Assembly (NCBI GenBank): GCA_038852285.1
Contig: JAWCKG010000007.1
Span: forward strand, 1 to 64,000
DNA from: Candidatus Bathyarchaeia archaeon
GTDB lineage: Archaea; Thermoproteota; Bathyarchaeia; 40CM-2-53-6; DTGE01
Direction: 5' to 3'
Length of the DNA: 64,000 bases
In this document: positions 1-64,000 of the stretch, in pieces
Position numbering within the stretch: the first letter of the stretch is position 1
How the letters are laid out: every line of letters begins with the position of its first letter
Program-made: the position numbers and the translations under genes
The notes under the pieces: model-generated
Seen by the model: only the letters and a program-made list of their open reading frames with translations
What the model was told of the DNA's origin: nothing
Database searches by the model: none

Positions 1-1
1 C

Positions 2-79
2 GGCGTCTGGATCCTCCATCCACAGGTAGTGTCAATCGAGGAATTCCTCTTCGACGCGCTATTCCAGGAAGGCTTGTGA
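2..79 (+). CDS. C-terminal end of an unidentified protein (5' truncated by window)
   Basis: An open frame enters from the left edge and gives 25 residues ending QEGL before TGA at 77-79. The composition (VWILHPQVVSIEEFLF) looks like real protein, and the reading frame is open from the first base. Too little is visible to name it. A tRNA follows about 115 bases downstream on the same strand. Confidence 0.5.
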   Translation, partial: GVWILHPQVVSIEEFLFDALFQEGL

Positions 80-195
80 AAACGTCCTTGACCTTTAAAT
101 GGCCATGGCTTTAAAAGGGATAAACGTTAAAAAAATGATTTGTTAAAAAACACTAAGTTTAAAAAAAGGGTTCGTCGTGGAAGAGGTTGTAGGGA

Positions 196-308
196 GGGGC
201 TGTCTGCTAGATTTCACCGGAAAGGCGAATATGGTCTAGGCTACGTGGCTTGGGAGACACGTCCAGGAGCCCACGTGATCGCCGGTTCAAATCCGGCCAG
301 CCCCACCA
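196..308 (+). tRNA. Intron-containing tRNA, probably tRNA-Pro(UGG)
   Basis: The 3' half is clear: T stem GCCGG/CCGGC (281-285, 293-297) around loop TTCAAAT, acceptor strand CAGCCCC (298-304), discriminator A and encoded CCA (306-308). The matching 5' acceptor GGGGCTG is at 196-202, a perfect 7-bp pairing. An anticodon stem CGTGG (244-248)/CCACG (271-275) encloses C-T-TGG-G plus about 15 extra bases, which fits a canonical 37/38 intron at about 255-269 and anticodon UGG. The 41 bases between the acceptor and anticodon stems are too many for a D arm and contain an inner hairpin (CTAGA 207-211 with TCTAG 235-239), so a second insertion is likely. I could not assign the D arm, so identity is provisional. 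Confidence 0.6.
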
Positions 309-460
309 TTCGAAACAGCTACAATTTTTTACTGAAACTCGTGCGCTACTTTCGTTTTACGCTTACAGGTCGACTTCCGATAAAACCGCTATAGTGGGAT
401 CGCTTATTGAAGCGCACTTCAGCTGGGAAGCGTTCAAAAAAAGGGTAGATGAAGTTGAGG

Positions 461-3001
461 TTATCTCTTAGGGTTTTTAACCAGCCGTTTCGACCTGCGA
501 TTCCAGAGTAGAAGCGTGCCCAGTGTCAACAACCCGCAGAGGGAGAGCCATGGCGCGATGATTGTGAGTTTGCTGACTGACATGAGTTTTCCTCCTACTG
601 GGTTCCTCGCCGGCGGTGGTGGAGGCGGAGGCTTGTAGGTTTTGATCTGTGTAATCGCGGTGTCGGTGTCGGATCCATCGGGCCAAGTTACGATGGCTTC
701 GTCTAGGATTAAGGCTCCGTCAGGTAGGTCTGAGTCAACGCTCACCTTTATCTGAAACGTTAAAGTTTCGCCAGCTTCTATTTCAAGACCGTTCCATTTG
801 ATTGTGTGGAGGGCGGTGTCGTAAACGCCCGGTGGGGTTGAAGAAATGTATGTTACACGAGCTGGAAGCAGATCTGTGAGCTCAACGTTAGATAATTTCG
901 ATATTGTCGGGTTTGTTAGCGTAATAGTATAGGTTATTGTTGAACCTGCGTATGCTTGAATCGGACCGGACTTCGAAAGCTCAGCGTATGGATCAACGAA
1001 AAGCTGAATGGGATGTATGTCTGAAACAGGGCCAAAAAAGTTTTTTTCCTCGTCATACCAGTTGGCGTATACGTTGTTGAAAACCCAGATTCCATCGTAG
1101 CTTACAACGTCAACCTTGACTATTAGGGTTATGACCTTGGTTTCGCTTGGATTAATTGTTCCCAGCTGATTACTATTCCATATTATCTTGCCGGTTAAAG
1201 AATCGTAGGAAGAATATAGAGGATTTGAAGATAGGAGTGTTAGGCCGTATGGCAGGTCGTCCACAACCTCTATGCCCTTAGCGGCGCTACCGCCGACGTT
1301 GGTTACACTTATGGTTAAGCTTAAAGTCTCACCGATCATGCCTTTCTGATCGCCCGCCTTATCGATTTTAAGCAAAGGCGAAGTGGAAACTAATGTTACA
1401 AACTCATCTTTGACAGTGGGGTATACTCCGCCTTCTTCGTCGCTCCATTGGGCTTCCACTTTATCGATTATCTCCCAAATCTGCTCTCCTGAAACGGATA
1501 GAGCTTTTACCTTAACTGTGAGGTCAACTGTTCCACCAGGCTCTATTACCCCTAGATCCCATGTGACGGTGTGGCCAGCGCTGTCGTAAGTGCCAGGTGG
1601 GTTTGCGGAAATGTATTCTACCTCAACTGGCAGCTTGTCGATCACTTTAACGTTGGTTGCTTTTGAGCCGCCGATGTTCACCACCGTAATTTTATACTCG
1701 ATTTCTCCACCTGGATGAGCGTATAGGGGGCCTGTCTTAACTATTGTGAGAAGCGGCTTTGTATATACCGTTGTAATCCACTCATAGGTTTCAGGCCCAT
1801 AATTCTGCCCGGTGCTATCTTTCCAACGAACCTCAACATTATCGGTTATAACTGTGCCGTCCGCTACGTCGCTTTTCACTTTAACTGTTAAACTGATGTA
1901 GACGTCTTCTCCAGTTGGGTATGGAAGCATCGGTGTGGGAAGGATCCAAGTGATCGTATTTCCGGAAACTGTTCCCACAGGCGTAGAGCTAACATACTCC
2001 ACTTTCGTTAAGTCTATGGTATCCTTAACTACTACATTGTACGCGGTGGCGCTTCCAATATTAGAAACTTTTATCGTATAAACCAATAAGCCGTCTGGAT
2101 AGCTTTTAGTAGGCCCAACCTTCTCTACGCTTAACTTCGGCCCAGCGATAATATGGGTTTCCCAAGAAGCCTCGACCTCTGCCGCGCCGGTCCCCTCCGC
2201 CGAAACCTCATTAGATACTGTATTACAGGGTGTTAGGCCGCTGGTAAACACAACCTCCAATGTTATCGTGACCACGGCGCCGAGGCCCATGGTTCCAAGA
2301 TTCCAGGTAACCTTGTTTCCAACCGAGTCATAGGTGCCTGTAGGTGTTCCAGGGGCCGCTGGATAAGCCGGTACAACACCGCTTGGAAGTTGATCCACCA
2401 CTATGACGTTATCTACTGGGCAGTTTCCAACGTTTGTTACAACTATGGTGTAAAGGTATGTTCCCCCGGGGTAGGCTTCCATAGGACCTGTCTTAACGAT
2501 TGACAGCGCAGGCTTATCTGGCGGCTTTTCCTGGATCGTGTATTGGAACGATCCTTTAAAGTATAGGCCGTAAGCGCTTCCTACATGTGTGGATCCATCG
2601 TATATGGTTCCATGAGCCATCAAATAAATCGTAGTACCTGGAGAAGCGCCGCTGTCTATGCTTGAGAGAGGTATCGTGTACAAGTCTAGGATTTCATAAG
2701 GAGAGTATACGTGAGAGTATGTCCACCCTCCAGGCGCTGACCATGAAAGAGGAGATTTAGACACTTCTAGATGCGAAACGCTCATCGCGTAATTTGGATA
2801 GGAGTCATGGTCAATTTCGAATAGCACGTAAAGGTTTGTTGGGTCGTTCCAGACCCTGATGAAGCCTATGGGTATGTTAGTTGCGCCCAACACGAATGGG
2901 ACAGTGTAAGGTGCCAGTGCGGTGTGGGCGTTAACCAATGGGGTAAAAGCCAGCAGTAACGTGAGGACCAGGGCAAGAGAACTTACTACACGAAATCTCA
3001 A
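461..3001 (-). CDS. DUF11-repeat surface protein, membrane anchored
   Basis: 846 residues. An N-terminal signal peptide is followed by a region of about 130 residues, then five tandem DUF11 (conserved-repeat) modules. Each begins with a K-x-G-P-like motif followed by YTI-x-VTN-x-G and contains a P-x-G-TYDS-like strand. A proline-rich linker (seven consecutive Pro), one transmembrane helix and a basic tail RRSKRLVKNPKR end the protein, as in cell-surface proteins anchored at the C terminus. DUF11 modules are immunoglobulin-like and structural or adhesive; no enzyme motif is visible. The start is TTG at 3001, with a TATA-like CTTATATG on the minus strand near 3040-3047. It could be an S-layer-associated protein or adhesin; the family call is firm, the role is inferred. 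Confidence 0.8.
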   Translation of the reverse strand: MRFRVVSSLALVLTLLLAFTPLVNAHTALAPYTVPFVLGATNIPIGFIRVWNDPTNLYVLFEIDHDSYPNYAMSVSHLEVSKSPLSWSAPGGWTYSHVYSPYEILDLYTIPLSSIDSGASPGTTIYLMAHGTIYDGSTHVGSAYGLYFKGSFQYTIQEKPPDKPALSIVKTGPMEAYPGGTYLYTIVVTNVGNCPVDNVIVVDQLPSGVVPAYPAAPGTPTGTYDSVGNKVTWNLGTMGLGAVVTITLEVVFTSGLTPCNTVSNEVSAEGTGAAEVEASWETHIIAGPKLSVEKVGPTKSYPDGLLVYTIKVSNIGSATAYNVVVKDTIDLTKVEYVSSTPVGTVSGNTITWILPTPMLPYPTGEDVYISLTVKVKSDVADGTVITDNVEVRWKDSTGQNYGPETYEWITTVYTKPLLTIVKTGPLYAHPGGEIEYKITVVNIGGSKATNVKVIDKLPVEVEYISANPPGTYDSAGHTVTWDLGVIEPGGTVDLTVKVKALSVSGEQIWEIIDKVEAQWSDEEGGVYPTVKDEFVTLVSTSPLLKIDKAGDQKGMIGETLSLTISVTNVGGSAAKGIEVVDDLPYGLTLLSSNPLYSSYDSLTGKIIWNSNQLGTINPSETKVITLIVKVDVVSYDGIWVFNNVYANWYDEEKNFFGPVSDIHPIQLFVDPYAELSKSGPIQAYAGSTITYTITLTNPTISKLSNVELTDLLPARVTYISSTPPGVYDTALHTIKWNGLEIEAGETLTFQIKVSVDSDLPDGALILDEAIVTWPDGSDTDTAITQIKTYKPPPPPPPARNPVGGKLMSVSKLTIIAPWLSLCGLLTLGTLLLWNRRSKRLVKNPKR

Positions 3002-4014
3002 TTTCCATCAACTAATTTACAATTAAATCACTACTGTACATATAAGAAGTATTTAAATGATTCGAAGAGAGGATAAGTTTCATAAGGTTTTCGACGAAGA
3101 ACAAATTGACGAGCTCTTTCTACATCTGAGGGTAAGAGGGTCCGGAGTTGAAACCAGATCCCCACCATGGAGGACGCCTTGCTCGTTTTGAGTAGCGGCT
3201 GCCGTTGGATAGGTATGAGTATTCATTACGACCAATAGAACGGTTTGGAATAGGCTTACCGAGGGCAATAAGGGATCCATTCGAGATAGGATGGTTAAAG
3301 CCCGTCCCCGCCAATAAGCCATGAGAGTATGCGCGTAAAAGCTCTATTATAGGGCTGAAGAGGAAGCTGTCGGATAAAAGCCTATAGGCGTGATCTTAAG
3401 CTGTGAAGCGGGAGTCAAAGGAAAAGTTTTCTCCGGTTCTTCTAATCCTTTGATATTATGGTCCATCTGAATGGCCGCGGCTTATGGGCAATATGAGTTC
3501 GACAGGCTTAGTTACTATCCTGATGAGTCCGACATGCCCATCTTCACGTTTTATCAAGCTACCCGTATGGCCTTTAAAAGATGGGTTTAAAGTTAATCGG
3601 CATAGCCTTCTTCCGCCTGATGCCTAGCGCCCAGCATCCTCTCTTACCCGATTGTCCAATTTAGAGGATGAACGTGAAGCTGTTCTTCACAATCCCGGCG
3701 AACACCGTGTCTGGACAATTCACATATAAATCTAGGAGCATATTCTCAGGTGAGGAAGGGATAGTAGTGAAATCATGGGGAAGCGCGACGTTTTCGACGC
3801 TCATTCTCCTTTTGGCAGCCCCCTTATTAGCGGCGTTCACAGCCCTTCATATTTAACCTCAATAAGAATTTAAGGTTGATAACCCTTCTACCGAATGACG
3901 TTCTCGCGAAACGGCAGCCTTATTCACGAATCTTTTTTAGTAGCCTAATAAAAATAGGTTGGTTGAAGCTGAGCGAAGAATCGCTGGGAAAACAACGTTT
4001 TAACTTTTTTCTCT
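3002..4014. other. About 1 kb with no convincing gene
   Basis: Short frames exist: a 39-codon frame near 3470-3590 and a 62-codon frame at 3668-3856 whose C-terminal half is hydrophobic. None has a recognisable family or a convincing upstream signal. The stretch may hold remnants of a decayed membrane or surface gene. The promoter of the DUF11 gene lies at its left edge. Confidence 0.4.
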
Positions 4015-5931
4015 TTAAGATTTGTGAATCTCCTTCGCCGCGAAGTCTAAGCCCAGCTCCTTCAATTTCTCCTTGGTAGGTCTACCCTCTGAGTCCCATC
4101 CGCATAGCTCATAGTATTCGTCCAGCATCTCGTCCAGCTTGACGGTTGCTCCCTTACACGGCCCCTCGGGGAGGGGTTCCATCAAGCATCTATGCGGCAA
4201 TGTGTCATCTTTTCTTAAGAAACCTTCCCTGACGTTAAAGCATCGTGTAAGGTTGAGGATCCTCTCCCCCGCTTTTCGAAGCTCATCTACGTCCTTGAAG
4301 CCGAATCCGGTGGCGGCGTTGATGATGTCCACGATCTCTTCTAGGCCTCCTATGCCGAAGGCTTGGAAGAGGCAGGTTCCAGCTGAATCGTAGGCGATCG
4401 CCACTTCCTCGGAGAGATCCTTCACAGAGCGGGCTTTTCCTTTAGTTGTGATAGGATCAACGGCGGGCGGTTGAAGCATTTCATCTCCAGCTGTCCAAGC
4501 GTGTAGGTGGCAGGCTCCTCTGTCGCATATGGCGTAGCCTAGACCCATGCCGAAAGCCGCCCTAGGCTCGTAGGCCGGCATCTCTAAGCCTTTCACATGC
4601 ATGGCGAACTTCTCGGACCCTTTACCTATTTTCTCGCTCGCCCTCTTAACCCCGTTTGAGGCTAGGACTCCTATTTTCCCAGTTCCGGTGCCCGCCATCT
4701 CCACCAGCCTGACAAGAGCGTCGGCGTTTCCGAACGTTAGTTCGAGGCCGTCGGTGTCCTCACGGGTGATTAAGCCTTTTTCATAGCATTCCATCAGGAA
4801 TCCAATCGTATTACCCAGGGATATGGTGTCTAACCCATAGTAGTCGGATAGGTAGTCGGCCCTGGCTATGGCCTCCCTTTCGGAGACTCCGCATTGAGCC
4901 CCGAAAGACCATATGGTTTCATATTCTGGTCCTTCATCCAACGTGCCCGCGTATTTCCCGCTTTTTATGATCGACACGTGGGCGCAGAGGATTTGGCAGC
5001 GGTAGCACGGCCTGGTTCCAGGGGCGTTTCGAGGGATCCATAGTTTATCGGCGTATGCTTGACCTGATATTTCAGAGGCCTTTTCGAAGATTCCTGTTTG
5101 AAAGTTTCTGGTCGGCCATCCTCCCGCTGTATTTATGTCGCCGACGATCCTCGCGGACCCGTAGAGGGTGAGGCTTCCCCTAGGGTTGGTGGGCTTTACG
5201 TGGTGGCTTGTGTCCTCGTCGGAGGATAGGCTGATGATCGATTTTCGAACCGCTTCCCTCATGGCTGTTTTATCCGCTGCGAAGTCTTCGGGCTTATACT
5301 TGGTTCCTGAGACGACTATGGCCTTCAGCTTCTTTGAGCCCATGACGGCGCCCATTCCACCCCTGCCGCCAGCCCTCACCTCTGAGATGATGACGGAGAG
5401 TAGGGCCATCCTCTCCCCTGCTGGGCCTATTGAGGCGACGCGGGGCATCCTCCCTGAGAAATGCTTTTCCTTCAGAATTCTCTCCGTGGAGAATGTGTCC
5501 GCTCCCCAGATCTCTTCAGCCGACATGATGGAGGCTTCTTCGTCTCTTATATGCAGGTAAACCGGGTTCTCGGATTTTCCTTCGATGATTATTCCATCGT
5601 ATCCTGCGAACTTCAACTCCGGTCCCCATGAGCCGCCGCATTGGCCGTCACTCCAAGTTCCGGTTAAGGGGGATTTAGCCGCCACGTTAAACCTGTTGGG
5701 CACTGGCGCGATGGTTCCGGTAAGCGGCCCGGTCATAAAGAGAAGCTTGTTTTCAGCTCCCAGAGGGTTAACTCCAGGCTTCAACTCCCTGAACAAATAG
5801 TAGGCGCTTAACCCTTTTCCCCCGATGAATTTTCTCAACACCTCTAACGGTATTGGCTCTTTTTCAATCCTCCCACTCGTCAAGTTTACCCTCAGGATTT
5901 GACCCGCGTAGCATCCTATTCTCTCCACCAT
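4015..5931 (-). CDS. aor: Aldehyde:ferredoxin oxidoreductase (tungsten/molybdopterin)
   Basis: 638 residues, close to the usual 600-630 for the family. It oxidises aldehydes to carboxylic acids with ferredoxin as acceptor, using a tungsto-bis-pterin and a [4Fe-4S] cluster in the cytoplasm. The N-terminal domain has the family motifs GGKGLSAYYLF, the AKSPLTGTWSDGQCGG stretch and RAGGRGGMGAVMGSKKLKA for pterin binding. Cluster ligands C309-x2-C312-x3-C316 and a distal C520 (SAGTCLF) are present. Start ATG at 5931. It stands alone, with no ferredoxin or MoaD-like partner beside it. Substrate cannot be told from sequence; related AOR, FOR and WOR paralogues exist. Confidence 0.9.
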   Translation of the reverse strand: MVERIGCYAGQILRVNLTSGRIEKEPIPLEVLRKFIGGKGLSAYYLFRELKPGVNPLGAENKLLFMTGPLTGTIAPVPNRFNVAAKSPLTGTWSDGQCGGSWGPELKFAGYDGIIIEGKSENPVYLHIRDEEASIMSAEEIWGADTFSTERILKEKHFSGRMPRVASIGPAGERMALLSVIISEVRAGGRGGMGAVMGSKKLKAIVVSGTKYKPEDFAADKTAMREAVRKSIISLSSDEDTSHHVKPTNPRGSLTLYGSARIVGDINTAGGWPTRNFQTGIFEKASEISGQAYADKLWIPRNAPGTRPCYRCQILCAHVSIIKSGKYAGTLDEGPEYETIWSFGAQCGVSEREAIARADYLSDYYGLDTISLGNTIGFLMECYEKGLITREDTDGLELTFGNADALVRLVEMAGTGTGKIGVLASNGVKRASEKIGKGSEKFAMHVKGLEMPAYEPRAAFGMGLGYAICDRGACHLHAWTAGDEMLQPPAVDPITTKGKARSVKDLSEEVAIAYDSAGTCLFQAFGIGGLEEIVDIINAATGFGFKDVDELRKAGERILNLTRCFNVREGFLRKDDTLPHRCLMEPLPEGPCKGATVKLDEMLDEYYELCGWDSEGRPTKEKLKELGLDFAAKEIHKS

Positions 5932-6132
5932 ACTCGCACCCCTTACCCATTCATCAATTCCAGTCGATTGAGCCTTAGTTTTTATCCGTGAACGTTGATA
6001 AGCCTATCGATTCGAAGAATTCAAATAAAGAAGAAAAACATCGACGAGAATATTAAAGCGGGGTGAGTGAAGCTTAAGCCTCGTTCACTGCCTTAAATCC
6101 AGATGTCGGCGGGTTTCTCTTTTATGGAATGG

Positions 6133-6993
6133 TTACGTGGTTGGAGGCTGTAGGTAGGCGCTTCCCACGAATCTCTCCAAGTCCATCTCATCCACCCTGT
6201 TTAAGTCTCCCTCATATTTGATGGAGATTAAGTCTTCATGGGGAATGATGTAAGCGGCTAGGGTCTTCTCCCTCACCCATTTATAGATAAGTATGTCCTC
6301 AATGTTGACTGGCTTCTTGTCCACTTGGAGGAAGTCCTTTAACCTTCCATGGATGACGTAGCAGGCGGTGTTGGCTAGGTCATTGTAGAATGGCTTCTCC
6401 TCGAAGCTTACCACTTGAGAAGTGGAGGGGTCAACCTTTCCAACCCCGTAGTGAACCCTGAACCCTGAGGCGTAGACTTGCACAACATCAAAGCCATGGT
6501 AGGCGTTAACCCACAGGTAATGTCGCACAAGGTTGCGTAAGTTCAGTCTCAAGATGTCTGAGGCGTTGAATATTATCGCGGGCCTATTAGGGTCTATTAC
6601 ACCTTTTTCGATGCCATACTTGATGTATCCAGCCCTCCCCAGTGGTTCAGGCTCCTCGACGTATTCAATGATAATCCTCCTTCCCATACGCTGGGTGAGC
6701 TCTGCTCCGTCGCCGAACTTATTCTTAATTTCCTTAGCGCCATGTCTCACCCCGATTACGAAGTGGGAGACTCCTCCTAGAAGCATGGGAAGCATGCTCC
6801 AATACATGAGGGGTTGTTTCGTCAAGCCGATTTCGAGTAGGGGCTTGGGTTTCTCCAGGGTATGGGGCATTAACCTCACCCCTCGCCCCCCAGCGCTGAC
6901 TATGCCCGTCAACTCCTTGATGAACAGGTCAACTTTGCTTTCGATCACTTGCTTTATCTCTCCGCTCACCGAATGCAATTCTCCAGCTGCCAT
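6133..6993 (-). CDS. Sugar-phosphate nucleotidyltransferase
   Basis: Nucleotidyltransferase of the glucose-1-phosphate thymidylyl/uridylyltransferase superfamily, which joins a sugar 1-phosphate to an NTP to make a nucleotide sugar. About 287 residues. The N-terminal signature AGGRGVRLMPHT-LEKPKPLLEIG, a few dozen residues in, holds the NTP and metal site. Later features typical of the fold are NASDIL and FEEKP. There is no C-terminal left-handed beta-helix, so it is not a GlmU-type bifunctional enzyme. The frame can open at GTG 7002, but ATG 6993 follows an AGGTGG Shine-Dalgarno at better spacing, so I prefer it. No other sugar genes are adjacent, so the sugar is unknown. Confidence 0.8.
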   Translation of the reverse strand: MAAGELHSVSGEIKQVIESKVDLFIKELTGIVSAGGRGVRLMPHTLEKPKPLLEIGLTKQPLMYWSMLPMLLGGVSHFVIGVRHGAKEIKNKFGDGAELTQRMGRRIIIEYVEEPEPLGRAGYIKYGIEKGVIDPNRPAIIFNASDILRLNLRNLVRHYLWVNAYHGFDVVQVYASGFRVHYGVGKVDPSTSQVVSFEEKPFYNDLANTACYVIHGRLKDFLQVDKKPVNIEDILIYKWVREKTLAAYIIPHEDLISIKYEGDLNRVDEMDLERFVGSAYLQPPTT

Positions 6994-7167
6994 TTCCCCC
7001 ACCTTTCTAAGCGTTAAATTCGTTAAATTATTGAATGGTGGGTTGATTTAAACCATGGCGATTCGGCTCTAACGCCTTCCGCCACATTTATGCGAGGTTT
7101 ATTTTCTGAGGTCGTGCCTTCTATGCGGTTTGGTCGATGTTTTCTTTGGGCGTGAGAAATATACAGT

Positions 7168-7184
7168 CTATGTAAATTACATAG
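7168..7184. promoter_or_regulatory. Perfect inverted repeat, likely operator of the ECF/pantoate kinase operon
   Basis: CTATGTAA-A-TTACATAG is a perfect 8-bp inverted repeat with one central base. It lies about 65 bases upstream of the ECF S-component start, next to an AT-rich TATA-like stretch (ATATTTTCTTTAG). Symmetry and position suggest binding by a dimeric repressor; the protein is unknown. Confidence 0.5.
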
Positions 7185-7248
7185 TTATCCATATTTTCTT
7201 TAGAGAAAGTTCAAATAGGGATCCTAAAAGAATACGAGCGAGCACGCC

Positions 7249-7974
7249 ATGAAGGCTAAGGCCACAACCATTACGTTAACGGCGATGAACGCGGCCCTAT
7301 ACGCCACAGTAGGTTACATGACGTTCCTCGGAATATTCACCCCTGTCATAGGCGTCGTGAGGTTCTGGCCAGGCGTGTTCATACCCGCCGTGTTCGCCAC
7401 ACTATTCGGACCCTGGGTAGGAGGAATAGGCGCGGCGATTGGAATATTCATCTCCGACTTAATCATCCACGGAAACGCCCTGCTAAGCCTAACCGTGGGT
7501 GTGCCAGCGAACTTCATCATGTTTTACCTCATCGGACACATCACTGGACGTAGATTTAAAAGCAGGCCGATCACTCTAGCCGCAGCGGCCGCCATCGTCT
7601 TAGCGGTCTTGTTAGTATCCGTAAAGCTACCGTGGGAAAGCGGCGAAGGGAACGTCTGGATACTCGTTGCCACGATAACAATGCCACTTCTCCTGCTCAT
7701 AGGAGCATTGAGGGCGAAGTGGACACGATACCAATTCGCCTCCACACTGGGGAACGCTGTGGGAAGCCTCGTAGTCGGGTTTGGAGTTTGGGGTTACAGC
7801 CAGTTTTTCATCCTTCCAAGCGGAGGCAGCTCTTTACCCATCATGGCCGCCTACATGTGGGTTGTATGGACCTTCATGAACCAGATTCCATTCCTAGTCC
7901 TCTTAGGTCCACCGGTTTTAAAGGCCTGCGAAAAGACGCTGCCCGCCGCATTGTATAGGAGGGAGCTGGGATGA
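7249..7974 (+). CDS. ECF transporter substrate-binding (S) component
   Basis: 241 residues with about six hydrophobic helices and the layout of ECF-type vitamin-transporter S components: small, all membrane, a GxxxG-rich third helix (GPWVGGIGAAIGIFISD) and a charged loop near the middle. S components bind the vitamin and work with a shared energising module (EcfT plus two ATPases), which is not in this window. The stop overlaps the start of pantoate kinase by four bases (ATGA), so the two are translationally coupled. That context suggests pantoate or another CoA-pathway precursor as substrate. This is inference; BioY- or QueT-like specificities cannot be excluded. Confidence 0.75.
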   Translation: MKAKATTITLTAMNAALYATVGYMTFLGIFTPVIGVVRFWPGVFIPAVFATLFGPWVGGIGAAIGIFISDLIIHGNALLSLTVGVPANFIMFYLIGHITGRRFKSRPITLAAAAAIVLAVLLVSVKLPWESGEGNVWILVATITMPLLLLIGALRAKWTRYQFASTLGNAVGSLVVGFGVWGYSQFFILPSGGSSLPIMAAYMWVVWTFMNQIPFLVLLGPPVLKACEKTLPAALYRRELG

Positions 7975-8936
7975 AAATCGGTGAAACGTTCTCCCCAGCG
8001 GGAATTTCAAGCTTCTTTAAACCATGTCAAGCCCATGTCCCCCATTCAACTATCGACCTCCGATACGTGGGCGCTGAGGGAGGAGGGTTCGTAATCAACC
8101 TAGGCGTCCACACGAAATTGCAGGTAGAGAAATCATGCAAACGAGTTGTGGACGTGTACATAAATGGTAGGCCCGCTCCGGATGCGTTGACCACACGCAC
8201 CGTCGTGGAGAAAATCCTAAACATGGTTAAGGGTAATCACGACTACCGAGTCAAGGTTAAACACCAAGTTGAGGTGCCGATCGGCGCGGGGTACGGCTCC
8301 AGCGCGGCTGGGGCACTATCCACCTCCCTAGGGCTAGTGGAGTTGCTTGACTTACCTTTAACCATAACAGAGGCCGCCATGATAGCGCATGTCTCCGAAA
8401 TCGAATGCGGCACCGGCCTCGCAACCGTGGCTCCGCTTTTAACAGGTGGATGCGTACTGCAGCGTGGATGTGGAGGTCCAGGGATCTCTAAAATCCTCAG
8501 GATACCAGTTGAAGAAGGCGTGAAAATAGTATCCGTGTTCTTCGGTCCGATATACACGAAGAAGGCGGTTTCAAACCCAGAATTCATGGAGTCGGTGATG
8601 AAGGCGGGCTCAGAAGCTTTGAACAGGATTAACGACCATCCTGAATTGGAGAGCTTCATGAAGGAAAGCAGGAGGTTCTCGCAAAGGCTGGGACTTCAAA
8701 CCCACAAGGTAAAGGTTGCCATGGACTTGATGGATGATTTAGGGGCGATTGGGGCTGCTCAAAACATGATCGGCGAGGCGGTTCACGGAGCCTTCTACCA
8801 GGAAGACGTGGAGAAAGCGTTGGAAGTGTTGGAAAACAGGTTAGGGAAGAGGAGGCTCTACGTTTCAGGAATCTATCTGACACGTCTAGCCGACTTCGAT
8901 TTGAGAGAGCTTCAACCTTACGAGTTTGCTCGTTAG
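7971..8936 (+). CDS. Pantoate kinase (archaeal CoA pathway, GHMP family)
   Basis: 321 residues. Pantoate kinase phosphorylates pantoate to 4-phosphopantoate, the first step of the archaeal route to coenzyme A, followed by phosphopantothenate synthetase. The GHMP-kinase ATP loop is seen as VPIGAGYGSSAAGALS at about residues 101-116. The N-terminal motif SPAGISSFFKP and the ATVAPLLTGG stretch match the archaeal PoK family rather than mevalonate or homoserine kinase. ATG 7971 overlaps the upstream ECF S-component stop. The 3' end overlaps convergent gatB by 51 bases. Confidence 0.88.
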   Translation: MKIGETFSPAGISSFFKPCQAHVPHSTIDLRYVGAEGGGFVINLGVHTKLQVEKSCKRVVDVYINGRPAPDALTTRTVVEKILNMVKGNHDYRVKVKHQVEVPIGAGYGSSAAGALSTSLGLVELLDLPLTITEAAMIAHVSEIECGTGLATVAPLLTGGCVLQRGCGGPGISKILRIPVEEGVKIVSVFFGPIYTKKAVSNPEFMESVMKAGSEALNRINDHPELESFMKESRRFSQRLGLQTHKVKVAMDLMDDLGAIGAAQNMIGEAVHGAFYQEDVEKALEVLENRLGKRRLYVSGIYLTRLADFDLRELQPYEFAR

Positions 8937-10316
8937 AACTGGATCAGCCTTGCCCGCCGTTTTCTTCATCACCTGCCCGATGAGGTAGTTGACCGCTTCC
9001 TCGTTGAGCCTTGCATCCAATACCGCCCTCCGGTTTTCCCTAAAAACCTCTTCAACCAATCGCTCTAAAAGCTCCTCGTCACCGATTTTCATCAGCCCCC
9101 TCTCCTCAACAATCCTTTTAGGAGACTTACCGGTTTTAAGGGACTCAAGTAAAACCTCCTTGGCGATCTTCCCGCTGATCAACCCATCCTCGATCAATCT
9201 GAGCATTTCAACCAAATGCTCCGCTCTAACCTTAGGATCCTCCAAAGAAAGGTCTAACTCCCGTAAGTAGGACAGCAGGTCTCCGACGATCCAGTTACTG
9301 GCCTCAACAGGGTCAGCTCCCAAACCGACGCACCGCTCGAACAGCTGAGAAAGCCTTAGATTTCGGCTTAAAATCGCCGCGTTTTGAACTGGAACGTTCA
9401 AATCCTCCACGTATCGATCCTTCTTCCGATGGGGGAGCTCAGGTAAAGCTCCGCGAACCGCGTCCACATACTGCTCCGACACCACGACGGGCATGATATC
9501 GGGCTCCGGGAAATACCTGTAATCCTCCTCCGTTTCCTTCACCCTCAACGAAACGGTTATACGCCTCGACTCGTCCCAGTGTCTTGTCTCCCTTTGAACT
9601 GTAAGCCCCTCCGCTGAAAGCCGCTTCTGCCTTGTGATCTCAAACCTCAAGGCCCTCTCAACCTCTTTGAAACTTGATATGTTCTTAATTTCAACCCTCG
9701 TCCCCCCTCCGAGGGATATATTGGCGTCGCAGCGCATCGAGCCCTCTAGGCTTCCATCGGAAACTCCTAAAAACTCGAGGATGTCCCTAAGCTTCTGCAG
9801 GAACAGCCGAGCCTCCCTAGGCGTCCTAATATCAGGCTCTGTAACGATCTCCACGAGGGCGATTCCCGCTCGATTATAATCAATTAAGACTTCTTCAGCG
9901 GTGTCGATTGTTCCGGAGTAAACCAGCTTAGCCGGGTCTTCTTCGATCTGTATCCTCCTGATTTTAATCCTCCTGCCCACATCCAGGTCTACGAATCCCC
10001 CCTTCGCTATTGGGACGCCGTCTCCTCCATCGAACTGGCTGATTTGAAAGTTCTTAGGCATGTCCGGGTAGAAGTAGTTTTTCCGGTAAAAGGTCATCTT
10101 AGGCTGGATTTCAGAGTTTAACGCTAAGGCGACGGCCACACCGTCCTCCAACGCCTTTTCGTTCAAAAGCGGTAGGGTTCCAGGCAAACCCATGCATATG
10201 GGGCAGATGTGGGTGTTGGGTTCATCTCCCCTGTAATCGGATGAGCAGTTGCAGAACAGCTTTGTTCTTAAGTTTGTGAGTTGGCAATGAATCTCCAATC
10301 CAATCTTGACGTCCAA
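8886..10316 (-). CDS. gatB: Asp-tRNA(Asn)/Glu-tRNA(Gln) amidotransferase subunit B
   Basis: 476 residues, full length. GatB binds the misacylated tRNA and phosphorylates or activates its side-chain carboxylate, and with GatA and GatC forms the transamidosome in the cytoplasm. Family motifs include GLEIHCQL at the N terminus, the zinc-type cysteines CNCSSDY and CPICMG, FYRKNYFYPDMPKNFQISQ, and a C-terminal YqeY-like domain ending GKADPVL. Start is TTG 10316, seven bases after gatA, with a second in-frame alternative not obvious. It is the last gene of the run aspS-gatC-gatA-gatB. Confidence 0.95.
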   Translation of the reverse strand: MDVKIGLEIHCQLTNLRTKLFCNCSSDYRGDEPNTHICPICMGLPGTLPLLNEKALEDGVAVALALNSEIQPKMTFYRKNYFYPDMPKNFQISQFDGGDGVPIAKGGFVDLDVGRRIKIRRIQIEEDPAKLVYSGTIDTAEEVLIDYNRAGIALVEIVTEPDIRTPREARLFLQKLRDILEFLGVSDGSLEGSMRCDANISLGGGTRVEIKNISSFKEVERALRFEITRQKRLSAEGLTVQRETRHWDESRRITVSLRVKETEEDYRYFPEPDIMPVVVSEQYVDAVRGALPELPHRKKDRYVEDLNVPVQNAAILSRNLRLSQLFERCVGLGADPVEASNWIVGDLLSYLRELDLSLEDPKVRAEHLVEMLRLIEDGLISGKIAKEVLLESLKTGKSPKRIVEERGLMKIGDEELLERLVEEVFRENRRAVLDARLNEEAVNYLIGQVMKKTAGKADPVLTSKLVRLKLSQIEVG

Positions 10317-10323
10317 GGCTCAT

Positions 10324-11793
10324 TCACCTGTTAATCCTGGGCACGCGGAGGCTTAACTCCTCTTCGAAAAGCCTTGCGGCTTGAAAAAGCAACTCTTCAC
10401 CCAACGGTGGCGCTATGAGCTGTAACCCCACCGGTAAGCCTTCTATGAAACCGCACGGTATTGTTATGGCGGGGAATCCTGTTAGGTTCGCTGGAACCGT
10501 ATCTACGTCGCACATGTACATTTCCAGAGGATCCTTAACCTTTTCCCCAATCCTGAATGGCAGAATGGGCATGGTGGGTCCGGCTATCAGGTCGAACCGT
10601 TTAAACGCCTCCTTAAACTCTGTTATGAGTAGGGTTCTCACCTTCTGGGCCTTCACATAGTATTTATGGTAGTATCCGGCGGACAGCGTGTATGTTCCCA
10701 GTATGATCCTCCGCTTAACCTCTACCCCAAATCCCTCAGCCCTCGTGGCGCTGTAGGTTTCATCCCAATCATGTTTCCAAGGGCTTTGATGACCATATCG
10801 TACCCCGTCGTATCTGGCTAGGTTCGAGCTGGCCTCAGACATGGCTATCACGTAGTAGGCCGGTAGGGCGGCTGAGAGGCTTGGCAGATCTCCGGATCGA
10901 ACCTCAAACTCAACCATCTCCATTTCTGACAGGGCGTTTAAAACAGCCTTCTCAACCCTCTCATCAGTTCCCTCGCCGAGAATCTGGGCAGGCACCAAAA
11001 CCTTGAACTTACTCCTACGCTCCGTTCTGCTTCCAAGCTCTGTTGGTCGCCTCAACTCCTCCGGTATGGAGGTCCCATCCAATGGGTCGTGTCCCGCGAT
11101 CGCTTCGAAAAGAAGCTTACACATTTCCACAGTTCTAGCCATTGGACCGATCTGCTCCAAGCTGTTGGCGTATGAGATTAACCCGTAACGGCTTACAGCA
11201 CCGTAGGTTGGTTTTAACCCTACCACGCCGCAGAAGCTCGCTGGACATCGAACTGACCCCCCTGTATCTGATCCGAGGGCTAAGTCAGCCATCTCAGCCG
11301 CGACGGCCCCTCCGCTTCCACCTGAAGATCCACCTGGAACCCTGCTGGGGTCGAAGGGGTTTCTTGTAGGCCCGAAGTAGCTTGTTTCAGTCGAATTCCC
11401 CATGGCGAACTCGTCCATGTTTGTTTTCCCGATTATTATAGCGCCTTGGGCTTCCAGTTGGTTGATCACCGTCGCGTCGTAGGGTGGATTAAAATTCAGC
11501 AACATCCTGGAGCCGCAGGTGGTTCTAACACCCTTGGTGCAGATGTTATCCTTCACAGCCACCGTCATTCCTGTGAGTTTCCCTTTTGCTACGCCCTTGT
11601 TCAACGCGTCATCCAGCCTCTTGGCCTTTTGGAGAGCCTGCTCCTCTAGAACAGTTATGTAGGCGTGGATTTCAGGCTCCAGTCGGGAGATTCTTTCAAT
11701 CAGTTTAGCCACATGCTCTTCGATCGATGCCTCTTTGAAACTGTATTCCATCAATCGAGCCATGAAGCCGAGGCCACCTCCATCATTTGCCAT
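10324..11793 (-). CDS. gatA: Asp-tRNA(Asn)/Glu-tRNA(Gln) amidotransferase subunit A
   Basis: 489 residues, amidase-signature family. GatA hydrolyses glutamine to supply ammonia to GatB. The Ser-cis-Ser-Lys triad is visible as K81 (TVAVKDNIC), S156 (PGGSSGGSGG) and S180 (GSDTGGSVR). Glutamine-channel motifs (SYFGPTRNPFDPSR, GLKPTYG-VSRYGL) follow. The annotated ATG 11793 adds ten residues of glycine-rich sequence; ATG at M11 (MARLMEYSF) is a plausible alternative. It lies between gatC (11 bases) and gatB (7 bases), so the three subunits are one transcription unit. Confidence 0.95.
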   Translation of the reverse strand: MANDGGGLGFMARLMEYSFKEASIEEHVAKLIERISRLEPEIHAYITVLEEQALQKAKRLDDALNKGVAKGKLTGMTVAVKDNICTKGVRTTCGSRMLLNFNPPYDATVINQLEAQGAIIIGKTNMDEFAMGNSTETSYFGPTRNPFDPSRVPGGSSGGSGGAVAAEMADLALGSDTGGSVRCPASFCGVVGLKPTYGAVSRYGLISYANSLEQIGPMARTVEMCKLLFEAIAGHDPLDGTSIPEELRRPTELGSRTERRSKFKVLVPAQILGEGTDERVEKAVLNALSEMEMVEFEVRSGDLPSLSAALPAYYVIAMSEASSNLARYDGVRYGHQSPWKHDWDETYSATRAEGFGVEVKRRIILGTYTLSAGYYHKYYVKAQKVRTLLITEFKEAFKRFDLIAGPTMPILPFRIGEKVKDPLEMYMCDVDTVPANLTGFPAITIPCGFIEGLPVGLQLIAPPLGEELLFQAARLFEEELSLRVPRINR

Positions 11794-11804
11794 ACGCGTC
11801 GAGG

Positions 11805-12092
11805 CTAGATGATTCTAGGGGCCGCTATGAACCGTCCTCTCCGGTTTGGCGCTTGGATCAGTATGTTGTCTGGGCTGCTGGGGATGACCTCGTCTTTTCT
11901 GAAGATGTTGGTTAGGTCCATTACATGGTATGTGGCGGGCACTTTCTCAGTATCAACCTTCTGCAATTCGTCGAAGTAGTTTAGGATCCTGTTGAGTTGT
12001 GGCGCGAGCTCTTCCACTTCTCTTTCGGAGAGCTTTATTTTCGAAAGCCAGGAGAGGTGTTGTATCTCTTTTTTAGTTAGATGTTCGTTCAC
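11805..12092 (-). CDS. gatC: Asp-tRNA(Asn)/Glu-tRNA(Gln) amidotransferase subunit C
   Basis: 95 residues, the usual GatC size. GatC is a small belt-like subunit that wraps GatA and GatB. Motifs typical of GatC are seen: IQHLSWLSKIKLSE near the N terminus, LNRILNYFDELQKVDTE in the middle and LRKDEV-like IFRKDEVIPSS later. Start is GTG 12092. It sits 19 bases after aspS and 11 before gatA. Confidence 0.92.
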   Translation of the reverse strand: MNEHLTKKEIQHLSWLSKIKLSEREVEELAPQLNRILNYFDELQKVDTEKVPATYHVMDLTNIFRKDEVIPSSPDNILIQAPNRRGRFIAAPRII

Positions 12093-12111
12093 GAGTCTTC
12101 ACCTTAAAGTT

Positions 12112-13431
12112 TTACGGGGTTAATCGGGCGGGGTCGCGTGGGTAGAAGGTGACCTCTCTTATGTTGGTTTGGTTTGTTAAAGCCATGAGAAGTCTCTCCA
12201 ACCCTAACCCGAACCCGGCGTGGGGTGGAATGCCATAGTCGAACACGTCGAGATGAAAGCGAAAGTTCGCTGGCTTTAAACCCTGCTCCTCCAACCGTTT
12301 CTCCAGCGTTTCTCGGCAATCAATTCTTGTTCCTCCGGATGAAAGCTCTAGCGAGCCGTAGAATAGGTCGAAACCCTCGCAGAGCTCCGGGTTTTCCATT
12401 TTCGGTTTAATGTAGAAGGCCTTTGACTTCGTAGGCCAGTCGAGTATGAAGTAAAATTCGTTGTGTTTGATTTCACGAAGCCCTGTGGAAAAGTCTTCTC
12501 CCCATTCTACCTCCACGCCTCTTTTCCTTAACTCTTCGATCGCCTCCTCGTACTTGATTCTTTTGAACGGTGTTTTAGGCCTCTCCAATGAGGTGTTGAG
12601 AAGCTCTAGGTCTCGGCGGTTTAAATCGTTTAACTGGTCGATCGCGTTGATGATTAGCTCTTCAAGCAGCCTCATCGAGTCAAAATAGTTTACGTAGGCT
12701 TCTTCCACGTCGAGGGAGATGGATTCGCTGAGATGTCTAAGTGTTCTAAACTTTTCAGCCCTGAAAATGGGCCCAACCTCATAAACCTTTTCGAACACGC
12801 TGGCCAACTGCTCTTTATACAGTTGAGGGCTCTGGGCTAGAAATGCCTCCTTATCGTAGTATAGGATGGGGAAAAGCGCCGCCCCCCCTTCCGTCGCCGA
12901 GCTTATCAGCTTTGGGGTGTGAACCTCGATGAACCCTCTTTGATGGAGCGCCTCTCGGAGGCTGTGGAGGGTTGTATGCCGGATCCGGAAAATCGCCTTC
13001 ATCCTAGGCCGCCTCAGGTCCAAGGCTCTCAGGTCGAACCGCTTCTCCAGGCCTGGGTTTTTCCATCCGTATAAATCAAATGGAGGAGCCTTGACTGGAG
13101 CTGAAAGAATTTTAACTTGATTGGGCATTATTTCGACACCTCCCGGCGCTTTTGCGAAAGCTTTAACGCGCCCCTTGACACCTATTACAAAGTGTTTTTT
13201 CACAGTCTCGAGCTTGGATCTAACGGAGCTGTTCGCATCCCCCTTATTAACGGTGATTTGCAAATTCCCATGCGCGTCCTCTAAAATAATGAATAAAACT
13301 CCTTTCTGTTCTCTCACGCTGGCCACGTACCCGAAAACGGTAATCTCTTCACCCTCCATTTCCGGTGACACGTCGAGAGAGTAATGTGTCCGCCTCCAAT
13401 CCTCAAGTTGATCGAGTGCCCAGCTGACCAA
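12112..13431 (-). CDS. aspS: Aspartyl-tRNA synthetase (archaeal type, probably non-discriminating)
   Basis: 439 residues, the short archaeal/eukaryal class IIb form without the bacterial insertion. The N-terminal OB fold (residues about 20-110) contacts the anticodon. Class II motifs follow: motif 2 around FRAEKFRTLRHLSE and motif 3 near GFGLGLERLLMAL at the C terminus. Physical linkage to gatCAB indicates that this enzyme charges both tRNA-Asp and tRNA-Asn, with GatCAB converting Asp-tRNA-Asn to Asn-tRNA-Asn. No asparaginyl-tRNA synthetase is in the window. Start TTG 13431. Confidence 0.93.
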   Translation of the reverse strand: MVSWALDQLEDWRRTHYSLDVSPEMEGEEITVFGYVASVREQKGVLFIILEDAHGNLQITVNKGDANSSVRSKLETVKKHFVIGVKGRVKAFAKAPGGVEIMPNQVKILSAPVKAPPFDLYGWKNPGLEKRFDLRALDLRRPRMKAIFRIRHTTLHSLREALHQRGFIEVHTPKLISSATEGGAALFPILYYDKEAFLAQSPQLYKEQLASVFEKVYEVGPIFRAEKFRTLRHLSESISLDVEEAYVNYFDSMRLLEELIINAIDQLNDLNRRDLELLNTSLERPKTPFKRIKYEEAIEELRKRGVEVEWGEDFSTGLREIKHNEFYFILDWPTKSKAFYIKPKMENPELCEGFDLFYGSLELSSGGTRIDCRETLEKRLEEQGLKPANFRFHLDVFDYGIPPHAGFGLGLERLLMALTNQTNIREVTFYPRDPARLTP

Positions 13432-13811
13432 CCCTTCGACCCTGATGTTGAAAGGCAGACGGGTAAATAAAATTTCACTTGTTTCTATTGAAAAAATTAT
13501 AATTTAAACCTATATATACCGTAAATTGGCGAAATTTTTACGTAAAGCCACATGTTCACCTGAACCCCTAGACCAGCCCTACAACTGCCAGCAAGGCTTA
13601 AAAACCAATACTTGCAAAATACCAAAGAATGGGAGCATATAACAAACCTTCAACGGACCTCCCAATATTTCAGTCCCATACCCCCTGGAGACTACCCCTA
13701 ACACAAACAAGCATCTAATGATGAGTTCGTTCCGTATCGCTGCGCATCTTCTCACCTGCCATTTGCGTAAACTTGAAGTGCCGCTGACAGGGATTTTTGA
13801 AAACTTTATAT

Positions 13812-13825
13812 TACGATTAATCGTA
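13812..13825. promoter_or_regulatory. Palindromic operator for the iron regulator/feo operon
   Basis: TACGATTAATCGTA is a perfect 14-bp palindrome, with partial symmetry extending outwards. It lies directly downstream of a TATA-like ACTTTATATT (13804-13811) and 43 bases before the regulator's ATG. Position between TATA box and start site is that expected for repression by a metal-loaded DtxR/MntR-family dimer, probably autoregulating the regulator, feoA and feoB. Confidence 0.55.
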
Positions 13826-13867
13826 GTTTAAACCAAGAGGCATAGTAATTTTATCTGAGGGTTGACG

Positions 13868-14530
13868 ATGAAGCTTTCCCCGGCGATAGAGGAGTATTTG
13901 GAGGCGATTTACAAGCTTCAAAACGAAGTAGGAGTTGCCAAGACTAAGAGCTTGGCTAATCTGCTAGGTTTAGCCCTTGGAAGCGTGACCAACACGGTTA
14001 GAAAATTGAAGCGTTTAAACCTAATAACGCACATATCATATAAAGGCGTTAAGTTAACCAGTAAAGGGGAAAAAGCTGCTTTATCTGTTGTTAGAAGGCA
14101 TAGGCTTTCGGAAAGGCTGCTTACCGATCTTTTAGGCATGGATTGGGACAAGGTACATGCAGACGCCTGCATGTTAGAGCACAGCATTTCTGAAGATGTC
14201 GCTTCACTTATTGAGAGAAGTTTAAATCAACCGAAAACTTGCCCTCACGGGAACCCGGTTCCAACCCGAGAAGGGAAAATTTTTGAAGAGGAAACGTTAA
14301 AGCCCTTAACAGACGTAAAGCCTAAAGAAAAATTCATCATAGTCAAAATAACAGAGGAGAATCCTGAGCTACTTCGGTATTTGAAGGAGCATCGCATAAC
14401 GCCTAGAGCCTACGCGAGAATCCTGGAGCTAATCCCCCCGGATAATTCTATTTCAATAAAGGCGGATGATGAAGTCCATTACATAACTCAGAAACTAGCT
14501 TCGAAAATCTGGGTTAAAGAAATGCGGTGA
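13868..14530 (+). CDS. DtxR/MntR-family metal-dependent repressor
   Basis: About 220 residues. The N-terminal winged helix (LSPAIEEYLEAIYKL to LTSKGEKAAL) is followed by the DtxR dimerisation and metal domain with LGMDWDKVHADACMLEHSIS and the ligand-rich CPHGNPVPT. These His/Cys/Glu positions match the metal-binding sites of the family. An FeoA/SH3-like C-terminal domain seems replaced by a divergent segment. ATG 13868 is preceded by GAGG at eight bases; the frame could also open at TTG 13862, which is too close to that site. It heads the iron cluster (seven bases to the next gene) and presumably represses it when Fe(II) or Mn(II) is plentiful. Confidence 0.85.
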   Translation: MKLSPAIEEYLEAIYKLQNEVGVAKTKSLANLLGLALGSVTNTVRKLKRLNLITHISYKGVKLTSKGEKAALSVVRRHRLSERLLTDLLGMDWDKVHADACMLEHSISEDVASLIERSLNQPKTCPHGNPVPTREGKIFEEETLKPLTDVKPKEKFIIVKITEENPELLRYLKEHRITPRAYARILELIPPDNSISIKADDEVHYITQKLASKIWVKEMR

Positions 14531-14537
14531 GCTTTAG

Positions 14538-15170
14538 ATGGTTGAACGAGATCGGTTATCGGAATTACTGGAGTTCCTGAAAACTTTAGAGGGCGAGGAA
14601 GAAAATGCAGCGGTTCGGAAAGTCTCCGTTGAATTCAACTGCCCGCTGGAGGAGGCTAAACAATTATTGAAAGAGGCTGTCAACGGGGGCTTCCTCGAAA
14701 TTTTGAACAGTAAAATCAACGTTACCAGTAAGGGACATGAAAAAATTGTAAAGCATCGAGAAATGTACATACATGAAAAATATGGGCATATGGGTCTGTT
14801 AGAGCGATTTTTAAAATTTCCTAAAAGAAGTATAGGTGATTGGCGTCTACACTGGGTTCGAAAACATGGATTAAACGGAAATTCCGTACAAGTCTTTTAC
14901 AGGGACATCCAAAGCCTCAAAGGATACGTTGAGCATACCCTTCCATTAACGGCTTTAAAAGAGGGCGAAAGGGGAACCATAGCTTACGCTTTAGGAGGAA
15001 GGGGACTGATTAAACGTTTAAGCGAAATGGGATTAACCCCAGGAACTGAAATCGCCGTAAAAAGGATAGCCCCATTTTACGGGCCTGTTCAGATAACGGT
15101 TAGAGGATCCTCTCTGGCCTTAGGCCGGGGAATAGCCTCAAAAATCTTCGTCAAACACGAAGGAGGATGA
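14538..15170 (+). CDS. Winged-helix/FeoA-domain protein
   Basis: 210 residues. The first 75 resemble a DtxR-like helix-turn-helix (SVEFNCPLEEAKQLLKEAV, then NVTSKGHEKIVKHREMY). The last 75 are an FeoA SH3-like domain: LTALKEGERGTIAYALGGRG, LIKRLSEMGLTPGTEIAV and ALGRGIASKIFV. FeoA associates with FeoB and supports Fe(II) uptake; bacterial FeoA is normally a stand-alone protein of about 75 residues. The extra N-terminal domain could make this a DNA-binding FeoA (an FeoC-like role). The stop overlaps feoB by four bases (ATGA), so the two are coupled. Confidence 0.8.
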   Translation: MVERDRLSELLEFLKTLEGEEENAAVRKVSVEFNCPLEEAKQLLKEAVNGGFLEILNSKINVTSKGHEKIVKHREMYIHEKYGHMGLLERFLKFPKRSIGDWRLHWVRKHGLNGNSVQVFYRDIQSLKGYVEHTLPLTALKEGERGTIAYALGGRGLIKRLSEMGLTPGTEIAVKRIAPFYGPVQITVRGSSLALGRGIASKIFVKHEGG

Positions 15171-17737
15171 ACGTGAGCTGCCGTAAAAAGCCCCATGTTT
15201 CAAAAGGCTTAAACGATTTCACCATCGCCCTAGCTGGAAACGCTAACGTGGGAAAATCCATCTCCGGCGATGAAGAAATTCTCGTAAACCACGATGGTCT
15301 ATGGGAAACCTTCAAGATAAAAAATATATTCAACTCCATGAGTGACTCTCCCATAACCGTTACAGGAGGATTCCAAGGCTTCAAGCCGAACGATTTATTC
15401 GCTCTTTCATTAAATTTAGATGTTTTAAAAGTTGAGGTGGGAAAGGTCGCCTATGTGCTCAAACATGAGGAGAGAAGGGAGCTCGTTCAAATAGAAACCT
15501 CCTCTAAACGATCTGTAACCGCGACTCAGGACCATAACTTCATAGTGTTGAGGGATGGGAAAATAAATGTAGTTGACGCTGACCACCTGTTGATAGGAGA
15601 CCAATTACCATCGATCATGAACCCGCATAAATGCCCATTGACTTACCCAGATTTTAACAGAACCTTACTTCGTAAAGATTCTATGGAGACGGGATGCGAT
15701 GGTTTAACATGGGATAAAATCGTTAGGATCGAAACGGTTGAGAACAAGGAAGGCTACGTATACGACTTATCGGTGGAAGGAAATGAAAACTTCATGTTGG
15801 CGAATGGAATCTTCATCCATAATAGCGCCATTTTCAACCAGCTTACCGGATTAAATCAAACGATTGGAAACTGGCCTGGAAAAACTGTTGAAAGGGCGGA
15901 GGGAACTCTTTATTTTAAAGGGTATAGGATAAAGATTTTAGACTTACCTGGAATATATTCACTTTCAGCTTTCTCCATGGAAGAAATCGTTGCCAGAGAT
16001 TACATAGCTGTCGAAAGACCTGATGTAATAATTAATGTTGTAGACGCTTCAGTTTTGGAGAGAAACCTCTACTTTACCCTTCAACTCCTTGAATTAGAAG
16101 TGCCCATGATCATAGCGTTGAATCAAATAGATGTCGCTTCGAAAAAGGGGTTAAAAATAGATCATGAAAAACTGTCAAACATTCTCGGGGTTCCAGTAAT
16201 CCCAACAATAGCCGTAACGGGAAGCGGAGTCGATCAGCTGATCTCAACAGCCGTTCAAGCCTTCGAAGGACAGGTTAAGTTAAACCCGATGAAAATAACT
16301 TACTCAAAAGAGGTGGAGGAGGCGGTTCAAAAGCTTAAAGGCCACATCGAAAAATACCTTTCAAACATAACTTCGAAATATCCCTCCAGATGGCTTGCGA
16401 TAAAATTAATTGAAAAAGACGAGGATGTTGAGAAAAAAGTCAAGGCTCTTCCTGAAGGTTGGAGAGTTTTATCCCTCGCATCTGCTCTAACCGAAAGCTT
16501 AGAGCAAACACATGGAAGACAATCACCTGTCTTGATGGCGACTGAAAGATATGGGATAATAAATGAGTTAGTTAAATCCTCCATTAAAATAATTGCTCCA
16601 CCCAAAATTTCATTTGAAGAGAAACTGGATGAAATCACAGCGCATAAAATTTTAGGATACCCAATTTTAGCACTTATATTTGGGTTAACGTTTTCCACGA
16701 TCTTCGGAATAGGGGGCTATTTGATAGAAATCTTAGGAGGCTTCTTCGAAGGAATAGTGATTCCAACGGCTGACAGGTTTCTATACGCTTTTCTACCAGA
16801 GCTATATGCAAGAATAGTTTCAAACGGAATCCTCCTGGGCATATCGGCTGGAATAACAATAGTTCTCCCCTACATAGTCCCCTTCTACATTATCCTTTCA
16901 CTGTTGGAGGATTCAGGCTACCTTCCCAGAGCGGCTTTCCTTTTAGATAACCCAATGCATAAGCTTGGCCTGCATGGAAAGGCCGCAATATGCCTCCTCT
17001 TAGGATATGGGTGTAACGTGCCAGCCTGCGTAGGATGCAGGATAATGGAGAGGGAAAGGGAGCGTTTTCTCGGAGGATTCTTAACGGTTCTAATTCCATG
17101 CGCCGCTAGAAGCGTCGTTATTTTCGGCTTAGTTGGCAAATACCTGGGGATTCCAACGGCGTTGCTGCTTTACGCTTTCAACATCGCCTTAATCTTTCTC
17201 ATAGGGAGGATAGGACATAAAGCGCTACCCGGGGAACCCATGGGATTGCTCATGGAAATCCCCCCTTATAAAACGCCTTCTTTAAAGGCCATCGCTAAGA
17301 AAACTTGGGCCAGAACCAAAGACTTCATTTACATCGCTTTTCCGATCATTGTCGGAGGAAGCGTAGCGCTCTCAGCCCTATTCAACTTTGGTCTAATGAC
17401 CCCTATAGTGAGCGTTATGAAGCCTTTAATAGTCGACTGGCTTGGCTTGCCATTGCTGACTGGAATACCCATAATATTCGGAGTTCTGCGAAAGGAGTTA
17501 ACCCTCATCCTGCTTGCTGAAGCGTTCGGCACATTAAGCTTTGACAAGATATTTACACGGATCCAAATGGTAACCTTTTCCCTGGTAGTTATGATCTATG
17601 TGCCCTGCGTAGCAACAATTGCAGCCCTCTGGCGTGAATTTGGGTTTAAAAAAACGTTTTTAACATCGTTAGTAGATATTCTCCTAGCCCTCCTCATCGG
17701 CGGAGTCGCTTTTCGAATACTATCCTACTTGGCTTAG
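15167..17737 (+). CDS. feoB: Ferrous iron transporter FeoB containing a mini-intein
   Basis: 856-residue precursor; about 667 residues after removal of the intein (residues 31-219), the normal size for archaeal FeoB. FeoB is a cytoplasmic-membrane Fe(II) transporter with an N-terminal GTPase. G1 is GNANVGK-S, split by the intein after K30; G3 is DLPGIYSL and G4 NQID. The switch region NWPGKTVE is present. The C-terminal part has many membrane helices with the Gate motifs (PCAARSVVIFG and VPCVATIAAL) and a GYGCNVPACVGCR core. It follows the wHTH-FeoA gene with a four-base overlap. No GTPase can work until the intein is removed, because it splits the P-loop. Confidence 0.95.
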   Translation: MNVSCRKKPHVSKGLNDFTIALAGNANVGKSISGDEEILVNHDGLWETFKIKNIFNSMSDSPITVTGGFQGFKPNDLFALSLNLDVLKVEVGKVAYVLKHEERRELVQIETSSKRSVTATQDHNFIVLRDGKINVVDADHLLIGDQLPSIMNPHKCPLTYPDFNRTLLRKDSMETGCDGLTWDKIVRIETVENKEGYVYDLSVEGNENFMLANGIFIHNSAIFNQLTGLNQTIGNWPGKTVERAEGTLYFKGYRIKILDLPGIYSLSAFSMEEIVARDYIAVERPDVIINVVDASVLERNLYFTLQLLELEVPMIIALNQIDVASKKGLKIDHEKLSNILGVPVIPTIAVTGSGVDQLISTAVQAFEGQVKLNPMKITYSKEVEEAVQKLKGHIEKYLSNITSKYPSRWLAIKLIEKDEDVEKKVKALPEGWRVLSLASALTESLEQTHGRQSPVLMATERYGIINELVKSSIKIIAPPKISFEEKLDEITAHKILGYPILALIFGLTFSTIFGIGGYLIEILGGFFEGIVIPTADRFLYAFLPELYARIVSNGILLGISAGITIVLPYIVPFYIILSLLEDSGYLPRAAFLLDNPMHKLGLHGKAAICLLLGYGCNVPACVGCRIMERERERFLGGFLTVLIPCAARSVVIFGLVGKYLGIPTALLLYAFNIALIFLIGRIGHKALPGEPMGLLMEIPPYKTPSLKAIAKKTWARTKDFIYIAFPIIVGGSVALSALFNFGLMTPIVSVMKPLIVDWLGLPLLTGIPIIFGVLRKELTLILLAEAFGTLSFDKIFTRIQMVTFSLVVMIYVPCVATIAALWREFGFKKTFLTSLVDILLALLIGGVAFRILSYLA
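15257..15823 (+). mobile_element. Mini-intein in the FeoB P-loop (189 residues)
   Basis: An in-frame insertion between K30 and the serine of the GKS Walker motif. It begins with Ser1 in a block A-like SISGDEEILVNHDG, has block B with T-x-x-H (SVTATQDHNFIV), block F (YVYDLSVEGNENFMLANG) and block G (IFIHN) ending in His-Asn, followed by Ser+1 of the extein. No LAGLIDADG or HNH endonuclease motifs are visible, and 189 residues is about right for a Hint splicing domain with a short linker. Flanking exteins join to GNANVGKSAIFNQLTG, a perfect FeoB G1 motif. Confidence 0.9.
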
Positions 17738-17794
17738 ACGAAATCCCTCAACCCTAAATTACCTTCAAAGAACCCCTTTAATGAACGCCATGAT

Positions 17795-17813
17795 CCTAAA
17801 ATTGACTTTTAGG
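17795..17813 (-). terminator. Hairpin just downstream of the RNase P RNA
   Basis: Minus-strand CCTAAAA-(5 nt)-TTTTAGG forms a 7-bp stem directly after the 3' end of rnpB and between the converging feoB and rRNA/rnpB units. It could end rnpB transcription or mark its 3' processing. Confidence 0.4.
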
Positions 17814-17814
17814 A

Positions 17815-18118
17815 GACCGGCGTGCCGGCCGTAACCCACCTTCTGTTTTAGGCAGCATCCATCTAATCGGGGTACCCGCGCCTCGCATGGGTATTCATCG
17901 GCGTCTATTACCCCTTTCACGACGCGGCCTGGCCGTTTCACCCTCCTCGAGTAAACTCGACGTTTCCGCTTCATCGCATATTCATGGACTCTTGGAGGTG
18001 CCGTTTCTGCGCCATGGCTTGGGCTCTCGCCCAACTCCTCGCGGATGCGCGTTCCCATGCCGTGGGTGGAGTTTCCTCAGGCGGTTCGCCCGACGGCTGC
18101 CCACCGGCTCGCCGGCTA
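17815..18118 (-). ncRNA. rnpB: RNase P RNA (archaeal)
   Basis: The minus strand shows the conserved RNase P core. CR-I is seen as CCGCCTGAGGAAACTCC, a GCAGAAACGGC block resembles CR-II/III, and the 3' part has the near-universal order GATTAGATGGATG then AAAACAGAAGGTGGGTTACGG. P1 pairs GCCGGCG at the 5' end (18110-18116) with CGCCGGT near 17817-17824, giving an RNA of about 300 nt, normal for archaea. RNase P trims the 5' leaders of tRNAs. An A/T-rich CTTAAAGCTTAAAG about 25-35 bases upstream could be its own TATA region. Ends are estimated to within several bases. Confidence 0.85.
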
Positions 18119-19306
18119 AAAATGTTTGAAGCATCCTCTGCTTTAAGCTTTAAGGTCGGTTTTAGGGTTTTTCCGCCGCGTGGTCTTCGATTTCGCTCAG
18201 GCGTAGGCTCCTTTTTCAGGCCTGACACCTTGGGCGATTGGGGGCAGCGGGCTGAACGCCTCGGCCGAAGCCTTGGCGCGTACACCCCTGCTCCATCAAC
18301 CTCATCTTCTATGAGAGCCCTCGTCCAACTCTCCGGGCCCGTCGCCGGGTCCGGCCAGCTAAGGTTGAGCTGTTACGAGTTGGATTGGCCGCCTATTTTC
18401 GGGAGAGGCTTCGGGCTTAGATGCTTTCAGCCCTTATCCTCAGCAGCGTGGCTGCCCGGCGGTGCCCTGTCGGACAACCGGTAAACTAGAGGCTGCGATG
18501 CCCCGTTCCTCTCGTACTGGGGGCACCTTCCCCTCAGGCGACCAGCACTCCCAGCAGGTAGAATCCGTCCTGTCTCGCGACGGACTAAACCCATCTCGGA
18601 TTCCCCTTTGATCGGCGAACAGCCGCACCCTTGGGCCCTGCTGCGAGCCCAGGATGGGAACGGACGACGACGGAGTACCAAACCACCCCGTCGATGGGGA
18701 CTCTCGGGGGAGACGAGCCAATTACTCCCGGGGTAATTTTTCTGTCACATCCAGCCCCCAACAATGGGGCATGAAGGATCGCTAGACCCGGCTTTCGCCT
18801 CTGGATCCGTTGCTGTTCGGGATCCAGTCAGCCCGCCTTTTGGTCTTGCCCTCTACTCCGGGTTTCTGTCCCGGATGAGTCGAGCTTTGGGCCCCCTTGA
18901 TATCTTTTCAAGGGGGTGCCGCCCCAGCCAAACTGCCCACCTGCCGGTGTCCCGGAGATTTATCTCCAGTTAGGAGTATAGCCATGAATAGGTGGTGTTA
19001 CATCGGCGCCTCCATCGACCCCGGAGGATCGACTTCGAAGGCTCCCACCTACGCTCTGTATCCACGGCCATACCCCAGCGACAAGCTGCAGTAAAACTCC
19101 ACGGGGACTTCTCGCCCCGCTGGGAGATCCTGGACTGTTCGTCCAAGTTATGTGGGTTCACCGGGCTGTAGGCGGGGACAGCGGGGACGTCGTTAATCCA
19201 TTCATGCACGTCGTAACTTACACGACAAGGCATTTGGCTACCTTAAGCAACCCCTTCGTAAGGGTTGGACCATATCTTCAGCCTTCGAGTTCATCTTCAA
19301 CTCCCT

Positions 19307-19849
19307 CTACGGCGCTCGGCGTATGGTCTCTGAGGCGTCCACCCGCCTTTCTATTTCCGACAGTACTTCTTCAATTCCATGTTTTCTCTCCCCAGCCGCC
19401 TCGTATATCCGCGTGATCAAGTTCTTCAAGCCTTCAGCGGTTTTATGCTCGCCTCTTTCCAACGCTTCAACTGTTTCCGCGAACGTTTGGAATTCCTTCC
19501 ATTTAACGATGGGTTTATGTCTTTTGAAGAAAGGCACTATTTTGCCCGCGAGGTTTCTCCGCGCGTCTACGACGTATTGGAGAACGGTTGTTTCCTGACC
19601 TGGTTTGGGAATTACGCGTCCACATTTGAACACCTTTTTAAGGACCTCGAGGATTTGGCGGTGCTCTCTGCTTTGGGTTACATGGAACACCGGGTCGATC
19701 ACCCATCCGAACCTTGTATCGCTCTGCTTTTTAACGGAAATGGAGAAGCATCCTTCGCCGTCCACTAGGCCGACGATGTAGTAGTAGAGGTGCTTCCTTC
19801 GCCTCGGCAGCCTCTCCGGGTCTATCACGTCTTTGAACTCGTTAAGCAT
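19307..19849 (-). CDS. LAGLIDADG homing endonuclease in the 23S intron
   Basis: 180 residues with a single LAGLIDADG motif, YIVGLVDGEGCFSISVKK, at about residues 24-41, as in homodimeric enzymes of the I-CreI kind. The rest (FGWVIDPVFHVTQSREHRQILEVLKKVF, then GRVIPK) follows the usual alpha-beta-beta-alpha layout and DNA-contacting strands. It cuts intronless 23S genes and so spreads the intron. Start ATG 19849 has GGAGG ten bases upstream, and a TATA box lies within the intron, so expression need not depend on rRNA transcription. The frame is intact, implying recent selection or recent arrival. Confidence 0.9.
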   Translation of the reverse strand: MLNEFKDVIDPERLPRRRKHLYYYIVGLVDGEGCFSISVKKQSDTRFGWVIDPVFHVTQSREHRQILEVLKKVFKCGRVIPKPGQETTVLQYVVDARRNLAGKIVPFFKRHKPIVKWKEFQTFAETVEALERGEHKTAEGLKNLITRIYEAAGERKHGIEEVLSEIERRVDASETIRRAP

Positions 19850-19883
19850 CGTTAGGCCTCCGCATCGTTTTGAAGGCTGAATA

Positions 19884-19893
19884 ACTATATAAG
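19884..19893 (-). promoter_or_regulatory. TATA box inside the 23S intron, upstream of the homing endonuclease
   Basis: Minus-strand CTTATATAGT lies about 39 bases before the endonuclease ATG. A start site about 25 bases downstream would give a short leader containing the GGAGG ribosome-binding site. Confidence 0.5.
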
Positions 19894-21554
19894 GTAAGGC
19901 TCCGATGGGCGGGTGGTTCCCTGCGGGTCAGGGTCATGATCCGACCGCTTTTCCCTCCTCGGGGGGTCGGTGGTCTCCTTTCCCCGCATATAGCCGAGTT
20001 TTACGACTCCCTTTCCCTTGCTTCGCTTGAGAGTCAGAGTTACTCCCGGCGTTTAGCGGCCCTTCGCCCGGTTGAACCCGGGTTTAAGGTACCGCCACTG
20101 GCCAGGACTCAAAGGCCGTACAAACCCTTTCGGGCTAGCGGCCTCCTATGTTTTTATTAAACAGTCGCGCCCCCCTTGTCACTGCGACCTGGGGCCCCGG
20201 CGTAAGCTAGGGCCTCAGGCACCCCTTATCCCGAAGTTACGGGGCCAGTTTGCCGAGTTCCCTCGCCTACGTTCCACCCGACACGTCTTAGGCTTCTCAC
20301 CTAGGGACACCTGTGTCGGTTCTGGGTACGGGCGCAGAGGATCCTTTCCACAGCCCTTTTCACGGGCTCCAGGAGTCGACTGAACCACCCTATATACGGG
20401 CGGCTATTCCCGTCTTCACCCGGTTCTCACCGTTACGGTACTTCCCGGGCTTCAACGGTTAAATGGGGCGACGGCCCCACTCAGCCTATCCCGAAGCGTT
20501 AGGCCGTGGACCTGCGTTGCCGCACGTACCTCTGCGGTACCGGAATATTAACCGGTTTCCCTTTCGGCGGCTGCGGTTAAGCGCCGCCTTAGGACCGACT
20601 TACCCCCGGCCGACGACGCGTTGCCGGGGAACCCTTGCCCTTCCGACGGAGGAGATTCTCACTCCTCTTCGCTGTTACTACCGCCGGGATCTGCACTTGT
20701 GACCGGTCCACTGGACCTCACGGCCCAGCTTCCACCCAGCCACAACGCCCGCCTACCGACACGGCCAAGGCCGTGTCCTAGGGTATCGGCACCCGGTTTA
20801 GCCCCGTCCATTTTCGGCGCCCCCAACCTCGGCTGGTCAGCTGTTACGCACTGCTTAGAGGATGGCTGCTTCTAAGCCTACCTCCCAGCTGTCTATGGTT
20901 GGGGACAACCTTCAATTTCTGCACTTAACCGGGATTTAGGGGCCTTAACCCCAGTTTGGGTTGTTCCCCTCGCGACCTAGGAGCTTACCCCCCAGGCCCG
21001 TCTCCAGCCTTCTACGGCGCCGGCGGATTCGGAGTTCGAATGGAAAGTGGAGCCTTTCGACTCCTTGCTTTCCAATCGGTGCTCTACCCCGTCGGCCGCC
21101 TCCAGCTGGGCTATCCTGCGAGATATTTCGGCGGGAACTAGCTATCACCGAGCTAGATTGGTCTTTTGCCCCTAGCCCAGGGTCAACGGAGCGAACTGCA
21201 CGTCAACACCCGTTCGGGCCTCCACCGGGCTTTCGCCCGGCTTCACCCTGCCTCGGGCTAGATCGCTCGGTTTCTAGCTTCACCCCCGTGATTCCGGACC
21301 CTTTCAGATCCCGTCCCTCGCGTTTCATCACGCTCAACGCTGCGGACAGTCGGTTTCCCTGCGGCTTCGGGCTTGCAGGCCCTTAACCTCACCACGGAGG
21401 TGAACTCCCCGGCCCGTGGTACAAAACGGAGCGTACGATCCTGGTCCCCCCTCCTCGTAGCGCCGTGTCGCCACGGCCTCCTTTGGAGGGGATCTACCCT
21501 TCTAGACCGTACACGTCTGTAACCGCCTGATTTCAGGCACTTTTCACCCCCCTT

Positions 21555-21587
<33 letters not shown>

Positions 21588-22246
21588 AGTGCGCTATCGG
21601 TCTTGGGACGTATTTAGCCTTGGAAGTTGCTTTCTCCCAGTTTCCTACGCCTGAACCAAGGCGTAGTACTCAGGGATCCCAGCCCAAACCTCTCCCCCTT
21701 ACGTTTACGGGGCTATCACCCTCTGTGGCGGGCCGTTCCAGGCCACTTCGACTTCAGGTTTGAGGCGCGGCTGGACCCTTCTACACCACATCCACGCGTA
21801 GTCGCCTACGCGTGTTCGGTTTAGGCTGCTCCCATTTCGCTCGCCGCTACTCAGGGAATCCCTATTGGTTTCTCTTCCTCCTCCTACTTGGATGCTTCCG
21901 TTCGGAGGGTTACCTCTCCCAGAGGGAGTGCCGCGGTTTAAACGCGGCGGGAGGTCCCATTCGGGCATCCCCGGATCGACGCTTGCATGCAGCTACCCGG
22001 GGCTTATCGCAGCTTGCCACGCCCTTCCTCGGCGCCCAAGCCTAGCCATCCGTCAGGCGGCGTATCATGTCGGGCCTACTCGGGAACCCACGCCTGATTG
22101 GCGTCGAAGACCTATACGCGGCGGTCATTGTAAACCCAGTTTCCCGGCGTTTACTGCGCCCTTCACCTTAAACCAGATGGTTTAAGGTTGCATGAGGATT
22201 GAAGCTGGCTCGCGGTAACCTTTCGTCCTCCGACCTCTTTTTTCTA

Positions 22247-23743
<1,497 letters not shown>

Positions 23744-23980
23744 TTGGGAACGTTTGGGTTTCCGGCCTTTTTTTGAGGTCGGAGATTGGCGGGTTACCGC
23801 AAGCCTATCTTAGGCCTGATCGAGTTATGTGACCTTTTTCAGGCCTTCATAATTTGCCCGCGGTTGGAGGTCAACTTTTCATTCCTAGGGTTTTACAGTC
23901 CTATGGGTCGAGTTGACGCCGCCGCCGGGAACCGCGGGCGTCTTCAACGAGCTTCCAGCTCACTATACGGTTCTGTGCGA

Positions 23981-23994
23981 TTTCTATATAAACG
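23981..23994 (-). promoter_or_regulatory. TATA box of the rRNA operon
   Basis: Minus-strand GTTTATATAGAAA with an A/C-rich upstream element. A start about 25 bases downstream (near 23955) gives a 16S leader of about 210 bases. It is the best archaeal promoter match in the 0.55-kb gap between 16S and TBP. Confidence 0.6.
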
Positions 23995-24310
23995 TTACTC
24001 AATGCTTGCGGCTGGTTTTTCAGCGTTAAGTGCGTGGTAACATTTTGATGGCAAATGGTGGCGAGGCTCCTTTGGCTTTGCGCCCGCCTTTGACGGCATA
24101 GGATGTTTATGGAAGGTTGGGTGCTTTCATCTTTGTTTATCTTTTTTCATTTAATTTTATTGTAAATGTTGAGGTTTGAGCTTGGTATAGAATGGTCGGC
24201 ATGTTGGATTAATTTTCTAAAGATTAAGCTTATTAACGTTGTGGACGTAAGTTGTTGCGCTCACAATTTTGAGGCTGAATATTGGTTGTCGTCACCAGTG
24301 TGGTTAGGGG

Positions 24311-24895
24311 TTGGATGAAGGCTTGTTTAAGCTTGATAAGGAATTGGTTCAGGTTGAAAACGTGGTCGCTTCCGCTTCTCTCGACCATAATCTCGACTTA
24401 GAGGTTGTTTCCAGGGTTCTGCCCAGTGGGAAATACAATCCTGACGAGTTTCCAGGGGTCATATACCAGCTGAAAAACCCTAAGGCCGCTGGGCTGATCT
24501 TCAGCTCGGGAAAGATCGTGTGCGCTGGGGCGAAAAGCGAAAGGCAGGCTAAGAGGGCGTTGAACAAGATCGTGGACGAGCTGAGAATGAACGGAGTGGT
24601 GATCGTCGGTAAGCCCGCCATAAAGGTTCAGAACGTCGTCGCCTCGGTGGAGATAGGAGGCACCATAGACCTGGAGGGCGCCGCATGCCTCCTAGAGCGA
24701 ACCCTATACGACCCAGAGCAGTTTCCAGGACTCATCTTAAGGATGAACGAACCCCCCATAACGTTCCTACTCTTCTCCAAGGGAAAGATCGTGTGCGCTG
24801 GGGCGAAAAGCGAAAAAGACCTGTATAGAGGCCTGGAGGAACTTGAAAAAATCCTGGTCGAACACGAGTTAATCGCATTCGATGAAACAAGGTGA
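24311..24895 (+). CDS. tbp: TATA-box-binding protein
   Basis: 194 residues made of two direct TBP repeats (about 12-100 and 103-190), each with VENVVASA/VQNVVASV, a DPEQFPG-like turn and SGKIVCAGAKSE / KGKIVCAGAKSE. TBP binds promoter TATA boxes and recruits TFB and RNA polymerase. The second repeat has KGKIVCAGAKSEKD, the standard form. The reading frame opens at TTG 24311 directly after an in-frame stop, so this weak start is the only upstream choice; GGGG precedes it. A short acidic tail follows the fold. The gene is divergent from the rRNA operon. Confidence 0.95.
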   Translation: MDEGLFKLDKELVQVENVVASASLDHNLDLEVVSRVLPSGKYNPDEFPGVIYQLKNPKAAGLIFSSGKIVCAGAKSERQAKRALNKIVDELRMNGVVIVGKPAIKVQNVVASVEIGGTIDLEGAACLLERTLYDPEQFPGLILRMNEPPITFLLFSKGKIVCAGAKSEKDLYRGLEELEKILVEHELIAFDETR

Positions 24896-24910
24896 ACCAC
24901 CTCTACTAGG

Positions 24911-25720
24911 CTAGAGAATAGATCTCGATCTTGTTAAGACTTCGAAGACGAGCCAAGTGAACAGGTCCCCGAGAAGAGCGGTGACCACCAAGGCGGCTAG
25001 CATGTAAACCATCAGCGGAATTGTCGGAGAAACCCATACGTCAACCCTTCGGTCAATTAGATGTGACCTTAAACCATCCAACAGATCCTCTTTCTCCGCG
25101 AAGGCGCTGGATTGGAATTTAAATCGCCTCCGACCCGAATTATCGACGGCCTCCATTGGAAACAGGTGAGGGGAATCTTCTAGAGATTTAAAAGAAGCTT
25201 TGTACCCGGTTAGGAAGGCCAAGACCCTTCTACAGATACCCTCCCCCTCTAATCCCTGGAAAAGGCTCTTCCCAGCTGACCAGTATAAGGTGTTGAGAGA
25301 AACGTTGCGCGCTATGACGACGATGGATAGGAGATACGAGTTGTAGAGAACGGTTAAAGGGAAAAGTGGGTGAAGGTATCCGAGGACGCTGTAGAATGGT
25401 TTAAACCGCAAGGGTAGGGCTGCGCTTAAGCATATTAGGGCCTTCGCGTCGGCTCCACCGAACACGCCTCCGTAGAAGGCTGCGAACGCGATGATGAATG
25501 TAGCCACCACAGAGAAGATCGCGGGCTTCATTGGGAGGTTGAAAAAGATTACCCTGATTGAGGTTAATGCTGAAGCGATGGGAAGGAGTGTCATCCAAAT
25601 CATGTTTGGAACCTCTCTTGTTTTAAGGTCGTAGAAAGAGGCTAGGGAGAAAGCGACGACGACGGCTGTTAACGCCAGGTTTTCCAATGTTGGATCGGTG
25701 AGTTGGATATGGACCATTCG
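24911..25720 (-). CDS. A24-family prepilin/preflagellin peptidase
   Basis: Up to 279 residues from 25750; ATG at M11 (about 25720) gives a more natural N terminus and is preferred. The aspartates of the family are in YDLKTREVPN (after the first membrane helix) and GGADAKAL, the GxGD-type site here as G-A-D. Six to seven hydrophobic segments and a soluble region of about 80 residues before the last helix are visible, like archaeal FlaK/PibD relatives with an extra domain. The enzyme removes class III signal peptides from archaellins and pilins at the membrane. No pilin or archaellum gene is adjacent. Confidence 0.8.
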   Translation of the reverse strand, partial: RMVHIQLTDPTLENLALTAVVVAFSLASFYDLKTREVPNMIWMTLLPIASALTSIRVIFFNLPMKPAIFSVVATFIIAFAAFYGGVFGGADAKALICLSAALPLRFKPFYSVLGYLHPLFPLTVLYNSYLLSIVVIARNVSLNTLYWSAGKSLFQGLEGEGICRRVLAFLTGYKASFKSLEDSPHLFPMEAVDNSGRRRFKFQSSAFAEKEDLLDGLRSHLIDRRVDVWVSPTIPLMVYMLAALVVTALLGDLFTWLVFEVLTRSRSIL

Positions 25721-25809
25721 CATGTCCTCTAGGAGCGCTTTAGCCGTCAAATACGCTATTTCGTGAGGAAGATTTATAATCGTTTTAGCGCATAATTGAC
25801 TGTAGGGGT

Positions 25810-26052
25810 GTGCGGATTTTGCCGACGGCGTTTGTTTTAATCAACGCTGAGATTGGATCGGAGCATGAGCTACTGCAGGACCTTAAGAAGATTCCCAACG
25901 TGAAGGAGGCGCACGCCGTCTACGGGGTTTACGACATCGTGGCTAAGGTGGAGGCGGAGACCATGGAAAAGTTGAAGGAGCTTGTCACATGGAAGATTAG
26001 AAGGCTGGACAAGGTTAGGTCAACCCTCACCATGATCGTCATGGAACAGTAA
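25810..26052 (+). CDS. Stand-alone Lrp/AsnC ligand-binding (RAM) domain
   Basis: 80 residues corresponding only to the C-terminal alpha-beta sandwich of Lrp/AsnC regulators: TAFVLINAEIGSEHELLQDL, then AHAVYGVYDIVAKVEAETME and STLTMIVME. There is no helix-turn-helix. Such single-domain proteins bind amino acids and can form mixed oligomers with full-length Lrp. Start is GTG 25810. It lies between the prepilin peptidase (divergent) and tiaS (same strand, 40 bases), so co-expression with tiaS is possible. A second such protein is at 35751-36020. Confidence 0.85.
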   Translation: MRILPTAFVLINAEIGSEHELLQDLKKIPNVKEAHAVYGVYDIVAKVEAETMEKLKELVTWKIRRLDKVRSTLTMIVMEQ

Positions 26053-26091
26053 GCCCACTTACCACATAAGCCTCAAGGGCTCAGGAACCCT

Positions 26092-27417
26092 ATGCTCAAC
26101 ACCATCCATGTAGGCGTCGATGACACCGACTCCCCGAGGGGTGGATGCACCACCTACGTGGCGGCGCTGCTGGTCACGGAGCTGGAGAACCTTGAATGCG
26201 AATTCATCGACTACCCGAATTTGATTAGGTTAAACCCCAATGTTCCATGGAAAACCCGTGGAAACGGCGCCGTAAGCCTAAGGTTTAAATGCCCATCAAA
26301 CCGAGTTGAAGAAGCCGTCCAACGTATACTCCGGGTTGTAGAAGAAAACTCCGATTTAGGATACGCGAACACCGACCCTGCAGTCTCCATCCTCGTAGGA
26401 GAAGTCCCGCAGGAAGTAACCAGCTTTTCGTTTAAGGCGATCAGAAACGTGGTGAGCGTGGATGAAGCCCTCCAAGTAGCTTCCACTACGGGCGTTAAAA
26501 CATATCCCTTGAAGGGGAGGCGGGGAATCGTCGGTTCCCTAGCGGCCTTGGGAGAAGTGTTGAAAAACGACCACACGTTCGAGCTCATAGCCTACCGGTC
26601 TAGACAGAATATTGGAACGCCCCGGAAAGTGGACTATGAATCGGTTGTTGAAATGGATGGGAAAACGAGGCCCTTTACCTACAACAACTATGATCCCGAG
26701 AAGAGGAGGATTCTCATCACCCCTCACGGCGCGGACCCCATCTTGTATGGGATCAGGGGTGAGACTCCTCAAATCGTCTTAGAGGCCTCTCGGATGCTGG
26801 CTGTGAAGGAGCCTGTTGAACGATGGGTGATCTTCAGAACCAACCATGGAACAGACATGCATTACTCCGGGCTTCAAACAGTAAAGGACTTAGAACCACA
26901 CCATCCTGTTACACTTGAGGGAGTGGTGGCCGAAACCCCTAAAACAATCCAGGGTGGACATGTTTTCTTCACGCTCGCCGACGAAACCGGGACGGTAGAA
27001 TGCGCCGCCTACGAGCCTACAGGCTCCTTTAAAGACGCGGTGAAGCAACTAAACGTCGGCGACAGTGTTAAGGTTTACGGAGGAGTTAAGCCGCCTGGAA
27101 ACAAGCATCCCCTCACCGTTAACCTTGAAAAGCTGGAAGTGAAAAAAATTTATTCTCAACTCTTATGTTTGAACCCAAAATGCCCCATGTGCGGTAGGAG
27201 GATGGAGTCCGCCGGGAAGGGTCAGGGATATCGATGCAAAAAATGTAAGACGAAACAACCTTCTAAAATATGGGAGGAAAGGCCTAGAGCGTTGAAGCCA
27301 GGCCTCTACATTCCCCCACCCCGCGCCCAAAGACATCTTACAAAACCCATAACCCGATACGGATTGGAGAAAAATGGTTGTTCAATCGAGTTAACTGTGA
27401 AATGGCATTACCCGTAA
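26092..27417 (+). CDS. tiaS: tRNA(Ile2) 2-agmatinylcytidine synthetase
   Basis: 441 residues. TiaS attaches agmatine to C34 of tRNA-Ile(CAU) so that it reads AUA, in place of bacterial TilS. The N-terminal THUMP-like/kinase-like part has HVGVDDTDSPRGGCTTYVA and the WKTRGNGAV motif. An OB fold follows (VTLEGVVAETP to KVYGGVKPP), and a C-terminal zinc ribbon has CPMCGRRM and YRCKKCKTK. All domains of the family are present and in order. The frame ends 52 bases before the initiator tRNA. Confidence 0.95.
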   Translation: MLNTIHVGVDDTDSPRGGCTTYVAALLVTELENLECEFIDYPNLIRLNPNVPWKTRGNGAVSLRFKCPSNRVEEAVQRILRVVEENSDLGYANTDPAVSILVGEVPQEVTSFSFKAIRNVVSVDEALQVASTTGVKTYPLKGRRGIVGSLAALGEVLKNDHTFELIAYRSRQNIGTPRKVDYESVVEMDGKTRPFTYNNYDPEKRRILITPHGADPILYGIRGETPQIVLEASRMLAVKEPVERWVIFRTNHGTDMHYSGLQTVKDLEPHHPVTLEGVVAETPKTIQGGHVFFTLADETGTVECAAYEPTGSFKDAVKQLNVGDSVKVYGGVKPPGNKHPLTVNLEKLEVKKIYSQLLCLNPKCPMCGRRMESAGKGQGYRCKKCKTKQPSKIWEERPRALKPGLYIPPPRAQRHLTKPITRYGLEKNGCSIELTVKWHYP

Positions 27418-27468
27418 AAACGGTGGAAGCATTATGCTTTTAAGAGAGAACTTTCTTATCGAGAGCTT

Positions 27469-27642
27469 AGCGGGGAAGGACGCCGTAGCGTGGGCTCCAT
27501 GTCCCTATAAGGGTGGGGTAGCCAGGTTTAAAGGATGTGGCATCCGAATAGCCCGCAGGGCTCATAAGGCCCAACCATAGGAAACCCTGAGATAGGCTGT
27601 ATTAGCCCTCAAACGGACGTTCGAATCGTCCCCCCGCTACCA
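27469..27642 (+). tRNA. Initiator tRNA-Met(CAU) with about four insertions
   Basis: Acceptor AGCGGGG (27469-27475) pairs with CCCCGCT (27632-27638), followed by A and encoded CCA. The T arm is GGACG-TTCGAAT-CGTCC (27615-27631). The anticodon stem CAGGG (27556-27560)/CCCTG (27585-27589) holds CTCATAA, anticodon CAU. AGCGGGG, A1-T72 and the three G-C anticodon-stem pairs mark the initiator. 174 bases is about 97 too long. The excess divides into a segment after the acceptor (about 27476-27513), a D-loop segment with its own hairpin (about 27529-27549), a canonical anticodon-loop intron (about 27567-27583) and a variable-loop segment (about 27591-27611). Confidence 0.85.
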
Positions 27643-27942
27643 TCTTATTTTTTATATCTTGAGTAGGTTTTATATAGCCTATGTAGCATACGGCTGGGGC
27701 GTGAGAGATTTATACGCAGAATCCGGAGTCTTTTCTTGCTAATCCTATCATGTTTTGCCTATCGCGGTTGGAGGTAGGAGACCCATACGCGTCCAAGACA
27801 TGTTCTAGGCCTATATCAGTCCCCTGAGTCCGTAGAATTATTAGAAAAAGATCCTTCACCACAATCAGGTCCTTCTTCATCCTGTACGCTAAGGATGGGT
27901 GCATGATAAATGTGAATCCGGTTAGAGCGCGCACAGGATGAT

Positions 27943-28443
27943 TTAGATGGATAACACACCTGTTTTCCCGAGTAAGTGTAGTGCGAGCAAAATGTAGAAG
28001 AGAGCGGTTAGAAGTATGTGGAACCTCCTCCAATAATTTGAGAGGATTCCTTTTTTCACGTATCTTCCTGTTATGCCTCCGATGACTATGACCCCCATTA
28101 TAATAAACGCTAGGAAACTAAGTAGCATTCCCGGCCTCATGTGGAAAATTTTGTTAAAGATGTGCGCTCCTACGAGGATAAAAGATAATATGCCTGGGAG
28201 ACAATGGATTGTAAGCCAAAGTTTGATGTTTTGCGGGAATCCTCTTTTCAAGCCAGAGTAGGCTGCTGAAACTCCGAGTAGAATAAAACCAATCCAACCA
28301 AGCCAGTGAGCCGTATCTCGAGGAAACAGCCTCCATCCACCTCGTTGTCTCCGCTCTTGGACAGCTTCTACATGAAACGTGAGAAAAGAAAAAACCAGAA
28401 TGAAAATCAGTACGACGGTAAACGTGTTCAAAGCGGATTTCAT
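27943..28443 (-). CDS. Cytochrome b561-like four-helix membrane protein
   Basis: 166 residues with an N-terminal hydrophobic segment and four transmembrane helices. Histidines lie near helix ends, as HWLGW, IHCLPG, GAHIFNKIFH, FHILL and LHLLG, in the pattern of b-type haem ligation in the b561/DUF4405 or ferric-reductase-like families. Such proteins carry electrons across the cytoplasmic membrane. No partner reductase or ferredoxin is adjacent. The family is judged from layout only; I cannot name the subfamily. ATG 28443. The 300 bases between its stop and the initiator tRNA hold nothing I can support. Confidence 0.6.
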   Translation of the reverse strand: MKSALNTFTVVLIFILVFSFLTFHVEAVQERRQRGGWRLFPRDTAHWLGWIGFILLGVSAAYSGLKRGFPQNIKLWLTIHCLPGILSFILVGAHIFNKIFHMRPGMLLSFLAFIIMGVIVIGGITGRYVKKGILSNYWRRFHILLTALFYILLALHLLGKTGVLSI

Positions 28444-28515
28444 TTGAAAAAAGGTGTTGGGTTAGAATTATATTAAGTTAATCATATCCTCTGATTCAAT
28501 GAACAGAAACGGTGG

Positions 28516-29556
28516 TTAGAAGATCAAGGAGGCTCTTCCTATCATTTCTCCTCGTTTGAGTTTTTCCAAGGCCTCGTTAATGTGGTCTAGTTGGTAGGTT
28601 TCTGTTATGATGGATTTTATTTTCCCTGAGGCCGCTATGGCGGCGGCTTCCATCAACTCCTGTTTAGTGCTTGACCTAGAGCCAAGAATCTCATATTCGT
28701 TGACGAGCATCAGAGTGGAGGAGATCCCCTGTAAGGGTTCATCTGAAGCGCCCAAGAGAATCATTTTCCCAAGCTTTCTCAAGGTTTTTAAGCCGTTAAG
28801 TATCACGGCGCTGGAGGCCGTTGTGTCGATGACGACGTCAACTCCCAAACCGCCTGTAAGCCTCTTCACCTCTTCAGCGAAGTTCGCTGAGGTTAAATTC
28901 AACGCATGGTCTGGATTGAAATTAGCGGCGTACTCCAGTTTTCTCTCTGAGCGGTCGGCGATAACAACTGTAGCGCCGGCTAACTTAGCGTATTGCAATG
29001 CTTGTAGCCCGAGGCCTCCAGCGCCCATGATCAGCACGGTTTCCCCAAGTTTGAGCTCTGCCCTTCTCTTCACGGCATGATAGGCGGTTTGCCCAGCGCA
29101 GGCCAATGTTCCGCCGTCTTGAAAGCTCAATGTCCCAGGCAATTTTACTAGGCTTCTCTCCGGGGCCTTAAAGTATTCGGCGTATCCTCCATCCCAGTTG
29201 AAGCCCAGCTGACCTCTGTATGCGTAGCATACTTCTTCGCTTCCGCTGAGACAGGAGCGGCATTTGCCGCAGGTGAAGTATCGGTAGGGGATCACTCGGT
29301 CACCTTTCCTCCACTCCTCCACGTCAGGGCCTGTTTCCTCCACTACGCCCGCGGCTTCGTGCCCCAGGATGAGGGGTAGCTTGCCAGGGTTTAAAACGCC
29401 CTCCGCCAAGTGGAGGTCTGTTCGACATATACCACACGCCTTTGTCTTCACTAACACTTCATCCGGTTTTACCTCAGGAACTTCCACATCCCCTATTTTA
29501 AGCGGCTTTCCAACGAAGCGAAGCAACGCGGCCTTCAACGGCTTTCCTACCTTCAA
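28516..29556 (-). CDS. Zinc-dependent alcohol dehydrogenase (MDR family)
   Basis: 346 residues. The catalytic-zinc region is TKACGICRTDLHLAEG with GHEAAGVVEE; the structural-zinc cysteines are CGKCRSCLSGSEEVC. The Rossmann glycine motif VLIMGAGGLGLQALQ (about residues 172-186) and a following acidic residue in VIADRSERK suggest NAD(H). It oxidises alcohols or reduces aldehydes; the substrate is not predictable. It is complete and starts at TTG 29556. It stands alone. An aldehyde-oxidising AOR in the same window could act on its product, but the genes are far apart. Confidence 0.9.
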   Translation of the reverse strand: MKVGKPLKAALLRFVGKPLKIGDVEVPEVKPDEVLVKTKACGICRTDLHLAEGVLNPGKLPLILGHEAAGVVEETGPDVEEWRKGDRVIPYRYFTCGKCRSCLSGSEEVCYAYRGQLGFNWDGGYAEYFKAPERSLVKLPGTLSFQDGGTLACAGQTAYHAVKRRAELKLGETVLIMGAGGLGLQALQYAKLAGATVVIADRSERKLEYAANFNPDHALNLTSANFAEEVKRLTGGLGVDVVIDTTASSAVILNGLKTLRKLGKMILLGASDEPLQGISSTLMLVNEYEILGSRSSTKQELMEAAAIAASGKIKSIITETYQLDHINEALEKLKRGEMIGRASLIF

Positions 29557-29729
29557 CCCTTTTTTTACTTCTCTTTAAACTGTTTTTAAAGCGTTCCATG
29601 CTTCGAAAAGTTTTACGGTTAGGGTATGGGAGCTCTGGGAGTACTGGAGTATTAAAAAAGGGCCTTTAAAGCGTTAATATATGTTCGTGGCTATTAATGC
29701 GTATGCGGCGCTGGTAGAGGGGTTTGGGG

Positions 29730-30314
29730 ATGTTTCGTCTAGACAGAGGTGGAGGTTGGTTGAAGGTTGTGGGCGTGGTTGGGTTGACTTGTCCGGTGGT
29801 TGGGTTCGCGGCGATTCTTTTGGCTGTGCGGTTATCTCCTTGGTTTGATTGGAGGGTTAACGCGTTAAGCGACTTGGGTGTTGGAAACGCTTCCTCGGTT
29901 TTTAACTTGGGCCTCATGGCTTGTGGCGTGTTATACCTCGCGTTCGCCCTAGGACTGTTATCCCTCATCAAGGGTAGGGTGGGTAGGGTTGGATGCTGGC
30001 TTATGTTCATTGACGGCTTGTTCCTTATCGGAGTCGGCGTTTTCCCCGAAACCTTTGGAGCCGTCCACTACTATTTTTCCGTCTTGTTCTTCACTTTCAT
30101 TCCAATCTCCCTTTGGACCATGGGGGCTTGGCTGCTTACCATGGAGGGCGAGAAGCCGCTGGCGTTTTTCACGATTTTGATGGGTGTTTTATCCGCCGCC
30201 GTCTGGACTACGCCACATGACGGCGTAGCGATTCCTGAAGCCACTTCATCCCTCGCAGCATCTGTTTGGATATGGACGCTCAGCGTTAAAGTGCTGTGGG
30301 AAGCTGTGAGATAA
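29730..30314 (+). CDS. DUF998-family integral membrane protein
   Basis: 195 residues with six transmembrane helices. The N-terminal motif NALSDLGV after the first loop and the order of helices match the archaeal/bacterial DUF998 family, whose function is not known. The first loop ends at a short hydrophilic turn and the last helix carries the WTLSVKVLW tail. ATG 29730 follows a purine-rich AGAGGGG. It could also open at TTG 29724. No operon partner; the arsenic cluster starts 70 bases downstream on the same strand. Confidence 0.75.
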   Translation: MFRLDRGGGWLKVVGVVGLTCPVVGFAAILLAVRLSPWFDWRVNALSDLGVGNASSVFNLGLMACGVLYLAFALGLLSLIKGRVGRVGCWLMFIDGLFLIGVGVFPETFGAVHYYFSVLFFTFIPISLWTMGAWLLTMEGEKPLAFFTILMGVLSAAVWTTPHDGVAIPEATSSLAASVWIWTLSVKVLWEAVR

Positions 30315-30384
30315 TGATCCTAAATGGCGAAGAGAGTCAAAGGAGTTTGATTGAGCCATAGTCAATGCGTTTTAAGTGAGTCTC

Positions 30385-30790
30385 GTGGCGAGGAAGAGGG
30401 TGTTGTTTGCGTGCGTTCATAATTCCGTTCGTTCGCAGATGGCTGAGGCTCCTGCGACATTTTTACGAGGATCGTTACGAGGCCTACAGCGCTGGGAGAA
30501 GGCCCTCCCAGGTTGATCCCTACGCTGTGCGAGTGATGGCTGAGGTTGGCGTCAACATTTCCCATCATCGTTCAAAGGGTTTGCAGGAGTTTCAAGACGT
30601 GGAGTTTGATTACGTAGTGACGGTTTGCGATCAAGCGAAAGAGGAGCGCCCCTTTTTCCACGGAGTTGCAATACGCCTCCAAAAAAGCTACGAGGACCCT
30701 TCTAAGTTTGAGTGGAGGGGAGAGGCTGCGACTCTTCACACACGCGAGGGATCAGATTAAGCGGTGGATAGAGGGGGCATTTGGGAATCA
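30385..30790 (+). pseudogene. Decayed arsenate reductase (low-molecular-weight phosphatase type)
   Basis: Three frames together rebuild an ArsC/LMW-phosphatase. Frame one (GTG 30385) gives VLFACVHNSVRSQMAE with the CX5R loop (C-V-H-N-S-V-R). A shift at about 30448 moves to LLRHFYEDRYEAYSAG and DPYAVRVMAEVGVNISHHRSK. A second shift near 30715-30722 leads to ERLRLFTHARDQIKRWIEG, the usual C-terminal helix. The later cysteine of VCDxAKExCP is lost (AKEERPFF). Two frameshifts and a missing residue indicate a dead gene unless assembly errors are involved. It lies upstream of acr3 and arsR, so an arsenate step was probably once part of this cluster. Confidence 0.7.
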
Positions 30791-31188
30791 GCATCTAAAG
30801 GACTGTAGGTCAAATGGCGAGGTTGATTTAACCAGGTTTCAACGGTTCCAAACACCGTGGATCAACCTTCGATTAAAGTCATTTTTCCATCCGACCCCTC
30901 ATTTTAAATGGTGCTTCTTCTATCATTTGGCTTTGGCTGGGATGTTAACGTGTTGATGCCTTTCAAAAATGGTGTTTGAAGCTTCCATCTCCGCATTGTG
31001 TCCGATGTTTTCAGGGGTTTAACGTTGACTTTGATTTTGAGATGGTTTTTGTTTCTTCAATGTTTGGTTTGATGTTTGAGTCGTTTAGTTTCTTTTACAT
31101 GAACGTTTTAAGAAAAGTTGAAATATTGCCTCCCACATACTAATCCCTTCAACCCTTAGCTGAACCCCATGACTCGAGGTTAAGCAGG

Positions 31189-32244
31189 TTGGTTAAGGAA
31201 AGAAAGGAAGGTGGCAAGCTTCCTCTACTGGACAGGTTTCTCACCCTCTGGATTTTCACGGCCATGGCCGCGGGCGTCGCCGTGGGGGCCCTAGCGCCTA
31301 AAGCGGTCACCATCCTCGATCGATTTCGAATGGACACAGTCTCCCTTCCAATCGCCGTCGGCCTGCTCTGGATGATGTACCCACCTCTAGCCAAGGTCAA
31401 ATACGAGGAGCTTTCGAAAATCAAGCAAGCGGGTAAAATGTTCACGGTTTCCCTCATACAAAACTGGTTGATAGGTCCCTTCCTCATGTTCGCCCTGGCC
31501 TGGATCTTCCTACCGGACCTCCCCGACTACCGCGTAGGGCTTATCATCGTCGGCTTAGCCCGATGCATCGCCATGGTGTTGATCTGGAACATGCTGGCCG
31601 GAGGAGACAGCGAGTACTGCGCCGTTTTGGTGGCGTTGAACTCAATCTTCCAAATAGCCGTATACTCCGTTTACGCGTACTTCTTCGTAACCCTCCTATC
31701 CTCATGGATCGCCGGCTCAGAAAACGCCGTCGTGGTGCATGTGTCGATGGTTGAGATCGCTAAAAGCGTCCTCATATACTTAGGAATCCCCTTCCTAGCG
31801 GGAATCGTCACCCGGTTCATATCCATCAAATTTAAAGGCAGGGAATGGTATGAAAACAGGTTCCTTCCAAGGCTAAGCCCAACAGCGTTAATAGGGCTAC
31901 TGTTCACCGTCATCGTAATGTTCTCCCTGAGGGGGGAGTCGATCGTCAAATTGCCCATCGACGTGGTTCGAATCGCCATCCCCCTAGTAGCGTACTTCAC
32001 CATCATGTTCTTCTCCTCCTTCTTCATGTCATATCTGTTAAAGTTCAAATATGAGGAAACCGCGACCCTAGCCTTCACAGCGGCCAGCAACAACTTCGAG
32101 CTCGCCATCGCCGTCACCATCGGCGTCTTCGGCATAGCCTCAGGCCAAGCCTTCGCAGCCGTCATCGGACCCCTAATGGAAGTGCCCATCCTCGTAAACC
32201 TGGTCAACGTCTCACTATGGATGAAGAAACGATTTTTCAGCTAA
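31189..32244 (+). CDS. acr3: Arsenite efflux transporter, ACR3 family
   Basis: 351 residues, ten predicted membrane helices. ACR3 exports arsenite driven by the membrane potential or proton gradient. The key cysteine is in [13 protein letters not shown] (helix 4) and the conserved glutamate is in [12 protein letters not shown] (helix 9). [21 protein letters not shown] near the N terminus is also typical. The only in-frame early start is TTG 31189. arsR follows 87 bases downstream on the same strand. Confidence 0.95.
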
Positions 32245-32331
32245 ATTAAAGCGCCTATGGGCGTGGAGAATTCAGCTAGGATTATTTTAGGAAGGTTAAA
32301 ATTCTGAAACATGTGATTTAAAGGTGTTGAA

Positions 32332-32691
32332 ATGAACCCCTTAAAGATCCCTGAATCGGTCGTCAGACGTGTTAAAGAGCTGGGTGGAATGGAGGCCGTT
32401 ACATCAAGGATCGTGGATGATCGGGAGATCTCGACGTTAAGCAGACTTTTCAACGCGTTAGCCGACCCTATCAGGATTAAAACATTGCTTCTACTTAAGG
32501 CCTCCCCCCTATGCGTATGCCTGCTCAAGAAGACTTTGAAGCTCAGCGACTCCAAGCTTTCATACCATCTCTCAACGCTTAAATCAGCCAGCCTGATAGC
32601 GGCTCAAAGGGAAGGACCATTCATAATATACAACCTTACACCGCTAGGTGAAAAAACGCTCACTCTCATGGAGCGTCTAGACGTTCCTTAA
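32332..32691 (+). CDS. arsR: ArsR-family arsenic-responsive repressor
   Basis: 119 residues, winged helix. The first 35 residues are an extra helix; the HTH follows: LSRLFNALADPIRIKTLLLL, then SDSKLSYHLSTLKSASLI. C61-V-C63 (LCVCLL) in helix alpha-3 is the classic As(III) site, where arsenite releases the repressor from DNA. It lies between acr3 and the DUF5714 gene, and the spacing of 12 bases to the latter makes them co-transcribed. Confidence 0.9.
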   Translation: MNPLKIPESVVRRVKELGGMEAVTSRIVDDREISTLSRLFNALADPIRIKTLLLLKASPLCVCLLKKTLKLSDSKLSYHLSTLKSASLIAAQREGPFIIYNLTPLGEKTLTLMERLDVP

Positions 32692-32703
32692 GGCGATCCC
32701 CTT

Positions 32704-33393
32704 ATGGAGGAAGCGTACAAATGCGTCATATGCGGCGAGGAAACCCATCCATCAAACGAAGAGGCTGCCTGCTCGTATTGCGGCAAGGTTGAGGGGGCGG
32801 ACTACCTTTGCCGTCAAGGCCACTACGTCTGCGAGGAGTGTAGGGTCGCTTCACCTGAGGAGTTGGTCAAAAAAACCTGTCCGCACACCTCGGAGAAGGA
32901 TCCCGTAAGGATCGCGGAGTTGTTGATGAAGCACCCCGCCGTAACAGCTTACGGGCCGGAACATCACTACCTAACCGCCGGCGCCGTCCTAGCCGCGTTG
33001 AGAAACAACGGTCTCGCCAAGGTTGACGCCTTCATGATCGATAGGGCGATCGCTAGGGCTAGGAGAATTCCCCTAGGGGCTTGCGGTTCATGGGGGGCTT
33101 GCGGCGCCGCCATCGGTGTTGGAATAGCGTTCAGCGTGGCCTGGAATGTGGACATGATGTCCCAAGAGGAGAGAGGGGTCGTCATGAAGCTTGTTTCCGA
33201 AGCCCTTGAAGAAATTTCGAAGCTTGAGGGCCCTAGATGCTGCAAGGCCAGCGTCTACTTGGCGTTGGAGGTTGTTAAAAGATTTTTAAAGAAGCAGTTT
33301 AACGTGAACTTTGAACAGGAGGTTAAATGCCCGTTCAAAGCCGACCTACACCAATACTGTTTAGGAGCGAAGTGCCCATACTACGATGGGTAA
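32704..33393 (+). CDS. Zinc-ribbon/DUF5714 protein of the arsenic cluster
   Basis: 229 residues. The N-terminal segment has paired cysteines (CVICGEE, CSYCGKV, CRQGHYVCEEC), a double zinc ribbon. The C-terminal part matches the DUF5714 domain: PEHHYLTAGAVLAALRN, RARRIPLGACGSWGACGAAIGVG and CCKASVYLALE. DUF5714 is found as the C-terminal part of, or next to, methyltransferase/radical SAM proteins in ars and metal-handling operons, and its cysteines could bind metal or arsenic. There is no methyltransferase fold here. It is 12 bases after arsR and 15 before the next gene, so it belongs to the same unit. Function unknown. Confidence 0.7.
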   Translation: MEEAYKCVICGEETHPSNEEAACSYCGKVEGADYLCRQGHYVCEECRVASPEELVKKTCPHTSEKDPVRIAELLMKHPAVTAYGPEHHYLTAGAVLAALRNNGLAKVDAFMIDRAIARARRIPLGACGSWGACGAAIGVGIAFSVAWNVDMMSQEERGVVMKLVSEALEEISKLEGPRCCKASVYLALEVVKRFLKKQFNVNFEQEVKCPFKADLHQYCLGAKCPYYDG

Positions 33394-33408
33394 GCGGAGG
33401 CGAGTTGG

Positions 33409-34461
33409 TTGGAAACGTCGTGGCGGCTTTTACGGTACAGCGTCGCCGACGTGAAGGCGAATGAAGCCTTCGAGGAGGCCATGTTGCAGGCGACCCGCGG
33501 CGAGAGCCCTTCAAACACTCTAAGGGTTTGGCGGAGCGGGAAGGCCGCGGTGGTGGGGAGCAGCGTGGACGTAGAGGCATCCGTGAACCTTGAAGCCTGC
33601 CGCAGCCTCGGGGTTCCAATCGTGAGGAGCCCATCATCCCTCAGAACGGTTTACCAGGATCAAGGCACGTTAAACCTCACGTACCTGGTGGATCAGAGGA
33701 GACTGTTCCCAGGGTTAGAATCCCTAATCGAAGTATATAGAAGGCTTTACAGCCCTCTCGTGAAGGCTCTCGCCGGGTTAGGATTAGACGTGATGCTTGG
33801 GGAAAGCGCTCAAACCATGCTCGTTGGGGATAGAAGGGTTTCCGAGGCTGGGGCCTGCTTCTACTACGATTGGATTCTCTTCAGGGTCTCTTTGAACGTT
33901 GAAACAGACCTCTCCACAGCCGCACGGGTCTTGAAGAAACCTCCCCCCGCCACAACCGTGGGCGGAGAGTTAGGCGGAAAAGTTGACGTGGTTGAAGTGG
34001 AACGGGCTTTGATTGAAGGCATCTCCACCCAGCTGGAAGTTAAGCTTCAAACCGGGCAGCCCACCCCGGCTGAGTTGAAGTTGGCTGAAAAACTATTGGA
34101 GGCAAAATACTCTAAGGATGATTGGAACCTTCACATGAAGGCGCCTTTAACACTGAAAGACGTGTTGGTGGATGTGTATGTGGCTTATCCGCCGACGAGA
34201 AGCTGCGTCCAACTAGTTAAAAACGTGAAATCCGCGTTGGAGGGGTTTATGGACCGTGTGGAGTTGAGGGTGTGGATGCGAGGTAAAGGATTGGAGGGGA
34301 AGGGGGTTCCACCGGGGGTCGTGATGCCGGGCGGCTTGATCAGGGCCTCTAAGGAGTCCATCATCCCAGCGGTCATCATCAACGGAGAAATCTCCTTCTC
34401 AAGGGACGTCCCGTCGATGGACGAGTTGAAAAGCAAGGTTTTGCAGGCGATGGGAAGCTAA
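33409..34461 (+). CDS. Degenerate lipoate-ligase-like protein fused to a thioredoxin-like domain
   Basis: 350 residues. Residues 1-250 follow the LplA (BPL/LPL) fold and align with the next gene, but the signature is lost: RRMSGGGAVYHDLGN of the neighbour reads RSPSSLRTVYQDQGT here, and the lysine of GKKVSG is replaced (DRRVSEAG). The last 95 residues resemble a thioredoxin fold, ending PAVIINGEISFSRDVPS with a cis-Pro-like IPAVIINGE, but only one cysteine (RSCVQL) is at the active-site position. Such a protein cannot ligate lipoate in the usual way. It may act as a subunit or chaperone of the active ligase, which starts two bases downstream. Start TTG 33409. Confidence 0.75.
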   Translation: METSWRLLRYSVADVKANEAFEEAMLQATRGESPSNTLRVWRSGKAAVVGSSVDVEASVNLEACRSLGVPIVRSPSSLRTVYQDQGTLNLTYLVDQRRLFPGLESLIEVYRRLYSPLVKALAGLGLDVMLGESAQTMLVGDRRVSEAGACFYYDWILFRVSLNVETDLSTAARVLKKPPPATTVGGELGGKVDVVEVERALIEGISTQLEVKLQTGQPTPAELKLAEKLLEAKYSKDDWNLHMKAPLTLKDVLVDVYVAYPPTRSCVQLVKNVKSALEGFMDRVELRVWMRGKGLEGKGVPPGVVMPGGLIRASKESIIPAVIINGEISFSRDVPSMDELKSKVLQAMGS

Positions 34462-34463
34462 GG

Positions 34464-35207
34464 TTGAATTGGCGTCTTTTAACCGGTGGATCATTGGACC
34501 CGGTGTTTAACCTCGCCCTGGAGGAGTCGATGGTGAGGAGTAGAAGGGAGGAGCTTTGCCCAGATACACTGCGATTATGGAGGAACACTAACTCGGTCAT
34601 CTTGGGATGCCACACCCGCCTCCAAGAGGAGGTGAACCTGAACGCCTGCGTTGAAATGGGCCTTAAAATCGTCCGGCGCATGTCAGGCGGAGGCGCGGTT
34701 TACCACGACCTCGGAAACCTCAACTACACCGTGATCGAGAAAGGAAACCTCAGCGACGTATACGAGGACGTCGTAGAGGCCTACATGGCTTTTTCGAAGG
34801 CCATTCTACTGGGGTTGGAGAGGCTGAACGTGAAAGCTGAGTTTCATCCCCCAAACCTAATCCTTACAGATGGAAAAAAGGTTTCAGGCATGGCTCAACA
34901 CCGGTTTTACGATGTTACGCTGCTTCACGGAACCCTGCTGGTAGACTCGAACCTAGACGCAATCTCGAAGGCGTTGTTAAACCCCAGGCATCAGGTTGCG
35001 AACATAACCGACCAAGCTGGTAGGCGCCTTAACATGCGACAGGTGGTACGCGCGCTGATTGAAGGGTTTGAAAACGCCTTCAACGTTCGATTAAACCCGG
35101 GACGGCTGAGCCCCCACGAGGTGGCGTTAGCACAGAGCCTGGTGAAGCTCAAATATGGTCTGCCTCGATGGAACCTTAAGGACGAAGAGCCCACTAACAT
35201 CCCGTAA
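34464..35207 (+). CDS. lplA: Lipoate-protein ligase A
   Basis: 247 residues. It activates lipoate or octanoate with ATP and transfers it to a lysine of H protein or E2 subunits. Complete motifs: RRMSGGGAVYHDLGNLNYT (about residues 71-89) for substrate binding and DGKKVSGMAQ with the adenylate lysine. It lacks the separate C-terminal accessory domain of bacterial LplA. The start is TTG 34464, two bases after the previous stop. Position next to an arsenic cluster may be chance, though dithiol lipoyl groups do bind arsenite. Confidence 0.88.
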   Translation: MNWRLLTGGSLDPVFNLALEESMVRSRREELCPDTLRLWRNTNSVILGCHTRLQEEVNLNACVEMGLKIVRRMSGGGAVYHDLGNLNYTVIEKGNLSDVYEDVVEAYMAFSKAILLGLERLNVKAEFHPPNLILTDGKKVSGMAQHRFYDVTLLHGTLLVDSNLDAISKALLNPRHQVANITDQAGRRLNMRQVVRALIEGFENAFNVRLNPGRLSPHEVALAQSLVKLKYGLPRWNLKDEEPTNIP

Positions 35208-35295
35208 GCCTAAAATGGAGTAGTCACGAACATCCCTGTTCATTTTTCCATCAACCCTGCATGGGCTTCCACGACTCCTCTCTGTGTGATGGCTA

Positions 35296-35754
35296 TTACA
35301 GCGGCTCCTTCACATGCTCCACTAGGAATGTGAGGACCATCGCGTTCGTTAACCTTATAACCTTCTCGCTGACGCTTTTGTGAAGCAGCTTTGATAAACC
35401 ACCCCTTATTTTACGCTTCATCATCAACACGATTCGGTAATCTCCTACGTTGGATTCCTCGGCTATTCCCTCCGCCACATCCCTGGCCACTCGAACCTTC
35501 ACGTCAACCTCGTAGCCCTGTCTTCTAACCCATTCTGCGACCTTCTCAAGCCTGCCGGTGACCTTGTCCACATCCTCCTTGAAGTGCGAAGCGTCTAGAG
35601 GTGAGGTTAAGCTGGGAACCTCAACGATGTGTAGTAACACTATCGAGTGGGTTTTAGGGGTTGAAACCGAGCCCAACGCCCTGGCGAGCTTCTCCTTGTC
35701 GATGAAGTTTGAGATGGGTATGAGGATTTTCGCCCTTCGATGAGACGGCTTCAT
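35296..35754 (-). CDS. Universal stress protein (UspA-like)
   Basis: 152 residues, single USP domain: AKILIPISNFIDKEKLARAL, LLHIVEVPSLTS and a final VRLTNAMVLTFLV-like strand. The ATP-loop glycines of ATP-binding Usps (GxxGxGxxxxx-S/T) are not clear: MKRKIRGGLSKLLHKSVSEKV is a variant with basic residues. Its N terminus overlaps the upstream RAM gene by four bases, so it is translated as part of the APC-RAM-USP operon. Probably a small regulatory partner of the permease, whose own C terminus also carries a USP domain. Confidence 0.8.
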   Translation of the reverse strand: MKPSHRRAKILIPISNFIDKEKLARALGSVSTPKTHSIVLLHIVEVPSLTSPLDASHFKEDVDKVTGRLEKVAEWVRRQGYEVDVKVRVARDVAEGIAEESNVGDYRIVLMMKRKIRGGLSKLLHKSVSEKVIRLTNAMVLTFLVEHVKEPL

Positions 35755-36020
35755 TCAGGAACCAGCTTCCCATCCTTTTTATGAGTATACAGTATAACAG
35801 ACGTTACGGTGCTTTTAATTCCCTTAACCTTCATCACCTTGTCCTTCAGAAACCTTCTAAACTCCATGATGTCTTCGGCTTTCACCATGGCGACGAGGTC
35901 GAATTCACCCGTCACCTCGTATACGTCGACCACCTCTGGGAAGCTGGCGATGGCCTCAGTAACCTTCTCCATCCACTCCGTTTCCACGAAGATGTTTATT
36001 ATGGCGGTGATTCCCGGCAT
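35751..36020 (-). CDS. Stand-alone Lrp/AsnC ligand-binding (RAM) domain
   Basis: 89 residues: ITAIINIFVETEWMEKVTEAIASFPEVVD, then VYEVTGEFDLVAMVKAEDI and STVTSVILYTHKK, the ligand-binding sandwich of Lrp/AsnC without a helix-turn-helix. It lies one base after the APC permease and overlaps the USP gene by four bases, so the three are made together. An amino-acid-sensing domain attached genetically to an amino-acid permease suggests feedback control of uptake. Confidence 0.85.
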   Translation of the reverse strand: MPGITAIINIFVETEWMEKVTEAIASFPEVVDVYEVTGEFDLVAMVKAEDIMEFRRFLKDKVMKVKGIKSTVTSVILYTHKKDGKLVPE

Positions 36021-36021
36021 T

Positions 36022-37941
36022 TCACTCCCTCCTGATCACCATTAACTTACCGGGATACTTGGATATAAGGGATTGAATCGACCTCTCCCTTACCTTAACC
36101 AAATGCCCCTTCAATGTTCTCCGCCTAATCAACACGATGAGGTCGTTGCGGTCTGATGAAGCTTCCAGCTCAACCACCTTCACCTGTGGGCCAACCTCCA
36201 CCCTGACGGAGCACTCGTAACCCAGGTCCCTCAGCCTACACGCCAAGGCTTCCAGCTCCATGTACGCTTCTTCCTCAGCCCTCTTCACGTAACGGTACTG
36301 CATCACCTCCTCCAATGAGAATCCATGCTCCTCAGGGTCTATCACCGTCATCAACGTCAACGCAAACCTCTTATCCAGCGAGCTTTTAATCGCTTCAACA
36401 ACCTTTTCATGGTCCTCTGGGATCCTGACGAGGATAAGGGCGTTGAACACGTAGGCTGATGGCTTGACGCGGGAACCTCCCAGCTTGGCGATCAAGCTCA
36501 GCTGGCTTCGCCTCCGATAGGCGGCGTATCCTATTAACCCAGCCGCTATCCAAGCGGTGCCTAGGATTCTTCCAGCCGGATGGTAGCTGATGACGAGCAG
36601 CCATATCGCCGTGCATGAGAGTAGACCGATTAAACCCGTCACTGGTATGAAAAACGTTTTCCCCTTAGCTTTAAGCTTCAGGTTTCCAGGGGCCTTCCAA
36701 GCCCTGTAAGCCTCGGTGTCTGTGTTCCTCAGGATGATTAGGGAAAGGTTAACCAATATGTAGGAGAGTAGGGCTCCGAAGTTGTATAGGTCAGCGATGA
36801 AGTGTAGTTCCCCGAAAAACGAGAGGGCCGCGCCGATCAACCCGAAGAGCAGGATCGTTCGGTACGGGGTTCTGTAGGTCGGGTGAACCTTGTAAAACCA
36901 TCGGGGCATCAGGTTGAATTTACCCATGGAGAAGACCACCCTGGAGACCCCGATCACCCCTGTGTTGGTGGAAACGTAGCATATGGCGAACCCTGTTAAC
37001 GCCACGATGGGGGCGATGTACCCACCTATGATGGGTATGGATTTCGCAAGCACCGCCATGGGGTCTGTCTGCGACTCCGCGAGCCTGGTCCATGGAACCA
37101 TGCCCATGGCGACCGATGAGAGGGTGATGGCGAATATGAGGACGGCGAGGATCGAAAGCTTCGTAGCCCTCGGGATCCACTTGTAAGGCCTCTTCGTCTC
37201 CTCTGCGGCTTGGGAGATGGATTCGATCCCTATGAAGGAGCACATCGCCAGGGTTATGCCGTAGATGAAGTTTTGTTTCCGGTAGTCCAAGCCTCGAAAC
37301 GCGTACGCGATGTTCTGGAATACCTGGTCAGCGCCTAAGACGCCGATCTGCGAGATGAACAACCCGAGGTTGAAGGCTAACGCGGCTCCGAACAGCAGAA
37401 TGATGGACTCCACCACGAGGTCGAGGGCGACCAACAGCTCGTTGAGGGCGCTGGCCCTCTTAATGCCCAGCAAGTTGACACCGATCAAGGCCATGACTAA
37501 AAGGAAAGAAACTAACCCTAAGGCTGTAAGCTTCAGGTTCAAGCCTAAAAAGGTTAGAGTTAAGGTGGCTGATTTCACCCAGGGGATGAAGAAGCTAAGG
37601 TAACCGGCTGTGGCTAGGGAGAACAACGCGATGTCCACAGTGTAGTCCAGCATCACAGCCCAGCCTGCGATAAATCCCACTAAGTCGTTCATCGCCTTCA
37701 TCGCGTAGACTTGAGCCCCACCCGCGTAAGGATAGGCCGTCGCCAGCTCCCCATACGCGAACCCTGTGCAAATATAGGTGATGGAAGCTACGGCGAACGC
37801 CAACGGGGAGGCTCCCGCCGCGTAGAAGGCCACCAAGCCTAAGGCAACGTATATGTCGGCGCCCACATCCGCGTAACCCATGGAGAAGGAACCGTACCAT
37901 CCCACGTCACGTTTAAGGGATTGTTCACCTTCCTCAGACAC
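36022..37941 (-). CDS. APC-family amino acid permease with C-terminal USP domain
   Basis: 639 residues. About 12 hydrophobic helices make up residues 15-480: YPYAGGAQVYAMKAMND and GIESISQAAEETKRPYKWIP are typical of APC-superfamily transporters for neutral or basic amino acids. The last 150 residues (KPSAYVFNALILVRIPEDHEKVVEAIKSSL) form a universal-stress-type domain like that of other transporter-USP fusions. It heads the operon with the RAM and USP genes. Substrate is not predictable. It is a different subfamily from the three APC permeases at 42-53 kb. Confidence 0.88.
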   Translation of the reverse strand: MSEEGEQSLKRDVGWYGSFSMGYADVGADIYVALGLVAFYAAGASPLAFAVASITYICTGFAYGELATAYPYAGGAQVYAMKAMNDLVGFIAGWAVMLDYTVDIALFSLATAGYLSFFIPWVKSATLTLTFLGLNLKLTALGLVSFLLVMALIGVNLLGIKRASALNELLVALDLVVESIILLFGAALAFNLGLFISQIGVLGADQVFQNIAYAFRGLDYRKQNFIYGITLAMCSFIGIESISQAAEETKRPYKWIPRATKLSILAVLIFAITLSSVAMGMVPWTRLAESQTDPMAVLAKSIPIIGGYIAPIVALTGFAICYVSTNTGVIGVSRVVFSMGKFNLMPRWFYKVHPTYRTPYRTILLFGLIGAALSFFGELHFIADLYNFGALLSYILVNLSLIILRNTDTEAYRAWKAPGNLKLKAKGKTFFIPVTGLIGLLSCTAIWLLVISYHPAGRILGTAWIAAGLIGYAAYRRRSQLSLIAKLGGSRVKPSAYVFNALILVRIPEDHEKVVEAIKSSLDKRFALTLMTVIDPEEHGFSLEEVMQYRYVKRAEEEAYMELEALACRLRDLGYECSVRVEVGPQVKVVELEASSDRNDLIVLIRRRTLKGHLVKVRERSIQSLISKYPGKLMVIRRE

Positions 37942-38125
37942 CGACCAACCGCCTCATCAAAGCCACGCGATGTTTTACTTTAACTCGAAATTCCCTCGAG
38001 GAAACGAATTTCATCTAGAGATGATTTATGCAGGATTTAAACTCTTCTAAGCCTAGAACCTCGCGGCTTTCCGCGCGAGTCTAGAAGACGGAAAAAGTGC
38101 TAATCATCCATATTGGTCGCCTACG

Positions 38126-38869
38126 CTAACGCTTGAGCTGAGGAATCCTCGCCCATACGGCTTTGACTAAGGGTATGGCGACGATCAGCCCTATTACGGC
38201 TTGGCCTAGGTTGACGGGAACTTCCACGAAGGCCGCTGGCCCGAACAGGATCCACTCGTAGATAAAGTACCCTGTCACCATGACGGCGCCGCCCAGCAAG
38301 GTGGAGAGGATGAGCCCTCCTAGTTTGGGTTCTTGGAGGACTCCTACCGCGATGACTAACGCGCCTGCGAGACCGGCTAACGCGGTCCAGAAGTAGGATG
38401 GGATTTGGAGTTGAAGAGTGGTGTATCCTGGTGCGGGCAGTCCAAAGGAGGCTTCGACGGCTCCAGTGTACTTCGTCACTCCGATGTAGGCTATGAGGAC
38501 GGCGATCGCCACGCCTAGGAGGGTGGTGTAAGCCCTCCACCGACCTTCAGGCCTAGGCTTCATGAACATTCTCCCGAGGATTCCAACCACGGCGCCTTCA
38601 CTCGCCTTTATGAGGAGGGTGGCGGGGGCGTATAAGGGGTATCCGAGGATTAGATCCGCCAACATCGAGCCTACGCCCCCCGCGAAGGCTCCTATGTATG
38701 GGCCAAATAGTAGAGCGGTGGTGTAAACCATGGTTTCACCTATGTTAAAGTATCCTCGAGTGGCTGGGACGTAAACCGAAAGCATGGCGGTGGCCACCGT
38801 GACCAGCGCTGTGAACACAGCCGTTGCCGCTATCGAAGTGTGTGATATGGTTTTTAGCTTGTGAGTCAT
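38126..38869 (-). CDS. ECF transporter substrate-binding (S) component
   Basis: 247 residues, about six membrane helices. The pattern RGYFNIGETMVYTTALLFGPYIGAFAGGVGS and ADLILGYPLYAPATLLIKASEG is that of S components for vitamins and cofactors. The frame starts ATG 38869. It is transcribed divergently from the threonine-synthase-like regulator across a 66-base gap with symmetric TATA elements, so the two are probably controlled together. Substrate inferred from that partner: a cofactor or amino-acid-related compound, for instance vitamin B6, thiamin or a threonine-pathway compound. No EcfA/T genes nearby. Confidence 0.75.
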   Translation of the reverse strand: MTHKLKTISHTSIAATAVFTALVTVATAMLSVYVPATRGYFNIGETMVYTTALLFGPYIGAFAGGVGSMLADLILGYPLYAPATLLIKASEGAVVGILGRMFMKPRPEGRWRAYTTLLGVAIAVLIAYIGVTKYTGAVEASFGLPAPGYTTLQLQIPSYFWTALAGLAGALVIAVGVLQEPKLGGLILSTLLGGAVMVTGYFIYEWILFGPAAFVEVPVNLGQAVIGLIVAIPLVKAVWARIPQLKR

Positions 38870-38899
38870 TTTTAGCCGTTGGCTTTCACTCGAAACAAT

Positions 38900-38921
38900 T
38901 ATATAAGCTTAATCTTATATA
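38900..38921. promoter_or_regulatory. Symmetric divergent promoter/operator between ECF S component and regulator
   Basis: TATATAAG (38900-38907) and CTTATATA (38914-38921) are an 8-bp inverted repeat with a 6-base spacer. The left element is a TATA box about 30 bases before the plus-strand ATG (38936), making that mRNA nearly leaderless. The right element serves the minus-strand gene. A dimer bound on the symmetric site would block both promoters. Confidence 0.55.
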
Positions 38922-38935
38922 TTAGGCGAGTTTGA

Positions 38936-40405
38936 ATGCCCCGCCCATCCCTCCTATGCCACGAATGCCGTAAAACATACAACCTAGAAGGAGAAGACTA
39001 CGCCTGCGTCAGCTGCGGTCAACCTTTACTCATCACCTACGACCCCGAAGATTTAAAGGAAGCGTTCGATCGAAGACGACCCCTAGAACCGGAATATGGT
39101 GTTTGGAGGTTTCGGCGAACACTACCCTTCCCAACACATGTCGAGCCAACCTCACTAGGTGAGGGAGACACGTACCTTACTCGATGTGAAAGACTGGAGC
39201 GGCTCTTGGGCTTAAAAGCCCTTTACATAAAAAACGAGTCAACAAACCCAACAGGCTCCTTCATCGACAGGGGCTCAACGATCCTTGTTACCCATGCGAA
39301 GCAGAAACGTCGTTCAACGATTGTGTTCGCTTCAACCGGCAACCTAGGATCCTCCCTGGCCGCTTACGCCGCCAAGGCGGGGATTAAATGCCGCATCTAC
39401 ATACCGTACAGAGTCGACCTGGGAAAACTGTATCAGATGATCGCGTATGGAGCTGAGGTGAAGCCAGTGAAAAGTATAAATGAAGCCTTAGAAAAAATAC
39501 CGGGAGGACGATCAGAACTCGATTACATGGTCACGAAAAACAATCCCTACCCCTTAGAAGGATATAAAACCATCTTCTACGAAGTCGTGGAACAGCTGAA
39601 GAATAGTCCTCCAGACAGGGTAATCGTGCCCATGGGATCCGGGGGGCTCATCACGGCCCTGTGGAAAGGGATGGTTGAAATGGAGGAGGCAGGCCACCTG
39701 AGTGGGAAACCCATGTTGACCGGAGTACAAGAAAACTTATGCGACCCCATCGTTAAAGCGTATCAAGGCTTAGAGCCTTTAAGGCAACCTGCTGAGGAAG
39801 CACCCCTAGCCCTCGACCTATACGTTTCCCAGCCCACCTATGTTAGGACGGCTTTAAAAGCGATCAAGGAGTCAAAGGGAACGGCCACCTCGATCTCGGA
39901 CAAGGACATCGTAGAGGCGGCCAGCCTAGTGGCTAGAACCGAGGGGATCTTCGCGGAGTCAGCCGCCGCATCCACCATAGCTGGGTTGCGAAAGCTGTTG
40001 GAGGAAGGGTTGATCGAGAGATCTGAAACCGTGGTTTGCGTGGTCACCGGTGAGGGGTTAAAGGACCCTTCGATGGCGATGAGGATTGTTAAGAAGGAAA
40101 GGACCTTGAGCAAAATGATCTTGAGGATGAACAGTAAGGTGTCGAGGTTCGGCGAAACAAAGGTCGCCATCCTAAGCGTTCTCAACCGTGAAAACCTTCA
40201 TGGTTACGGTATCTGGGGGGAGTTGAAGAAACGGTTTAAAATCAGGATCACGCCGTCCGGGGTTTACCAACATTTAACCGAACTGGAGATGGCCGGTATG
40301 CTGAAAAAATGTAGAGTTGAAAGGTTAGAGGGGAAGCCTGAAAGAATCTATTACACTTTAACGGAGAAGGGGAAGAAGGCCCTCATAGAGTTAACACGGC
40401 CGTGA
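38936..40405 (+). CDS. Threonine-synthase-like protein without PLP lysine, fused to PadR-like wHTH
   Basis: 489 residues. An N-terminal zinc-ribbon (CHECRKTY and CVSCGQPL) and a fold-type II PLP domain follow threonine synthase closely: TNPTGSFIDRGST, STGNLGSSLAAYAAKAG and VPMGSGGLITALWKG. The Schiff-base lysine of GSFKDR is isoleucine here (I110, codon ATC), so PLP cannot be held covalently and normal catalysis is unlikely. Residues about 405-489 are a PadR-like winged helix: ILSVLNRENLHGYGIWGELKK, ITPSGVYQHLTELEMAG and RIYYTLTEKGKKAL. It is divergent from an ECF S component. I read it as a ligand-sensing pseudoenzyme repressor; a moonlighting enzyme is the alternative. Confidence 0.85.
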   Translation: MPRPSLLCHECRKTYNLEGEDYACVSCGQPLLITYDPEDLKEAFDRRRPLEPEYGVWRFRRTLPFPTHVEPTSLGEGDTYLTRCERLERLLGLKALYIKNESTNPTGSFIDRGSTILVTHAKQKRRSTIVFASTGNLGSSLAAYAAKAGIKCRIYIPYRVDLGKLYQMIAYGAEVKPVKSINEALEKIPGGRSELDYMVTKNNPYPLEGYKTIFYEVVEQLKNSPPDRVIVPMGSGGLITALWKGMVEMEEAGHLSGKPMLTGVQENLCDPIVKAYQGLEPLRQPAEEAPLALDLYVSQPTYVRTALKAIKESKGTATSISDKDIVEAASLVARTEGIFAESAAASTIAGLRKLLEEGLIERSETVVCVVTGEGLKDPSMAMRIVKKERTLSKMILRMNSKVSRFGETKVAILSVLNRENLHGYGIWGELKKRFKIRITPSGVYQHLTELEMAGMLKKCRVERLEGKPERIYYTLTEKGKKALIELTRP

Positions 40406-40430
40406 AAACGGTTCAACGTTCCTACACGTT

Positions 40431-41384
40431 TTAACCGGAGGTAAACTGGTAGGATTTAACCTTACCCTTATCGAGGGTGACGATAACTCCTCTAAGTAAT
40501 CCTTCGGAATACTCTGAGCCGGGGTTGAGGCATATGGTTTTTCCGATTTTCGCAACCCCTCTGGATTCGTGAACATGGCCGTGAAGTCCCAGCATTGGCT
40601 GATATCTCTCTATGGCATTCCTCACGGATCTGCTTCCCACATTCTCCAACACGACTTCACCCGCTTGAGTCGTCACGACTTTTGGAGGGGTTACTGAGGT
40701 GTCGAGCTTCGGAGCCACGTCCAATCCTGAGCCGTAAGGCGGCGCATGGAGGTTAAATATGGTTTTGCGGACGTCTCTAACCGTTGAGGCTAGCTCGTTA
40801 ATTCTCTCGCCCAGATCCTCGTCCGGCACATCTCGAGGACATTTCCAAGGCGTCATGTTCACTTGACTGAGGCTGATCATTTCCACATCGCCGTTTAAGC
40901 TCACAGCCTCGCCGTCGGGATCGATGATAGCCTGAGAGGAGCGTAAAACCTTATCCACCGAGTAGCTATCGTCGTTTCCCCCGGTGACGAAAAACTTGAC
41001 GTTTAACCCTTTCAACCTCTCTTCAGCCATCTTAACCCACTCCTTAACCCTCTGCAAAATCAGCTGGTCGAGCATTTCTCTCAACTTTTCAGGGTTGGCA
41101 TCCAACTTCCTTTTCCCTTCTTCATCCACATGGAAAAAATATCCACCCGTATCCCTGATTTGCTGCTCCAAAGACTTTAACTCCTCTTCGCTTCTCAAAA
41201 CCCATTCATCACCCATGAATCGGCATCTAAACGCATCGCCACGCCGAACAATCGGCACTACGAACTTACCTGTGATGTCTCCTCCCAGAATCAGCACGTC
41301 CACTTTATAGTATTTAGGGGCGTTCAGGAATTTCTTAAAGCAGATTTCCGATCCATGTATATCGGTAGCGAAGAATATGCGCAT
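40431..41384 (-). CDS. Calcineurin-like metallophosphoesterase (paralogue A)
   Basis: 317 residues. Metal-site motifs are complete: D8-x-H10 (ATDIHGSE), GGD36 (LGGDITGK), GGNDD (FFVTGGNDDSYS), NLHAPPYGSG and LGLHGHVHESRG. This is the phosphodiesterase/phosphatase fold with two metals. An insert of about 60 residues between GD and GND, mostly helical, and a C-terminal LNPGSEYSEG-like tail are shared with two paralogues in the window. The gene is last in the APC-NTase-MPE operon (10-base gap). Substrate unknown: cyclic nucleotides, nucleotidylated protein or another diester are candidates. Confidence 0.9.
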   Translation of the reverse strand: MRIFFATDIHGSEICFKKFLNAPKYYKVDVLILGGDITGKFVVPIVRRGDAFRCRFMGDEWVLRSEEELKSLEQQIRDTGGYFFHVDEEGKRKLDANPEKLREMLDQLILQRVKEWVKMAEERLKGLNVKFFVTGGNDDSYSVDKVLRSSQAIIDPDGEAVSLNGDVEMISLSQVNMTPWKCPRDVPDEDLGERINELASTVRDVRKTIFNLHAPPYGSGLDVAPKLDTSVTPPKVVTTQAGEVVLENVGSRSVRNAIERYQPMLGLHGHVHESRGVAKIGKTICLNPGSEYSEGLLRGVIVTLDKGKVKSYQFTSG

Positions 41385-41394
41385 AAACCCACCT

Positions 41395-42144
41395 TCACGT
41401 TGAAACGTCGCTAACCTCAGAATACCATTTAACCTTAGCCCCTATTCTCTGCCTCATCTTCCATTTAAGGGATTTCGGCTCAGCCTTCACGCGGGAAACC
41501 AGCTCTCTTATCCTCGAGAACACCGTCCCCTTATCCCTAGCTGGAACGTCATATCCCTCCAGGAAGTGCTCAATCTTCCTTAGGTTCGAAGTAAAGGTGT
41601 GGTAAAACCCCCAGTCATCCGATAAAAGCTTGGAAACGTAGTTTACGTTCACCTTCTCAACGTCGTCGCCGCCTAATGGATGCTCCAGCAACAAGGCGAT
41701 GGCGTCCACTATGTCTTTCTCAGCGATCTTCACTATCTGCATTTTTTCCAGCAACATGTCCGCGACGCTGATCGTCGGATAATCCGCGGTGAGCCTTTCT
41801 CGCAAGTCGATGGTATGCGACATCTCCAGCCTGTCGAAGAACACGTCAGCCTTCAACCCGTTTGAGTGGAAAAGGTATCGACGGCCTCCGTGAACCCAGT
41901 TAAACCGCTCATTAGGCTCGAAGCCAAACCGACGCATCAGACCAGTAATCTTATCCCTATACTTACCTAAAGTGATTAAATCGATGTCCGTTACAGGTCT
42001 TTTAACCTTTTCAAAAAAAGATAGGGTGTTTGGGCAGTGGATCCTGAAGGCACATGCCCCCAGGATTCTCACCTCCACGTCGCTCTTCTGGGCCTCCTCG
42101 ACGATCGAGGCCGCAGTTGAACAGATCGCTGGTAGCTTCTTCAC
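41395..42144 (-). CDS. Nucleotidyltransferase-fold protein (paralogue A)
   Basis: 249 residues. The N-terminal part has the nucleotidyltransferase-fold signature in LGACAFRIHCP and VTDIDLITLGKYRDKI (D53, D55 chelate metal) and a third acid in LKADVFFDRLEMSHTIDLRERL. The C-terminal half begins TISVADMLLEKMQIV and is helical. This resembles AbiEii/antibiotic-type nucleotidyltransferases more than tRNA or sugar enzymes. It starts GTG 42144, 13 bases after the APC permease and 10 before the phosphoesterase, so all three are co-translated. Role unknown; modification of a protein or small molecule is a reasonable guess. Confidence 0.75.
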   Translation of the reverse strand: MKKLPAICSTAASIVEEAQKSDVEVRILGACAFRIHCPNTLSFFEKVKRPVTDIDLITLGKYRDKITGLMRRFGFEPNERFNWVHGGRRYLFHSNGLKADVFFDRLEMSHTIDLRERLTADYPTISVADMLLEKMQIVKIAEKDIVDAIALLLEHPLGGDDVEKVNVNYVSKLLSDDWGFYHTFTSNLRKIEHFLEGYDVPARDKGTVFSRIRELVSRVKAEPKSLKWKMRQRIGAKVKWYSEVSDVST

Positions 42145-42157
42145 CGCTCCTTCCCGC

Positions 42158-43756
42158 TTACTCCGGTGGAATCTCCTTAAAGGCCAAGCCTATATCTATT
42201 CCTTGCCTACGCCTGACAAACCATACGATGGCGAAGTACACCGCCACTATCAAATATAGGAGGGCGACGATGGTCACCCCGATTAGTGAAACGCCTCCTA
42301 GCGCTGGAAACGTGGCGTAAAGGCCTATCGCGAACAGCGTGGGTATCGTTCCTAGAATGCCCAGTATGGTGATAAGCGGTATTCTCCCAACCATATACTT
42401 CGCTATGGGAGAACGTTGGAAAACCCCTTTCATGGTGTAGGGGAAGAAGATCCCGGCGACGCTAGTTCCAAGGATGATCGTCAGATACGAATAGGTGTTC
42501 GCGACGAAGGCCCTCGCTATGGTGAACTCAGGGTTGATGATGGCTAAAGCCCCCCATATCAAGGTTCCAACGGTTAAAGCCGTCAAAGCCACCAAGGGCG
42601 CTCTCGTCCTCGGATGCACGTAGGTCACCGCTGAAGGCAGTAGGCGGTCGAAGGCGTGGGCGAACATATACTTGGTGGCGTTCGCGAGGTTTAGGACGTT
42701 GTAGAATATGATTTGACAGGAGTGGCTTAGAATGAATATCCAACACGCTATCAGCATCATCGAGCCTCCTAAGCCGAGGGCGGCTAACGCTGGATACCAG
42801 GGTAAGTGGGGTGGAACCATCAGCTTACCAGTTATGAAAAGCCATGAAATAGATTTCCAGAACTCGTCTCCGATGGCCCTCGGAACCAACGCGAAGATCG
42901 ATGTAACGATCGCTGTCGTTATCAGAAGAGGCCCCACAAACGCCAGCGTGGTCCTTCGTACTTTTTCAACCTCCTTTACCTCCCCTATGTGAGGAATGGC
43001 GCTTTGACACCACAACATGATTGAGTATGGGATGCCCATCAACGCTATTGTTTGAGTCCAACTGAACTCCGTGACATGCGTGTAGCCTGCTTCTTTAGCG
43101 GCTTGAATAATGCCCTGATAGGCGCCTGCGCCGAAAAACTGGTCGAATAAACGCATGAATTGAGGCTGGGTGATGGACGCTAAGGCGATTAAGAGCAATA
43201 TGTGGCCTACGGCTAAGATCGCTGTGAACACCGTTACAAGCCTCCCCATCAGCCTCATGCCGGTAGCCACGATCACAGCTGGCAAAACCACTATCACCAC
43301 CATCACAACCGCCACCCCGATGTTTGTTGAAAGCCAGGCGGCGAACCCCTTAAGCCCAGCCAGCCAAAACGCCAAGGGAACGTATATGCCCGCCCAAGCC
43401 CTCGCGTTAGCGTTCGCCCAACCCATCAAGAAGAATACCCCAGCCACGAATGTTAAGGCGAATCCGAACAGCGGATGTATAATCCTAGAAACATACACAT
43501 AGTCTCCGCCCGCCCTTGGGGTGCTGGACGCCAAGAACGCGTAGCACAGCATGGTGGGAACCAGCAGTAGGCCTCCTATCAACGCGGCCAGGGCAGCGTT
43601 GCCTCCTGGAAACAACGCTACCAGGAAGTATTGCAGCCATGTAGCCGCGCTGAAAGCGCTGTTAGCCATGAAATTGTAGTAGAATAACACCCACGGAGAC
43701 CATTCACGCCTCAACCCGCTGGCAGCCCGAGGATAAACCATTCTCTCGGAAACCAT
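42158..43756 (-). CDS. APC-family amino acid permease (paralogue A)
   Basis: 532 residues, about 12 transmembrane helices. STPRAGGDYVYVSRIIHPLFGF and the region GEVKEVEKVRRTT are characteristic of the APC superfamily. N-terminal cytosolic residues PRAASGLRREWSPW and a C-terminal tail GIDIGLAFKEIPPE are conserved with the two paralogues, at 44930 and 51202. The gene opens the operon with the nucleotidyltransferase and phosphoesterase. Substrate unknown. Confidence 0.9.
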   Translation of the reverse strand: MVSERMVYPRAASGLRREWSPWVLFYYNFMANSAFSAATWLQYFLVALFPGGNAALAALIGGLLLVPTMLCYAFLASSTPRAGGDYVYVSRIIHPLFGFALTFVAGVFFLMGWANANARAWAGIYVPLAFWLAGLKGFAAWLSTNIGVAVVMVVIVVLPAVIVATGMRLMGRLVTVFTAILAVGHILLLIALASITQPQFMRLFDQFFGAGAYQGIIQAAKEAGYTHVTEFSWTQTIALMGIPYSIMLWCQSAIPHIGEVKEVEKVRRTTLAFVGPLLITTAIVTSIFALVPRAIGDEFWKSISWLFITGKLMVPPHLPWYPALAALGLGGSMMLIACWIFILSHSCQIIFYNVLNLANATKYMFAHAFDRLLPSAVTYVHPRTRAPLVALTALTVGTLIWGALAIINPEFTIARAFVANTYSYLTIILGTSVAGIFFPYTMKGVFQRSPIAKYMVGRIPLITILGILGTIPTLFAIGLYATFPALGGVSLIGVTIVALLYLIVAVYFAIVWFVRRRQGIDIGLAFKEIPPE

Positions 43757-43956
43757 AGCTATTTCCCGTTAACGGGCTTGCGATGTCATTATATTTTAAA
43801 CTTTCGGGGGATACCGGTCAAAACAAGGTTGGCAAGATGTCGGTTATCGGTTAAGCTTAGATGCAGATTGATCGAGAACCAAGCATCACAACGCCTGATG
43901 AAAAATGGGGGCTCAAGGGTGAAGTAAATGAAAAGAGGGGTTTTAAGGGTGTGGTT

Positions 43957-44910
43957 TCACCCTGTGGTGAAGAGGAAGTCTCGGATTCTGTCTTCTGAAA
44001 CCTGTATTAACGCTCCTTTTAATACGCCTTCCTGATACTCGCTTCCAGGGTTTAGGCAGAGGGTTCTGCCGATTCTCGCGAAGCCCCTCGACTCGTGGAT
44101 GTGTCCATGCAAACCTAGAAGGGGTTGTTGGTTGGCGAGCGATTCCCTGACGGCTTGGCTTCCCACAGGCTTTGTCTTAACTCCCTTTCCAGGCTCGAGT
44201 TTAGGCCTCAGCTGCTCGTCCAGCTCTGGGGCTTCGTCGAGGCCTGTCCCATAAGGTGGGACGTGGATGTTGTATATGCTTAACTTTGGGTTCTGTACTT
44301 CCACCGCTAAGCGGTTGAGTTTATCCCTTAACGTTTCCTCGGTTACGTCCCTTGGACACATCCACGGCGTGATATTCGAGTATCCTAGGCTTAGCATTTC
44401 ATGTCGGCCTTTGACCATGACGATTTTCTCGTTTGGATTGACGATTCTCTCAGCTTTCTCCAATACTTTGTCTATGGCGGGGATGTCGTCGTTGCCCGGG
44501 GAGATGTAGCATTCTATGTCCGTGCTGGAAAGTCTTTCATCAGCCATTTCAACCCATCTCCGCAGGTTGGCGGTGATTATGGATTCGAAGAGGGCTAGGC
44601 GTTTTTCCCCGTTTTCCTGAAAGATTTTATACTCTTCTTCGTCGGTCACCATCGGGTATGATCCTATCGAACGTATCTTCTCCTCAAGCTCCCTTAAAGC
44701 CTTCTCGCCTTGTGCGTGGACGGTTTCGCCCAGTAAACGGCATCGATACCCGTTATTTGACTCGAATATGGGAGTTACCGTTTTCCCTGTGATGTCTCCG
44801 CCCATGATGATGACGTCAGCCTTGTAAAGTTTACCCGCGTTGAGGAATTTCTTAAAGCATGTTTCCGAGCCGTGGACGTCGGTGGCGTAGTAAAGCCTAA
44901 CCCCCTTCAC
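43957..44910 (-). CDS. Calcineurin-like metallophosphoesterase (paralogue B)
   Basis: 317 residues, same length and motifs as the copy at 40431: ATDVHGSETCFKKFLNAGKLYKA, GGDITGKTV, ISPGNDDIPA, NIHVPPYGTGLDEAPELDE and LGLHGHIHESRG. The match continues through the insert domain and the C-terminal tail, so the two are close paralogues. Starts at GTG 44910, 19 bases after the stop of the APC permease upstream, giving a two-gene operon. The nucleotidyltransferase that accompanies copies A and C is not between them; copy B lies 2.7 kb upstream, with the formamidase. Confidence 0.9.
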   Translation of the reverse strand: MKGVRLYYATDVHGSETCFKKFLNAGKLYKADVIIMGGDITGKTVTPIFESNNGYRCRLLGETVHAQGEKALRELEEKIRSIGSYPMVTDEEEYKIFQENGEKRLALFESIITANLRRWVEMADERLSSTDIECYISPGNDDIPAIDKVLEKAERIVNPNEKIVMVKGRHEMLSLGYSNITPWMCPRDVTEETLRDKLNRLAVEVQNPKLSIYNIHVPPYGTGLDEAPELDEQLRPKLEPGKGVKTKPVGSQAVRESLANQQPLLGLHGHIHESRGFARIGRTLCLNPGSEYQEGVLKGALIQVSEDRIRDFLFTTG

Positions 44911-44929
44911 GCCTCTTCCACACCCTTTT

Positions 44930-46552
44930 TTACTCCGGCGGGATCTCCTTGAAAGTTAACTCTAACGGTATCCCAACCCGGCGGTGGTATAAGGAGGACG
45001 CCGCGTATATGACGAGGGCTAAGGCGAACAGCGCGAAGGTAAAGACGAGGATGATGGGGTCTATAGTGCCAACGAGGGCTGGCGACATGCTGCCGTAGGC
45101 CAGCCAAGCAGAAACGATGATCGTCAAAACCCCTAGGATTCCAAGCACTGGCACGGGACCGATCTTCGCCCTGACGATGGAAGGCGATTTATCCCATATG
45201 TCCTTTCTCCGGAGTGGGAACACTATGCCTGATATGGCGGCGATGCTCTGGGCGATCATCCACCCGAACACGGCGTAGGCGAAGTAGTTGAGCAGTGGTG
45301 TCCAAAGCCACGCTGCTTGGAGGATGATGGCTATGACGGTGACGAAGATCAACGCCATATACGGGGAGTTGTATCGCGAGTCAACCTTTGAGAGGGCGGT
45401 TGGCACAACCCTGTCAAAGGACCAGGCGAAGACAAGACGCACCGTTATCGCCACGTAGGTGAGGATGGCTCCCAGGATCATGGCGGACCAGCAGATCATC
45501 ACGAAGTTGTACATGGCTTTGCTGCCGGCGGCGTATTGGAACAGCAGCATGAAGAATGGGCCGTCGGAGAAGGGCAGTTTATAGGCGGGATCTCCTACCG
45601 CCCATAGGTAGGAGAGGGCTCCGATGAGCGTTCCACCCATTCCATGATATGTGGCTTGGTAGGCGAGCCATGTGATGAACCCGAACACGACGATGGATCC
45701 TATGATGGCGATGAGCTGGGATTTCTGAACCTCCTTGATTTCACCGGACGCGTAGACTGAGGAGTTGAACCCTATGAAGTTTATGTAGGTGAAGACTAAG
45801 CCGAGCATGGTGGCGGGGAGCAGAAACTTGCCTGGGAAACCTGCGGATTCAGCCGCTCGGATTGCCTCCTGTGGGTCCAGCCCTGTCTGAGCCTTGAGGG
45901 CGGTGGTGAAGGTTTCTGGGCCGACGCGGAGCAAAGTTATGGTGTACGCGATTAACCCGATGAAGACTAGGCTGAACAGGATCCACAGTGTGGTGGTGGT
46001 CGCCTTTGAACCCCTGGAAACGATGGCGGCGAAGATTAGGTATATGATGACGGCCGCGAGGAAGGTGAATTCCGTTGAGGCGACGGTTGAGGCGGCTGCG
46101 CTGTACCCGTTGAACTCCAGCATAGGGGCTAACGCGTACTGGGTGAGCCATGGAACATATGCTCCTGCGACGCTGAGCAAGACCATGAAGATGAAGAAGT
46201 TGATCATGAAGCCGATGGATGGGTGGAGCACCCGGCTGACCCAGACGTAGTCGCCTCCCGACCTAGGCATGGCAGCGGAGTAAACCGCGTAGAATAACCC
46301 TACGATGACGCTGATCGGAATGGCGAGCAAGGCCGTTGTTGGGAGGTGAACCCCAGGGTAGATGGCTGAAGCCCAAATCCCATATACGAAAACGGCTGTA
46401 GGCGCCATGAACATCACGTTTAAAATCAAGGCGTCCCACGCGGAAATGTTCCTGACAAGCCCTGAAGATTTCCTAACCAATATTTTATTAGCCATTTCGG
46501 CCACAAAACCATATTTAACATGAAGCTTAGAATTTAAATCCTTCCATCCCAT
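44930..46552 (-). CDS. APC-family amino acid permease (paralogue B)
   Basis: 540 residues, 12-helix APC permease with VRKSSGLVRNISAWDALIL at the N terminus, SAAMPRSGGDYVWVSRVLHP and YASGEIKEVQKSQL. It resembles the copies at 42158 and 51202 along its length, and ends GIPLELTFKEIPPE. It lies just upstream of metallophosphoesterase B. The gap of 156 bases to the formamidase gene upstream may contain its promoter. Confidence 0.9.
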   Translation of the reverse strand: MGWKDLNSKLHVKYGFVAEMANKILVRKSSGLVRNISAWDALILNVMFMAPTAVFVYGIWASAIYPGVHLPTTALLAIPISVIVGLFYAVYSAAMPRSGGDYVWVSRVLHPSIGFMINFFIFMVLLSVAGAYVPWLTQYALAPMLEFNGYSAAASTVASTEFTFLAAVIIYLIFAAIVSRGSKATTTTLWILFSLVFIGLIAYTITLLRVGPETFTTALKAQTGLDPQEAIRAAESAGFPGKFLLPATMLGLVFTYINFIGFNSSVYASGEIKEVQKSQLIAIIGSIVVFGFITWLAYQATYHGMGGTLIGALSYLWAVGDPAYKLPFSDGPFFMLLFQYAAGSKAMYNFVMICWSAMILGAILTYVAITVRLVFAWSFDRVVPTALSKVDSRYNSPYMALIFVTVIAIILQAAWLWTPLLNYFAYAVFGWMIAQSIAAISGIVFPLRRKDIWDKSPSIVRAKIGPVPVLGILGVLTIIVSAWLAYGSMSPALVGTIDPIILVFTFALFALALVIYAASSLYHRRVGIPLELTFKEIPPE

Positions 46553-46708
46553 CCTCTCTATACTTTCTCGGAACCGGCGTCGACAGCCAGTAAAGGCAAT
46601 CGCCGCTTACGTCTTCGCTAAATAAATCACGTTAAATGTTGGTTTTTTCATCGGTGTGTGAGGCTGGAGTAAATTTCAACCTAACCCTGAACCAGTCTGC
46701 TAATCCTC

Positions 46709-47677
46709 TTATTCTAAATGTTTTTTCGAGATCTTCGCGACAACCGTGTACAAGGGGTCCACTATCTGAGCGATCCTAGCCTTGCCGGCTATGCTTAGCA
46801 GCATGTACGCGTCGTAGGTGGAGAACCCGTAGTCGCTGCGCATCCAATCTATGAGCTCTCTGAAGGCAAGCCTCGCCGCGTCTTCCAATGGCCTGGCGCT
46901 ACCCACTGCCATAATCTCCTCCTGAGATTCTATCCTAGGCCACTCTATCGTCCTCCCCTTTAGGATGGTGAACCTTAAGGTTATGGTGGCTGGGACCTCT
47001 ACGGCTGTTCCACATATTTCTCCATCTCCCTGCGCTGCGTGAACGTCTCCTGCCGCGAACAAGGCCCCTTTAACTCCTATGGGGAGGTATAGGGTGTTTC
47101 CGGGGCAGATGTCGGCTACATCCATGTTTCCGCCATGCTTGTGGGGCGTTATGGTGGATATGGATTCTGTGGGAGGCGATACTCCTATGGTTCCGATGAA
47201 GGGCTTTAAGGGTAGCTGTACCTCTTTGCCGTGATCTGTCTTATAGTATATTGCGTTGTTCCTGATGTTGGTGAATTTGGTGGTGGCGGGCATTTTGGTT
47301 AGCCATCCTTCTAGGGCTCCGAATCCTGGCACGATCGTTGTGACCCCGAGGTCTGGGACTTGGATGTCGATTACCTCCACCTTTAAAACGTCGCCTTTCT
47401 CAGCTCCTTTGATGTAGATGGGCCCTGTCACTGGGTTATCGTATATGGGTGTTCCTGAGCCCAGTATCTTGTCCAGCTCCTTGCCGGGCCTTACGGCGTC
47501 GGCGAAGCAGTCGTAGGTTTCTATCTTCACCGTTTCTCCAGGGGAAACTTTCATGACGGGTTTATTATGTGGGCTGAAGGTGCAGTCCACCGTTTCTGAA
47601 AGGTCCTTCCTTTTATGGACGAGCTTCAAATCCACCGCCTTTTTCAGCGGGATCTTTCCTCTACGTCCCTCCACCAC
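46709..47677 (-). CDS. Formamidase/acetamidase
   Basis: 322 residues of the FmdA/AmdA family, which releases ammonia from formamide or acetamide. The N-terminal HKPVMKVSPGETVKIETYDCFAD-like region, GPIYIKGAEKGDVLKVEVIDI and CPGNTLYLPIGVKGALFAAGDVHAAQGDGE are hallmark segments. It starts with GTG 47677, inside the 3' end of the nucleotidyltransferase gene (34-base overlap), so these two are co-translated. It is the only catabolic enzyme in the three-module region and hints that at least one of the permeases takes up amides or amide-yielding amino acids. Confidence 0.9.
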   Translation of the reverse strand: MVEGRRGKIPLKKAVDLKLVHKRKDLSETVDCTFSPHNKPVMKVSPGETVKIETYDCFADAVRPGKELDKILGSGTPIYDNPVTGPIYIKGAEKGDVLKVEVIDIQVPDLGVTTIVPGFGALEGWLTKMPATTKFTNIRNNAIYYKTDHGKEVQLPLKPFIGTIGVSPPTESISTITPHKHGGNMDVADICPGNTLYLPIGVKGALFAAGDVHAAQGDGEICGTAVEVPATITLRFTILKGRTIEWPRIESQEEIMAVGSARPLEDAARLAFRELIDWMRSDYGFSTYDAYMLLSIAGKARIAQIVDPLYTVVAKISKKHLE

Positions 47678-48456
47678 TTCTTCTTAGATCCCTGCTTGTT
47701 TCTTTTCTCCCAATTCTTGGTTTTCGGCTGCAACTCGATCAGGCTTTGAAGCTTCTCCATCCTCTCGGAAACGACGCTTTGAACCTCCTTCCCGACCATG
47801 CTCTCCTTCACATATTTTTCAAGATATTTCAGCGTTTTCTGAAGGTTAATGGAGGCGTCGTACCAGAAACCCCAGTCTTCAGACAGAAGCGTCGCGACGT
47901 ACTTCCCGTTAATGATGTTTTCACCCTCCTCTTCTCCCACAATGTTAGCTGCGAAGAGGAGTATGATGTCCTTGATGTCTTTCTCATTGATTTCGTGGAT
48001 TTGAAGCTTTTCCAACAGAAGGTCTGTCGGTGAGGCTGTTAAGGCGTTGAGGTTTAATCGACCCTCCTTCGGGTTTGAGCCAAACTCCACGGTGTGGCTG
48101 AACTCAAGCTTGTCGAAGAACACGTCCACACCATATTTCTTCTCCGGGTGGTGGAACATCATCCTTGAGCTTCCATGCAGGAGGAGCGCGTATTGATCCA
48201 CCTGGTATCCTAACTCTTCGAGGAGTTTCCTCACCTCGTTTCTCTGGCGGCTGTAGGCCGCTAAGTCGATGTCCGTGAACTTTCTCTCTGAGTTAAGCCT
48301 GTTCAGCTTATGGAACAAGTCTTCATGGCGCCACGCGTTGAGCCTGATGCCCACGGCCCCCAGTACTCTCAGGTATAAGCCTCTTTCAGCGGCTTCTTTC
48401 ACTAAGGTTACGGCGTCCTCCAAGATGATTTCGTCTTCTCTACTCAACTCAACCAC
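47644..48456 (-). CDS. Nucleotidyltransferase-fold protein (paralogue B)
   Basis: 270 residues. Same layout as copies A and C: LGAVGIRLNAW, FTDIDLAAYSRQRNEVRKLLEELGYQ and KYGVDVFFDKLEFSHTVEF, then SPTDLLLEKLQIHEINEKDI. Metal acids are D, D and D as in active enzymes. It lies upstream of, and overlaps, the formamidase, not the phosphoesterase, unlike copy A. Starts at GTG 48456. Confidence 0.75.
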   Translation of the reverse strand: MVELSREDEIILEDAVTLVKEAAERGLYLRVLGAVGIRLNAWRHEDLFHKLNRLNSERKFTDIDLAAYSRQRNEVRKLLEELGYQVDQYALLLHGSSRMMFHHPEKKYGVDVFFDKLEFSHTVEFGSNPKEGRLNLNALTASPTDLLLEKLQIHEINEKDIKDIILLFAANIVGEEEGENIINGKYVATLLSEDWGFWYDASINLQKTLKYLEKYVKESMVGKEVQSVVSERMEKLQSLIELQPKTKNWEKRNKQGSKKKWWRDVEERSR

Positions 48457-48949
48457 TGGTGAAAGGGTAATTCGTAACCTTTCTTTCTTCCATGTCGAAC
48501 ATTAGCCCATTTGGATTTTGGTCGCATGATCTTCCTAGGTCCAGTTGGCAAGTCCTATACGGATCTTTCTCATATTCTTGGAGCATTTAATCTCTTATCG
48601 AGGTTATTAAGGGTTAATGTTTTCAACCCCTTTTCTCAGATTTATTTTCAACATTTACCCTTACTGTATTTCTTCACCGGTGTCGAACCTGAACTTTCCT
48701 ATACACTACATTTTCAGTTATTGAAGGACCAGCTTTTCACACTTAATGGAGGGCTCTTCAACCTTGATTCTAAACATGTTAAAGGGTTTAGTCGTGCGCC
48801 CCTTTTACCGCTGCCGAGGATTTATAACTTTTCAAGAGATGTCGGTTTAGGTTGAAGATCGCTTACGTCGCTCTGATCTGAACCAGACCTCTTGACCAGT
48901 TACCTTTAAGAACTTGAGAAGGGATGAGCGTGTCTGGGAGGACTCTTCC
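48457..48949. other. Gap without a supported gene
   Basis: AT-rich 490 bases. One plus-strand frame of 114 codons opens at TTG 48511 (Phe/Leu-rich) but shows no family resemblance, no good ribosome-binding site and no shared neighbour. Promoter elements for the flanking genes probably lie here. Confidence 0.4.
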
Positions 48950-50068
48950 TCATGGTATGATCTCACAGCTGTTGTATCGTGGATAGTCTAGGCTTTTCGC
49001 CGAGATCCTTCCACTTGACAGTAAACGCCTAATGGTTGGAAGATGGGTTTCCAGGCTAGAGATGAGGCTTTTCACGGTTTCGCATACTATTTCAAACCCC
49101 TTTAGCCCCCAGAGCTTCGTCGCGTTCGCGTACAGGCATCTCCCACCGCACAGCCAATACTCTTCGCATTGAGGACAGGGGTCGGATACATGGACTTTAT
49201 CCCTTAAGCTAAGCGGATCCGTGGTCCATATATCTCCCAGATAAAAGTTTTTTATGCCAGACATAACTGGGCAGGGCGTGATCTTTCCATCCTGCTGTAC
49301 GTTAAACATGATCCAACCAGCCCCGCATCTAAGCTTACACGCTTCACCAGTGAGCATCGAGTTCACCAACCCGACGAACGGATAAATTCTATAAACCACG
49401 CCCCGCTGTTTCATCCATCTAACCCACTCCTTGACCAAGCGGTTAACCCCTAGATTGTAGCTGTTCACCCAGCGCGTAAACTTCTCCTCTACAAAGTCGT
49501 TGGACCCGAACTGGGCGTCCAGCTGCCAATGAACCGATTTAAAAGGAAAATCATCGTTGAAAAGCAACCACTTAACCTGCTCGTATATGTTAGTTTCAAA
49601 GCTTACAGTCATGCGGGCGATCAACTCGCCTTCGAACCCCATTCTAAGAACGTGCTTCAGATTTCTGATCACCTTACGGTAGGTTCCAGCCCCCCTATAG
49701 TAGTCTGTGACGGATTCGTCCCCGTCGAGGGACACTAGGATTGTGTCAAGCCTTTTCAAGTAAGACGGTTCCAGTTGATCCAGCAAAGTGCCGTTGGTTT
49801 GCAGAATAAACTTTTTCGCCTTAACCTTATCCATGATTTCCCCCATTTTCTCAGGCATCAGTGTTGGCTCACCGCCGTAGAAAACGATTGTTGGAGCTGG
49901 ATCCTTCGTTAGAAAACGATTCAAATCTTCCACGGAATAGCTTATTGAGCTGGGGACCTCATAGTCCAGGCTGTAGTTCCCTAGACTTCCATCATCCTTA
50001 AGGCATTTACCGTAGCAGTAGCTACACTTCATATTGCAGTTAGAGGTGAGGGTTAGATAGTAGTGCAT
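48950..50068 (-). CDS. Radical SAM/SPASM protein, putative peptide-modifying type
   Basis: 372 residues. The radical SAM cluster motif C11-x3-C15-x2-C18 (TSNCNMKCSYCYGKC) is at the N terminus, followed by FYGGEPTL (SAM contact) and LVSLDGDES. The C-terminal SPASM-like region has CKLRCGAGW, ITPCPVMSG and CPQCEEYWLCGGRC, enough cysteines for one or two auxiliary clusters. This arrangement resembles archaeal peptide-modifying enzymes of the AF1577 kind, which act on ribosomal peptides or proteins. No short precursor peptide is visible next to it. It is divergent from phosphoesterase C by 132 bases and inside the three-module region. Confidence 0.85.
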   Translation of the reverse strand: MHYYLTLTSNCNMKCSYCYGKCLKDDGSLGNYSLDYEVPSSISYSVEDLNRFLTKDPAPTIVFYGGEPTLMPEKMGEIMDKVKAKKFILQTNGTLLDQLEPSYLKRLDTILVSLDGDESVTDYYRGAGTYRKVIRNLKHVLRMGFEGELIARMTVSFETNIYEQVKWLLFNDDFPFKSVHWQLDAQFGSNDFVEEKFTRWVNSYNLGVNRLVKEWVRWMKQRGVVYRIYPFVGLVNSMLTGEACKLRCGAGWIMFNVQQDGKITPCPVMSGIKNFYLGDIWTTDPLSLRDKVHVSDPCPQCEEYWLCGGRCLYANATKLWGLKGFEIVCETVKSLISSLETHLPTIRRLLSSGRISAKSLDYPRYNSCEIIP

Positions 50069-50200
50069 AAAAAATAAGTTTAGTAGTTGTTGATTTAAAA
50101 GTTAACGTGGATTTACCGACAATAGCGAATAGGGAGATTTATGTGGAATATTTAAATACGATGGAAATGGATTAAACGAGGTCAAGGGCGGTATTTAAAT

Positions 50201-51148
50201 TTGATTAAGAGGATCTTTTATGCTACAGACATCCATGGTTCAGAGGTAGTTTTCCGAAAATTCGTGAGCGCTGGCAGATTTTATAAAGCCGATATAGTGA
50301 TTCTTGACGGAGACCTTACTGGAAAAGCCATCGTCCCAATAATCAACAAGGGTGACGGATCTTTTGAAGCTGATGTTTTAGGCGAGAGATACCTTGTTAA
50401 TAGAGACGAGGCTATGGAGCTGGAAAATAGAATAAGGAATTTAGGTTTTTACCCTTTAATTTTAAGCGAGGATGAGCTGGAGGATTTAAGGGGAAGCCCG
50501 AGAAAAGTGGATAAACTCTTTGAAGACATGATGGTCAGAGAAATTAGGAAGTGGGTTTCCCTTATTGAACAGAATTTGAAGAATTCAGGCATTGATTGCT
50601 ACGTTTTGCCTGGGAACGACGACCGATTTGAAATAGATAAAGAGTTAGAGGGTTCTGATTATATCGTTAACCCTGAAGGCAGGGTCGTTGATTTGGATGG
50701 GGTACATGAGATGATAAGCTCGGGGTGGAGTAATCCGACACCATGGAATACGCCTAGAGAGGAAAGCGAGGAGGAACTGGGAAGGAGAATAGAGGCCATG
50801 GCCTCCAAGGTTAAAAATATGGAAAACTGCGTTTTTAACCTTCACTGCCCTCCGTACGACACTGGAATAGACAACGCACCCCAACTGGACGAGAATTTGA
50901 GGCAGGTAGTGAAAGCGGGTGAATTAATCATGGTTCCGGTCGGCAGCAAATCCGTTAGACAGGTCATTGAAAAGTATCAGCCTTTGATAGGCCTCCACGG
51001 CCACATACATGAATCTAAGGGTGCGCGTAAGGTTGGTCGAACGCTATGCGTTAACCCTGGCAGCGAGTATCAACAAGGTACCCTTAAAGGGGTGATAGTG
51101 AATCTCGACGATAAGGGAGTAAAGTCTTTTATGTTTACTTCTGGTTAA
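50201..51148 (+). CDS. Calcineurin-like metallophosphoesterase (paralogue C)
   Basis: 315 residues with the motifs of copies A and B: ATDIHGSEVVFRKFVSAGRFYKA, LDGDLTGKAI, LPGNDDRFEI, NLHCPPYDTGIDNAPQLDE and IGLHGHIHESKG. Starts at TTG 50201. It is more AT-rich than copies A and B. It faces the APC permease copy C (convergent, 53-base gap), so here the module is broken up into separately transcribed genes. Confidence 0.88.
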   Translation: MIKRIFYATDIHGSEVVFRKFVSAGRFYKADIVILDGDLTGKAIVPIINKGDGSFEADVLGERYLVNRDEAMELENRIRNLGFYPLILSEDELEDLRGSPRKVDKLFEDMMVREIRKWVSLIEQNLKNSGIDCYVLPGNDDRFEIDKELEGSDYIVNPEGRVVDLDGVHEMISSGWSNPTPWNTPREESEEELGRRIEAMASKVKNMENCVFNLHCPPYDTGIDNAPQLDENLRQVVKAGELIMVPVGSKSVRQVIEKYQPLIGLHGHIHESKGARKVGRTLCVNPGSEYQQGTLKGVIVNLDDKGVKSFMFTSG

Positions 51149-51201
51149 CTTCGGTGAATGGAAATAAAAAAGATGAGGGGGAGTGAAGCGGCTTAGATTT
51201 A

Positions 51202-52764
51202 TCAGGCTGGAGGGATCTCGCTGTATATTAAATCTAAGTCTATGCCCTGTTTTCTTCTAACGTATTTACTAACATAGTATACGATGAAGGCCCCCCAGAA
51301 GAATACCAGTGAGGCTATGATGAACCATATTCTCTGTAGTATGGCTTGACCCGTTGTGAACTCTGTATATGGGGGAAAAGTGTAGGGCCATGCAGATAGC
51401 CCGTACAGGAGAAGGGCCATGAATATCGTTGAAATAACTCCAGCTATAGTGATGAGGGGTAACTTTCCAATTTCCTTTTGAGCCGGTGAACCTTCATACA
51501 GTTTCCTCCGTCTCCATGGGAAGATTATTCCTGATATCGATGTGAAGAAGTAAGCCATCGTGCAGCTAATAGTGATTCCCGCGACCCACGTTACAAAGGC
51601 TACCCACCACGTGTAGAGGATTAAAGCGATCTCAGACAAGATGAAGATAAATAGTATAGCGTATGTCGGTGCGTTGTATTTTCTACTTACCTCTGAAAGT
51701 TTGTCTGGTAAGATTCTGTCGAAGGACCATGCCATCACAGATCTACTTGTGAACGTGTAAACGAAGATCATCGTGCCGAACGGCCAGAGTATGAATCCAA
51801 GTCCCATTATCCAGATTAAGGATACGTTTGGGGCGCATAGGCTGGCGAACAGGTTATAGGAGGCTGGAACCGGTAGAGGGCTCTTACCAATTAGTTGTAA
51901 GAAGTAAAGGCTTCCTAGGAATTGGTCGCCTAAAACGTATTGCATTCCGTAAGCCATTATTAGGGTTAAAGGAGCAAGTATTGCTAACGACCCCATAATG
52001 GAAAACAGCATGTTTTTCCTCGGGTTTTGAAGTTCACCCCCCGCGTATACATTATTTTGAGTGTATAATACGGTTAATCCTGAGTATCCGATCGCTATCA
52101 GTGATAACCATTTGTCATTCCATCTCTCCAGTATAGGGAAGCCCTCCTGAGCTCCGGCTTCAATCACACCTGTATATGATGTGAGAGCGTTGAATCTGCT
52201 TACGAATACGTCGTGAGGCGTTAACGCGATCACAAATATTGCTATACACACACCGATCATACCGATTATCCACAATATTTTTTGGGCAATCATACTAGGT
52301 CTTAGTCCCCTCAGAACTATCGCTAATATTACGACATTTATGAGGGTGGCTATTATGAAAGTTACTAGGGGCGTAGTAACCCACGTAGCCATGTTAATTA
52401 GCCCAGGATTATTCGTCATTACTCCCAGTGTGGATAAGAAACCAGCCATCCCGATCGTCATAGCCCAGTTACCATAGATGCTAATGAATATACCAGCGCA
52501 CATTATCATCGCGACGTTAGCGGCGAATCCCCAGGCTGGCGTTAAGGTTCTAGAGTTAAATACATAGTCTCCACCTGAGAGTGGGAAAGTGGACCCGAAA
52601 AGGACGTAGACTATGTCTAGGAAAACCGCCGCGATTATCGCCCATATAATTGACCATACCATGTGGGACCCCGGGTAGGTTGAGGGAACAAACAATAATC
52701 CAACCGCGCCGAAAATGAGGTTAGCTAACAGAATATTACCTATTAAAGCGTCCCAACCCGACAT
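51202..52764 (-). CDS. APC-family amino acid permease (paralogue C)
   Basis: At least 520 residues from ATG 52764. Twelve helices with FPLSGGDYVFNSRTLTPAWGF, VYAGGELQNPRKNM and a terminal GIDLDLIYSEIPPA match the copies at 42158 and 44930. Homology continues upstream of the ATG: the frame reads ASERLFVRKASGLVRG before it, like VRKSSGLVRN of copy B, but ends at TGA with no ATG, GTG or TTG in between. Either translation begins at a non-standard codon (ATT, after an AGGTG) or the 5' end has been damaged. Confidence 0.88.
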   Translation of the reverse strand: MSGWDALIGNILLANLIFGAVGLLFVPSTYPGSHMVWSIIWAIIAAVFLDIVYVLFGSTFPLSGGDYVFNSRTLTPAWGFAANVAMIMCAGIFISIYGNWAMTIGMAGFLSTLGVMTNNPGLINMATWVTTPLVTFIIATLINVVILAIVLRGLRPSMIAQKILWIIGMIGVCIAIFVIALTPHDVFVSRFNALTSYTGVIEAGAQEGFPILERWNDKWLSLIAIGYSGLTVLYTQNNVYAGGELQNPRKNMLFSIMGSLAILAPLTLIMAYGMQYVLGDQFLGSLYFLQLIGKSPLPVPASYNLFASLCAPNVSLIWIMGLGFILWPFGTMIFVYTFTSRSVMAWSFDRILPDKLSEVSRKYNAPTYAILFIFILSEIALILYTWWVAFVTWVAGITISCTMAYFFTSISGIIFPWRRRKLYEGSPAQKEIGKLPLITIAGVISTIFMALLLYGLSAWPYTFPPYTEFTTGQAILQRIWFIIASLVFFWGAFIVYYVSKYVRRKQGIDLDLIYSEIPPA

Positions 52765-52809
52765 ACCTCTTACAAGGCCGCTTGCCTTCCTAACAAATAA
52801 TCGCTCGCT

Positions 52810-53300
52810 CGCCGTAGAAATTCACCTATTTTTCTTCAATTAAACACGTAATCTATGTTTATAATATTTAAAATTAACGATCCATAATCTAAGAATCGCG
52901 GGGCCTCAAGCCGTGTAACAGGTTATAAGAAGATTCTTAAGGTAGAACCGATGGAAGACGCATAGCTTATGGTCTATTGTTCTGTCATGTGGTCAGGAGG
53001 GCTGAAGCGCAGTCATGTGAAGCTATACTGAAAGCATCTTAACATTCTTAAATTCAGCCTAGCCCTAACGGAGGCATAAGTCTCAATAGCACTATTTTTA
53101 AAATTTTCTCCATATTCGATCGCTACCCGGAAGTATGTTTAATATCGGTTCAAATTGGAAGCATTGCTTTCTTTGGCTAGGCGAAACTAGACAAGAGCAT
53201 TAGTGGGAAATTATAGGAAGAATCCCAGGAGACTTCGTTCTTTACCTCAAAATTTATAATGTGCAATTTACGTAGCGATGAACAGCTTTAATCTTAAATA
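52810..53300. other. AT-rich gap between permease C and nucleotidyltransferase C
   Basis: About 490 bases with no supported frame. It separates two divergently transcribed genes and probably holds both promoters. Sequence is AT-rich with no obvious repeat or palindrome that I could establish. Confidence 0.4.
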
Positions 53301-53302
53301 AA

Positions 53303-54106
53303 ATGGTCGTCCAATTAGTAAAGAAGCCAGAGCTGGAGGACACAATATTGTCTCTATCCAACTTTGTCGAGGAAGCATGGAGGATTGTTGATGTGGGTAG
53401 AAAAGAGGGAGTGACTTTAAGGGTAATGGGGGCTACCGCCATTAAAATACACTGCCCGACGTTTTCAAGCCTCCAGGAATCTTTAGGTAGAGAAATTTCA
53501 GACGTAGATTTCATGGCGTACAGTTCTCAGAAAGACGAGGTCATGAGGCTGCTTTTAAGGCTTGGATATAACTTTGACAGACGAAGCCTGATGATAATGA
53601 GGTACTTTAATAGGTACATTTTTGAAGACGTAGAAAATAAACGACATGTAGATGTTTTTTTCGACAAACTGGAGATGTGTCATACCATCGATTTTAAAGA
53701 GAGGCTAGAAGTAGATTATCCGACGATTTCATTAGCGGACCTCTTACTAGAAAAGCTTCAAATAATTAAGGTTGCCGAGAAGGATCTTAAAGACTGCATA
53801 GTTCTTCTCAGGGAACATAATGTAGGTGAACATGATGAAGAAACTATTAACATTAAATACATTTCAAATCTATTGTCAAAAGATTGGGGATTCTACTATA
53901 CTGTAAAGATGAATCTAGAGAGAATAAAAAACTTTCTGAACAGCCACCCTACCCTTAAAGCTTCAGATAAATCGAACATCCTCCAAAAAATCAGCTTATT
54001 AGAAACAGAAATCGAAAATGCGCCTAAATCGATTCGATGGAAAATGCGCGCAAAAGTGGGTCCCAAACAAAAATGGTATCGAGAAGTAGAGGAGGTAGAA
54101 CGCTGA
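53303..54106 (+). CDS. Nucleotidyltransferase-fold protein (paralogue C)
   Basis: 267 residues. MGATAIKIHCPTFSSL, ISDVDFMAYSSQKDEVMRLL and DVFFDKLEMCHTIDFKERL carry the same active-site acids as copies A and B, followed by TISLADLLLEKLQIIKVAEKD. The C-terminal half ends KSIRWKMRAKVGPKQKWY, shared with copy A (KSLKWKMRQRIGAKVKWY). ATG 53303. AT-rich relative to copy A. Confidence 0.75.
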   Translation: MVVQLVKKPELEDTILSLSNFVEEAWRIVDVGRKEGVTLRVMGATAIKIHCPTFSSLQESLGREISDVDFMAYSSQKDEVMRLLLRLGYNFDRRSLMIMRYFNRYIFEDVENKRHVDVFFDKLEMCHTIDFKERLEVDYPTISLADLLLEKLQIIKVAEKDLKDCIVLLREHNVGEHDEETINIKYISNLLSKDWGFYYTVKMNLERIKNFLNSHPTLKASDKSNILQKISLLETEIENAPKSIRWKMRAKVGPKQKWYREVEEVER

Positions 54107-54590
54107 CCTACGCCACGCCAAACCACCACAGTAATGAGTCTATAAGTCGTATTTCATAAGCATCGCTAGGAGCTTCTAAAAGTTTTAAGACCATCAATAA
54201 TATTAGTGATAAGGAAGACGTCACGTTCCCTATAATGCACTCATAGGAAGCGTCATCATCAACTTCATAGTTTCACTTCTTCCCGCGATGAAACGCTTGC
54301 CATTGAAGTACTTCACCTCAATCTACAATTAGACACCAACATATGATAATCATGCAACGCGCTGAGAGCCCTTCTCACTACTTAATCAAAAACTCCTCAC
54401 TTCCTAAGAAGAAGCATAATTATCCAGGCATAATTATTTTTCTTTGAAAGCACTACGCTTTCGTGCTCGTAGTGAGCTTTACCTCGGAGACGTGAAACCC
54501 CCTTAAATTGGGACGTATTATTACGGAGGAGTAGAAAAATGACCGGACCTTTCTCGGCACATGCAGGTTTATGGGATTTAATCCGCTTAT
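54107..54590. other. Gap holding one strong hairpin
   Basis: About 480 bases without a supported gene. The only structure that stands out is the inverted repeat at 54447-54480 listed separately. Frames of 60 or so codons on the minus strand have no family resemblance. Confidence 0.4.
54447..54480. repeat. Inverted repeat (hairpin) near the JAMM operon
   Basis: CACTACG (54451-54457) pairs with CGTAGTG (54468-54474) around a 10-base loop, with flanking AAAG and CTTT extending the stem after a bulge. It lies downstream of the minus-strand JAMM gene, so it may be a transcription end or a small structured RNA. Confidence 0.4.
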
Positions 54591-54974
54591 TCAAGATGTG
54601 ATTCTCAAATTTAGCCTTTCGCCTTCGCGGTCGTAGGCTGCGATGTCGCTTTCCCGATACGGGTGACAGGCGATCAAGAGGACGATGCCGTAGAAGTGGT
54701 TTAGGTCAGCGGGGGAGGGTTTCACTGACCCTGAGGGATGCGAATGGAAGACTCCTTGAACCGTTAGGTCTAATGGGAGGGCGTGAGGCTGGAATGAGGC
54801 GAATCCCCATCCTTGCACTGCGAACGGTGGGATGAGCAACTCCTCGACGATTAAGACATTCTCATGAATTCGTCCCCTCAAGAGCAGAATGGCTTCCCTA
54901 GGATGGATCTCAGCGGAGTAGCTGAGCATCCCGTTTAAAAGGCTACGCGACAGCTCTACGCGCAATGCTTTCAA
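54591..54974 (-). CDS. JAMM/MPN-domain metalloprotease
   Basis: 127 residues. The catalytic set is complete: Glu27 in PREAILLL, H77-x-H79 in VFHSHPSGSVKPSPAD and D90. This is the stand-alone archaeal JAMM (AfJAMM-like) family of zinc proteases, known to cleave ubiquitin-like modifiers (SAMPs) from conjugates or to process MoaD-like proteins. Start TTG 54974, overlapping the nitroreductase stop by four bases, so it is the third gene of a coupled operon. Confidence 0.9.
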   Translation of the reverse strand: MKALRVELSRSLLNGMLSYSAEIHPREAILLLRGRIHENVLIVEELLIPPFAVQGWGFASFQPHALPLDLTVQGVFHSHPSGSVKPSPADLNHFYGIVLLIACHPYRESDIAAYDREGERLNLRITS

Positions 54975-55528
54975 CCTTTAAGCTTTAAGGGGCTTCCGTA
55001 CGCGTCTGAGAAGGCTACGTCCTCGATCCTCCGCCTCCTAGGCTTCGCAGGCTTCTCAGCAGGGTAGCCTAGGGGCATTATGGCCACTGGACGAACATGG
55101 GATGGAAGCTTTAACGCCCTTGATACTTGGTCGTCTCTGAAGGCCCCTACCCAGCATGAGGCTAGGCCCAACGCATGGGCCGCGAGCAACATGTTTTCCA
55201 CGGAGGCGGCTGCGTCCAGCAAGCTGTAAAACCTCAGCCCCCTTTCCCCATACCTGGAGGCTGACCTCACAGTATCAGTGCAGACGGCGATGACGACAGG
55301 AGCTTCCTCGATGAAGGATTGGTTTAACGCGGCTTCAGCCAGGCTCCTCTTCACCTCCTCATCCTTTGTGACGATGTAGATGGTGGGCTGCATGTTTCCA
55401 GCCGAGGGGGCTTGAACACCGGCCTCGATGATCTGCAGGACGAGTTCGTCAGGTATCTTATCCGGCTTGTAGGCTCTGACGCTGCATCTACCCTTAATGG
55501 CTTCGAACACATCCATCGTCGATCTCAA
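54971..55528 (-). CDS. Nitroreductase-family flavoprotein
   Basis: 185 residues with IKGRCSVRAYKPDKIP at the N terminus, AGVQAPSAGNMQP for FMN and a C-terminal ALKLPSHVRPVAIMPLGYP, the classic nitroreductase layout. These FMN enzymes use NAD(P)H or ferredoxin to reduce quinones, nitro groups or other acceptors; F420- and coenzyme-linked relatives exist. Overlaps the PIG-L gene by four bases and the JAMM gene by four, so expression is coupled. Confidence 0.9.
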   Translation of the reverse strand: MRSTMDVFEAIKGRCSVRAYKPDKIPDELVLQIIEAGVQAPSAGNMQPTIYIVTKDEEVKRSLAEAALNQSFIEEAPVVIAVCTDTVRSASRYGERGLRFYSLLDAAASVENMLLAAHALGLASCWVGAFRDDQVSRALKLPSHVRPVAIMPLGYPAEKPAKPRRRRIEDVAFSDAYGSPLKLKG

Positions 55529-56376
55529 CCGCCGGCGTCTATGTCCGCTATCGCTTGCTTATATGGGGCGAGGTTAAGCTTCGGCCTAGGGTCGTATAAT
55601 CGGTAGAGTTCGACGGCGTATTCGCCTAGCTTTCTTTCATCCCTCATCCTGTACAGGTCTTGGATGACGAGTTTTTGGCTTTCAAACTTCCCCACCGACT
55701 GTCGAATCGCTTCCTCCACCTTCCAAGTCGCCTTCACAGCCCTGTTGGGAGGCTCGAGGGGTGAGAGCTCAGCCCAAACAGAATATTTCAGGTAGGATCT
55801 CACCCTGCTGGGTTGACCCCAGTCAGCGACGATGTTGTCGCCGGCTTGAGGCCCAGCGTAAGACGCTGTATAAGAGGCGGCGTAGTGGTCTGGGTGCTCC
55901 CTATAATCGTTGGGGGCGATGATCCTTGTCACCGCGTTCTCCCTCAGAAACCTGATTACGCCTTCGAAAACACCTTTATACCCTCCAGGAACCTTCCACT
56001 CCCTGTAAGCGCCTAAACAGAAGTCGTCTACGTTAAACCTTTTTACCCTGATTTCAGAAATTCCTAGAAAGCTGTAAGCGTTTTTAGACTCCTCGACCCT
56101 GCGTTGAACGATCGTATCCCGCTCCTCTGGATGACTGTATCCGCAGCTTCCATTGCAGAGGATAAGGATGTACACGTCCGCGCCATGGACCATGGCCGCG
56201 AGCCAAGCATAGCCAGCGCCCAGCAACCCATCGTCGTCGTGGGGACAGAACACCGCTACCGCTTCCCTATCGCTCCAACCTGGAAAAAGCGTTGAAATGT
56301 CGTCTGAAGCTTTCCTCTGCTCCAAATCGTAAAACTTGAAATCCTTAACAGTAAACTCCACTAGACTCACCTTCAA
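55525..56376 (-). CDS. PIG-L/LmbE-family N-deacetylase
   Basis: 283 residues. The zinc motif of the family is FCPHDDDGLLGAG (PHxDD), with the later histidine in YREHPDHYAASYTASY. PIG-L enzymes remove acetyl groups from N-acetyl sugars or sugar conjugates such as N-acetylglucosaminyl-inositol and bacillithiol precursors; related enzymes act on chitobiose. The residue spacing is normal. First gene of the operon with nitroreductase and JAMM. Substrate unknown. Confidence 0.88.
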   Translation of the reverse strand: MKVSLVEFTVKDFKFYDLEQRKASDDISTLFPGWSDREAVAVFCPHDDDGLLGAGYAWLAAMVHGADVYILILCNGSCGYSHPEERDTIVQRRVEESKNAYSFLGISEIRVKRFNVDDFCLGAYREWKVPGGYKGVFEGVIRFLRENAVTRIIAPNDYREHPDHYAASYTASYAGPQAGDNIVADWGQPSRVRSYLKYSVWAELSPLEPPNRAVKATWKVEEAIRQSVGKFESQKLVIQDLYRMRDERKLGEYAVELYRLYDPRPKLNLAPYKQAIADIDAGG

Positions 56377-56562
56377 CGTATATAACTAGGGCTTACTTTT
56401 ACGGTTTACTCCTCAACCCATTTCTCAGGCAATATTCAATTAAGGATTCCTTACAGTAAGCGGTTACCGGTTACTGTTTTAGATTTGACCGGTGTAAGGC
56501 GCCTCTTAAATGTGACTTCACGGGCCTCAAACTCCATGGATAGCGTCCTTATATGGTAAACC

Positions 56563-56988
56563 TTAGGCTTTGGCGTTGAACGTCCATCTTCCACCGCTTT
56601 TAACGATCTTCCTTTTTTCAGCCTCTTCCTTTCGCACCTTCTCAGCCTCGTCTAAGAACCCGTCGTTGTAGATGATCACTCCTTCGGCTAGCACGTCGTA
56701 GAGGAACAGGTTAGGCTTCCTCAGCTCTTCTAGGAATTCCATTGGAGAATACCCTATGGGCTTTAGGCTCCTAACCCTATGTAGCCCCGACAAACTCCTC
56801 CTTCTGAAGATGTCATCAGGAAGGTTCTTGGCCACAAGGCATACATCTACGTCGCTGAGCTCTGTGAAGTCCCCCCTCGCGTAAGAGCCGTAGAGTATGA
56901 TAAGCCTAGGTTTAAGGGGTTTAACTTGATTCGTGAAGGCCCTTATCCTTTTAAAGGCTTCTTTTTTAAGCCTCTCCTTCGGAAACAA
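56563..56988 (-). CDS. Minimal nucleotidyltransferase (MNT), antitoxin of a HEPN-MNT pair
   Basis: 141 residues with IILYGSYARGDFTELSDVDVCLVAKN, the GSxxRG-x(9-12)-D-x-D motif of MNT domains. MNT proteins pair with HEPN proteins as toxin-antitoxin or regulatory modules, inactivating the HEPN partner by AMPylation. It starts TTG 56988 within the 3' end of the HEPN gene (23-base overlap), giving co-translation. It is unrelated in length and sequence to the three longer nucleotidyltransferases of the 40-54 kb region. Confidence 0.88.
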   Translation of the reverse strand: MFPKERLKKEAFKRIRAFTNQVKPLKPRLIILYGSYARGDFTELSDVDVCLVAKNLPDDIFRRRSLSGLHRVRSLKPIGYSPMEFLEELRKPNLFLYDVLAEGVIIYNDGFLDEAEKVRKEEAEKRKIVKSGGRWTFNAKA

Positions 56989-57367
56989 TTCTCTTCGCTT
57001 CGTTCAGAATGGATTTCGCGAATTCTAATGCTTGCTTAGCCTGGGATTCTGTGAAGTATCTTTTCGCGGGCCCGCTGGCGAAGGCGTTGGCGTACCTGGT
57101 CGGTATATAATATTGATCCAGTATCCTTGCGGCCTCTTGAAAAGCCTTAAACCTTTCATTTATCGAGGTAAGCTCCTCCAGTAAATCTACTAGGGAATGC
57201 CCCCTCTTCTCGACCCCGTAAAAGTTGAGGGAGGCTTTTAACGCCAGCTCAGCGGCTTGTTGGGCGTTGAAGCAGACCTTAGACCATCTCCCGGATTTAT
57301 AAAGATCCAGAGCCGCCCCTAAAAAGTCTTCAGCGTCTTCCATCAAGTCCTTAGCTCTACCAGCCAT
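56966..57367 (-). CDS. HEPN-domain protein, toxin of a HEPN-MNT pair
   Basis: 133 residues, mostly helical: AKDLMEDAEDFLGAALDLYKSGRWSKVCFNAQQAAELALKA, then GHSLVDLLEEL and YIPTRYANAF. This is the standard HEPN pattern, in which such domains often act as RNases through an Rx4-6H motif; the exact site was not pinned down here. It is followed at once by MNT (23-base overlap), as in archaeal HEPN-MNT pairs. ATG 57367. Confidence 0.88.
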   Translation of the reverse strand: MAGRAKDLMEDAEDFLGAALDLYKSGRWSKVCFNAQQAAELALKASLNFYGVEKRGHSLVDLLEELTSINERFKAFQEAARILDQYYIPTRYANAFASGPAKRYFTESQAKQALEFAKSILNEAKRIVSEGEA

Positions 57368-57717
57368 GGCCCCTCACAAGTAGAAAGGTTAATTCAACAA
57401 TATTTTCCACATGTTAATTAACATCGTTTCATCCATATTTATCTCGCAAGGGCTAATAAACAATTCTGAGAGCCTTCTAAATTTACAAGTCGGCTGCTTT
57501 CCTAGGAGTGCGGGATGAAGGGTGGGCTGAAGCTTTTAACTCCCTCTTAATCATTTCTAGTAGGCCTTCTCCCTTAGCTCGCCTCTAAGTCTGAAGGATT
57601 TTTGTAGGCTAGGAAGGAGCTCGCCGATAAGACTCACCGGTAGTTGAGGATTCATTTCTAGTCCGAAAAACGGGATCTAAAGCCTTAAGCGTTAACCTCT
57701 TAATATGAGTGATTAAA
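57368..57717. other. Gap before enolase, nothing supported
   Basis: About 350 bases between the divergently arranged HEPN gene and enolase. No convincing frame, tRNA or repeat was found; it presumably holds the HEPN promoter. The enolase TATA box is at its right edge. Confidence 0.35.
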
Positions 57718-57727
57718 ATTATATAAG
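57718..57727 (+). promoter_or_regulatory. TATA box of enolase
   Basis: ATTATATAAG lies about 30 bases before ATG 57755, the spacing expected for an almost leaderless archaeal mRNA. Confidence 0.6.
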
Positions 57728-57754
57728 GGGGTTTAGGTTTCGGAGTTGGGTTCG

Positions 57755-59053
57755 ATGGATGTGGATCGGTTTCGGATCGCGAAGGTTCACGGCCGAGAGG
57801 TGTTGGATTCTAGGGGTAACCCCACCGTTGAGGTGGAGGTTTGGACGGTGGATGGGTTCTGTGGTAGGGCGTTGGTTCCCAGCGGGGCCTCCACCGGAGC
57901 CTACGAGGCGTTGGAGCTTAGGGATGGGGATGAAGCCCGTTTCCACGGTAAGGGTGTGGAGAAGGCCGTTGGAAACGTGAACACGGAGATCGCTAACGCG
58001 GTGTTGGGTGAGGACTGCCGTCTGCAAAGGCTGTTGGACCACAGGCTGAATGAGGTTGATGGAACTGAGAATAAGAGCAGGCTGGGGGCGAACGCGATTC
58101 TCGGCGTCTCACTGGCCATCGCGAAATGCGCGTCCAACGCGTTGGGCACGCCGCTTTACCGGTATCTTGGCGGGTTGAGGGGGTTTAAGCTTCCGGTTCC
58201 GATGATGAACATCATAAACGGTGGGAAACACGCTGGAAACAAGCTCTCCATCCAAGAGTTTCTAATCATGCCCGTAGGGGCCAGCAGCTTCAAGGAGTCC
58301 CTGAGAATGGGCGTTGAAGTATACCATACCCTAGGAAGGCTTCTGTCCAAGAGGTATGGGTCGTCAGCCGTTAACGTCGGTGATGAAGGAGGGTACGCTC
58401 CTCCCATGGAGAAAACTGGGGAAGCGTTGCGCGCGATCGTGGAGGCGGTTGAGGAGTCTGGGCACAAGCCCGGCGCCCAGGTATGGTTGGGCGTAGATGC
58501 CGCCGCCTCCAACTTCTACGATAAGGAAAGAGACTTGTACCGTTTGGACGGTGTGGAATATGACCGGGAAGGCTTAATCAACTACTACTTGGCTTTAACT
58601 CGGGAATTTGGTTTGAGAAGTTTGGAGGACCCGTTGAACGAAGAGGACTTTGAAGGCTTCGCCCAACTGACCAGGAATCTGGGTCGAGGCGTTCAAGTGG
58701 TGGGAGACGACATATTCGTCACCAACGTGAAGAGGTTGAAGAGGGGCATCGAGCTCGGCTCGGCCAACACCCTCCTGTTAAAGATGAATCAAATCGGGTC
58801 CTTGACGGAGACATTCGAAGCGGCTGAGCTCGCCTACGAATATGGGATGAGGGTTGTCGTGAGCCACCGTTCAGGTGAAACTGAAGACCCCTCCATAGCC
58901 GACCTATCCGTCGCATTGGGCGCGCAGATGATTAAGACTGGGGCGCCTGCGAGAGGGGAGAGAACCGCCAAATATAACCAGTTGCTGAGGATTGAAGAAG
59001 AATTATCAGGGTTAGGATCCTTCTGGGGGCCAAGGCTCCAAGACACACAGTAA
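57755..59053 (+). CDS. eno: Enolase
   Basis: 432 residues. Enolase interconverts 2-phosphoglycerate and phosphoenolpyruvate in glycolysis and gluconeogenesis. VLDSRGNPTVEVEVW at the N terminus, GASTGAYEALELRDGD for the mobile loop, NVGDEGGYAPP, LLLKMNQIGSLTE with the catalytic lysine and VVSHRSGETED are intact, and the metal aspartate/glutamates follow the standard pattern. The reading frame can be extended to TTG 57746, but ATG 57755 fits the TATA spacing. nadE follows 13 bases downstream. Confidence 0.96.
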   Translation: MDVDRFRIAKVHGREVLDSRGNPTVEVEVWTVDGFCGRALVPSGASTGAYEALELRDGDEARFHGKGVEKAVGNVNTEIANAVLGEDCRLQRLLDHRLNEVDGTENKSRLGANAILGVSLAIAKCASNALGTPLYRYLGGLRGFKLPVPMMNIINGGKHAGNKLSIQEFLIMPVGASSFKESLRMGVEVYHTLGRLLSKRYGSSAVNVGDEGGYAPPMEKTGEALRAIVEAVEESGHKPGAQVWLGVDAAASNFYDKERDLYRLDGVEYDREGLINYYLALTREFGLRSLEDPLNEEDFEGFAQLTRNLGRGVQVVGDDIFVTNVKRLKRGIELGSANTLLLKMNQIGSLTETFEAAELAYEYGMRVVVSHRSGETEDPSIADLSVALGAQMIKTGAPARGERTAKYNQLLRIEEELSGLGSFWGPRLQDTQ

Positions 59054-59066
59054 TCAGGGGACAGAT

Positions 59067-59846
59067 TTGGCGTTAGAGCTGCCAAAACTCGATTACCGTT
59101 TGGTGAAAAGTGGAATCGTCGAGTGGATTAGAAGAACTGTCGCGGCGACCGGCCGCGAGGGCGTCGTATTGGGGTTAAGCGGAGGCGTGGACAGCGCCGT
59201 CGCAGCCGCGTTGGCGGCTGAGGCCCTAGGTGGAGGGAGGGTGAAAGCCTTAATCATGCCCACCTCCTTCACGCCTCAGCGGGATGTGGAAGACGCCTTA
59301 AGCCTCGCTGAAACTTTAAGGCTGAACCGCGAATTGATCCCCCTCGACGAGGTATTGGAAGCCTACGGGAAGAAGTTGAAACCTGACGCTGACAAGGTGA
59401 CCAAGGGAAACCTCATCGCCAGGGTTCGAATGAACATCGTCTACTACTACGCGAACATGCTGAGGAGTCTTGTCGTCGGCGCCGGGGATCGATCCGAGTA
59501 CCTCATAGGGTTCTTCACCAAGTTCGGGGACGGAGCCGCAGACCTCTACCCCATACTCCATTTATATAAAACCCAGGTGAGGGCCCTATGCCGATACCTG
59601 AAGCTGGGGGAAACTCTATGCGGCAAACCTTCATCACCCATGCTCTGGCCGGGACATAAAGCGGCAGACGAGCTTCCTGTCGACTACCCCATCCTAGATA
59701 GAATTCTCTACGGGCTATACGACCTGGGATTAGATTGTATAACGGTGGCGGAGGAGTTGGGTGTCGACATCGCCTTAGTAGAGGAGGTGGAGCGGAGACA
59801 CTTATCCACCCAGCATAAACGAATCATTGGTTACGCCATCCCGTAA
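59067..59846 (+). CDS. nadE: NH3-dependent NAD synthetase
   Basis: 259 residues. It amidates nicotinic-acid adenine dinucleotide with ATP and ammonia. The PP-loop SGGVDSAV is at about residues 38-45, with KALIMPTSFTP and VVGAGDRSEYLIGFFTKFGDG downstream. There is no carbon-nitrogen hydrolase domain, so the enzyme must take ammonia directly. Start TTG 59067, 13 bases after enolase, so co-transcribed. Confidence 0.95.
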   Translation: MALELPKLDYRLVKSGIVEWIRRTVAATGREGVVLGLSGGVDSAVAAALAAEALGGGRVKALIMPTSFTPQRDVEDALSLAETLRLNRELIPLDEVLEAYGKKLKPDADKVTKGNLIARVRMNIVYYYANMLRSLVVGAGDRSEYLIGFFTKFGDGAADLYPILHLYKTQVRALCRYLKLGETLCGKPSSPMLWPGHKAADELPVDYPILDRILYGLYDLGLDCITVAEELGVDIALVEEVERRHLSTQHKRIIGYAIP

Positions 59847-60062
59847 AACGCGCTGTAAGTCGTGAAGGCCATTCTTGGACCGGATGTGAGCTCGACTTAG
59901 ATTCATGAAAGGAACCCAATAGGGGGATTAAAAGTAAAAATCTAGTTTATGAGAAGGTTGAAAGGGGCATATATTACTTAGCTAAAGAAACCTGAGGAGA
60001 AACGGACAGAGCGTTAAATTTAATTTATCTCAGTTTAAATTATAAATCAGAGAGGCGTGGTC

Positions 60063-61232
60063 ATGGTTATCTTTGAGTTAAGTTCAGAACAAATAGAAAT
60101 TCTAAAAGGGTATGTTCAAGAGTTTAAGGAATGGTTGAAGACGCCCAAAGGTCAGGCAAATGTAAGGGAACATCGTGAACATGAAAGATACTTTAAGGAA
60201 AGGCTTAGCTCTGACAATTTAGACAAGATGACTTCTGATGAGTTTAGGGAAGTTTACAAAACTTTATGGGCCAGTAACATATGGGGAAACAAAGATTGGT
60301 ATGTTGACAACAGACTGCTTGGGCCTAATGGACTTGAAACAATAAAGCGAGAATTGAAGAAGTTATTATACGGAGCAGAGGGGATAGACGCAAGGTATGA
60401 TGAGTTTCGCAAAAACGTGAAGGGTTTTGGGCCCTCATTAATAAGCGAAATCTTGCACTTTGTCTTCCCTGAAAAATATTGTTTGTGGAATGAAAAGCCT
60501 AAAAGCGTTCTTCCCTTTTTAGGATTGACTTTACTACCAGACAGATTCTTTAAGCATCAGATCACGAGCGGGAGCGAATACTTACAATGTGTAAATGTTC
60601 TTAAAGTTATTAAGGATGAATTAAAGAATTTTGGCATACTGGACTTCATCGACTTAGATGTTTTCTTTTGGCACATCTATGATGATGTCATGACAGTAAA
60701 ACTAAAAGCTGAAAAGGAAGTTATCTCTCCGATTAAACCGAGAAAAGTTCAGATCTCAGACCATGATGGAGCCGAATATTATTTGCTTGAGCTGGGTAAT
60801 ATGCTTGGTTTTCTGACGTACGTTGCTTCCAGAGATCAAACTAAAATCTTCGAAGGATGTAAGCTTGGAGATGTTGCACTTCTCAAGGAGATTCCGCCCT
60901 TTGCAGGAGAAAGAGACCTCAATTCTGCTAGAGAGATAGATGTCATTTGGTTTGGCGAAGACGAGAATCCGAAGTATTGTTTTGAAGTGGAACATACAAT
61001 GGATATTCTGCGTAGCCTAAATAGATTGGCCCAATTGCAACATATCTACGCAAAGTTCTTCATAATTGCTCCAGAAGAGAGAAGGCCAAAATTTGAAGTT
61101 GAAATGCAAAAATATCCTTACAGAAGAATGCGTGATAGATACAGATTCGTTTCATACAATGAATTAGCTTCCTTATTCGAGACCGCCCAGCCATTCCACA
61201 AATTGAAAACGAAACTATTAGGTGAAGGGTAG
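60063..61232 (+). CDS. PD-(D/E)XK-like nuclease, probable restriction or defence protein
   Basis: 389 residues, AT-rich compared with its neighbours. The C-terminal half holds ERDLNSAREIDVIWFGEDENPKYCFEVEHTMDI: an acidic residue, a beta strand with ID, then E-V-E. This IDVxW-x(n)-FEVEHT pattern is typical of PD-(D/E)XK-fold proteins in restriction and defence systems, though the usual lysine is replaced. The N-terminal 170 residues are helical with FGPSLISEILHFVFPEKYCLWNE, a helix-hairpin-helix-like DNA-binding part. No methyltransferase or other defence gene is adjacent. ATG 60063 is better placed to GAGAGG than GTG 60057. Function inferred only. Confidence 0.6.
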   Translation: MVIFELSSEQIEILKGYVQEFKEWLKTPKGQANVREHREHERYFKERLSSDNLDKMTSDEFREVYKTLWASNIWGNKDWYVDNRLLGPNGLETIKRELKKLLYGAEGIDARYDEFRKNVKGFGPSLISEILHFVFPEKYCLWNEKPKSVLPFLGLTLLPDRFFKHQITSGSEYLQCVNVLKVIKDELKNFGILDFIDLDVFFWHIYDDVMTVKLKAEKEVISPIKPRKVQISDHDGAEYYLLELGNMLGFLTYVASRDQTKIFEGCKLGDVALLKEIPPFAGERDLNSAREIDVIWFGEDENPKYCFEVEHTMDILRSLNRLAQLQHIYAKFFIIAPEERRPKFEVEMQKYPYRRMRDRYRFVSYNELASLFETAQPFHKLKTKLLGEG

Positions 61233-62113
61233 ATTTCTTTATTAGGAATTAACGGTAATCCCTCTTTCAATAAAACTCGTTCTTCTTAGTAATAGTTTCT
61301 TTTCATGGCCATATGAAGCTATAATCGATTCATAATGGGAGCTCCTAATCGAGGAATTGAAGGTGGGTTAAGAACTCTACCCGCCTGTTAATCCATTTAC
61401 TTATTTATTTCAGGTTATAGTAATGGATTTATCAATTATGGTTTGAGGAGCATATTGCCTAGGTTTTCGTATCCTATTCTTTCAGGCCTGCTTTAAAATC
61501 TTGGGCTAACTAAGATAGCAGTAGCTCAACCATGGTGACTTGTAACGCGGTGAAGCGGGCCTTGGCTAGTGCTAATTTAGGGTCGTGGCCGTGGTTGGGA
61601 AGGGGGGTACTCCCTCACAGTCTCTGTGGAGATAGATTAGATATGGAAGGGCTTCAGATTATTTCCATAAGGAAGGACCCTGTGAAATATACGTTCGCAT
61701 TCGGTGGTAAAGATGAGTCCCGTTTCTAGTAGAGAGGAAAGTTGTGGATGAGGCCATAACCCTCCAGAGGAGGACTACAGGACTAGCTGGGCAACATATA
61801 TCATACAATTTCCTACGCAGGCTTACGGGATGGCGCATAAAATTGGAGTTCAAGAGAAGAAACTCATAAACGCTTAGAGGTACAATGGATGTGAACCACG
61901 CCTACTAAGAGGAGGCTTGATCTAAAGGTGAGGGGCATCAGCCTTTATGGAGGATAAGAATGCTTTGTGATTATCCTCGAAACCGGCGGAGCGATGAAAA
62001 GGCGGCATACCCAGGCTCAGCCCGGTCTATCGGTACCTTATGCGGTGTAGGCCATAGGACTTTGGAAATCTATGCGGAATAGTTTGCTTAGAGTCTCCCA
62101 GTTGAGGAATTCT
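61233..62113. other. Mostly gene-free stretch
   Basis: About 880 bases between the nuclease gene and HicA. A stem of GGTGGGT (61362-61368) with ACCCGCC (61379-61385) may end the nuclease transcript. The remnant above is the only other signal. The rest has short, unpersuasive frames. Confidence 0.4.
61620..61860 (+). pseudogene. Possible remnant of a formamidase-family gene
   Basis: Two frames read RKDPVKYTFAFGGKDES (61660-61720) and, shifted, VPFLVERKVVDEAITLQ (to about 61770). Together they recall the beginning of formamidase/acetamidase proteins, where TFSPHNKPVMKVSPGETVKIET is seen in the intact gene at 46709. The likeness is short and I cannot exclude chance. Confidence 0.3.
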
Positions 62114-62356
62114 TTAGTCGTAAAAATATGGTTTCAACTGTTCATCGGGAATGTATCTTAAGGCTTGTCTAAAAATAGCCCTCAAAGTTCCTTTATCTAA
62201 TTCTTCGTGGATTGGAATGGTTAAGGTTTGTCTTGTTCCATCCGTTAGGATTCTTATTAATTTTACATGGATCCCTCTTTGGGATACTGTTTTAAAGCCG
62301 AATTTGGAGAGAATTTTAATTATATCCCTTCCACTTAATACTTTAAGCCTTGGCAT
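62114..62356 (-). CDS. hicA: HicA-family toxin
   Basis: 80 residues, double-stranded-RNA-binding-like fold with catalytic His30 in SQRGIHVKLIR and the LTIPIHEELDKGTLRAIFRQA block. HicA cleaves mRNA and is neutralised by HicB. Starts inside the 3' end of hicB (14-base overlap), so the order is hicB then hicA. Confidence 0.85.
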   Translation of the reverse strand: MPRLKVLSGRDIIKILSKFGFKTVSQRGIHVKLIRILTDGTRQTLTIPIHEELDKGTLRAIFRQALRYIPDEQLKPYFYD

Positions 62357-62570
62357 AAGGAAAAACTTCCAAATTCACTAGGATGGAGAAATCGGGAAGG
62401 ATATCCCACTCCTCCAAGTTCTCTTCTTCCAAGTGGAGTTCGATCGCTTCCTTCATGTTCTCCACGACCTCGTCCAACGTTCTCCCCTGGGTGACGACGG
62501 GGAGATCGAGACATTCAGCAACGTAATATTTTTCTCCCTTGTAAACCTTTACTTGAACAACTTTTTTCAT
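62343..62570 (-). CDS. hicB: HicB-family antitoxin
   Basis: 75 residues: VVQVKVYKGEKYYVAECLDLPVVTQGRTLDEVVENMKEAIELHLEE, the RNase-H-like core of HicB. There is no visible C-terminal ribbon-helix-helix, which normally gives DNA binding, so this is the short form. It is upstream of hicA by overlap. The gene pair lies in a low-density AT-rich stretch, as mobile toxin-antitoxin pairs often do. Confidence 0.85.
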   Translation of the reverse strand: MKKVVQVKVYKGEKYYVAECLDLPVVTQGRTLDEVVENMKEAIELHLEEENLEEWDILPDFSILVNLEVFPYAKA

Positions 62571-63359
62571 GCTTACCCACCATAAATTAAGGTTTTAACC
62601 TCTTTAAGCTTTTGCTCCCCTCTCAACAGTTACGCCATCAATCAGCTAATTTAGGGCTTTTCCATGTACAAACACTGCATAGGTCCAGGTGCCATAGGCG
62701 TAGAAGAGGACTTCGCCTTTGGACGTGTCTTTTAAGCCTCAGAAAGGCCCGGTAAACGCCCGTTGCAGCTTTCAAGCATGTTCCTGCACATCAATCCTAA
62801 AGCGTAGGAGACCTTAAAAATGATTGAGGTTAAACGAGCACATCCGGCACATGTAAGGATCAGAAGATCGGCGGAGAAAAATATTTGTTAATTAGGGGGA
62901 ATGAGTATACGTTTTTCCATCAAAATTTCTTTGTTGAATAATAGATGAATTAAGATCCCTGCGATGCGCCTTTCATTGCCTTAAGGGTTCGCCACCATTT
63001 CCACGGGTTTAGTGCATTGTAGCACATTCAAATAACAGATTTAGGAAGCTCAAATAGGAGAGTTGAAAGGCTTCATATATTAGGACGAATCGAAGACGAT
63101 GCGTCCCCTTTAACCTCACAAGAGATGGATGTCGTAGAAGACTGTGATAAGCGCTTTGGAAGCTTACCTCATGTGCAAGTTTTTCCGAGAACTGAGAACG
63201 ATCAGCCACGTTCTCAACGATCTTACGCATCAACTTAAAACTATACCCACGCACCCTACCTGCAACGGCTTTATTTCAAATTGTCGTCATTCAAAACCGT
63301 TAAATCACGCCCCTTAGGTTCATTTATCCGAATACGCCTTTCATAAAGTTTAAGGGTTG
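62571..63359. other. Gap without a supported gene
   Basis: About 790 AT-rich bases. A minus-strand frame of 81 codons (63009-63254) has no recognisable relative and no ribosome-binding site. The promoter of the MttB-family gene is presumably at the right edge. Confidence 0.4.
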
Positions 63360-64000
63360 ATGGTGGTGAAGCCTCAGTTTTTTCAGGTTTTAAGCGGGGA
63401 AGAGGTTGAAAGCATTCATGAAACCTCTCTGAGGATCCTAAGGGAAATAGGGTTAAAGTTTATCGATGAAATGGCTCTGAGAATCCTCGATGAAGCGGGA
63501 GCTGAAGTAGATTTTAATACGAAAATCGTTAAGATGCCGCCGCGTCTTGTGGAGGAGATGGTTAGGAAGGCGCCTAAGAGATTTACCCTTCACGCCTTAA
63601 ACCCGAAGAAAGACTTGAACATAGACGGTGACCACACCTATTTTGGAACCGGGAACGCGCTCAACATATTGGAGGGAAAGGAGTCGAGGAGGATCCTGAA
63701 GGAGGATCTGGCGAAGTATATTCGTCTGGCCGACGCCTTGGAGCATGTGGACTTCTGCGTTGGAACAGGGGTGGCCGACGTCCCTCCTAAGACATGGGAC
63801 ATTCATCAATTCGAGGTCATGGTTAACAACTCTTCGAAGCATCTTCGCCCGGTGATCGCTTCGCCTAAAGGAGCGGACGCCATCTTGAAGATGGCTGAAG
63901 CGGTGGCTGGATGCGGTGAAGCCCTAGCTAAGAGGCCCATCATCAGCGTAGGATACGTGGCCTCGGCGCCTCTGAGGTGGGACCACACCGCCCTATACGT
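63360..64000 (+). CDS. Trimethylamine methyltransferase (MttB) family protein, 3' truncated by window
   Basis: At least 213 residues, with the C terminus beyond the window. The N terminus (SGEEVESIHETSLRILREIGLKF, then MPPRLVEEMVRKAPKRFTL) and the later FGTGNALNILEGKESRR, LADALEHVDFCVGTGVAD and RPIISVGYVASAPLRWD match the MttB superfamily. These cobalamin-dependent enzymes transfer a methyl group from a methylated amine to a corrinoid protein. The pyrrolysine position lies later and is not covered, so this may be a true TMA enzyme or one of the non-pyrrolysine relatives that use glycine betaine or other quaternary amines. ATG 63360. Confidence 0.85.
   Translation, partial: MVVKPQFFQVLSGEEVESIHETSLRILREIGLKFIDEMALRILDEAGAEVDFNTKIVKMPPRLVEEMVRKAPKRFTLHALNPKKDLNIDGDHTYFGTGNALNILEGKESRRILKEDLAKYIRLADALEHVDFCVGTGVADVPPKTWDIHQFEVMVNNSSKHLRPVIASPKGADAILKMAEAVAGCGEALAKRPIISVGYVASAPLRWDHTALY

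Follow-up and report, generated by a model that had tools for sequence, protein, structure and literature searches.

In a 64,000-nucleotide stretch of a Candidatus Bathyarchaeia genome (contig JAWCKG010000007.1; hereafter the window), one gene codes for a threonine synthase-like protein that has lost the Schiff-base lysine and carries a PadR-type winged helix at its C terminus. Gene neighbours and conserved DNA sites suggest that this fusion protein is, quite probably, a PLP-sensing, autoregulated, one-component repressor of vitamin B6 supply. We are highly confident in the prediction that the protein regulates B6 genes by binding DNA, and have good confidence in B6 or PLP as the predicted signal; a role for PLP as co-repressor seems somewhat more plausible than one as inducer. 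We also consider it likely that the protein belongs to a widespread archaeal family of PLP-sensing regulators that arose, independently of MocR/PdxR, when a threonine synthase lost its lysine, that would bind PLP non-covalently, and that would control B6 synthesis and uptake through a 24-bp operator found across the phylum. An analogous regulator built on a different PLP fold had been proposed in a sequence-only reading of the same DNA, and the B6 neighbours and the conserved sites at B6 genes lend support to that proposal.

The fusion protein and its PLP site

Residues 107-113 of the fusion protein read GSFIDRG, and Ile110 aligns with the catalytic lysine of GSFKDRG in the threonine synthases 2zsj, 2d1f and 6cgq (Table 1), as the sequence-only reading had claimed. 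A sequencing error or local oddity was considered and rejected: the ATC codon is two base changes away from AAA or AAG, all 10 aligned relatives of the nearest group have Ile or Leu at this position, and lysine is missing from nearly all of the fused proteins described below, so that the residue is neither an error nor an accident. Fold-type II enzymes cannot carry out PLP chemistry without the Schiff-base lysine; its loss implies that such chemistry should no longer be feasible for the fusion protein. The same reading held that all other fold-type II motifs are kept. This is true of Asn136 and of Thr371, which we take, from what is known of the family, to be the partner facing the PLP pyridine nitrogen, but not of the phosphate-binding loop, GSGGL in place of GNAGN, nor of the TGHGLKD motif of threonine synthases, which is TGEGLKD here and TGSGLKD in most fused relatives. 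Among the features that characterize ThrC, the fusion protein thus has the ThrC-type fold-type II domain and lacks the Schiff-base lysine, the GNAGN loop and TGHGLKD. It passes the NCBI thrC model TIGR00260 (212 bits, cut-off 167), so that automatic annotation would name it threonine synthase and metabolic models would credit a step that it should not catalyse.

An AlphaFold2 model of the protein was obtained with a mean pLDDT of 86, and threonine synthases ranked first when it was compared with the PDB using Foldseek. The PadR-type winged helix, which had been placed at about residues 405-489, was confirmed by a Pfam match to PF03551 over residues 412-483 (3.3e-13; 49.9 bits against a cut-off of 27). 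In a sequence comparison with the PDB, this part of the protein also matched PadR proteins and AphA, and the model shows helices at residues 407-418, 423-433 and 440-452 and a wing formed by strands 456-462 and 470-475. At the N terminus, all four cysteines of the zinc-ribbon-like segment are invariant in alignments of the fused family; with unfused relatives added, Cys24 and Cys27 are still invariant, and Cys8 and Cys11 nearly so.

Table 1. Positions of the fusion gene, its coding features, the divergent gene and the candidate operator in the window
Feature	Position	Strand	Basis
ECF-transporter S component, 247 aa, PF07155 (PdxU/HmpT family), divergent from the fusion gene; predicted regulated target	38126..38869	-	Pfam match, 5.8e-31
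Candidate operator, 24 bp, TTATATAAG-CTTAAT-CTTATATAT	38899..38922	.	Inverted repeat, conserved across relatives
Threonine synthase-like/PadR fusion gene, 489 aa	38936..40405	+	ORF and translation; Pfam PALP and PadR
N-terminal CxxC...CxxC zinc-ribbon-like segment (Cys 8, 11, 24, 27)	38957..39016	+	Cysteine conservation
Fold-type II PLP domain, residues 73-372	39152..40051	+	PF00291, 1.7e-66; AlphaFold2 model; Foldseek match to threonine synthases
Codon ATC, Ile110 at the Schiff-base lysine position	39263..39265	+	Sequence; alignment with solved threonine synthases and relatives
Asn136, PLP-site asparagine (STGN)	39341..39343	+	Invariant in three alignments
Phosphate-binding loop, residues 234-238: GSGGL in place of GNAGN	39635..39649	+	Column counts, fused and unfused proteins
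Thr371 of TGxGLKD	40046..40048	+	Invariant or nearly invariant in alignments
PadR-type winged helix, residues 405-489	40148..40402	+	PF03551 (residues 412-483); PDB sequence match; model helices and wing

The absence of any other threonine synthase from the genome had been named as grounds for giving up the regulator reading. This is not what was found. The window genome (1.7 Mb, 99% complete) has three more threonine synthase-like genes, all with GSFKDR and none with a winged helix, one of which adjoins a homoserine dehydrogenase gene. We conclude that the fusion protein is probably not the threonine synthase of its genome.

Several other features of the window were recorded. An in-frame mini-intein splits the GTPase P-loop (GNANVGKS) in the gene for the ferrous iron transporter FeoB (15167-17737, + strand); Pfam places Intein_splicing at residues 78-219, followed by FeoB_N. 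A module is repeated over 40431-46552, 47644-48456 and 50201-54106; it consists of a phosphoesterase-like protein of 315-317 aa, a nucleotidyltransferase-like protein of 249-270 aa and an amino-acid permease, each present in three copies and in varying order. Representatives of the first two (40431-41384 and 41395-42144) gave no Pfam match at 1e-5. At another locus, L311, two aminotransferase genes flank an ORF that resembles the nucleotidyltransferase-like ones. An ECF-S-like membrane protein with a weak PF07155 match and a GHMP-kinase-like gene, overlapping by 4 nt (7249-8936, + strand), may form a further pair for the uptake and salvage of a vitamin. Finally, two lipoate-protein-ligase-like genes lie in tandem at 33409-35207 (+ strand), the first of which, 350 aa long, is extended at its C terminus and matches much more weakly.

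Lysine loss and fusion among relatives

A contig search with the window protein alone returned one match only, which was distant, bacterial and lysine-bearing. Relatives were sought at the level of the class (256 genomes) and of the phylum (about 400), the loci were retrieved and duplicates were removed. The resulting sample, drawn by similarity to the query rather than exhaustively and covering one phylum in depth, held 169 distinct proteins, of which 59 were unfused with the lysine and 109 were fused; one further unfused-looking sequence, with Ile, proved to be a gene broken by an assembly gap. The lysine is present in all 59 unfused relatives. It is absent from 105 of the 109 fused proteins, where Arg (51), Leu (33), Ile (9), Thr (6), Met (4), Val (1) or Ala (1) stands in its place. 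The sequence-only reading had asked whether lysine loss and the winged-helix fusion go together, and with four lysine-bearing exceptions, all in or near family f14, they do. In L110, L117, L118, L119 and their relatives, which are fused, the catalytic lysine is kept or regained (NPTNSFKDR).

In a tree built without the lysine column, and from which three long rows were left out, the fused proteins fell on one side of a single branch (support 100/97); a first tree, with the three rows included, showed no clean split between fused and unfused proteins. The fused proteins were themselves divided into a clade without Lys or Arg, to which the window protein belongs (support 100/98), and an Arg/Lys clade (support 100/100). 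The Lys proteins are nested within the latter, and the lysine may therefore have been retained or regained there. One Met protein, L091, also falls inside the Arg/Lys clade.

Vitamin B6 genes and a conserved palindrome

The gene divergent from the fusion gene codes for a probable B6 importer, an ECF S component of PF07155, the family of PdxU and PdxU2/HmpT (PMC9997740). A PF07155 S component adjoins 66 of the 102 fused genes with readable flanks (within 700 nt and nearly always immediately). Six others, which belong to two distinct lineages (f3 and f32), have pdxS-pdxT, the genes for PLP synthase, as divergently oriented neighbours; neither neighbour is found at the remaining 30. Because PF07155 genes are few (between 1 and 7 matches per genome in 25 genomes), we estimate that adjacency by chance would occur in around 1% of cases or less. 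A search for pdxS found none in the window genome, nor in 43 of the 48 fusion-bearing genomes of the phylum, suggesting that these probably import B6. The same type of regulator adjoins pdxST in some PLP-making genomes and the transporter where no pdxS was found. Genes of the Arg/Lys clade mostly adjoin the same PF07155 transporter, but downstream and on the same strand.

Other neighbourhoods were also seen. The Arg-type fusions L228-L231, L240 and L245 lie in gatDE operons, directly 3' of gatD-gatE, which code for a tRNA amidotransferase; no B6 gene is near them. In two genomes (loci L078 and L049), a fusion gene that has the operator and an EamA permease gene are divergently oriented, the latter accompanied at L078 by a GNAT acetyltransferase gene; both types of protein have been reported in bacterial PLP regulons (PMC5320631).

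Positions 38900-38921, singled out in the sequence-only reading as a possible binding site, form a perfect inverted repeat, TATATAAG-CTTAAT-CTTATATA, which is the only match in the window at up to three mismatches (0.14 expected by chance). The repeat is the core of the candidate operator, which ends 13 nt before the start of the fusion gene and whose other end is 30 nt away from where the divergent ECF gene starts. The recurring site has the consensus ATATATRRG-N6-CYYATATAT. When the region from -300 to +400 of each annotated start was scanned, the site (at up to two mismatches) was found upstream of 39 of the 53 fused genes of the clade without Lys or Arg; types were assigned by residue for this count, which places L091, without a site, among the 53. 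No such site was found at any of 46 Arg/Lys-type fused genes or at any of six unfused genes. Since the consensus was partly built from the sites counted, only the controls and the sites found in trans and phylum-wide count as independent evidence. When the flanks of the phylum loci were shuffled, a match to the consensus better than 3-4 mismatches was rare. Genome-wide, at up to one mismatch, nearly every site-bearing genome has exactly one site, at the fusion locus, and there is none in 15 comparison genomes of the class or in 10 genomes of the Arg clade.

In 37 of the 39 genes, the site ends 2-25 nt before the start codon. Given the general layout of archaeal promoters, this would put its upstream half at the position of the TATA box of a leaderless transcript, and in the window a single element would then cover both divergent promoters. 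One operator common to the whole fused family was considered and rejected: the Arg/Lys clade is without the palindrome, which makes a single DNA site for all members impossible. That clade may use another DNA site or act in a different way.

In four genomes in which regulator and target are unlinked, the site precedes the distant ECF or pdxS gene. In G005 and G010, an exact copy stands upstream of a PF07155 gene located on a different contig; the site has one mismatch 26 nt upstream of an unlinked PF07155 gene in G410, and two mismatches 28 nt upstream of an unlinked pdxST in G425. Further sites were detected before a PF12822 S component in G038 (two mismatches), before a gene for a 186-aa membrane protein, as a second site, in G003 and G017, and, in a weak form (three mismatches), at pdxS in G275. 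The first consensus was written without any of these sites; a later, slightly wider form took in those of G005 and G010. A second site in G345, inside an aminotransferase gene, is probably there by chance.

Proposed mechanism and comparison with known systems

Most of the PLP pocket is kept, including its conserved Asn and Thr and a phosphate loop rich in glycine, and we propose that PLP would be bound there without a covalent bond. The winged helix would bind, as a dimer, to the 24-bp palindrome, whose conservation is observed and which is located where both the fusion gene and the divergent B6 gene are expected to have their TATA boxes. With PLP plentiful, the occupied protein would sit on the site and shut off the ECF importer (or pdxST) together with its own gene; with PLP low, it would be released and repression would be lifted, if the sign of regulation is as we suppose. 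In the window, the target would be the ECF S component. B6 is the predicted substrate of the archaeal PF07155 proteins.

The same targets could be controlled by a protein whose ligand is an amino acid-PLP adduct (an external aldimine) or another B6 vitamer, and which would read amino-acid and B6 status together. The substrate pocket of threonine synthase adjoins PLP, a pre-formed aldimine could be held unturned without the lysine, and the pocket is conserved although TGHGLKD is changed, mostly to TGSGLKD. However, the targets are B6 supply genes only, with no amino-acid genes among them, and free PLP is the simplest signal; we regard such a ligand as unlikely, if worth keeping in mind. Rather improbable is the regulation of another PF07155 vitamin, such as riboflavin or a thiamine precursor, with the adjacency to pdxST being secondary. 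Pfam does name PF07155 for riboflavin transport, and the family includes members for other substrates, but no operon for vitamin synthesis other than pdxST was found next to the fusion, and pdxST was found there in both f3 and f32; this operon carries the predicted operator in trans in G425, and the sensor itself is a PLP fold.

The nearest enzyme relatives are threonine synthases, and the protein might then regulate threonine or homoserine metabolism by sensing threonine or O-phosphohomoserine. We disfavour this possibility as very improbable, because the neighbours and the predicted operator sites are at B6 genes and not at thr genes. Moreover, homoserine dehydrogenase was not found in five out of a set of 20 fusion-bearing genomes, some of them complete or almost so (G534, 100%; G213, 99%; G038 and G003, 96%), which makes threonine an unlikely ligand. 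Thus, of the ligands suggested in the sequence-only reading (PLP, threonine or a pathway compound), the neighbours and predicted sites leave vitamin B6 or PLP as the likely choice. It is harder still to believe that the protein remains an enzyme, a threonine synthase or other PLP lyase with a DNA-binding tail in which another residue functionally replaces the lysine. Such a function would fit with the match to the thrC model, with the four fused proteins that keep Lys, and with our failure to find an unfused relative in the f3 genomes G003, G015, G017 and G019. It does not fit with the near-complete absence of the lysine from fused proteins, with seven different substitutes, six of which have no side-chain nitrogen, or with the three intact relatives in the window genome.

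A PLP-sensing repressor of B6 supply would have counterparts among several known systems. The NCBIfam model NF004170/PRK05638, "threonine synthase", spans the same architecture, and its match covers residues 7-483 of the window protein at 308 bits, below the cut-off of 421; this cut-off was passed in none of the 16 archaeal genomes tested. The model is named as an enzyme, and nothing on regulation was found for it. The winged helix is above the Pfam cut-off for the PadR family and is like that of solved PadR proteins and AphA, but it is carried by a 400-residue PLP fold, whereas PadR has a short dimerisation helix. In Bacillus subtilis, the active fold-type II PLP enzyme CysK binds a separate repressor, CymR, and so contributes to the control of transcription. 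Both systems would give a fold-type II PLP protein such a role, but CysK and CymR are unfused and the lysine is kept. The nearest archaeal parallel is provided by the ThiN-domain thiamine repressors of archaea, reportedly the subject of work by Hwang and colleagues that appeared in J Bacteriol in 2017 and is cited in PMC8305020. These archaeal regulators also join a vitamin-enzyme domain to an HTH that controls the genes of the vitamin itself, but the enzyme fold, the vitamin and the HTH are all unrelated to those of the fusion.

In the open-access literature, we found no ThrC-PadR, threonine synthase-like or fold-type II PLP regulator and no archaeal B6 regulator, and within that scope the family is most likely a previously undescribed B6 switch. 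It offers a candidate B6 sensor, operator and importer together, over dozens of lineages. B6 importers are largely unidentified (PMC9997740); if our proposal is true, they would be identified for many archaea without pdxS.

The MocR/GabR/PdxR regulators are bacterial proteins that join a GntR winged helix to a fold-type I aminotransferase domain, and those of the PdxR type control PLP synthesis, uptake and salvage (PMC5320631). In these regulators, a PLP-enzyme fold has become the sensing part of a one-component protein, and the same would hold for the fusion. The fusion, however, is archaeal and has a different operator, and it consists of a fold type II threonine synthase with a C-terminal PadR domain and no Schiff-base lysine, where MocR has fold type I and an N-terminal GntR domain. 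Neither the N-terminal GntR domain nor the fold-type I domain is present in the window protein, which makes the fusion an analogue of MocR/PdxR and not a member. As for the control of PLP metabolism via operators, conserved sites are seen at pdxST and PF07155 genes, and the regulation itself is predicted. The fusion family is probably independent of MocR/PdxR in origin. This suggests a second conversion of a PLP enzyme into a B6 regulator, on another fold and with the catalytic lysine removed, a conversion that can be tested by comparing fused proteins with their unfused sisters.

What the first reader, a model, noticed from the sequence alone, without database searches (positions are those of the whole stretch)
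40431..54106. Triplicated permease / nucleotidyltransferase / metallophosphoesterase modules
Seen: three close metallophosphoesterase paralogues (40431, 43957, 50201), three nucleotidyltransferase-fold paralogues (41395, 47644, 53303) and three APC permease paralogues (42158, 44930, 51202) fill about 14 kb. Copy A is a tight operon APC-NTase-MPE with gaps of 13 and 10 bases; copy B has APC-MPE with the NTase displaced next to formamidase; copy C is the same trio, split and AT-rich. All phosphoesterase metal motifs and NTase acids are intact in each copy. Known: APC proteins import amino acids; MPE and NTase enzymes are often opposing writers and erasers. Inferred: reversible nucleotidylation of the permease or a small messenger controls uptake. 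I know of no description of this module.
Basis: partly seen in the sequence, partly recalled or inferred. Interest (0 to 1): 0.9.

Follow-up and report, generated by a model that had tools for sequence, protein, structure and literature searches.

The report
Permease with dedicated nucleotidyltransferase and phosphoesterase
A membrane importer found across archaea and several bacterial phyla almost always comes with the same two enzymes, one of a type that attaches nucleotides and one of a type that cuts phosphate bonds; this points to a widespread and apparently undescribed way of switching nutrient uptake on and off.

Summary
In detail: three metallophosphoesterases (MPE), three nucleotidyltransferase-fold proteins (NTase) and three APC permeases lie at the stated places with catalytic motifs intact. 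It is not a local triplication. AU tests reject A+B+C as one clade in all three families, and a fourth trio lies on another contig. The trio is widespread in archaea and at least five bacterial phyla. In 201 Chloroflexota genomes MPE, NTase and a dedicated APC subfamily occur in 44, 45 and 43 genomes, 42 holding all three (MPE-NTase p=9e-44, inflated by shared ancestry). In 101 archaeal relatives: 23, 23 and 22, with 21 shared. Starting from the permease in Actinomycetota, 37 of 40 loci carry the MPE and 36 the NTase nearby.

Module permeases differ from 31 ordinary APC permeases of relatives on the predicted cytosolic side: R-x-A-[S/T]-G-L-V-R before helix 1 and a K-E-I-P-P-E tail. MPE and APC copy numbers track each other (rho 0.95); one NTase often serves several pairs.

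Best reading: NTase and MPE are writer and eraser that gate the permease, probably by reversible nucleotidylation of the conserved Ser/Thr. The coupling is shown; the chemistry is inferred.

The parts
40431..41384 (-). MPE_A: class III metallophosphoesterase, 317 aa, GNDD variant, module copy A
   Evidence: AF2 pLDDT 96.1; Foldseek: aq_1956, TT1561, MPPED2, Rv0805
41395..42144 (-). NTase_A: Pol-beta-fold nucleotidyltransferase, 249 aa (weak PF14907), acids D53, D55, D100
   Evidence: AF2 pLDDT 95.8; Foldseek: ANT(2'')-Ia, MenT1, LnuA
42158..43756 (-). APC_A: module-type APC permease, 532 aa; N-tail RAASGLRR, C-tail FKEIPPE
43957..44910 (-). MPE_B
   Evidence: nearest G001 (L097) and Bathyarchaeota (L008, L006) in the tree
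44930..46552 (-). APC_B: module-type APC permease; RKSSGLVR and FKEIPPE tails; 82% identical to the copy in relative G001 (L097)
46709..47677 (-). acetamidase/formamidase-family protein (PF03069) inside operon B; same order NTase-FmdA-APC-MPE in Chloroflexota L007 and L017; seen in 8 loci
47644..48456 (-). NTase_B, first gene of operon B, overlaps the formamidase gene by 34 bases
50201..51148 (+). MPE_C (AT-rich copy)
51202..52764 (-). APC_C: module-type APC permease. The frame stays open upstream to about 52809-52821, so the true start, with the N-tail motif, may lie upstream of the ATG at 52764
   Evidence: (match runs to 52809)
53303..54106 (+). NTase_C (G+C 38.9%); sister of the NTase of the fourth trio on contig C12 (L094)
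   Evidence: (SH-aLRT 96)

Best explanation
The three genes form one functional unit: a dedicated APC-superfamily importer with its own writer (Pol-beta-type nucleotidyltransferase) and eraser (class III metallophosphoesterase). Most likely mechanism: the NTase transfers a nucleotide (AMP or another NMP) to the near-invariant Ser/Thr of the permease's cytosolic N-terminal motif R-x-A-[S/T]-G-L-V-R, just before helix 1, which locks the inner gate. The MPE cleaves the phosphodiester and frees the permease again. The MPE is the partner matched to each permease, while one NTase can serve several permeases because all carry the same tail. Shown: co-occurrence, adjacency, copy-number coupling, co-divergence of MPE with APC, intact active sites, and a subfamily-specific Ser/Thr motif not conserved in ordinary APCs of related genomes. 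Inferred: that the NTase acts on the permease, which residue it uses, which nucleotide, that the MPE reverses it, and the direction of control. I put about 0.85 on 'the two enzymes control this permease' and the figure given here on this specific chemistry.
For: Genome-level coupling. 101 archaeal relatives: MPE 23, NTase 23, APC 22 genomes, 21 with all three, Fisher p 2e-17 to 2e-21. 201 Chloroflexota: 44, 45, 43, with 42 triple. Most exceptions dissolve on inspection: G006 has a divergent NTase beside its MPE; G282 has an APC fragment next to its MPE and G285's MPE sits on a 4 kb contig; the only MPE-less APC genome, G222, has a permease without the motif or tail. All 19 genomes checked through loci, most chosen because the fetched locus showed no NTase, hold an NTase. 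Permease-first sampling in Actinomycetota: MPE in 37/40, NTase in 36/40, both in 34/40 loci, often as an NTase-MPE-APC operon. In 72,556 plasmids the MPE and the APC subfamily hit the same two records. MPE/APC copy number rho 0.95 over 42 genomes; some genomes have 4 permeases, 3 MPEs and 1 NTase, e.g. G233, G297. MPE-APC co-divergence p=0.0005 within multi-module genomes. Module APCs: R8 90/90, S/T11 89/90, G12 90/90, D361 90/90, against 4/31 for R8 and 8/31 for D361 in ordinary APCs, where S/T at position 11 is not conserved. S/T kept in all 41 further module permeases with an N-terminus. The transported-substrate region of helix 1 is variable, which fits control independent of substrate. 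Precedents: an MNT-family NTase AMPylates a tyrosine of its partner protein HepT (PMC7641770). In LeuT an N-tail Arg and Asp369 form the inner gate (PMC4447972); R8 and D361 here could be the counterpart (inference).
Against: No direct evidence of modification. NTase and APC trees agree only weakly (global rho 0.08; within-genome p 0.07), which is what a shared writer would give but also what independence would give. The closest solved NTase folds modify small molecules (ANT(2'')-Ia, LnuA) or tRNA (MenT1, CCA-adding enzymes), not membrane proteins, and TM-scores are low (about 0.4). The Ser/Thr could simply cap helix 1. No NTase-permease or MPE-permease gene fusion was seen. Solo MPEs beside unrelated genes exist (L051, L077). 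No MPE that removes protein-bound AMP is known to me.
Confidence: 0.4

Rival explanations
1. Small-messenger model: the NTase makes, and the MPE destroys, a soluble nucleotide signal (cyclic, oligomeric or a nucleotide-metabolite adduct) that binds the conserved cytosolic face of the permease and controls it.
For: One NTase often serves several permeases, natural for a diffusible signal. MPE fold neighbours include the nucleotide phosphodiesterases Rv0805 and MPPED2. c-di-AMP control of KUP-family K+ transporters is reviewed in PMC10710835. Module APCs share several invariant cytosolic residues (R78, R88, D361, C-tail) that could form a site.
Against: Each permease tends to carry its own MPE (rho 0.95), which a global messenger would not need. 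No match of the NTase to messenger synthases in Pfam, NCBIfam or PADLOC.
Confidence: 0.2
2. Metabolic model: the NTase and MPE act on the imported compound or its product (for example nucleotidyl activation or trapping, then hydrolysis), so the trio is a catabolic or salvage pathway rather than a regulator.
For: NTase fold is nearest to small-molecule adenylyltransferases such as ANT(2'')-Ia. Modules sit among enzymes for amines, betaines and amides: dimethylglycine-oxidase-like, MttB, choline-kinase-like, aminotransferase III, formamidase, nitrilase.
Against: Neighbouring enzymes differ from locus to locus and permeases are only about 25% identical with variable helix 1, while NTase and MPE stay alike across phyla. 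One NTase covers several different permeases. It would not explain the permease-specific cytosolic motif.
Confidence: 0.22
3. Assembly or scaffold model: MPE and NTase bind the permease tails and are needed for its folding, stability or membrane targeting, with catalysis secondary.
For: Tight MPE-APC adjacency (median gap 122 bases, 58 of 71 co-directional) and co-divergence.
Against: Catalytic residues of both enzymes are near 100% conserved over archaea and bacteria, which argues for catalysis.
Confidence: 0.1
4. Coincidental clustering or hitch-hiking of three common families.
For: MAG contigs are short and all three folds are common.
Against: Genome-level coupling with p down to 9e-44 (inflated by kinship but repeated in archaea, Chloroflexota and Actinomycetota); MPE-, NTase- and APC-centred sampling agree.
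Confidence: 0.02

Closest known systems
GlnD - GlnK (PII) - AmtB ammonium uptake control
   Same: A nucleotidyltransferase writer with an opposing eraser activity controls a membrane importer through reversible nucleotidylation (uridylylation of GlnK: PMC10710835; GlnD as the enzyme from general knowledge).
   Different: There the target is the PII protein, writer and eraser are one protein with an HD domain (general knowledge), and the transporter is Amt. Here no PII protein is part of the unit and the eraser candidate is a separate calcineurin-like phosphoesterase.
HepT/MntA (HEPN/MNT, type VII toxin-antitoxin)
   Same: A small Pol-beta-fold NTase that AMPylates a partner protein encoded next to it (PMC7641770).
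   Different: No toxin, different NTase subfamily (no match to PF01909 or PF18765), partner is a permease, and a phosphoesterase is added. A true HEPN/MNT pair lies nearby at 56563-57367.
KUP/KimA-type K+ transporters controlled by c-di-AMP
   Same: Transporters of the wider APC superfamily controlled by a nucleotide on the cytosolic side (KUP: PMC10710835; superfamily membership from general knowledge).
   Different: Control is by ligand binding to a fused domain; no dedicated NTase and phosphoesterase travel with the gene.
ANT(2'')-Ia / LnuA / MenT1 nucleotidyltransferases
   Same: Among the nearest solved folds of the NTase.
   Different: They modify antibiotics or tRNA; none is known to me to act with a permease.
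aq_1956, TT1561, MPPED2, Rv0805 metallophosphoesterases
   Same: Nearest solved folds of the MPE, two-metal site.
   Different: The MPE carries a longer insert, GNDD in place of GNH, and is tied to a permease.
Solved APC transporters (PDB 6f34, 5oqt; CAT-family)
   Same: Closest solved sequences to the module permease profile.
   Different: Ordinary APCs lack the conserved R8, S/T11, D361 and the KEIPPE tail (31 generic APCs).

Membership tests
APC superfamily permease (PF13520) | Profile match over the family cut-off across the whole transporter | tested here: met
   45.0, 97.5 and 62.0 bits against cut-off 27
Ordinary amino-acid APC | Generic N-terminal region without the R-x-A-S/T-G motif and without the KEIPPE C-tail | tested here: not met
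   Module APCs form a separate subfamily: generic APCs score at most 61 bits with the module profile and lack the motifs
Calcineurin-like (class III) metallophosphoesterase | Two-metal ligands DxH, GD, GN, H, GHxH and the fold | tested here: met
   Residues 98-100% conserved, Foldseek E 5e-13 to aq_1956; Pfam matches weak
YfcE and other named phosphodiesterase equivalogs | Curated score cut-offs of the named families | tested here: not met
   Best 28.4 bits against 117 (PRK09453), 26.4 against 56 (YfcE)
Pol-beta-fold nucleotidyltransferase | DxD pair, third acid and fold | tested here: met
   D53/D55 100%, position 100 D or E in all; Foldseek prob 1.00 to ANT(2'')-Ia and MenT1, though TM-scores are about 0.4
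PF14907 NTP_transf_5 | Score over Pfam gathering cut-off 31.2 | tested here: not met
   17.4, 24.3 and 18.1 bits: a related but separate family
HEPN/MNT toxin-antitoxin | Adjacent HEPN partner and MNT domain (PF01909, PF18765) | tested here: not met
   No such domain match in the NTase and no HEPN gene as a recurrent neighbour cluster
GlnD/GlnK/AmtB-type control | PII protein as nucleotidylation target and HD-domain uridylyl-removing activity | tested here: not met
   No PII or HD-domain cluster among the recurrent neighbours that were annotated; the analogy is functional only
Reversible protein nucleotidylation system | Covalent NMP on a protein target, removed by the partner | not testable with these tools
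   Needs biochemistry
Known anti-phage defence systems | Match to PADLOC models | tested here: inconclusive
   Only partial hits to candidate models PDC-S10 (MPE) and PDC-S02 (NTase); neighbourhoods are metabolic

The most novel reading that the evidence does not exclude
A whole subfamily of APC importers across archaea and at least five bacterial phyla is switched by direct, reversible nucleotidylation of a conserved Ser/Thr on its cytosolic gate, with a phosphoesterase eraser matched to each permease and a shared nucleotidyltransferase writer. It would be the first transporter family found to be covalently nucleotidylated, and the first calcineurin-type enzyme found to remove protein-bound nucleotides (both 'first' claims rest on my own knowledge and limited literature searches).
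Probability: 0.35. Interest if true: 0.95.

Novelty: categorically new. Interest (0 to 1): 0.85.

Why it matters
APC permeases are among the commonest nutrient importers, and how the activity of bacterial transporters is modulated after synthesis is less understood than their gene control (review PMC10710835). Here an entire permease subfamily is tied to two enzymes whose usual chemistry is opposite, with a named candidate residue, named active-site residues and relatives in named or cultured species (Halobellus limi, Thermomicrobium roseum, Thermogemmatispora aurantia, Mycolicibacterium stellerae). The question 'what do these enzymes do to the permease' becomes directly testable. In the Halobellus record the NTase is annotated only as hypothetical protein, so the link is easy to miss.

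Tried and rejected
Local triplication: rejected by AU tests and by the fourth trio on contig C12. NTase_B 'displaced': rejected, since the order NTase-FmdA-APC-MPE recurs in Chloroflexota.

Chance clustering: rejected. Toxin-antitoxin or defence: no fitting partner or strong model match. A universal fourth component (CBS-domain protein, DeoR regulator, choline-kinase-like, formamidase): each is confined to some lineages. Gene fusions between the parts: the only extensions seen are stop-to-stop N-terminal overhangs.

Apparent exceptions to co-occurrence were followed: G006 has a second NTase subfamily (L114), G282 an APC fragment, G285 truncated contigs, G171 an NTase near a contig end, G222 an APC without the motif. 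G053 (58% complete) has only an MPE fragment; G031 and G035 (68-77% complete) only an NTase.

Literature: no paper in the open-access library links the three families; subscription papers are not covered.
Full report
WHAT IS THERE. Pfam gives AA_permease_2 for the three permeases, and weak calcineurin-type phosphoesterase and weak PF14907 matches for the other two families. On the minus strand the cluster reads NTase_B, formamidase-family gene, APC_B, MPE_B, then 200 bases later APC_A, NTase_A, MPE_A. Copy C follows beyond a radical SAM/SPASM gene, in mixed orientation and at lower G+C (38.9-44.7%). A fourth trio lies on contig C12.

THE PARTS LOOK CATALYTICALLY LIVE. The NTase model (AF2, pLDDT 95.8) has a Pol-beta fold; among the nearest solved folds are ANT(2'')-Ia, MenT1, CCA-adding enzymes and LnuA. 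Over 82 sequences D53, D55, K134, Q136, D144, D147, H110 and W178 are invariant and the third acid is D or E. The MPE model (pLDDT 96.1) is nearest to aq_1956, TT1561 and MPPED2, with Rv0805 further down; its metal-site residues are 98-100% conserved over 106 sequences. Neither family reaches the cut-off of a named NCBIfam model.

THE TRIO IS A UNIT. A genome-contig scan with the MPE gave 80 loci from Bathyarchaeota, Nitrososphaeria, Asgard-type, Thermoplasmata and other archaea, Chloroflexota, Actinomycetota, Spirochaetes, Bacillota and Desulfobacterales. Of 36 MPE loci with 5 kb on both sides, 30 had both partners within 5 kb. This sample is ranked by likeness to the window, so I repeated it on genome sets chosen without regard to the module. 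In 101 archaeal relatives the three families occur in 23, 23 and 22 genomes, 21 shared. In 201 Chloroflexota they occur in 44, 45 and 43, 42 shared. Starting from the permease in 297 Actinomycetota, 38 genomes held it, and of 40 loci fetched 37 had the MPE, 36 the NTase and 34 both. In 72,556 plasmids, MPE and module APC hit exactly the same two records, Halobellus limi and Thermomicrobium roseum. Kinship inflates the p-values, but the pattern recurs in three separate groups and the exceptions were followed one by one. The APC profile was built from linked permeases; ordinary APCs of the relatives score at most 61 bits with it, full-length module members mostly 180 bits or more, so unlinked members should have been seen.

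COPY NUMBER AND HISTORY. MPE and APC numbers go together (rho 0.95); the NTase is sometimes single in genomes with three or four permeases. Tree distances correlate for MPE-NTase (rho 0.40) and MPE-APC (0.40), hardly for NTase-APC (0.08). A stricter test, permuting module labels within multi-module genomes, gives p=0.0005 for MPE-APC, 0.034 for MPE-NTase and 0.07 for NTase-APC. Copies A, B and C are not sisters. Copy B is an old block shared with relative G001, Bathyarchaeota and Wolframiiraptor. The NTases of copy C and of the fourth trio are sisters, so NTases have been duplicated or exchanged between modules inside the genome.

WHAT IS SPECIAL ABOUT THE PERMEASE. Module APCs share a short N-terminal motif F-x-R-x-A-[S/T]-G-L-V-R, usually 6-17 residues from the start and just before helix 1, and a C-terminal tail G-I-D-...-[F/Y]-K-E-I-P-P-E. 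R8, G12, R88 and D361 are 100%, S/T11 is 89 of 90, and 41 of 41 in a further set. Of 31 ordinary APCs of the relatives, only 4 have R8 and 8 have D361, position 11 is not conserved and the tail is missing. Both tails and these loops lie on the cytosolic side in the LeuT fold (established knowledge of the fold). In LeuT an N-tail Arg pairs with Asp369 at the inner gate (PMC4447972); R8 and D361 may be the counterpart, which is inference. The Ser/Thr would then sit inside the gate.

CONTEXT. Neighbours include dimethylglycine-oxidase-like, MttB, choline-kinase-like, aminotransferase III, formamidase, FGGY kinase, mandelate-racemase-like and nitrilase genes, differing by lineage. The transported compounds therefore probably vary, while the two enzymes stay constant. 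This favours control of the permease over a role in one pathway.

MECHANISM. Shown: linked unit, live active sites, permease-specific cytosolic motif, and tighter coupling of MPE than NTase to the permease. Inferred: the NTase nucleotidylates the Ser/Thr and closes the gate, and the MPE removes the nucleotide. Rivals are a soluble nucleotide signal, modification of the imported compound, and a scaffold role. I give 0.4 to the first and about 0.85 to the broader claim that the enzymes control the permease.

KNOWN OR NEW. The nearest working analogy is GlnK-AmtB, where uridylylation of a PII protein controls an importer (PMC10710835). The nearest biochemical precedent for a small NTase modifying its neighbour is MntA on HepT (PMC7641770). 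Neither is the same system. Five literature queries for the combination found nothing relevant in the open-access library; subscription literature was not searched.

LIMITS.

Noticed in passing
window 56563-57367 (-): A true HEPN/MNT pair (PF18765/PF01909 at 56563-56988, PF05168 HEPN at 56966-57367), a likely type VII toxin-antitoxin, about 2.5 kb from copy C. An NTase-domain/HEPN pair also lies near the module on the Thermomicrobium roseum plasmid.
   Followed up: partly
L098:8680-9606 (-), L110:8429-9355 (-), L111:1897-2829 (+), L114:3510-4427 (-): A second, divergent NTase subfamily (GGAAVKIHCRSAN..., 64-74 bits with the NTase profile) beside modules of some relatives; in G006 (L114) it stands in for the usual NTase. 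Its DxD acids are present.
   Followed up: partly
window 43957-48456: In copy B the permease is far more conserved (82% to G001) than its MPE (best 57% to any row) and NTase (best 51%), the reverse of what holds across modules. Unexplained: fast enzyme evolution, swapping or gene conversion.
   Followed up: partly
G005:C7:79275-79886: A decayed NTase pseudogene with six in-frame stops in a relative, on a contig without an MPE.
   Followed up: no
window 48950-50068 (-): Radical SAM/SPASM protein of family TIGR04084 (rSAM_AF0577), 315 bits against cut-off 225, function unknown.
   Followed up: no
window 38936-40405 (+): Threonine-synthase-like PLP enzyme (thrC 212 bits against cut-off 167); from its sequence it seems to carry a C-terminal winged-helix-like segment.
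   Followed up: no
window 38126-38869 (-): ECF-type riboflavin transporter S component (PF07155, 108 bits).
   Followed up: no
window 36022-37941 (-): An ordinary APC permease with a long soluble C-terminal extension, without the module motif, close to the module cluster.
   Followed up: partly
L146:8966-10774 (+): 602-aa protein with two nitrilase-family stretches, directly after APC-MPE on the Thermomicrobium roseum plasmid.
   Followed up: no
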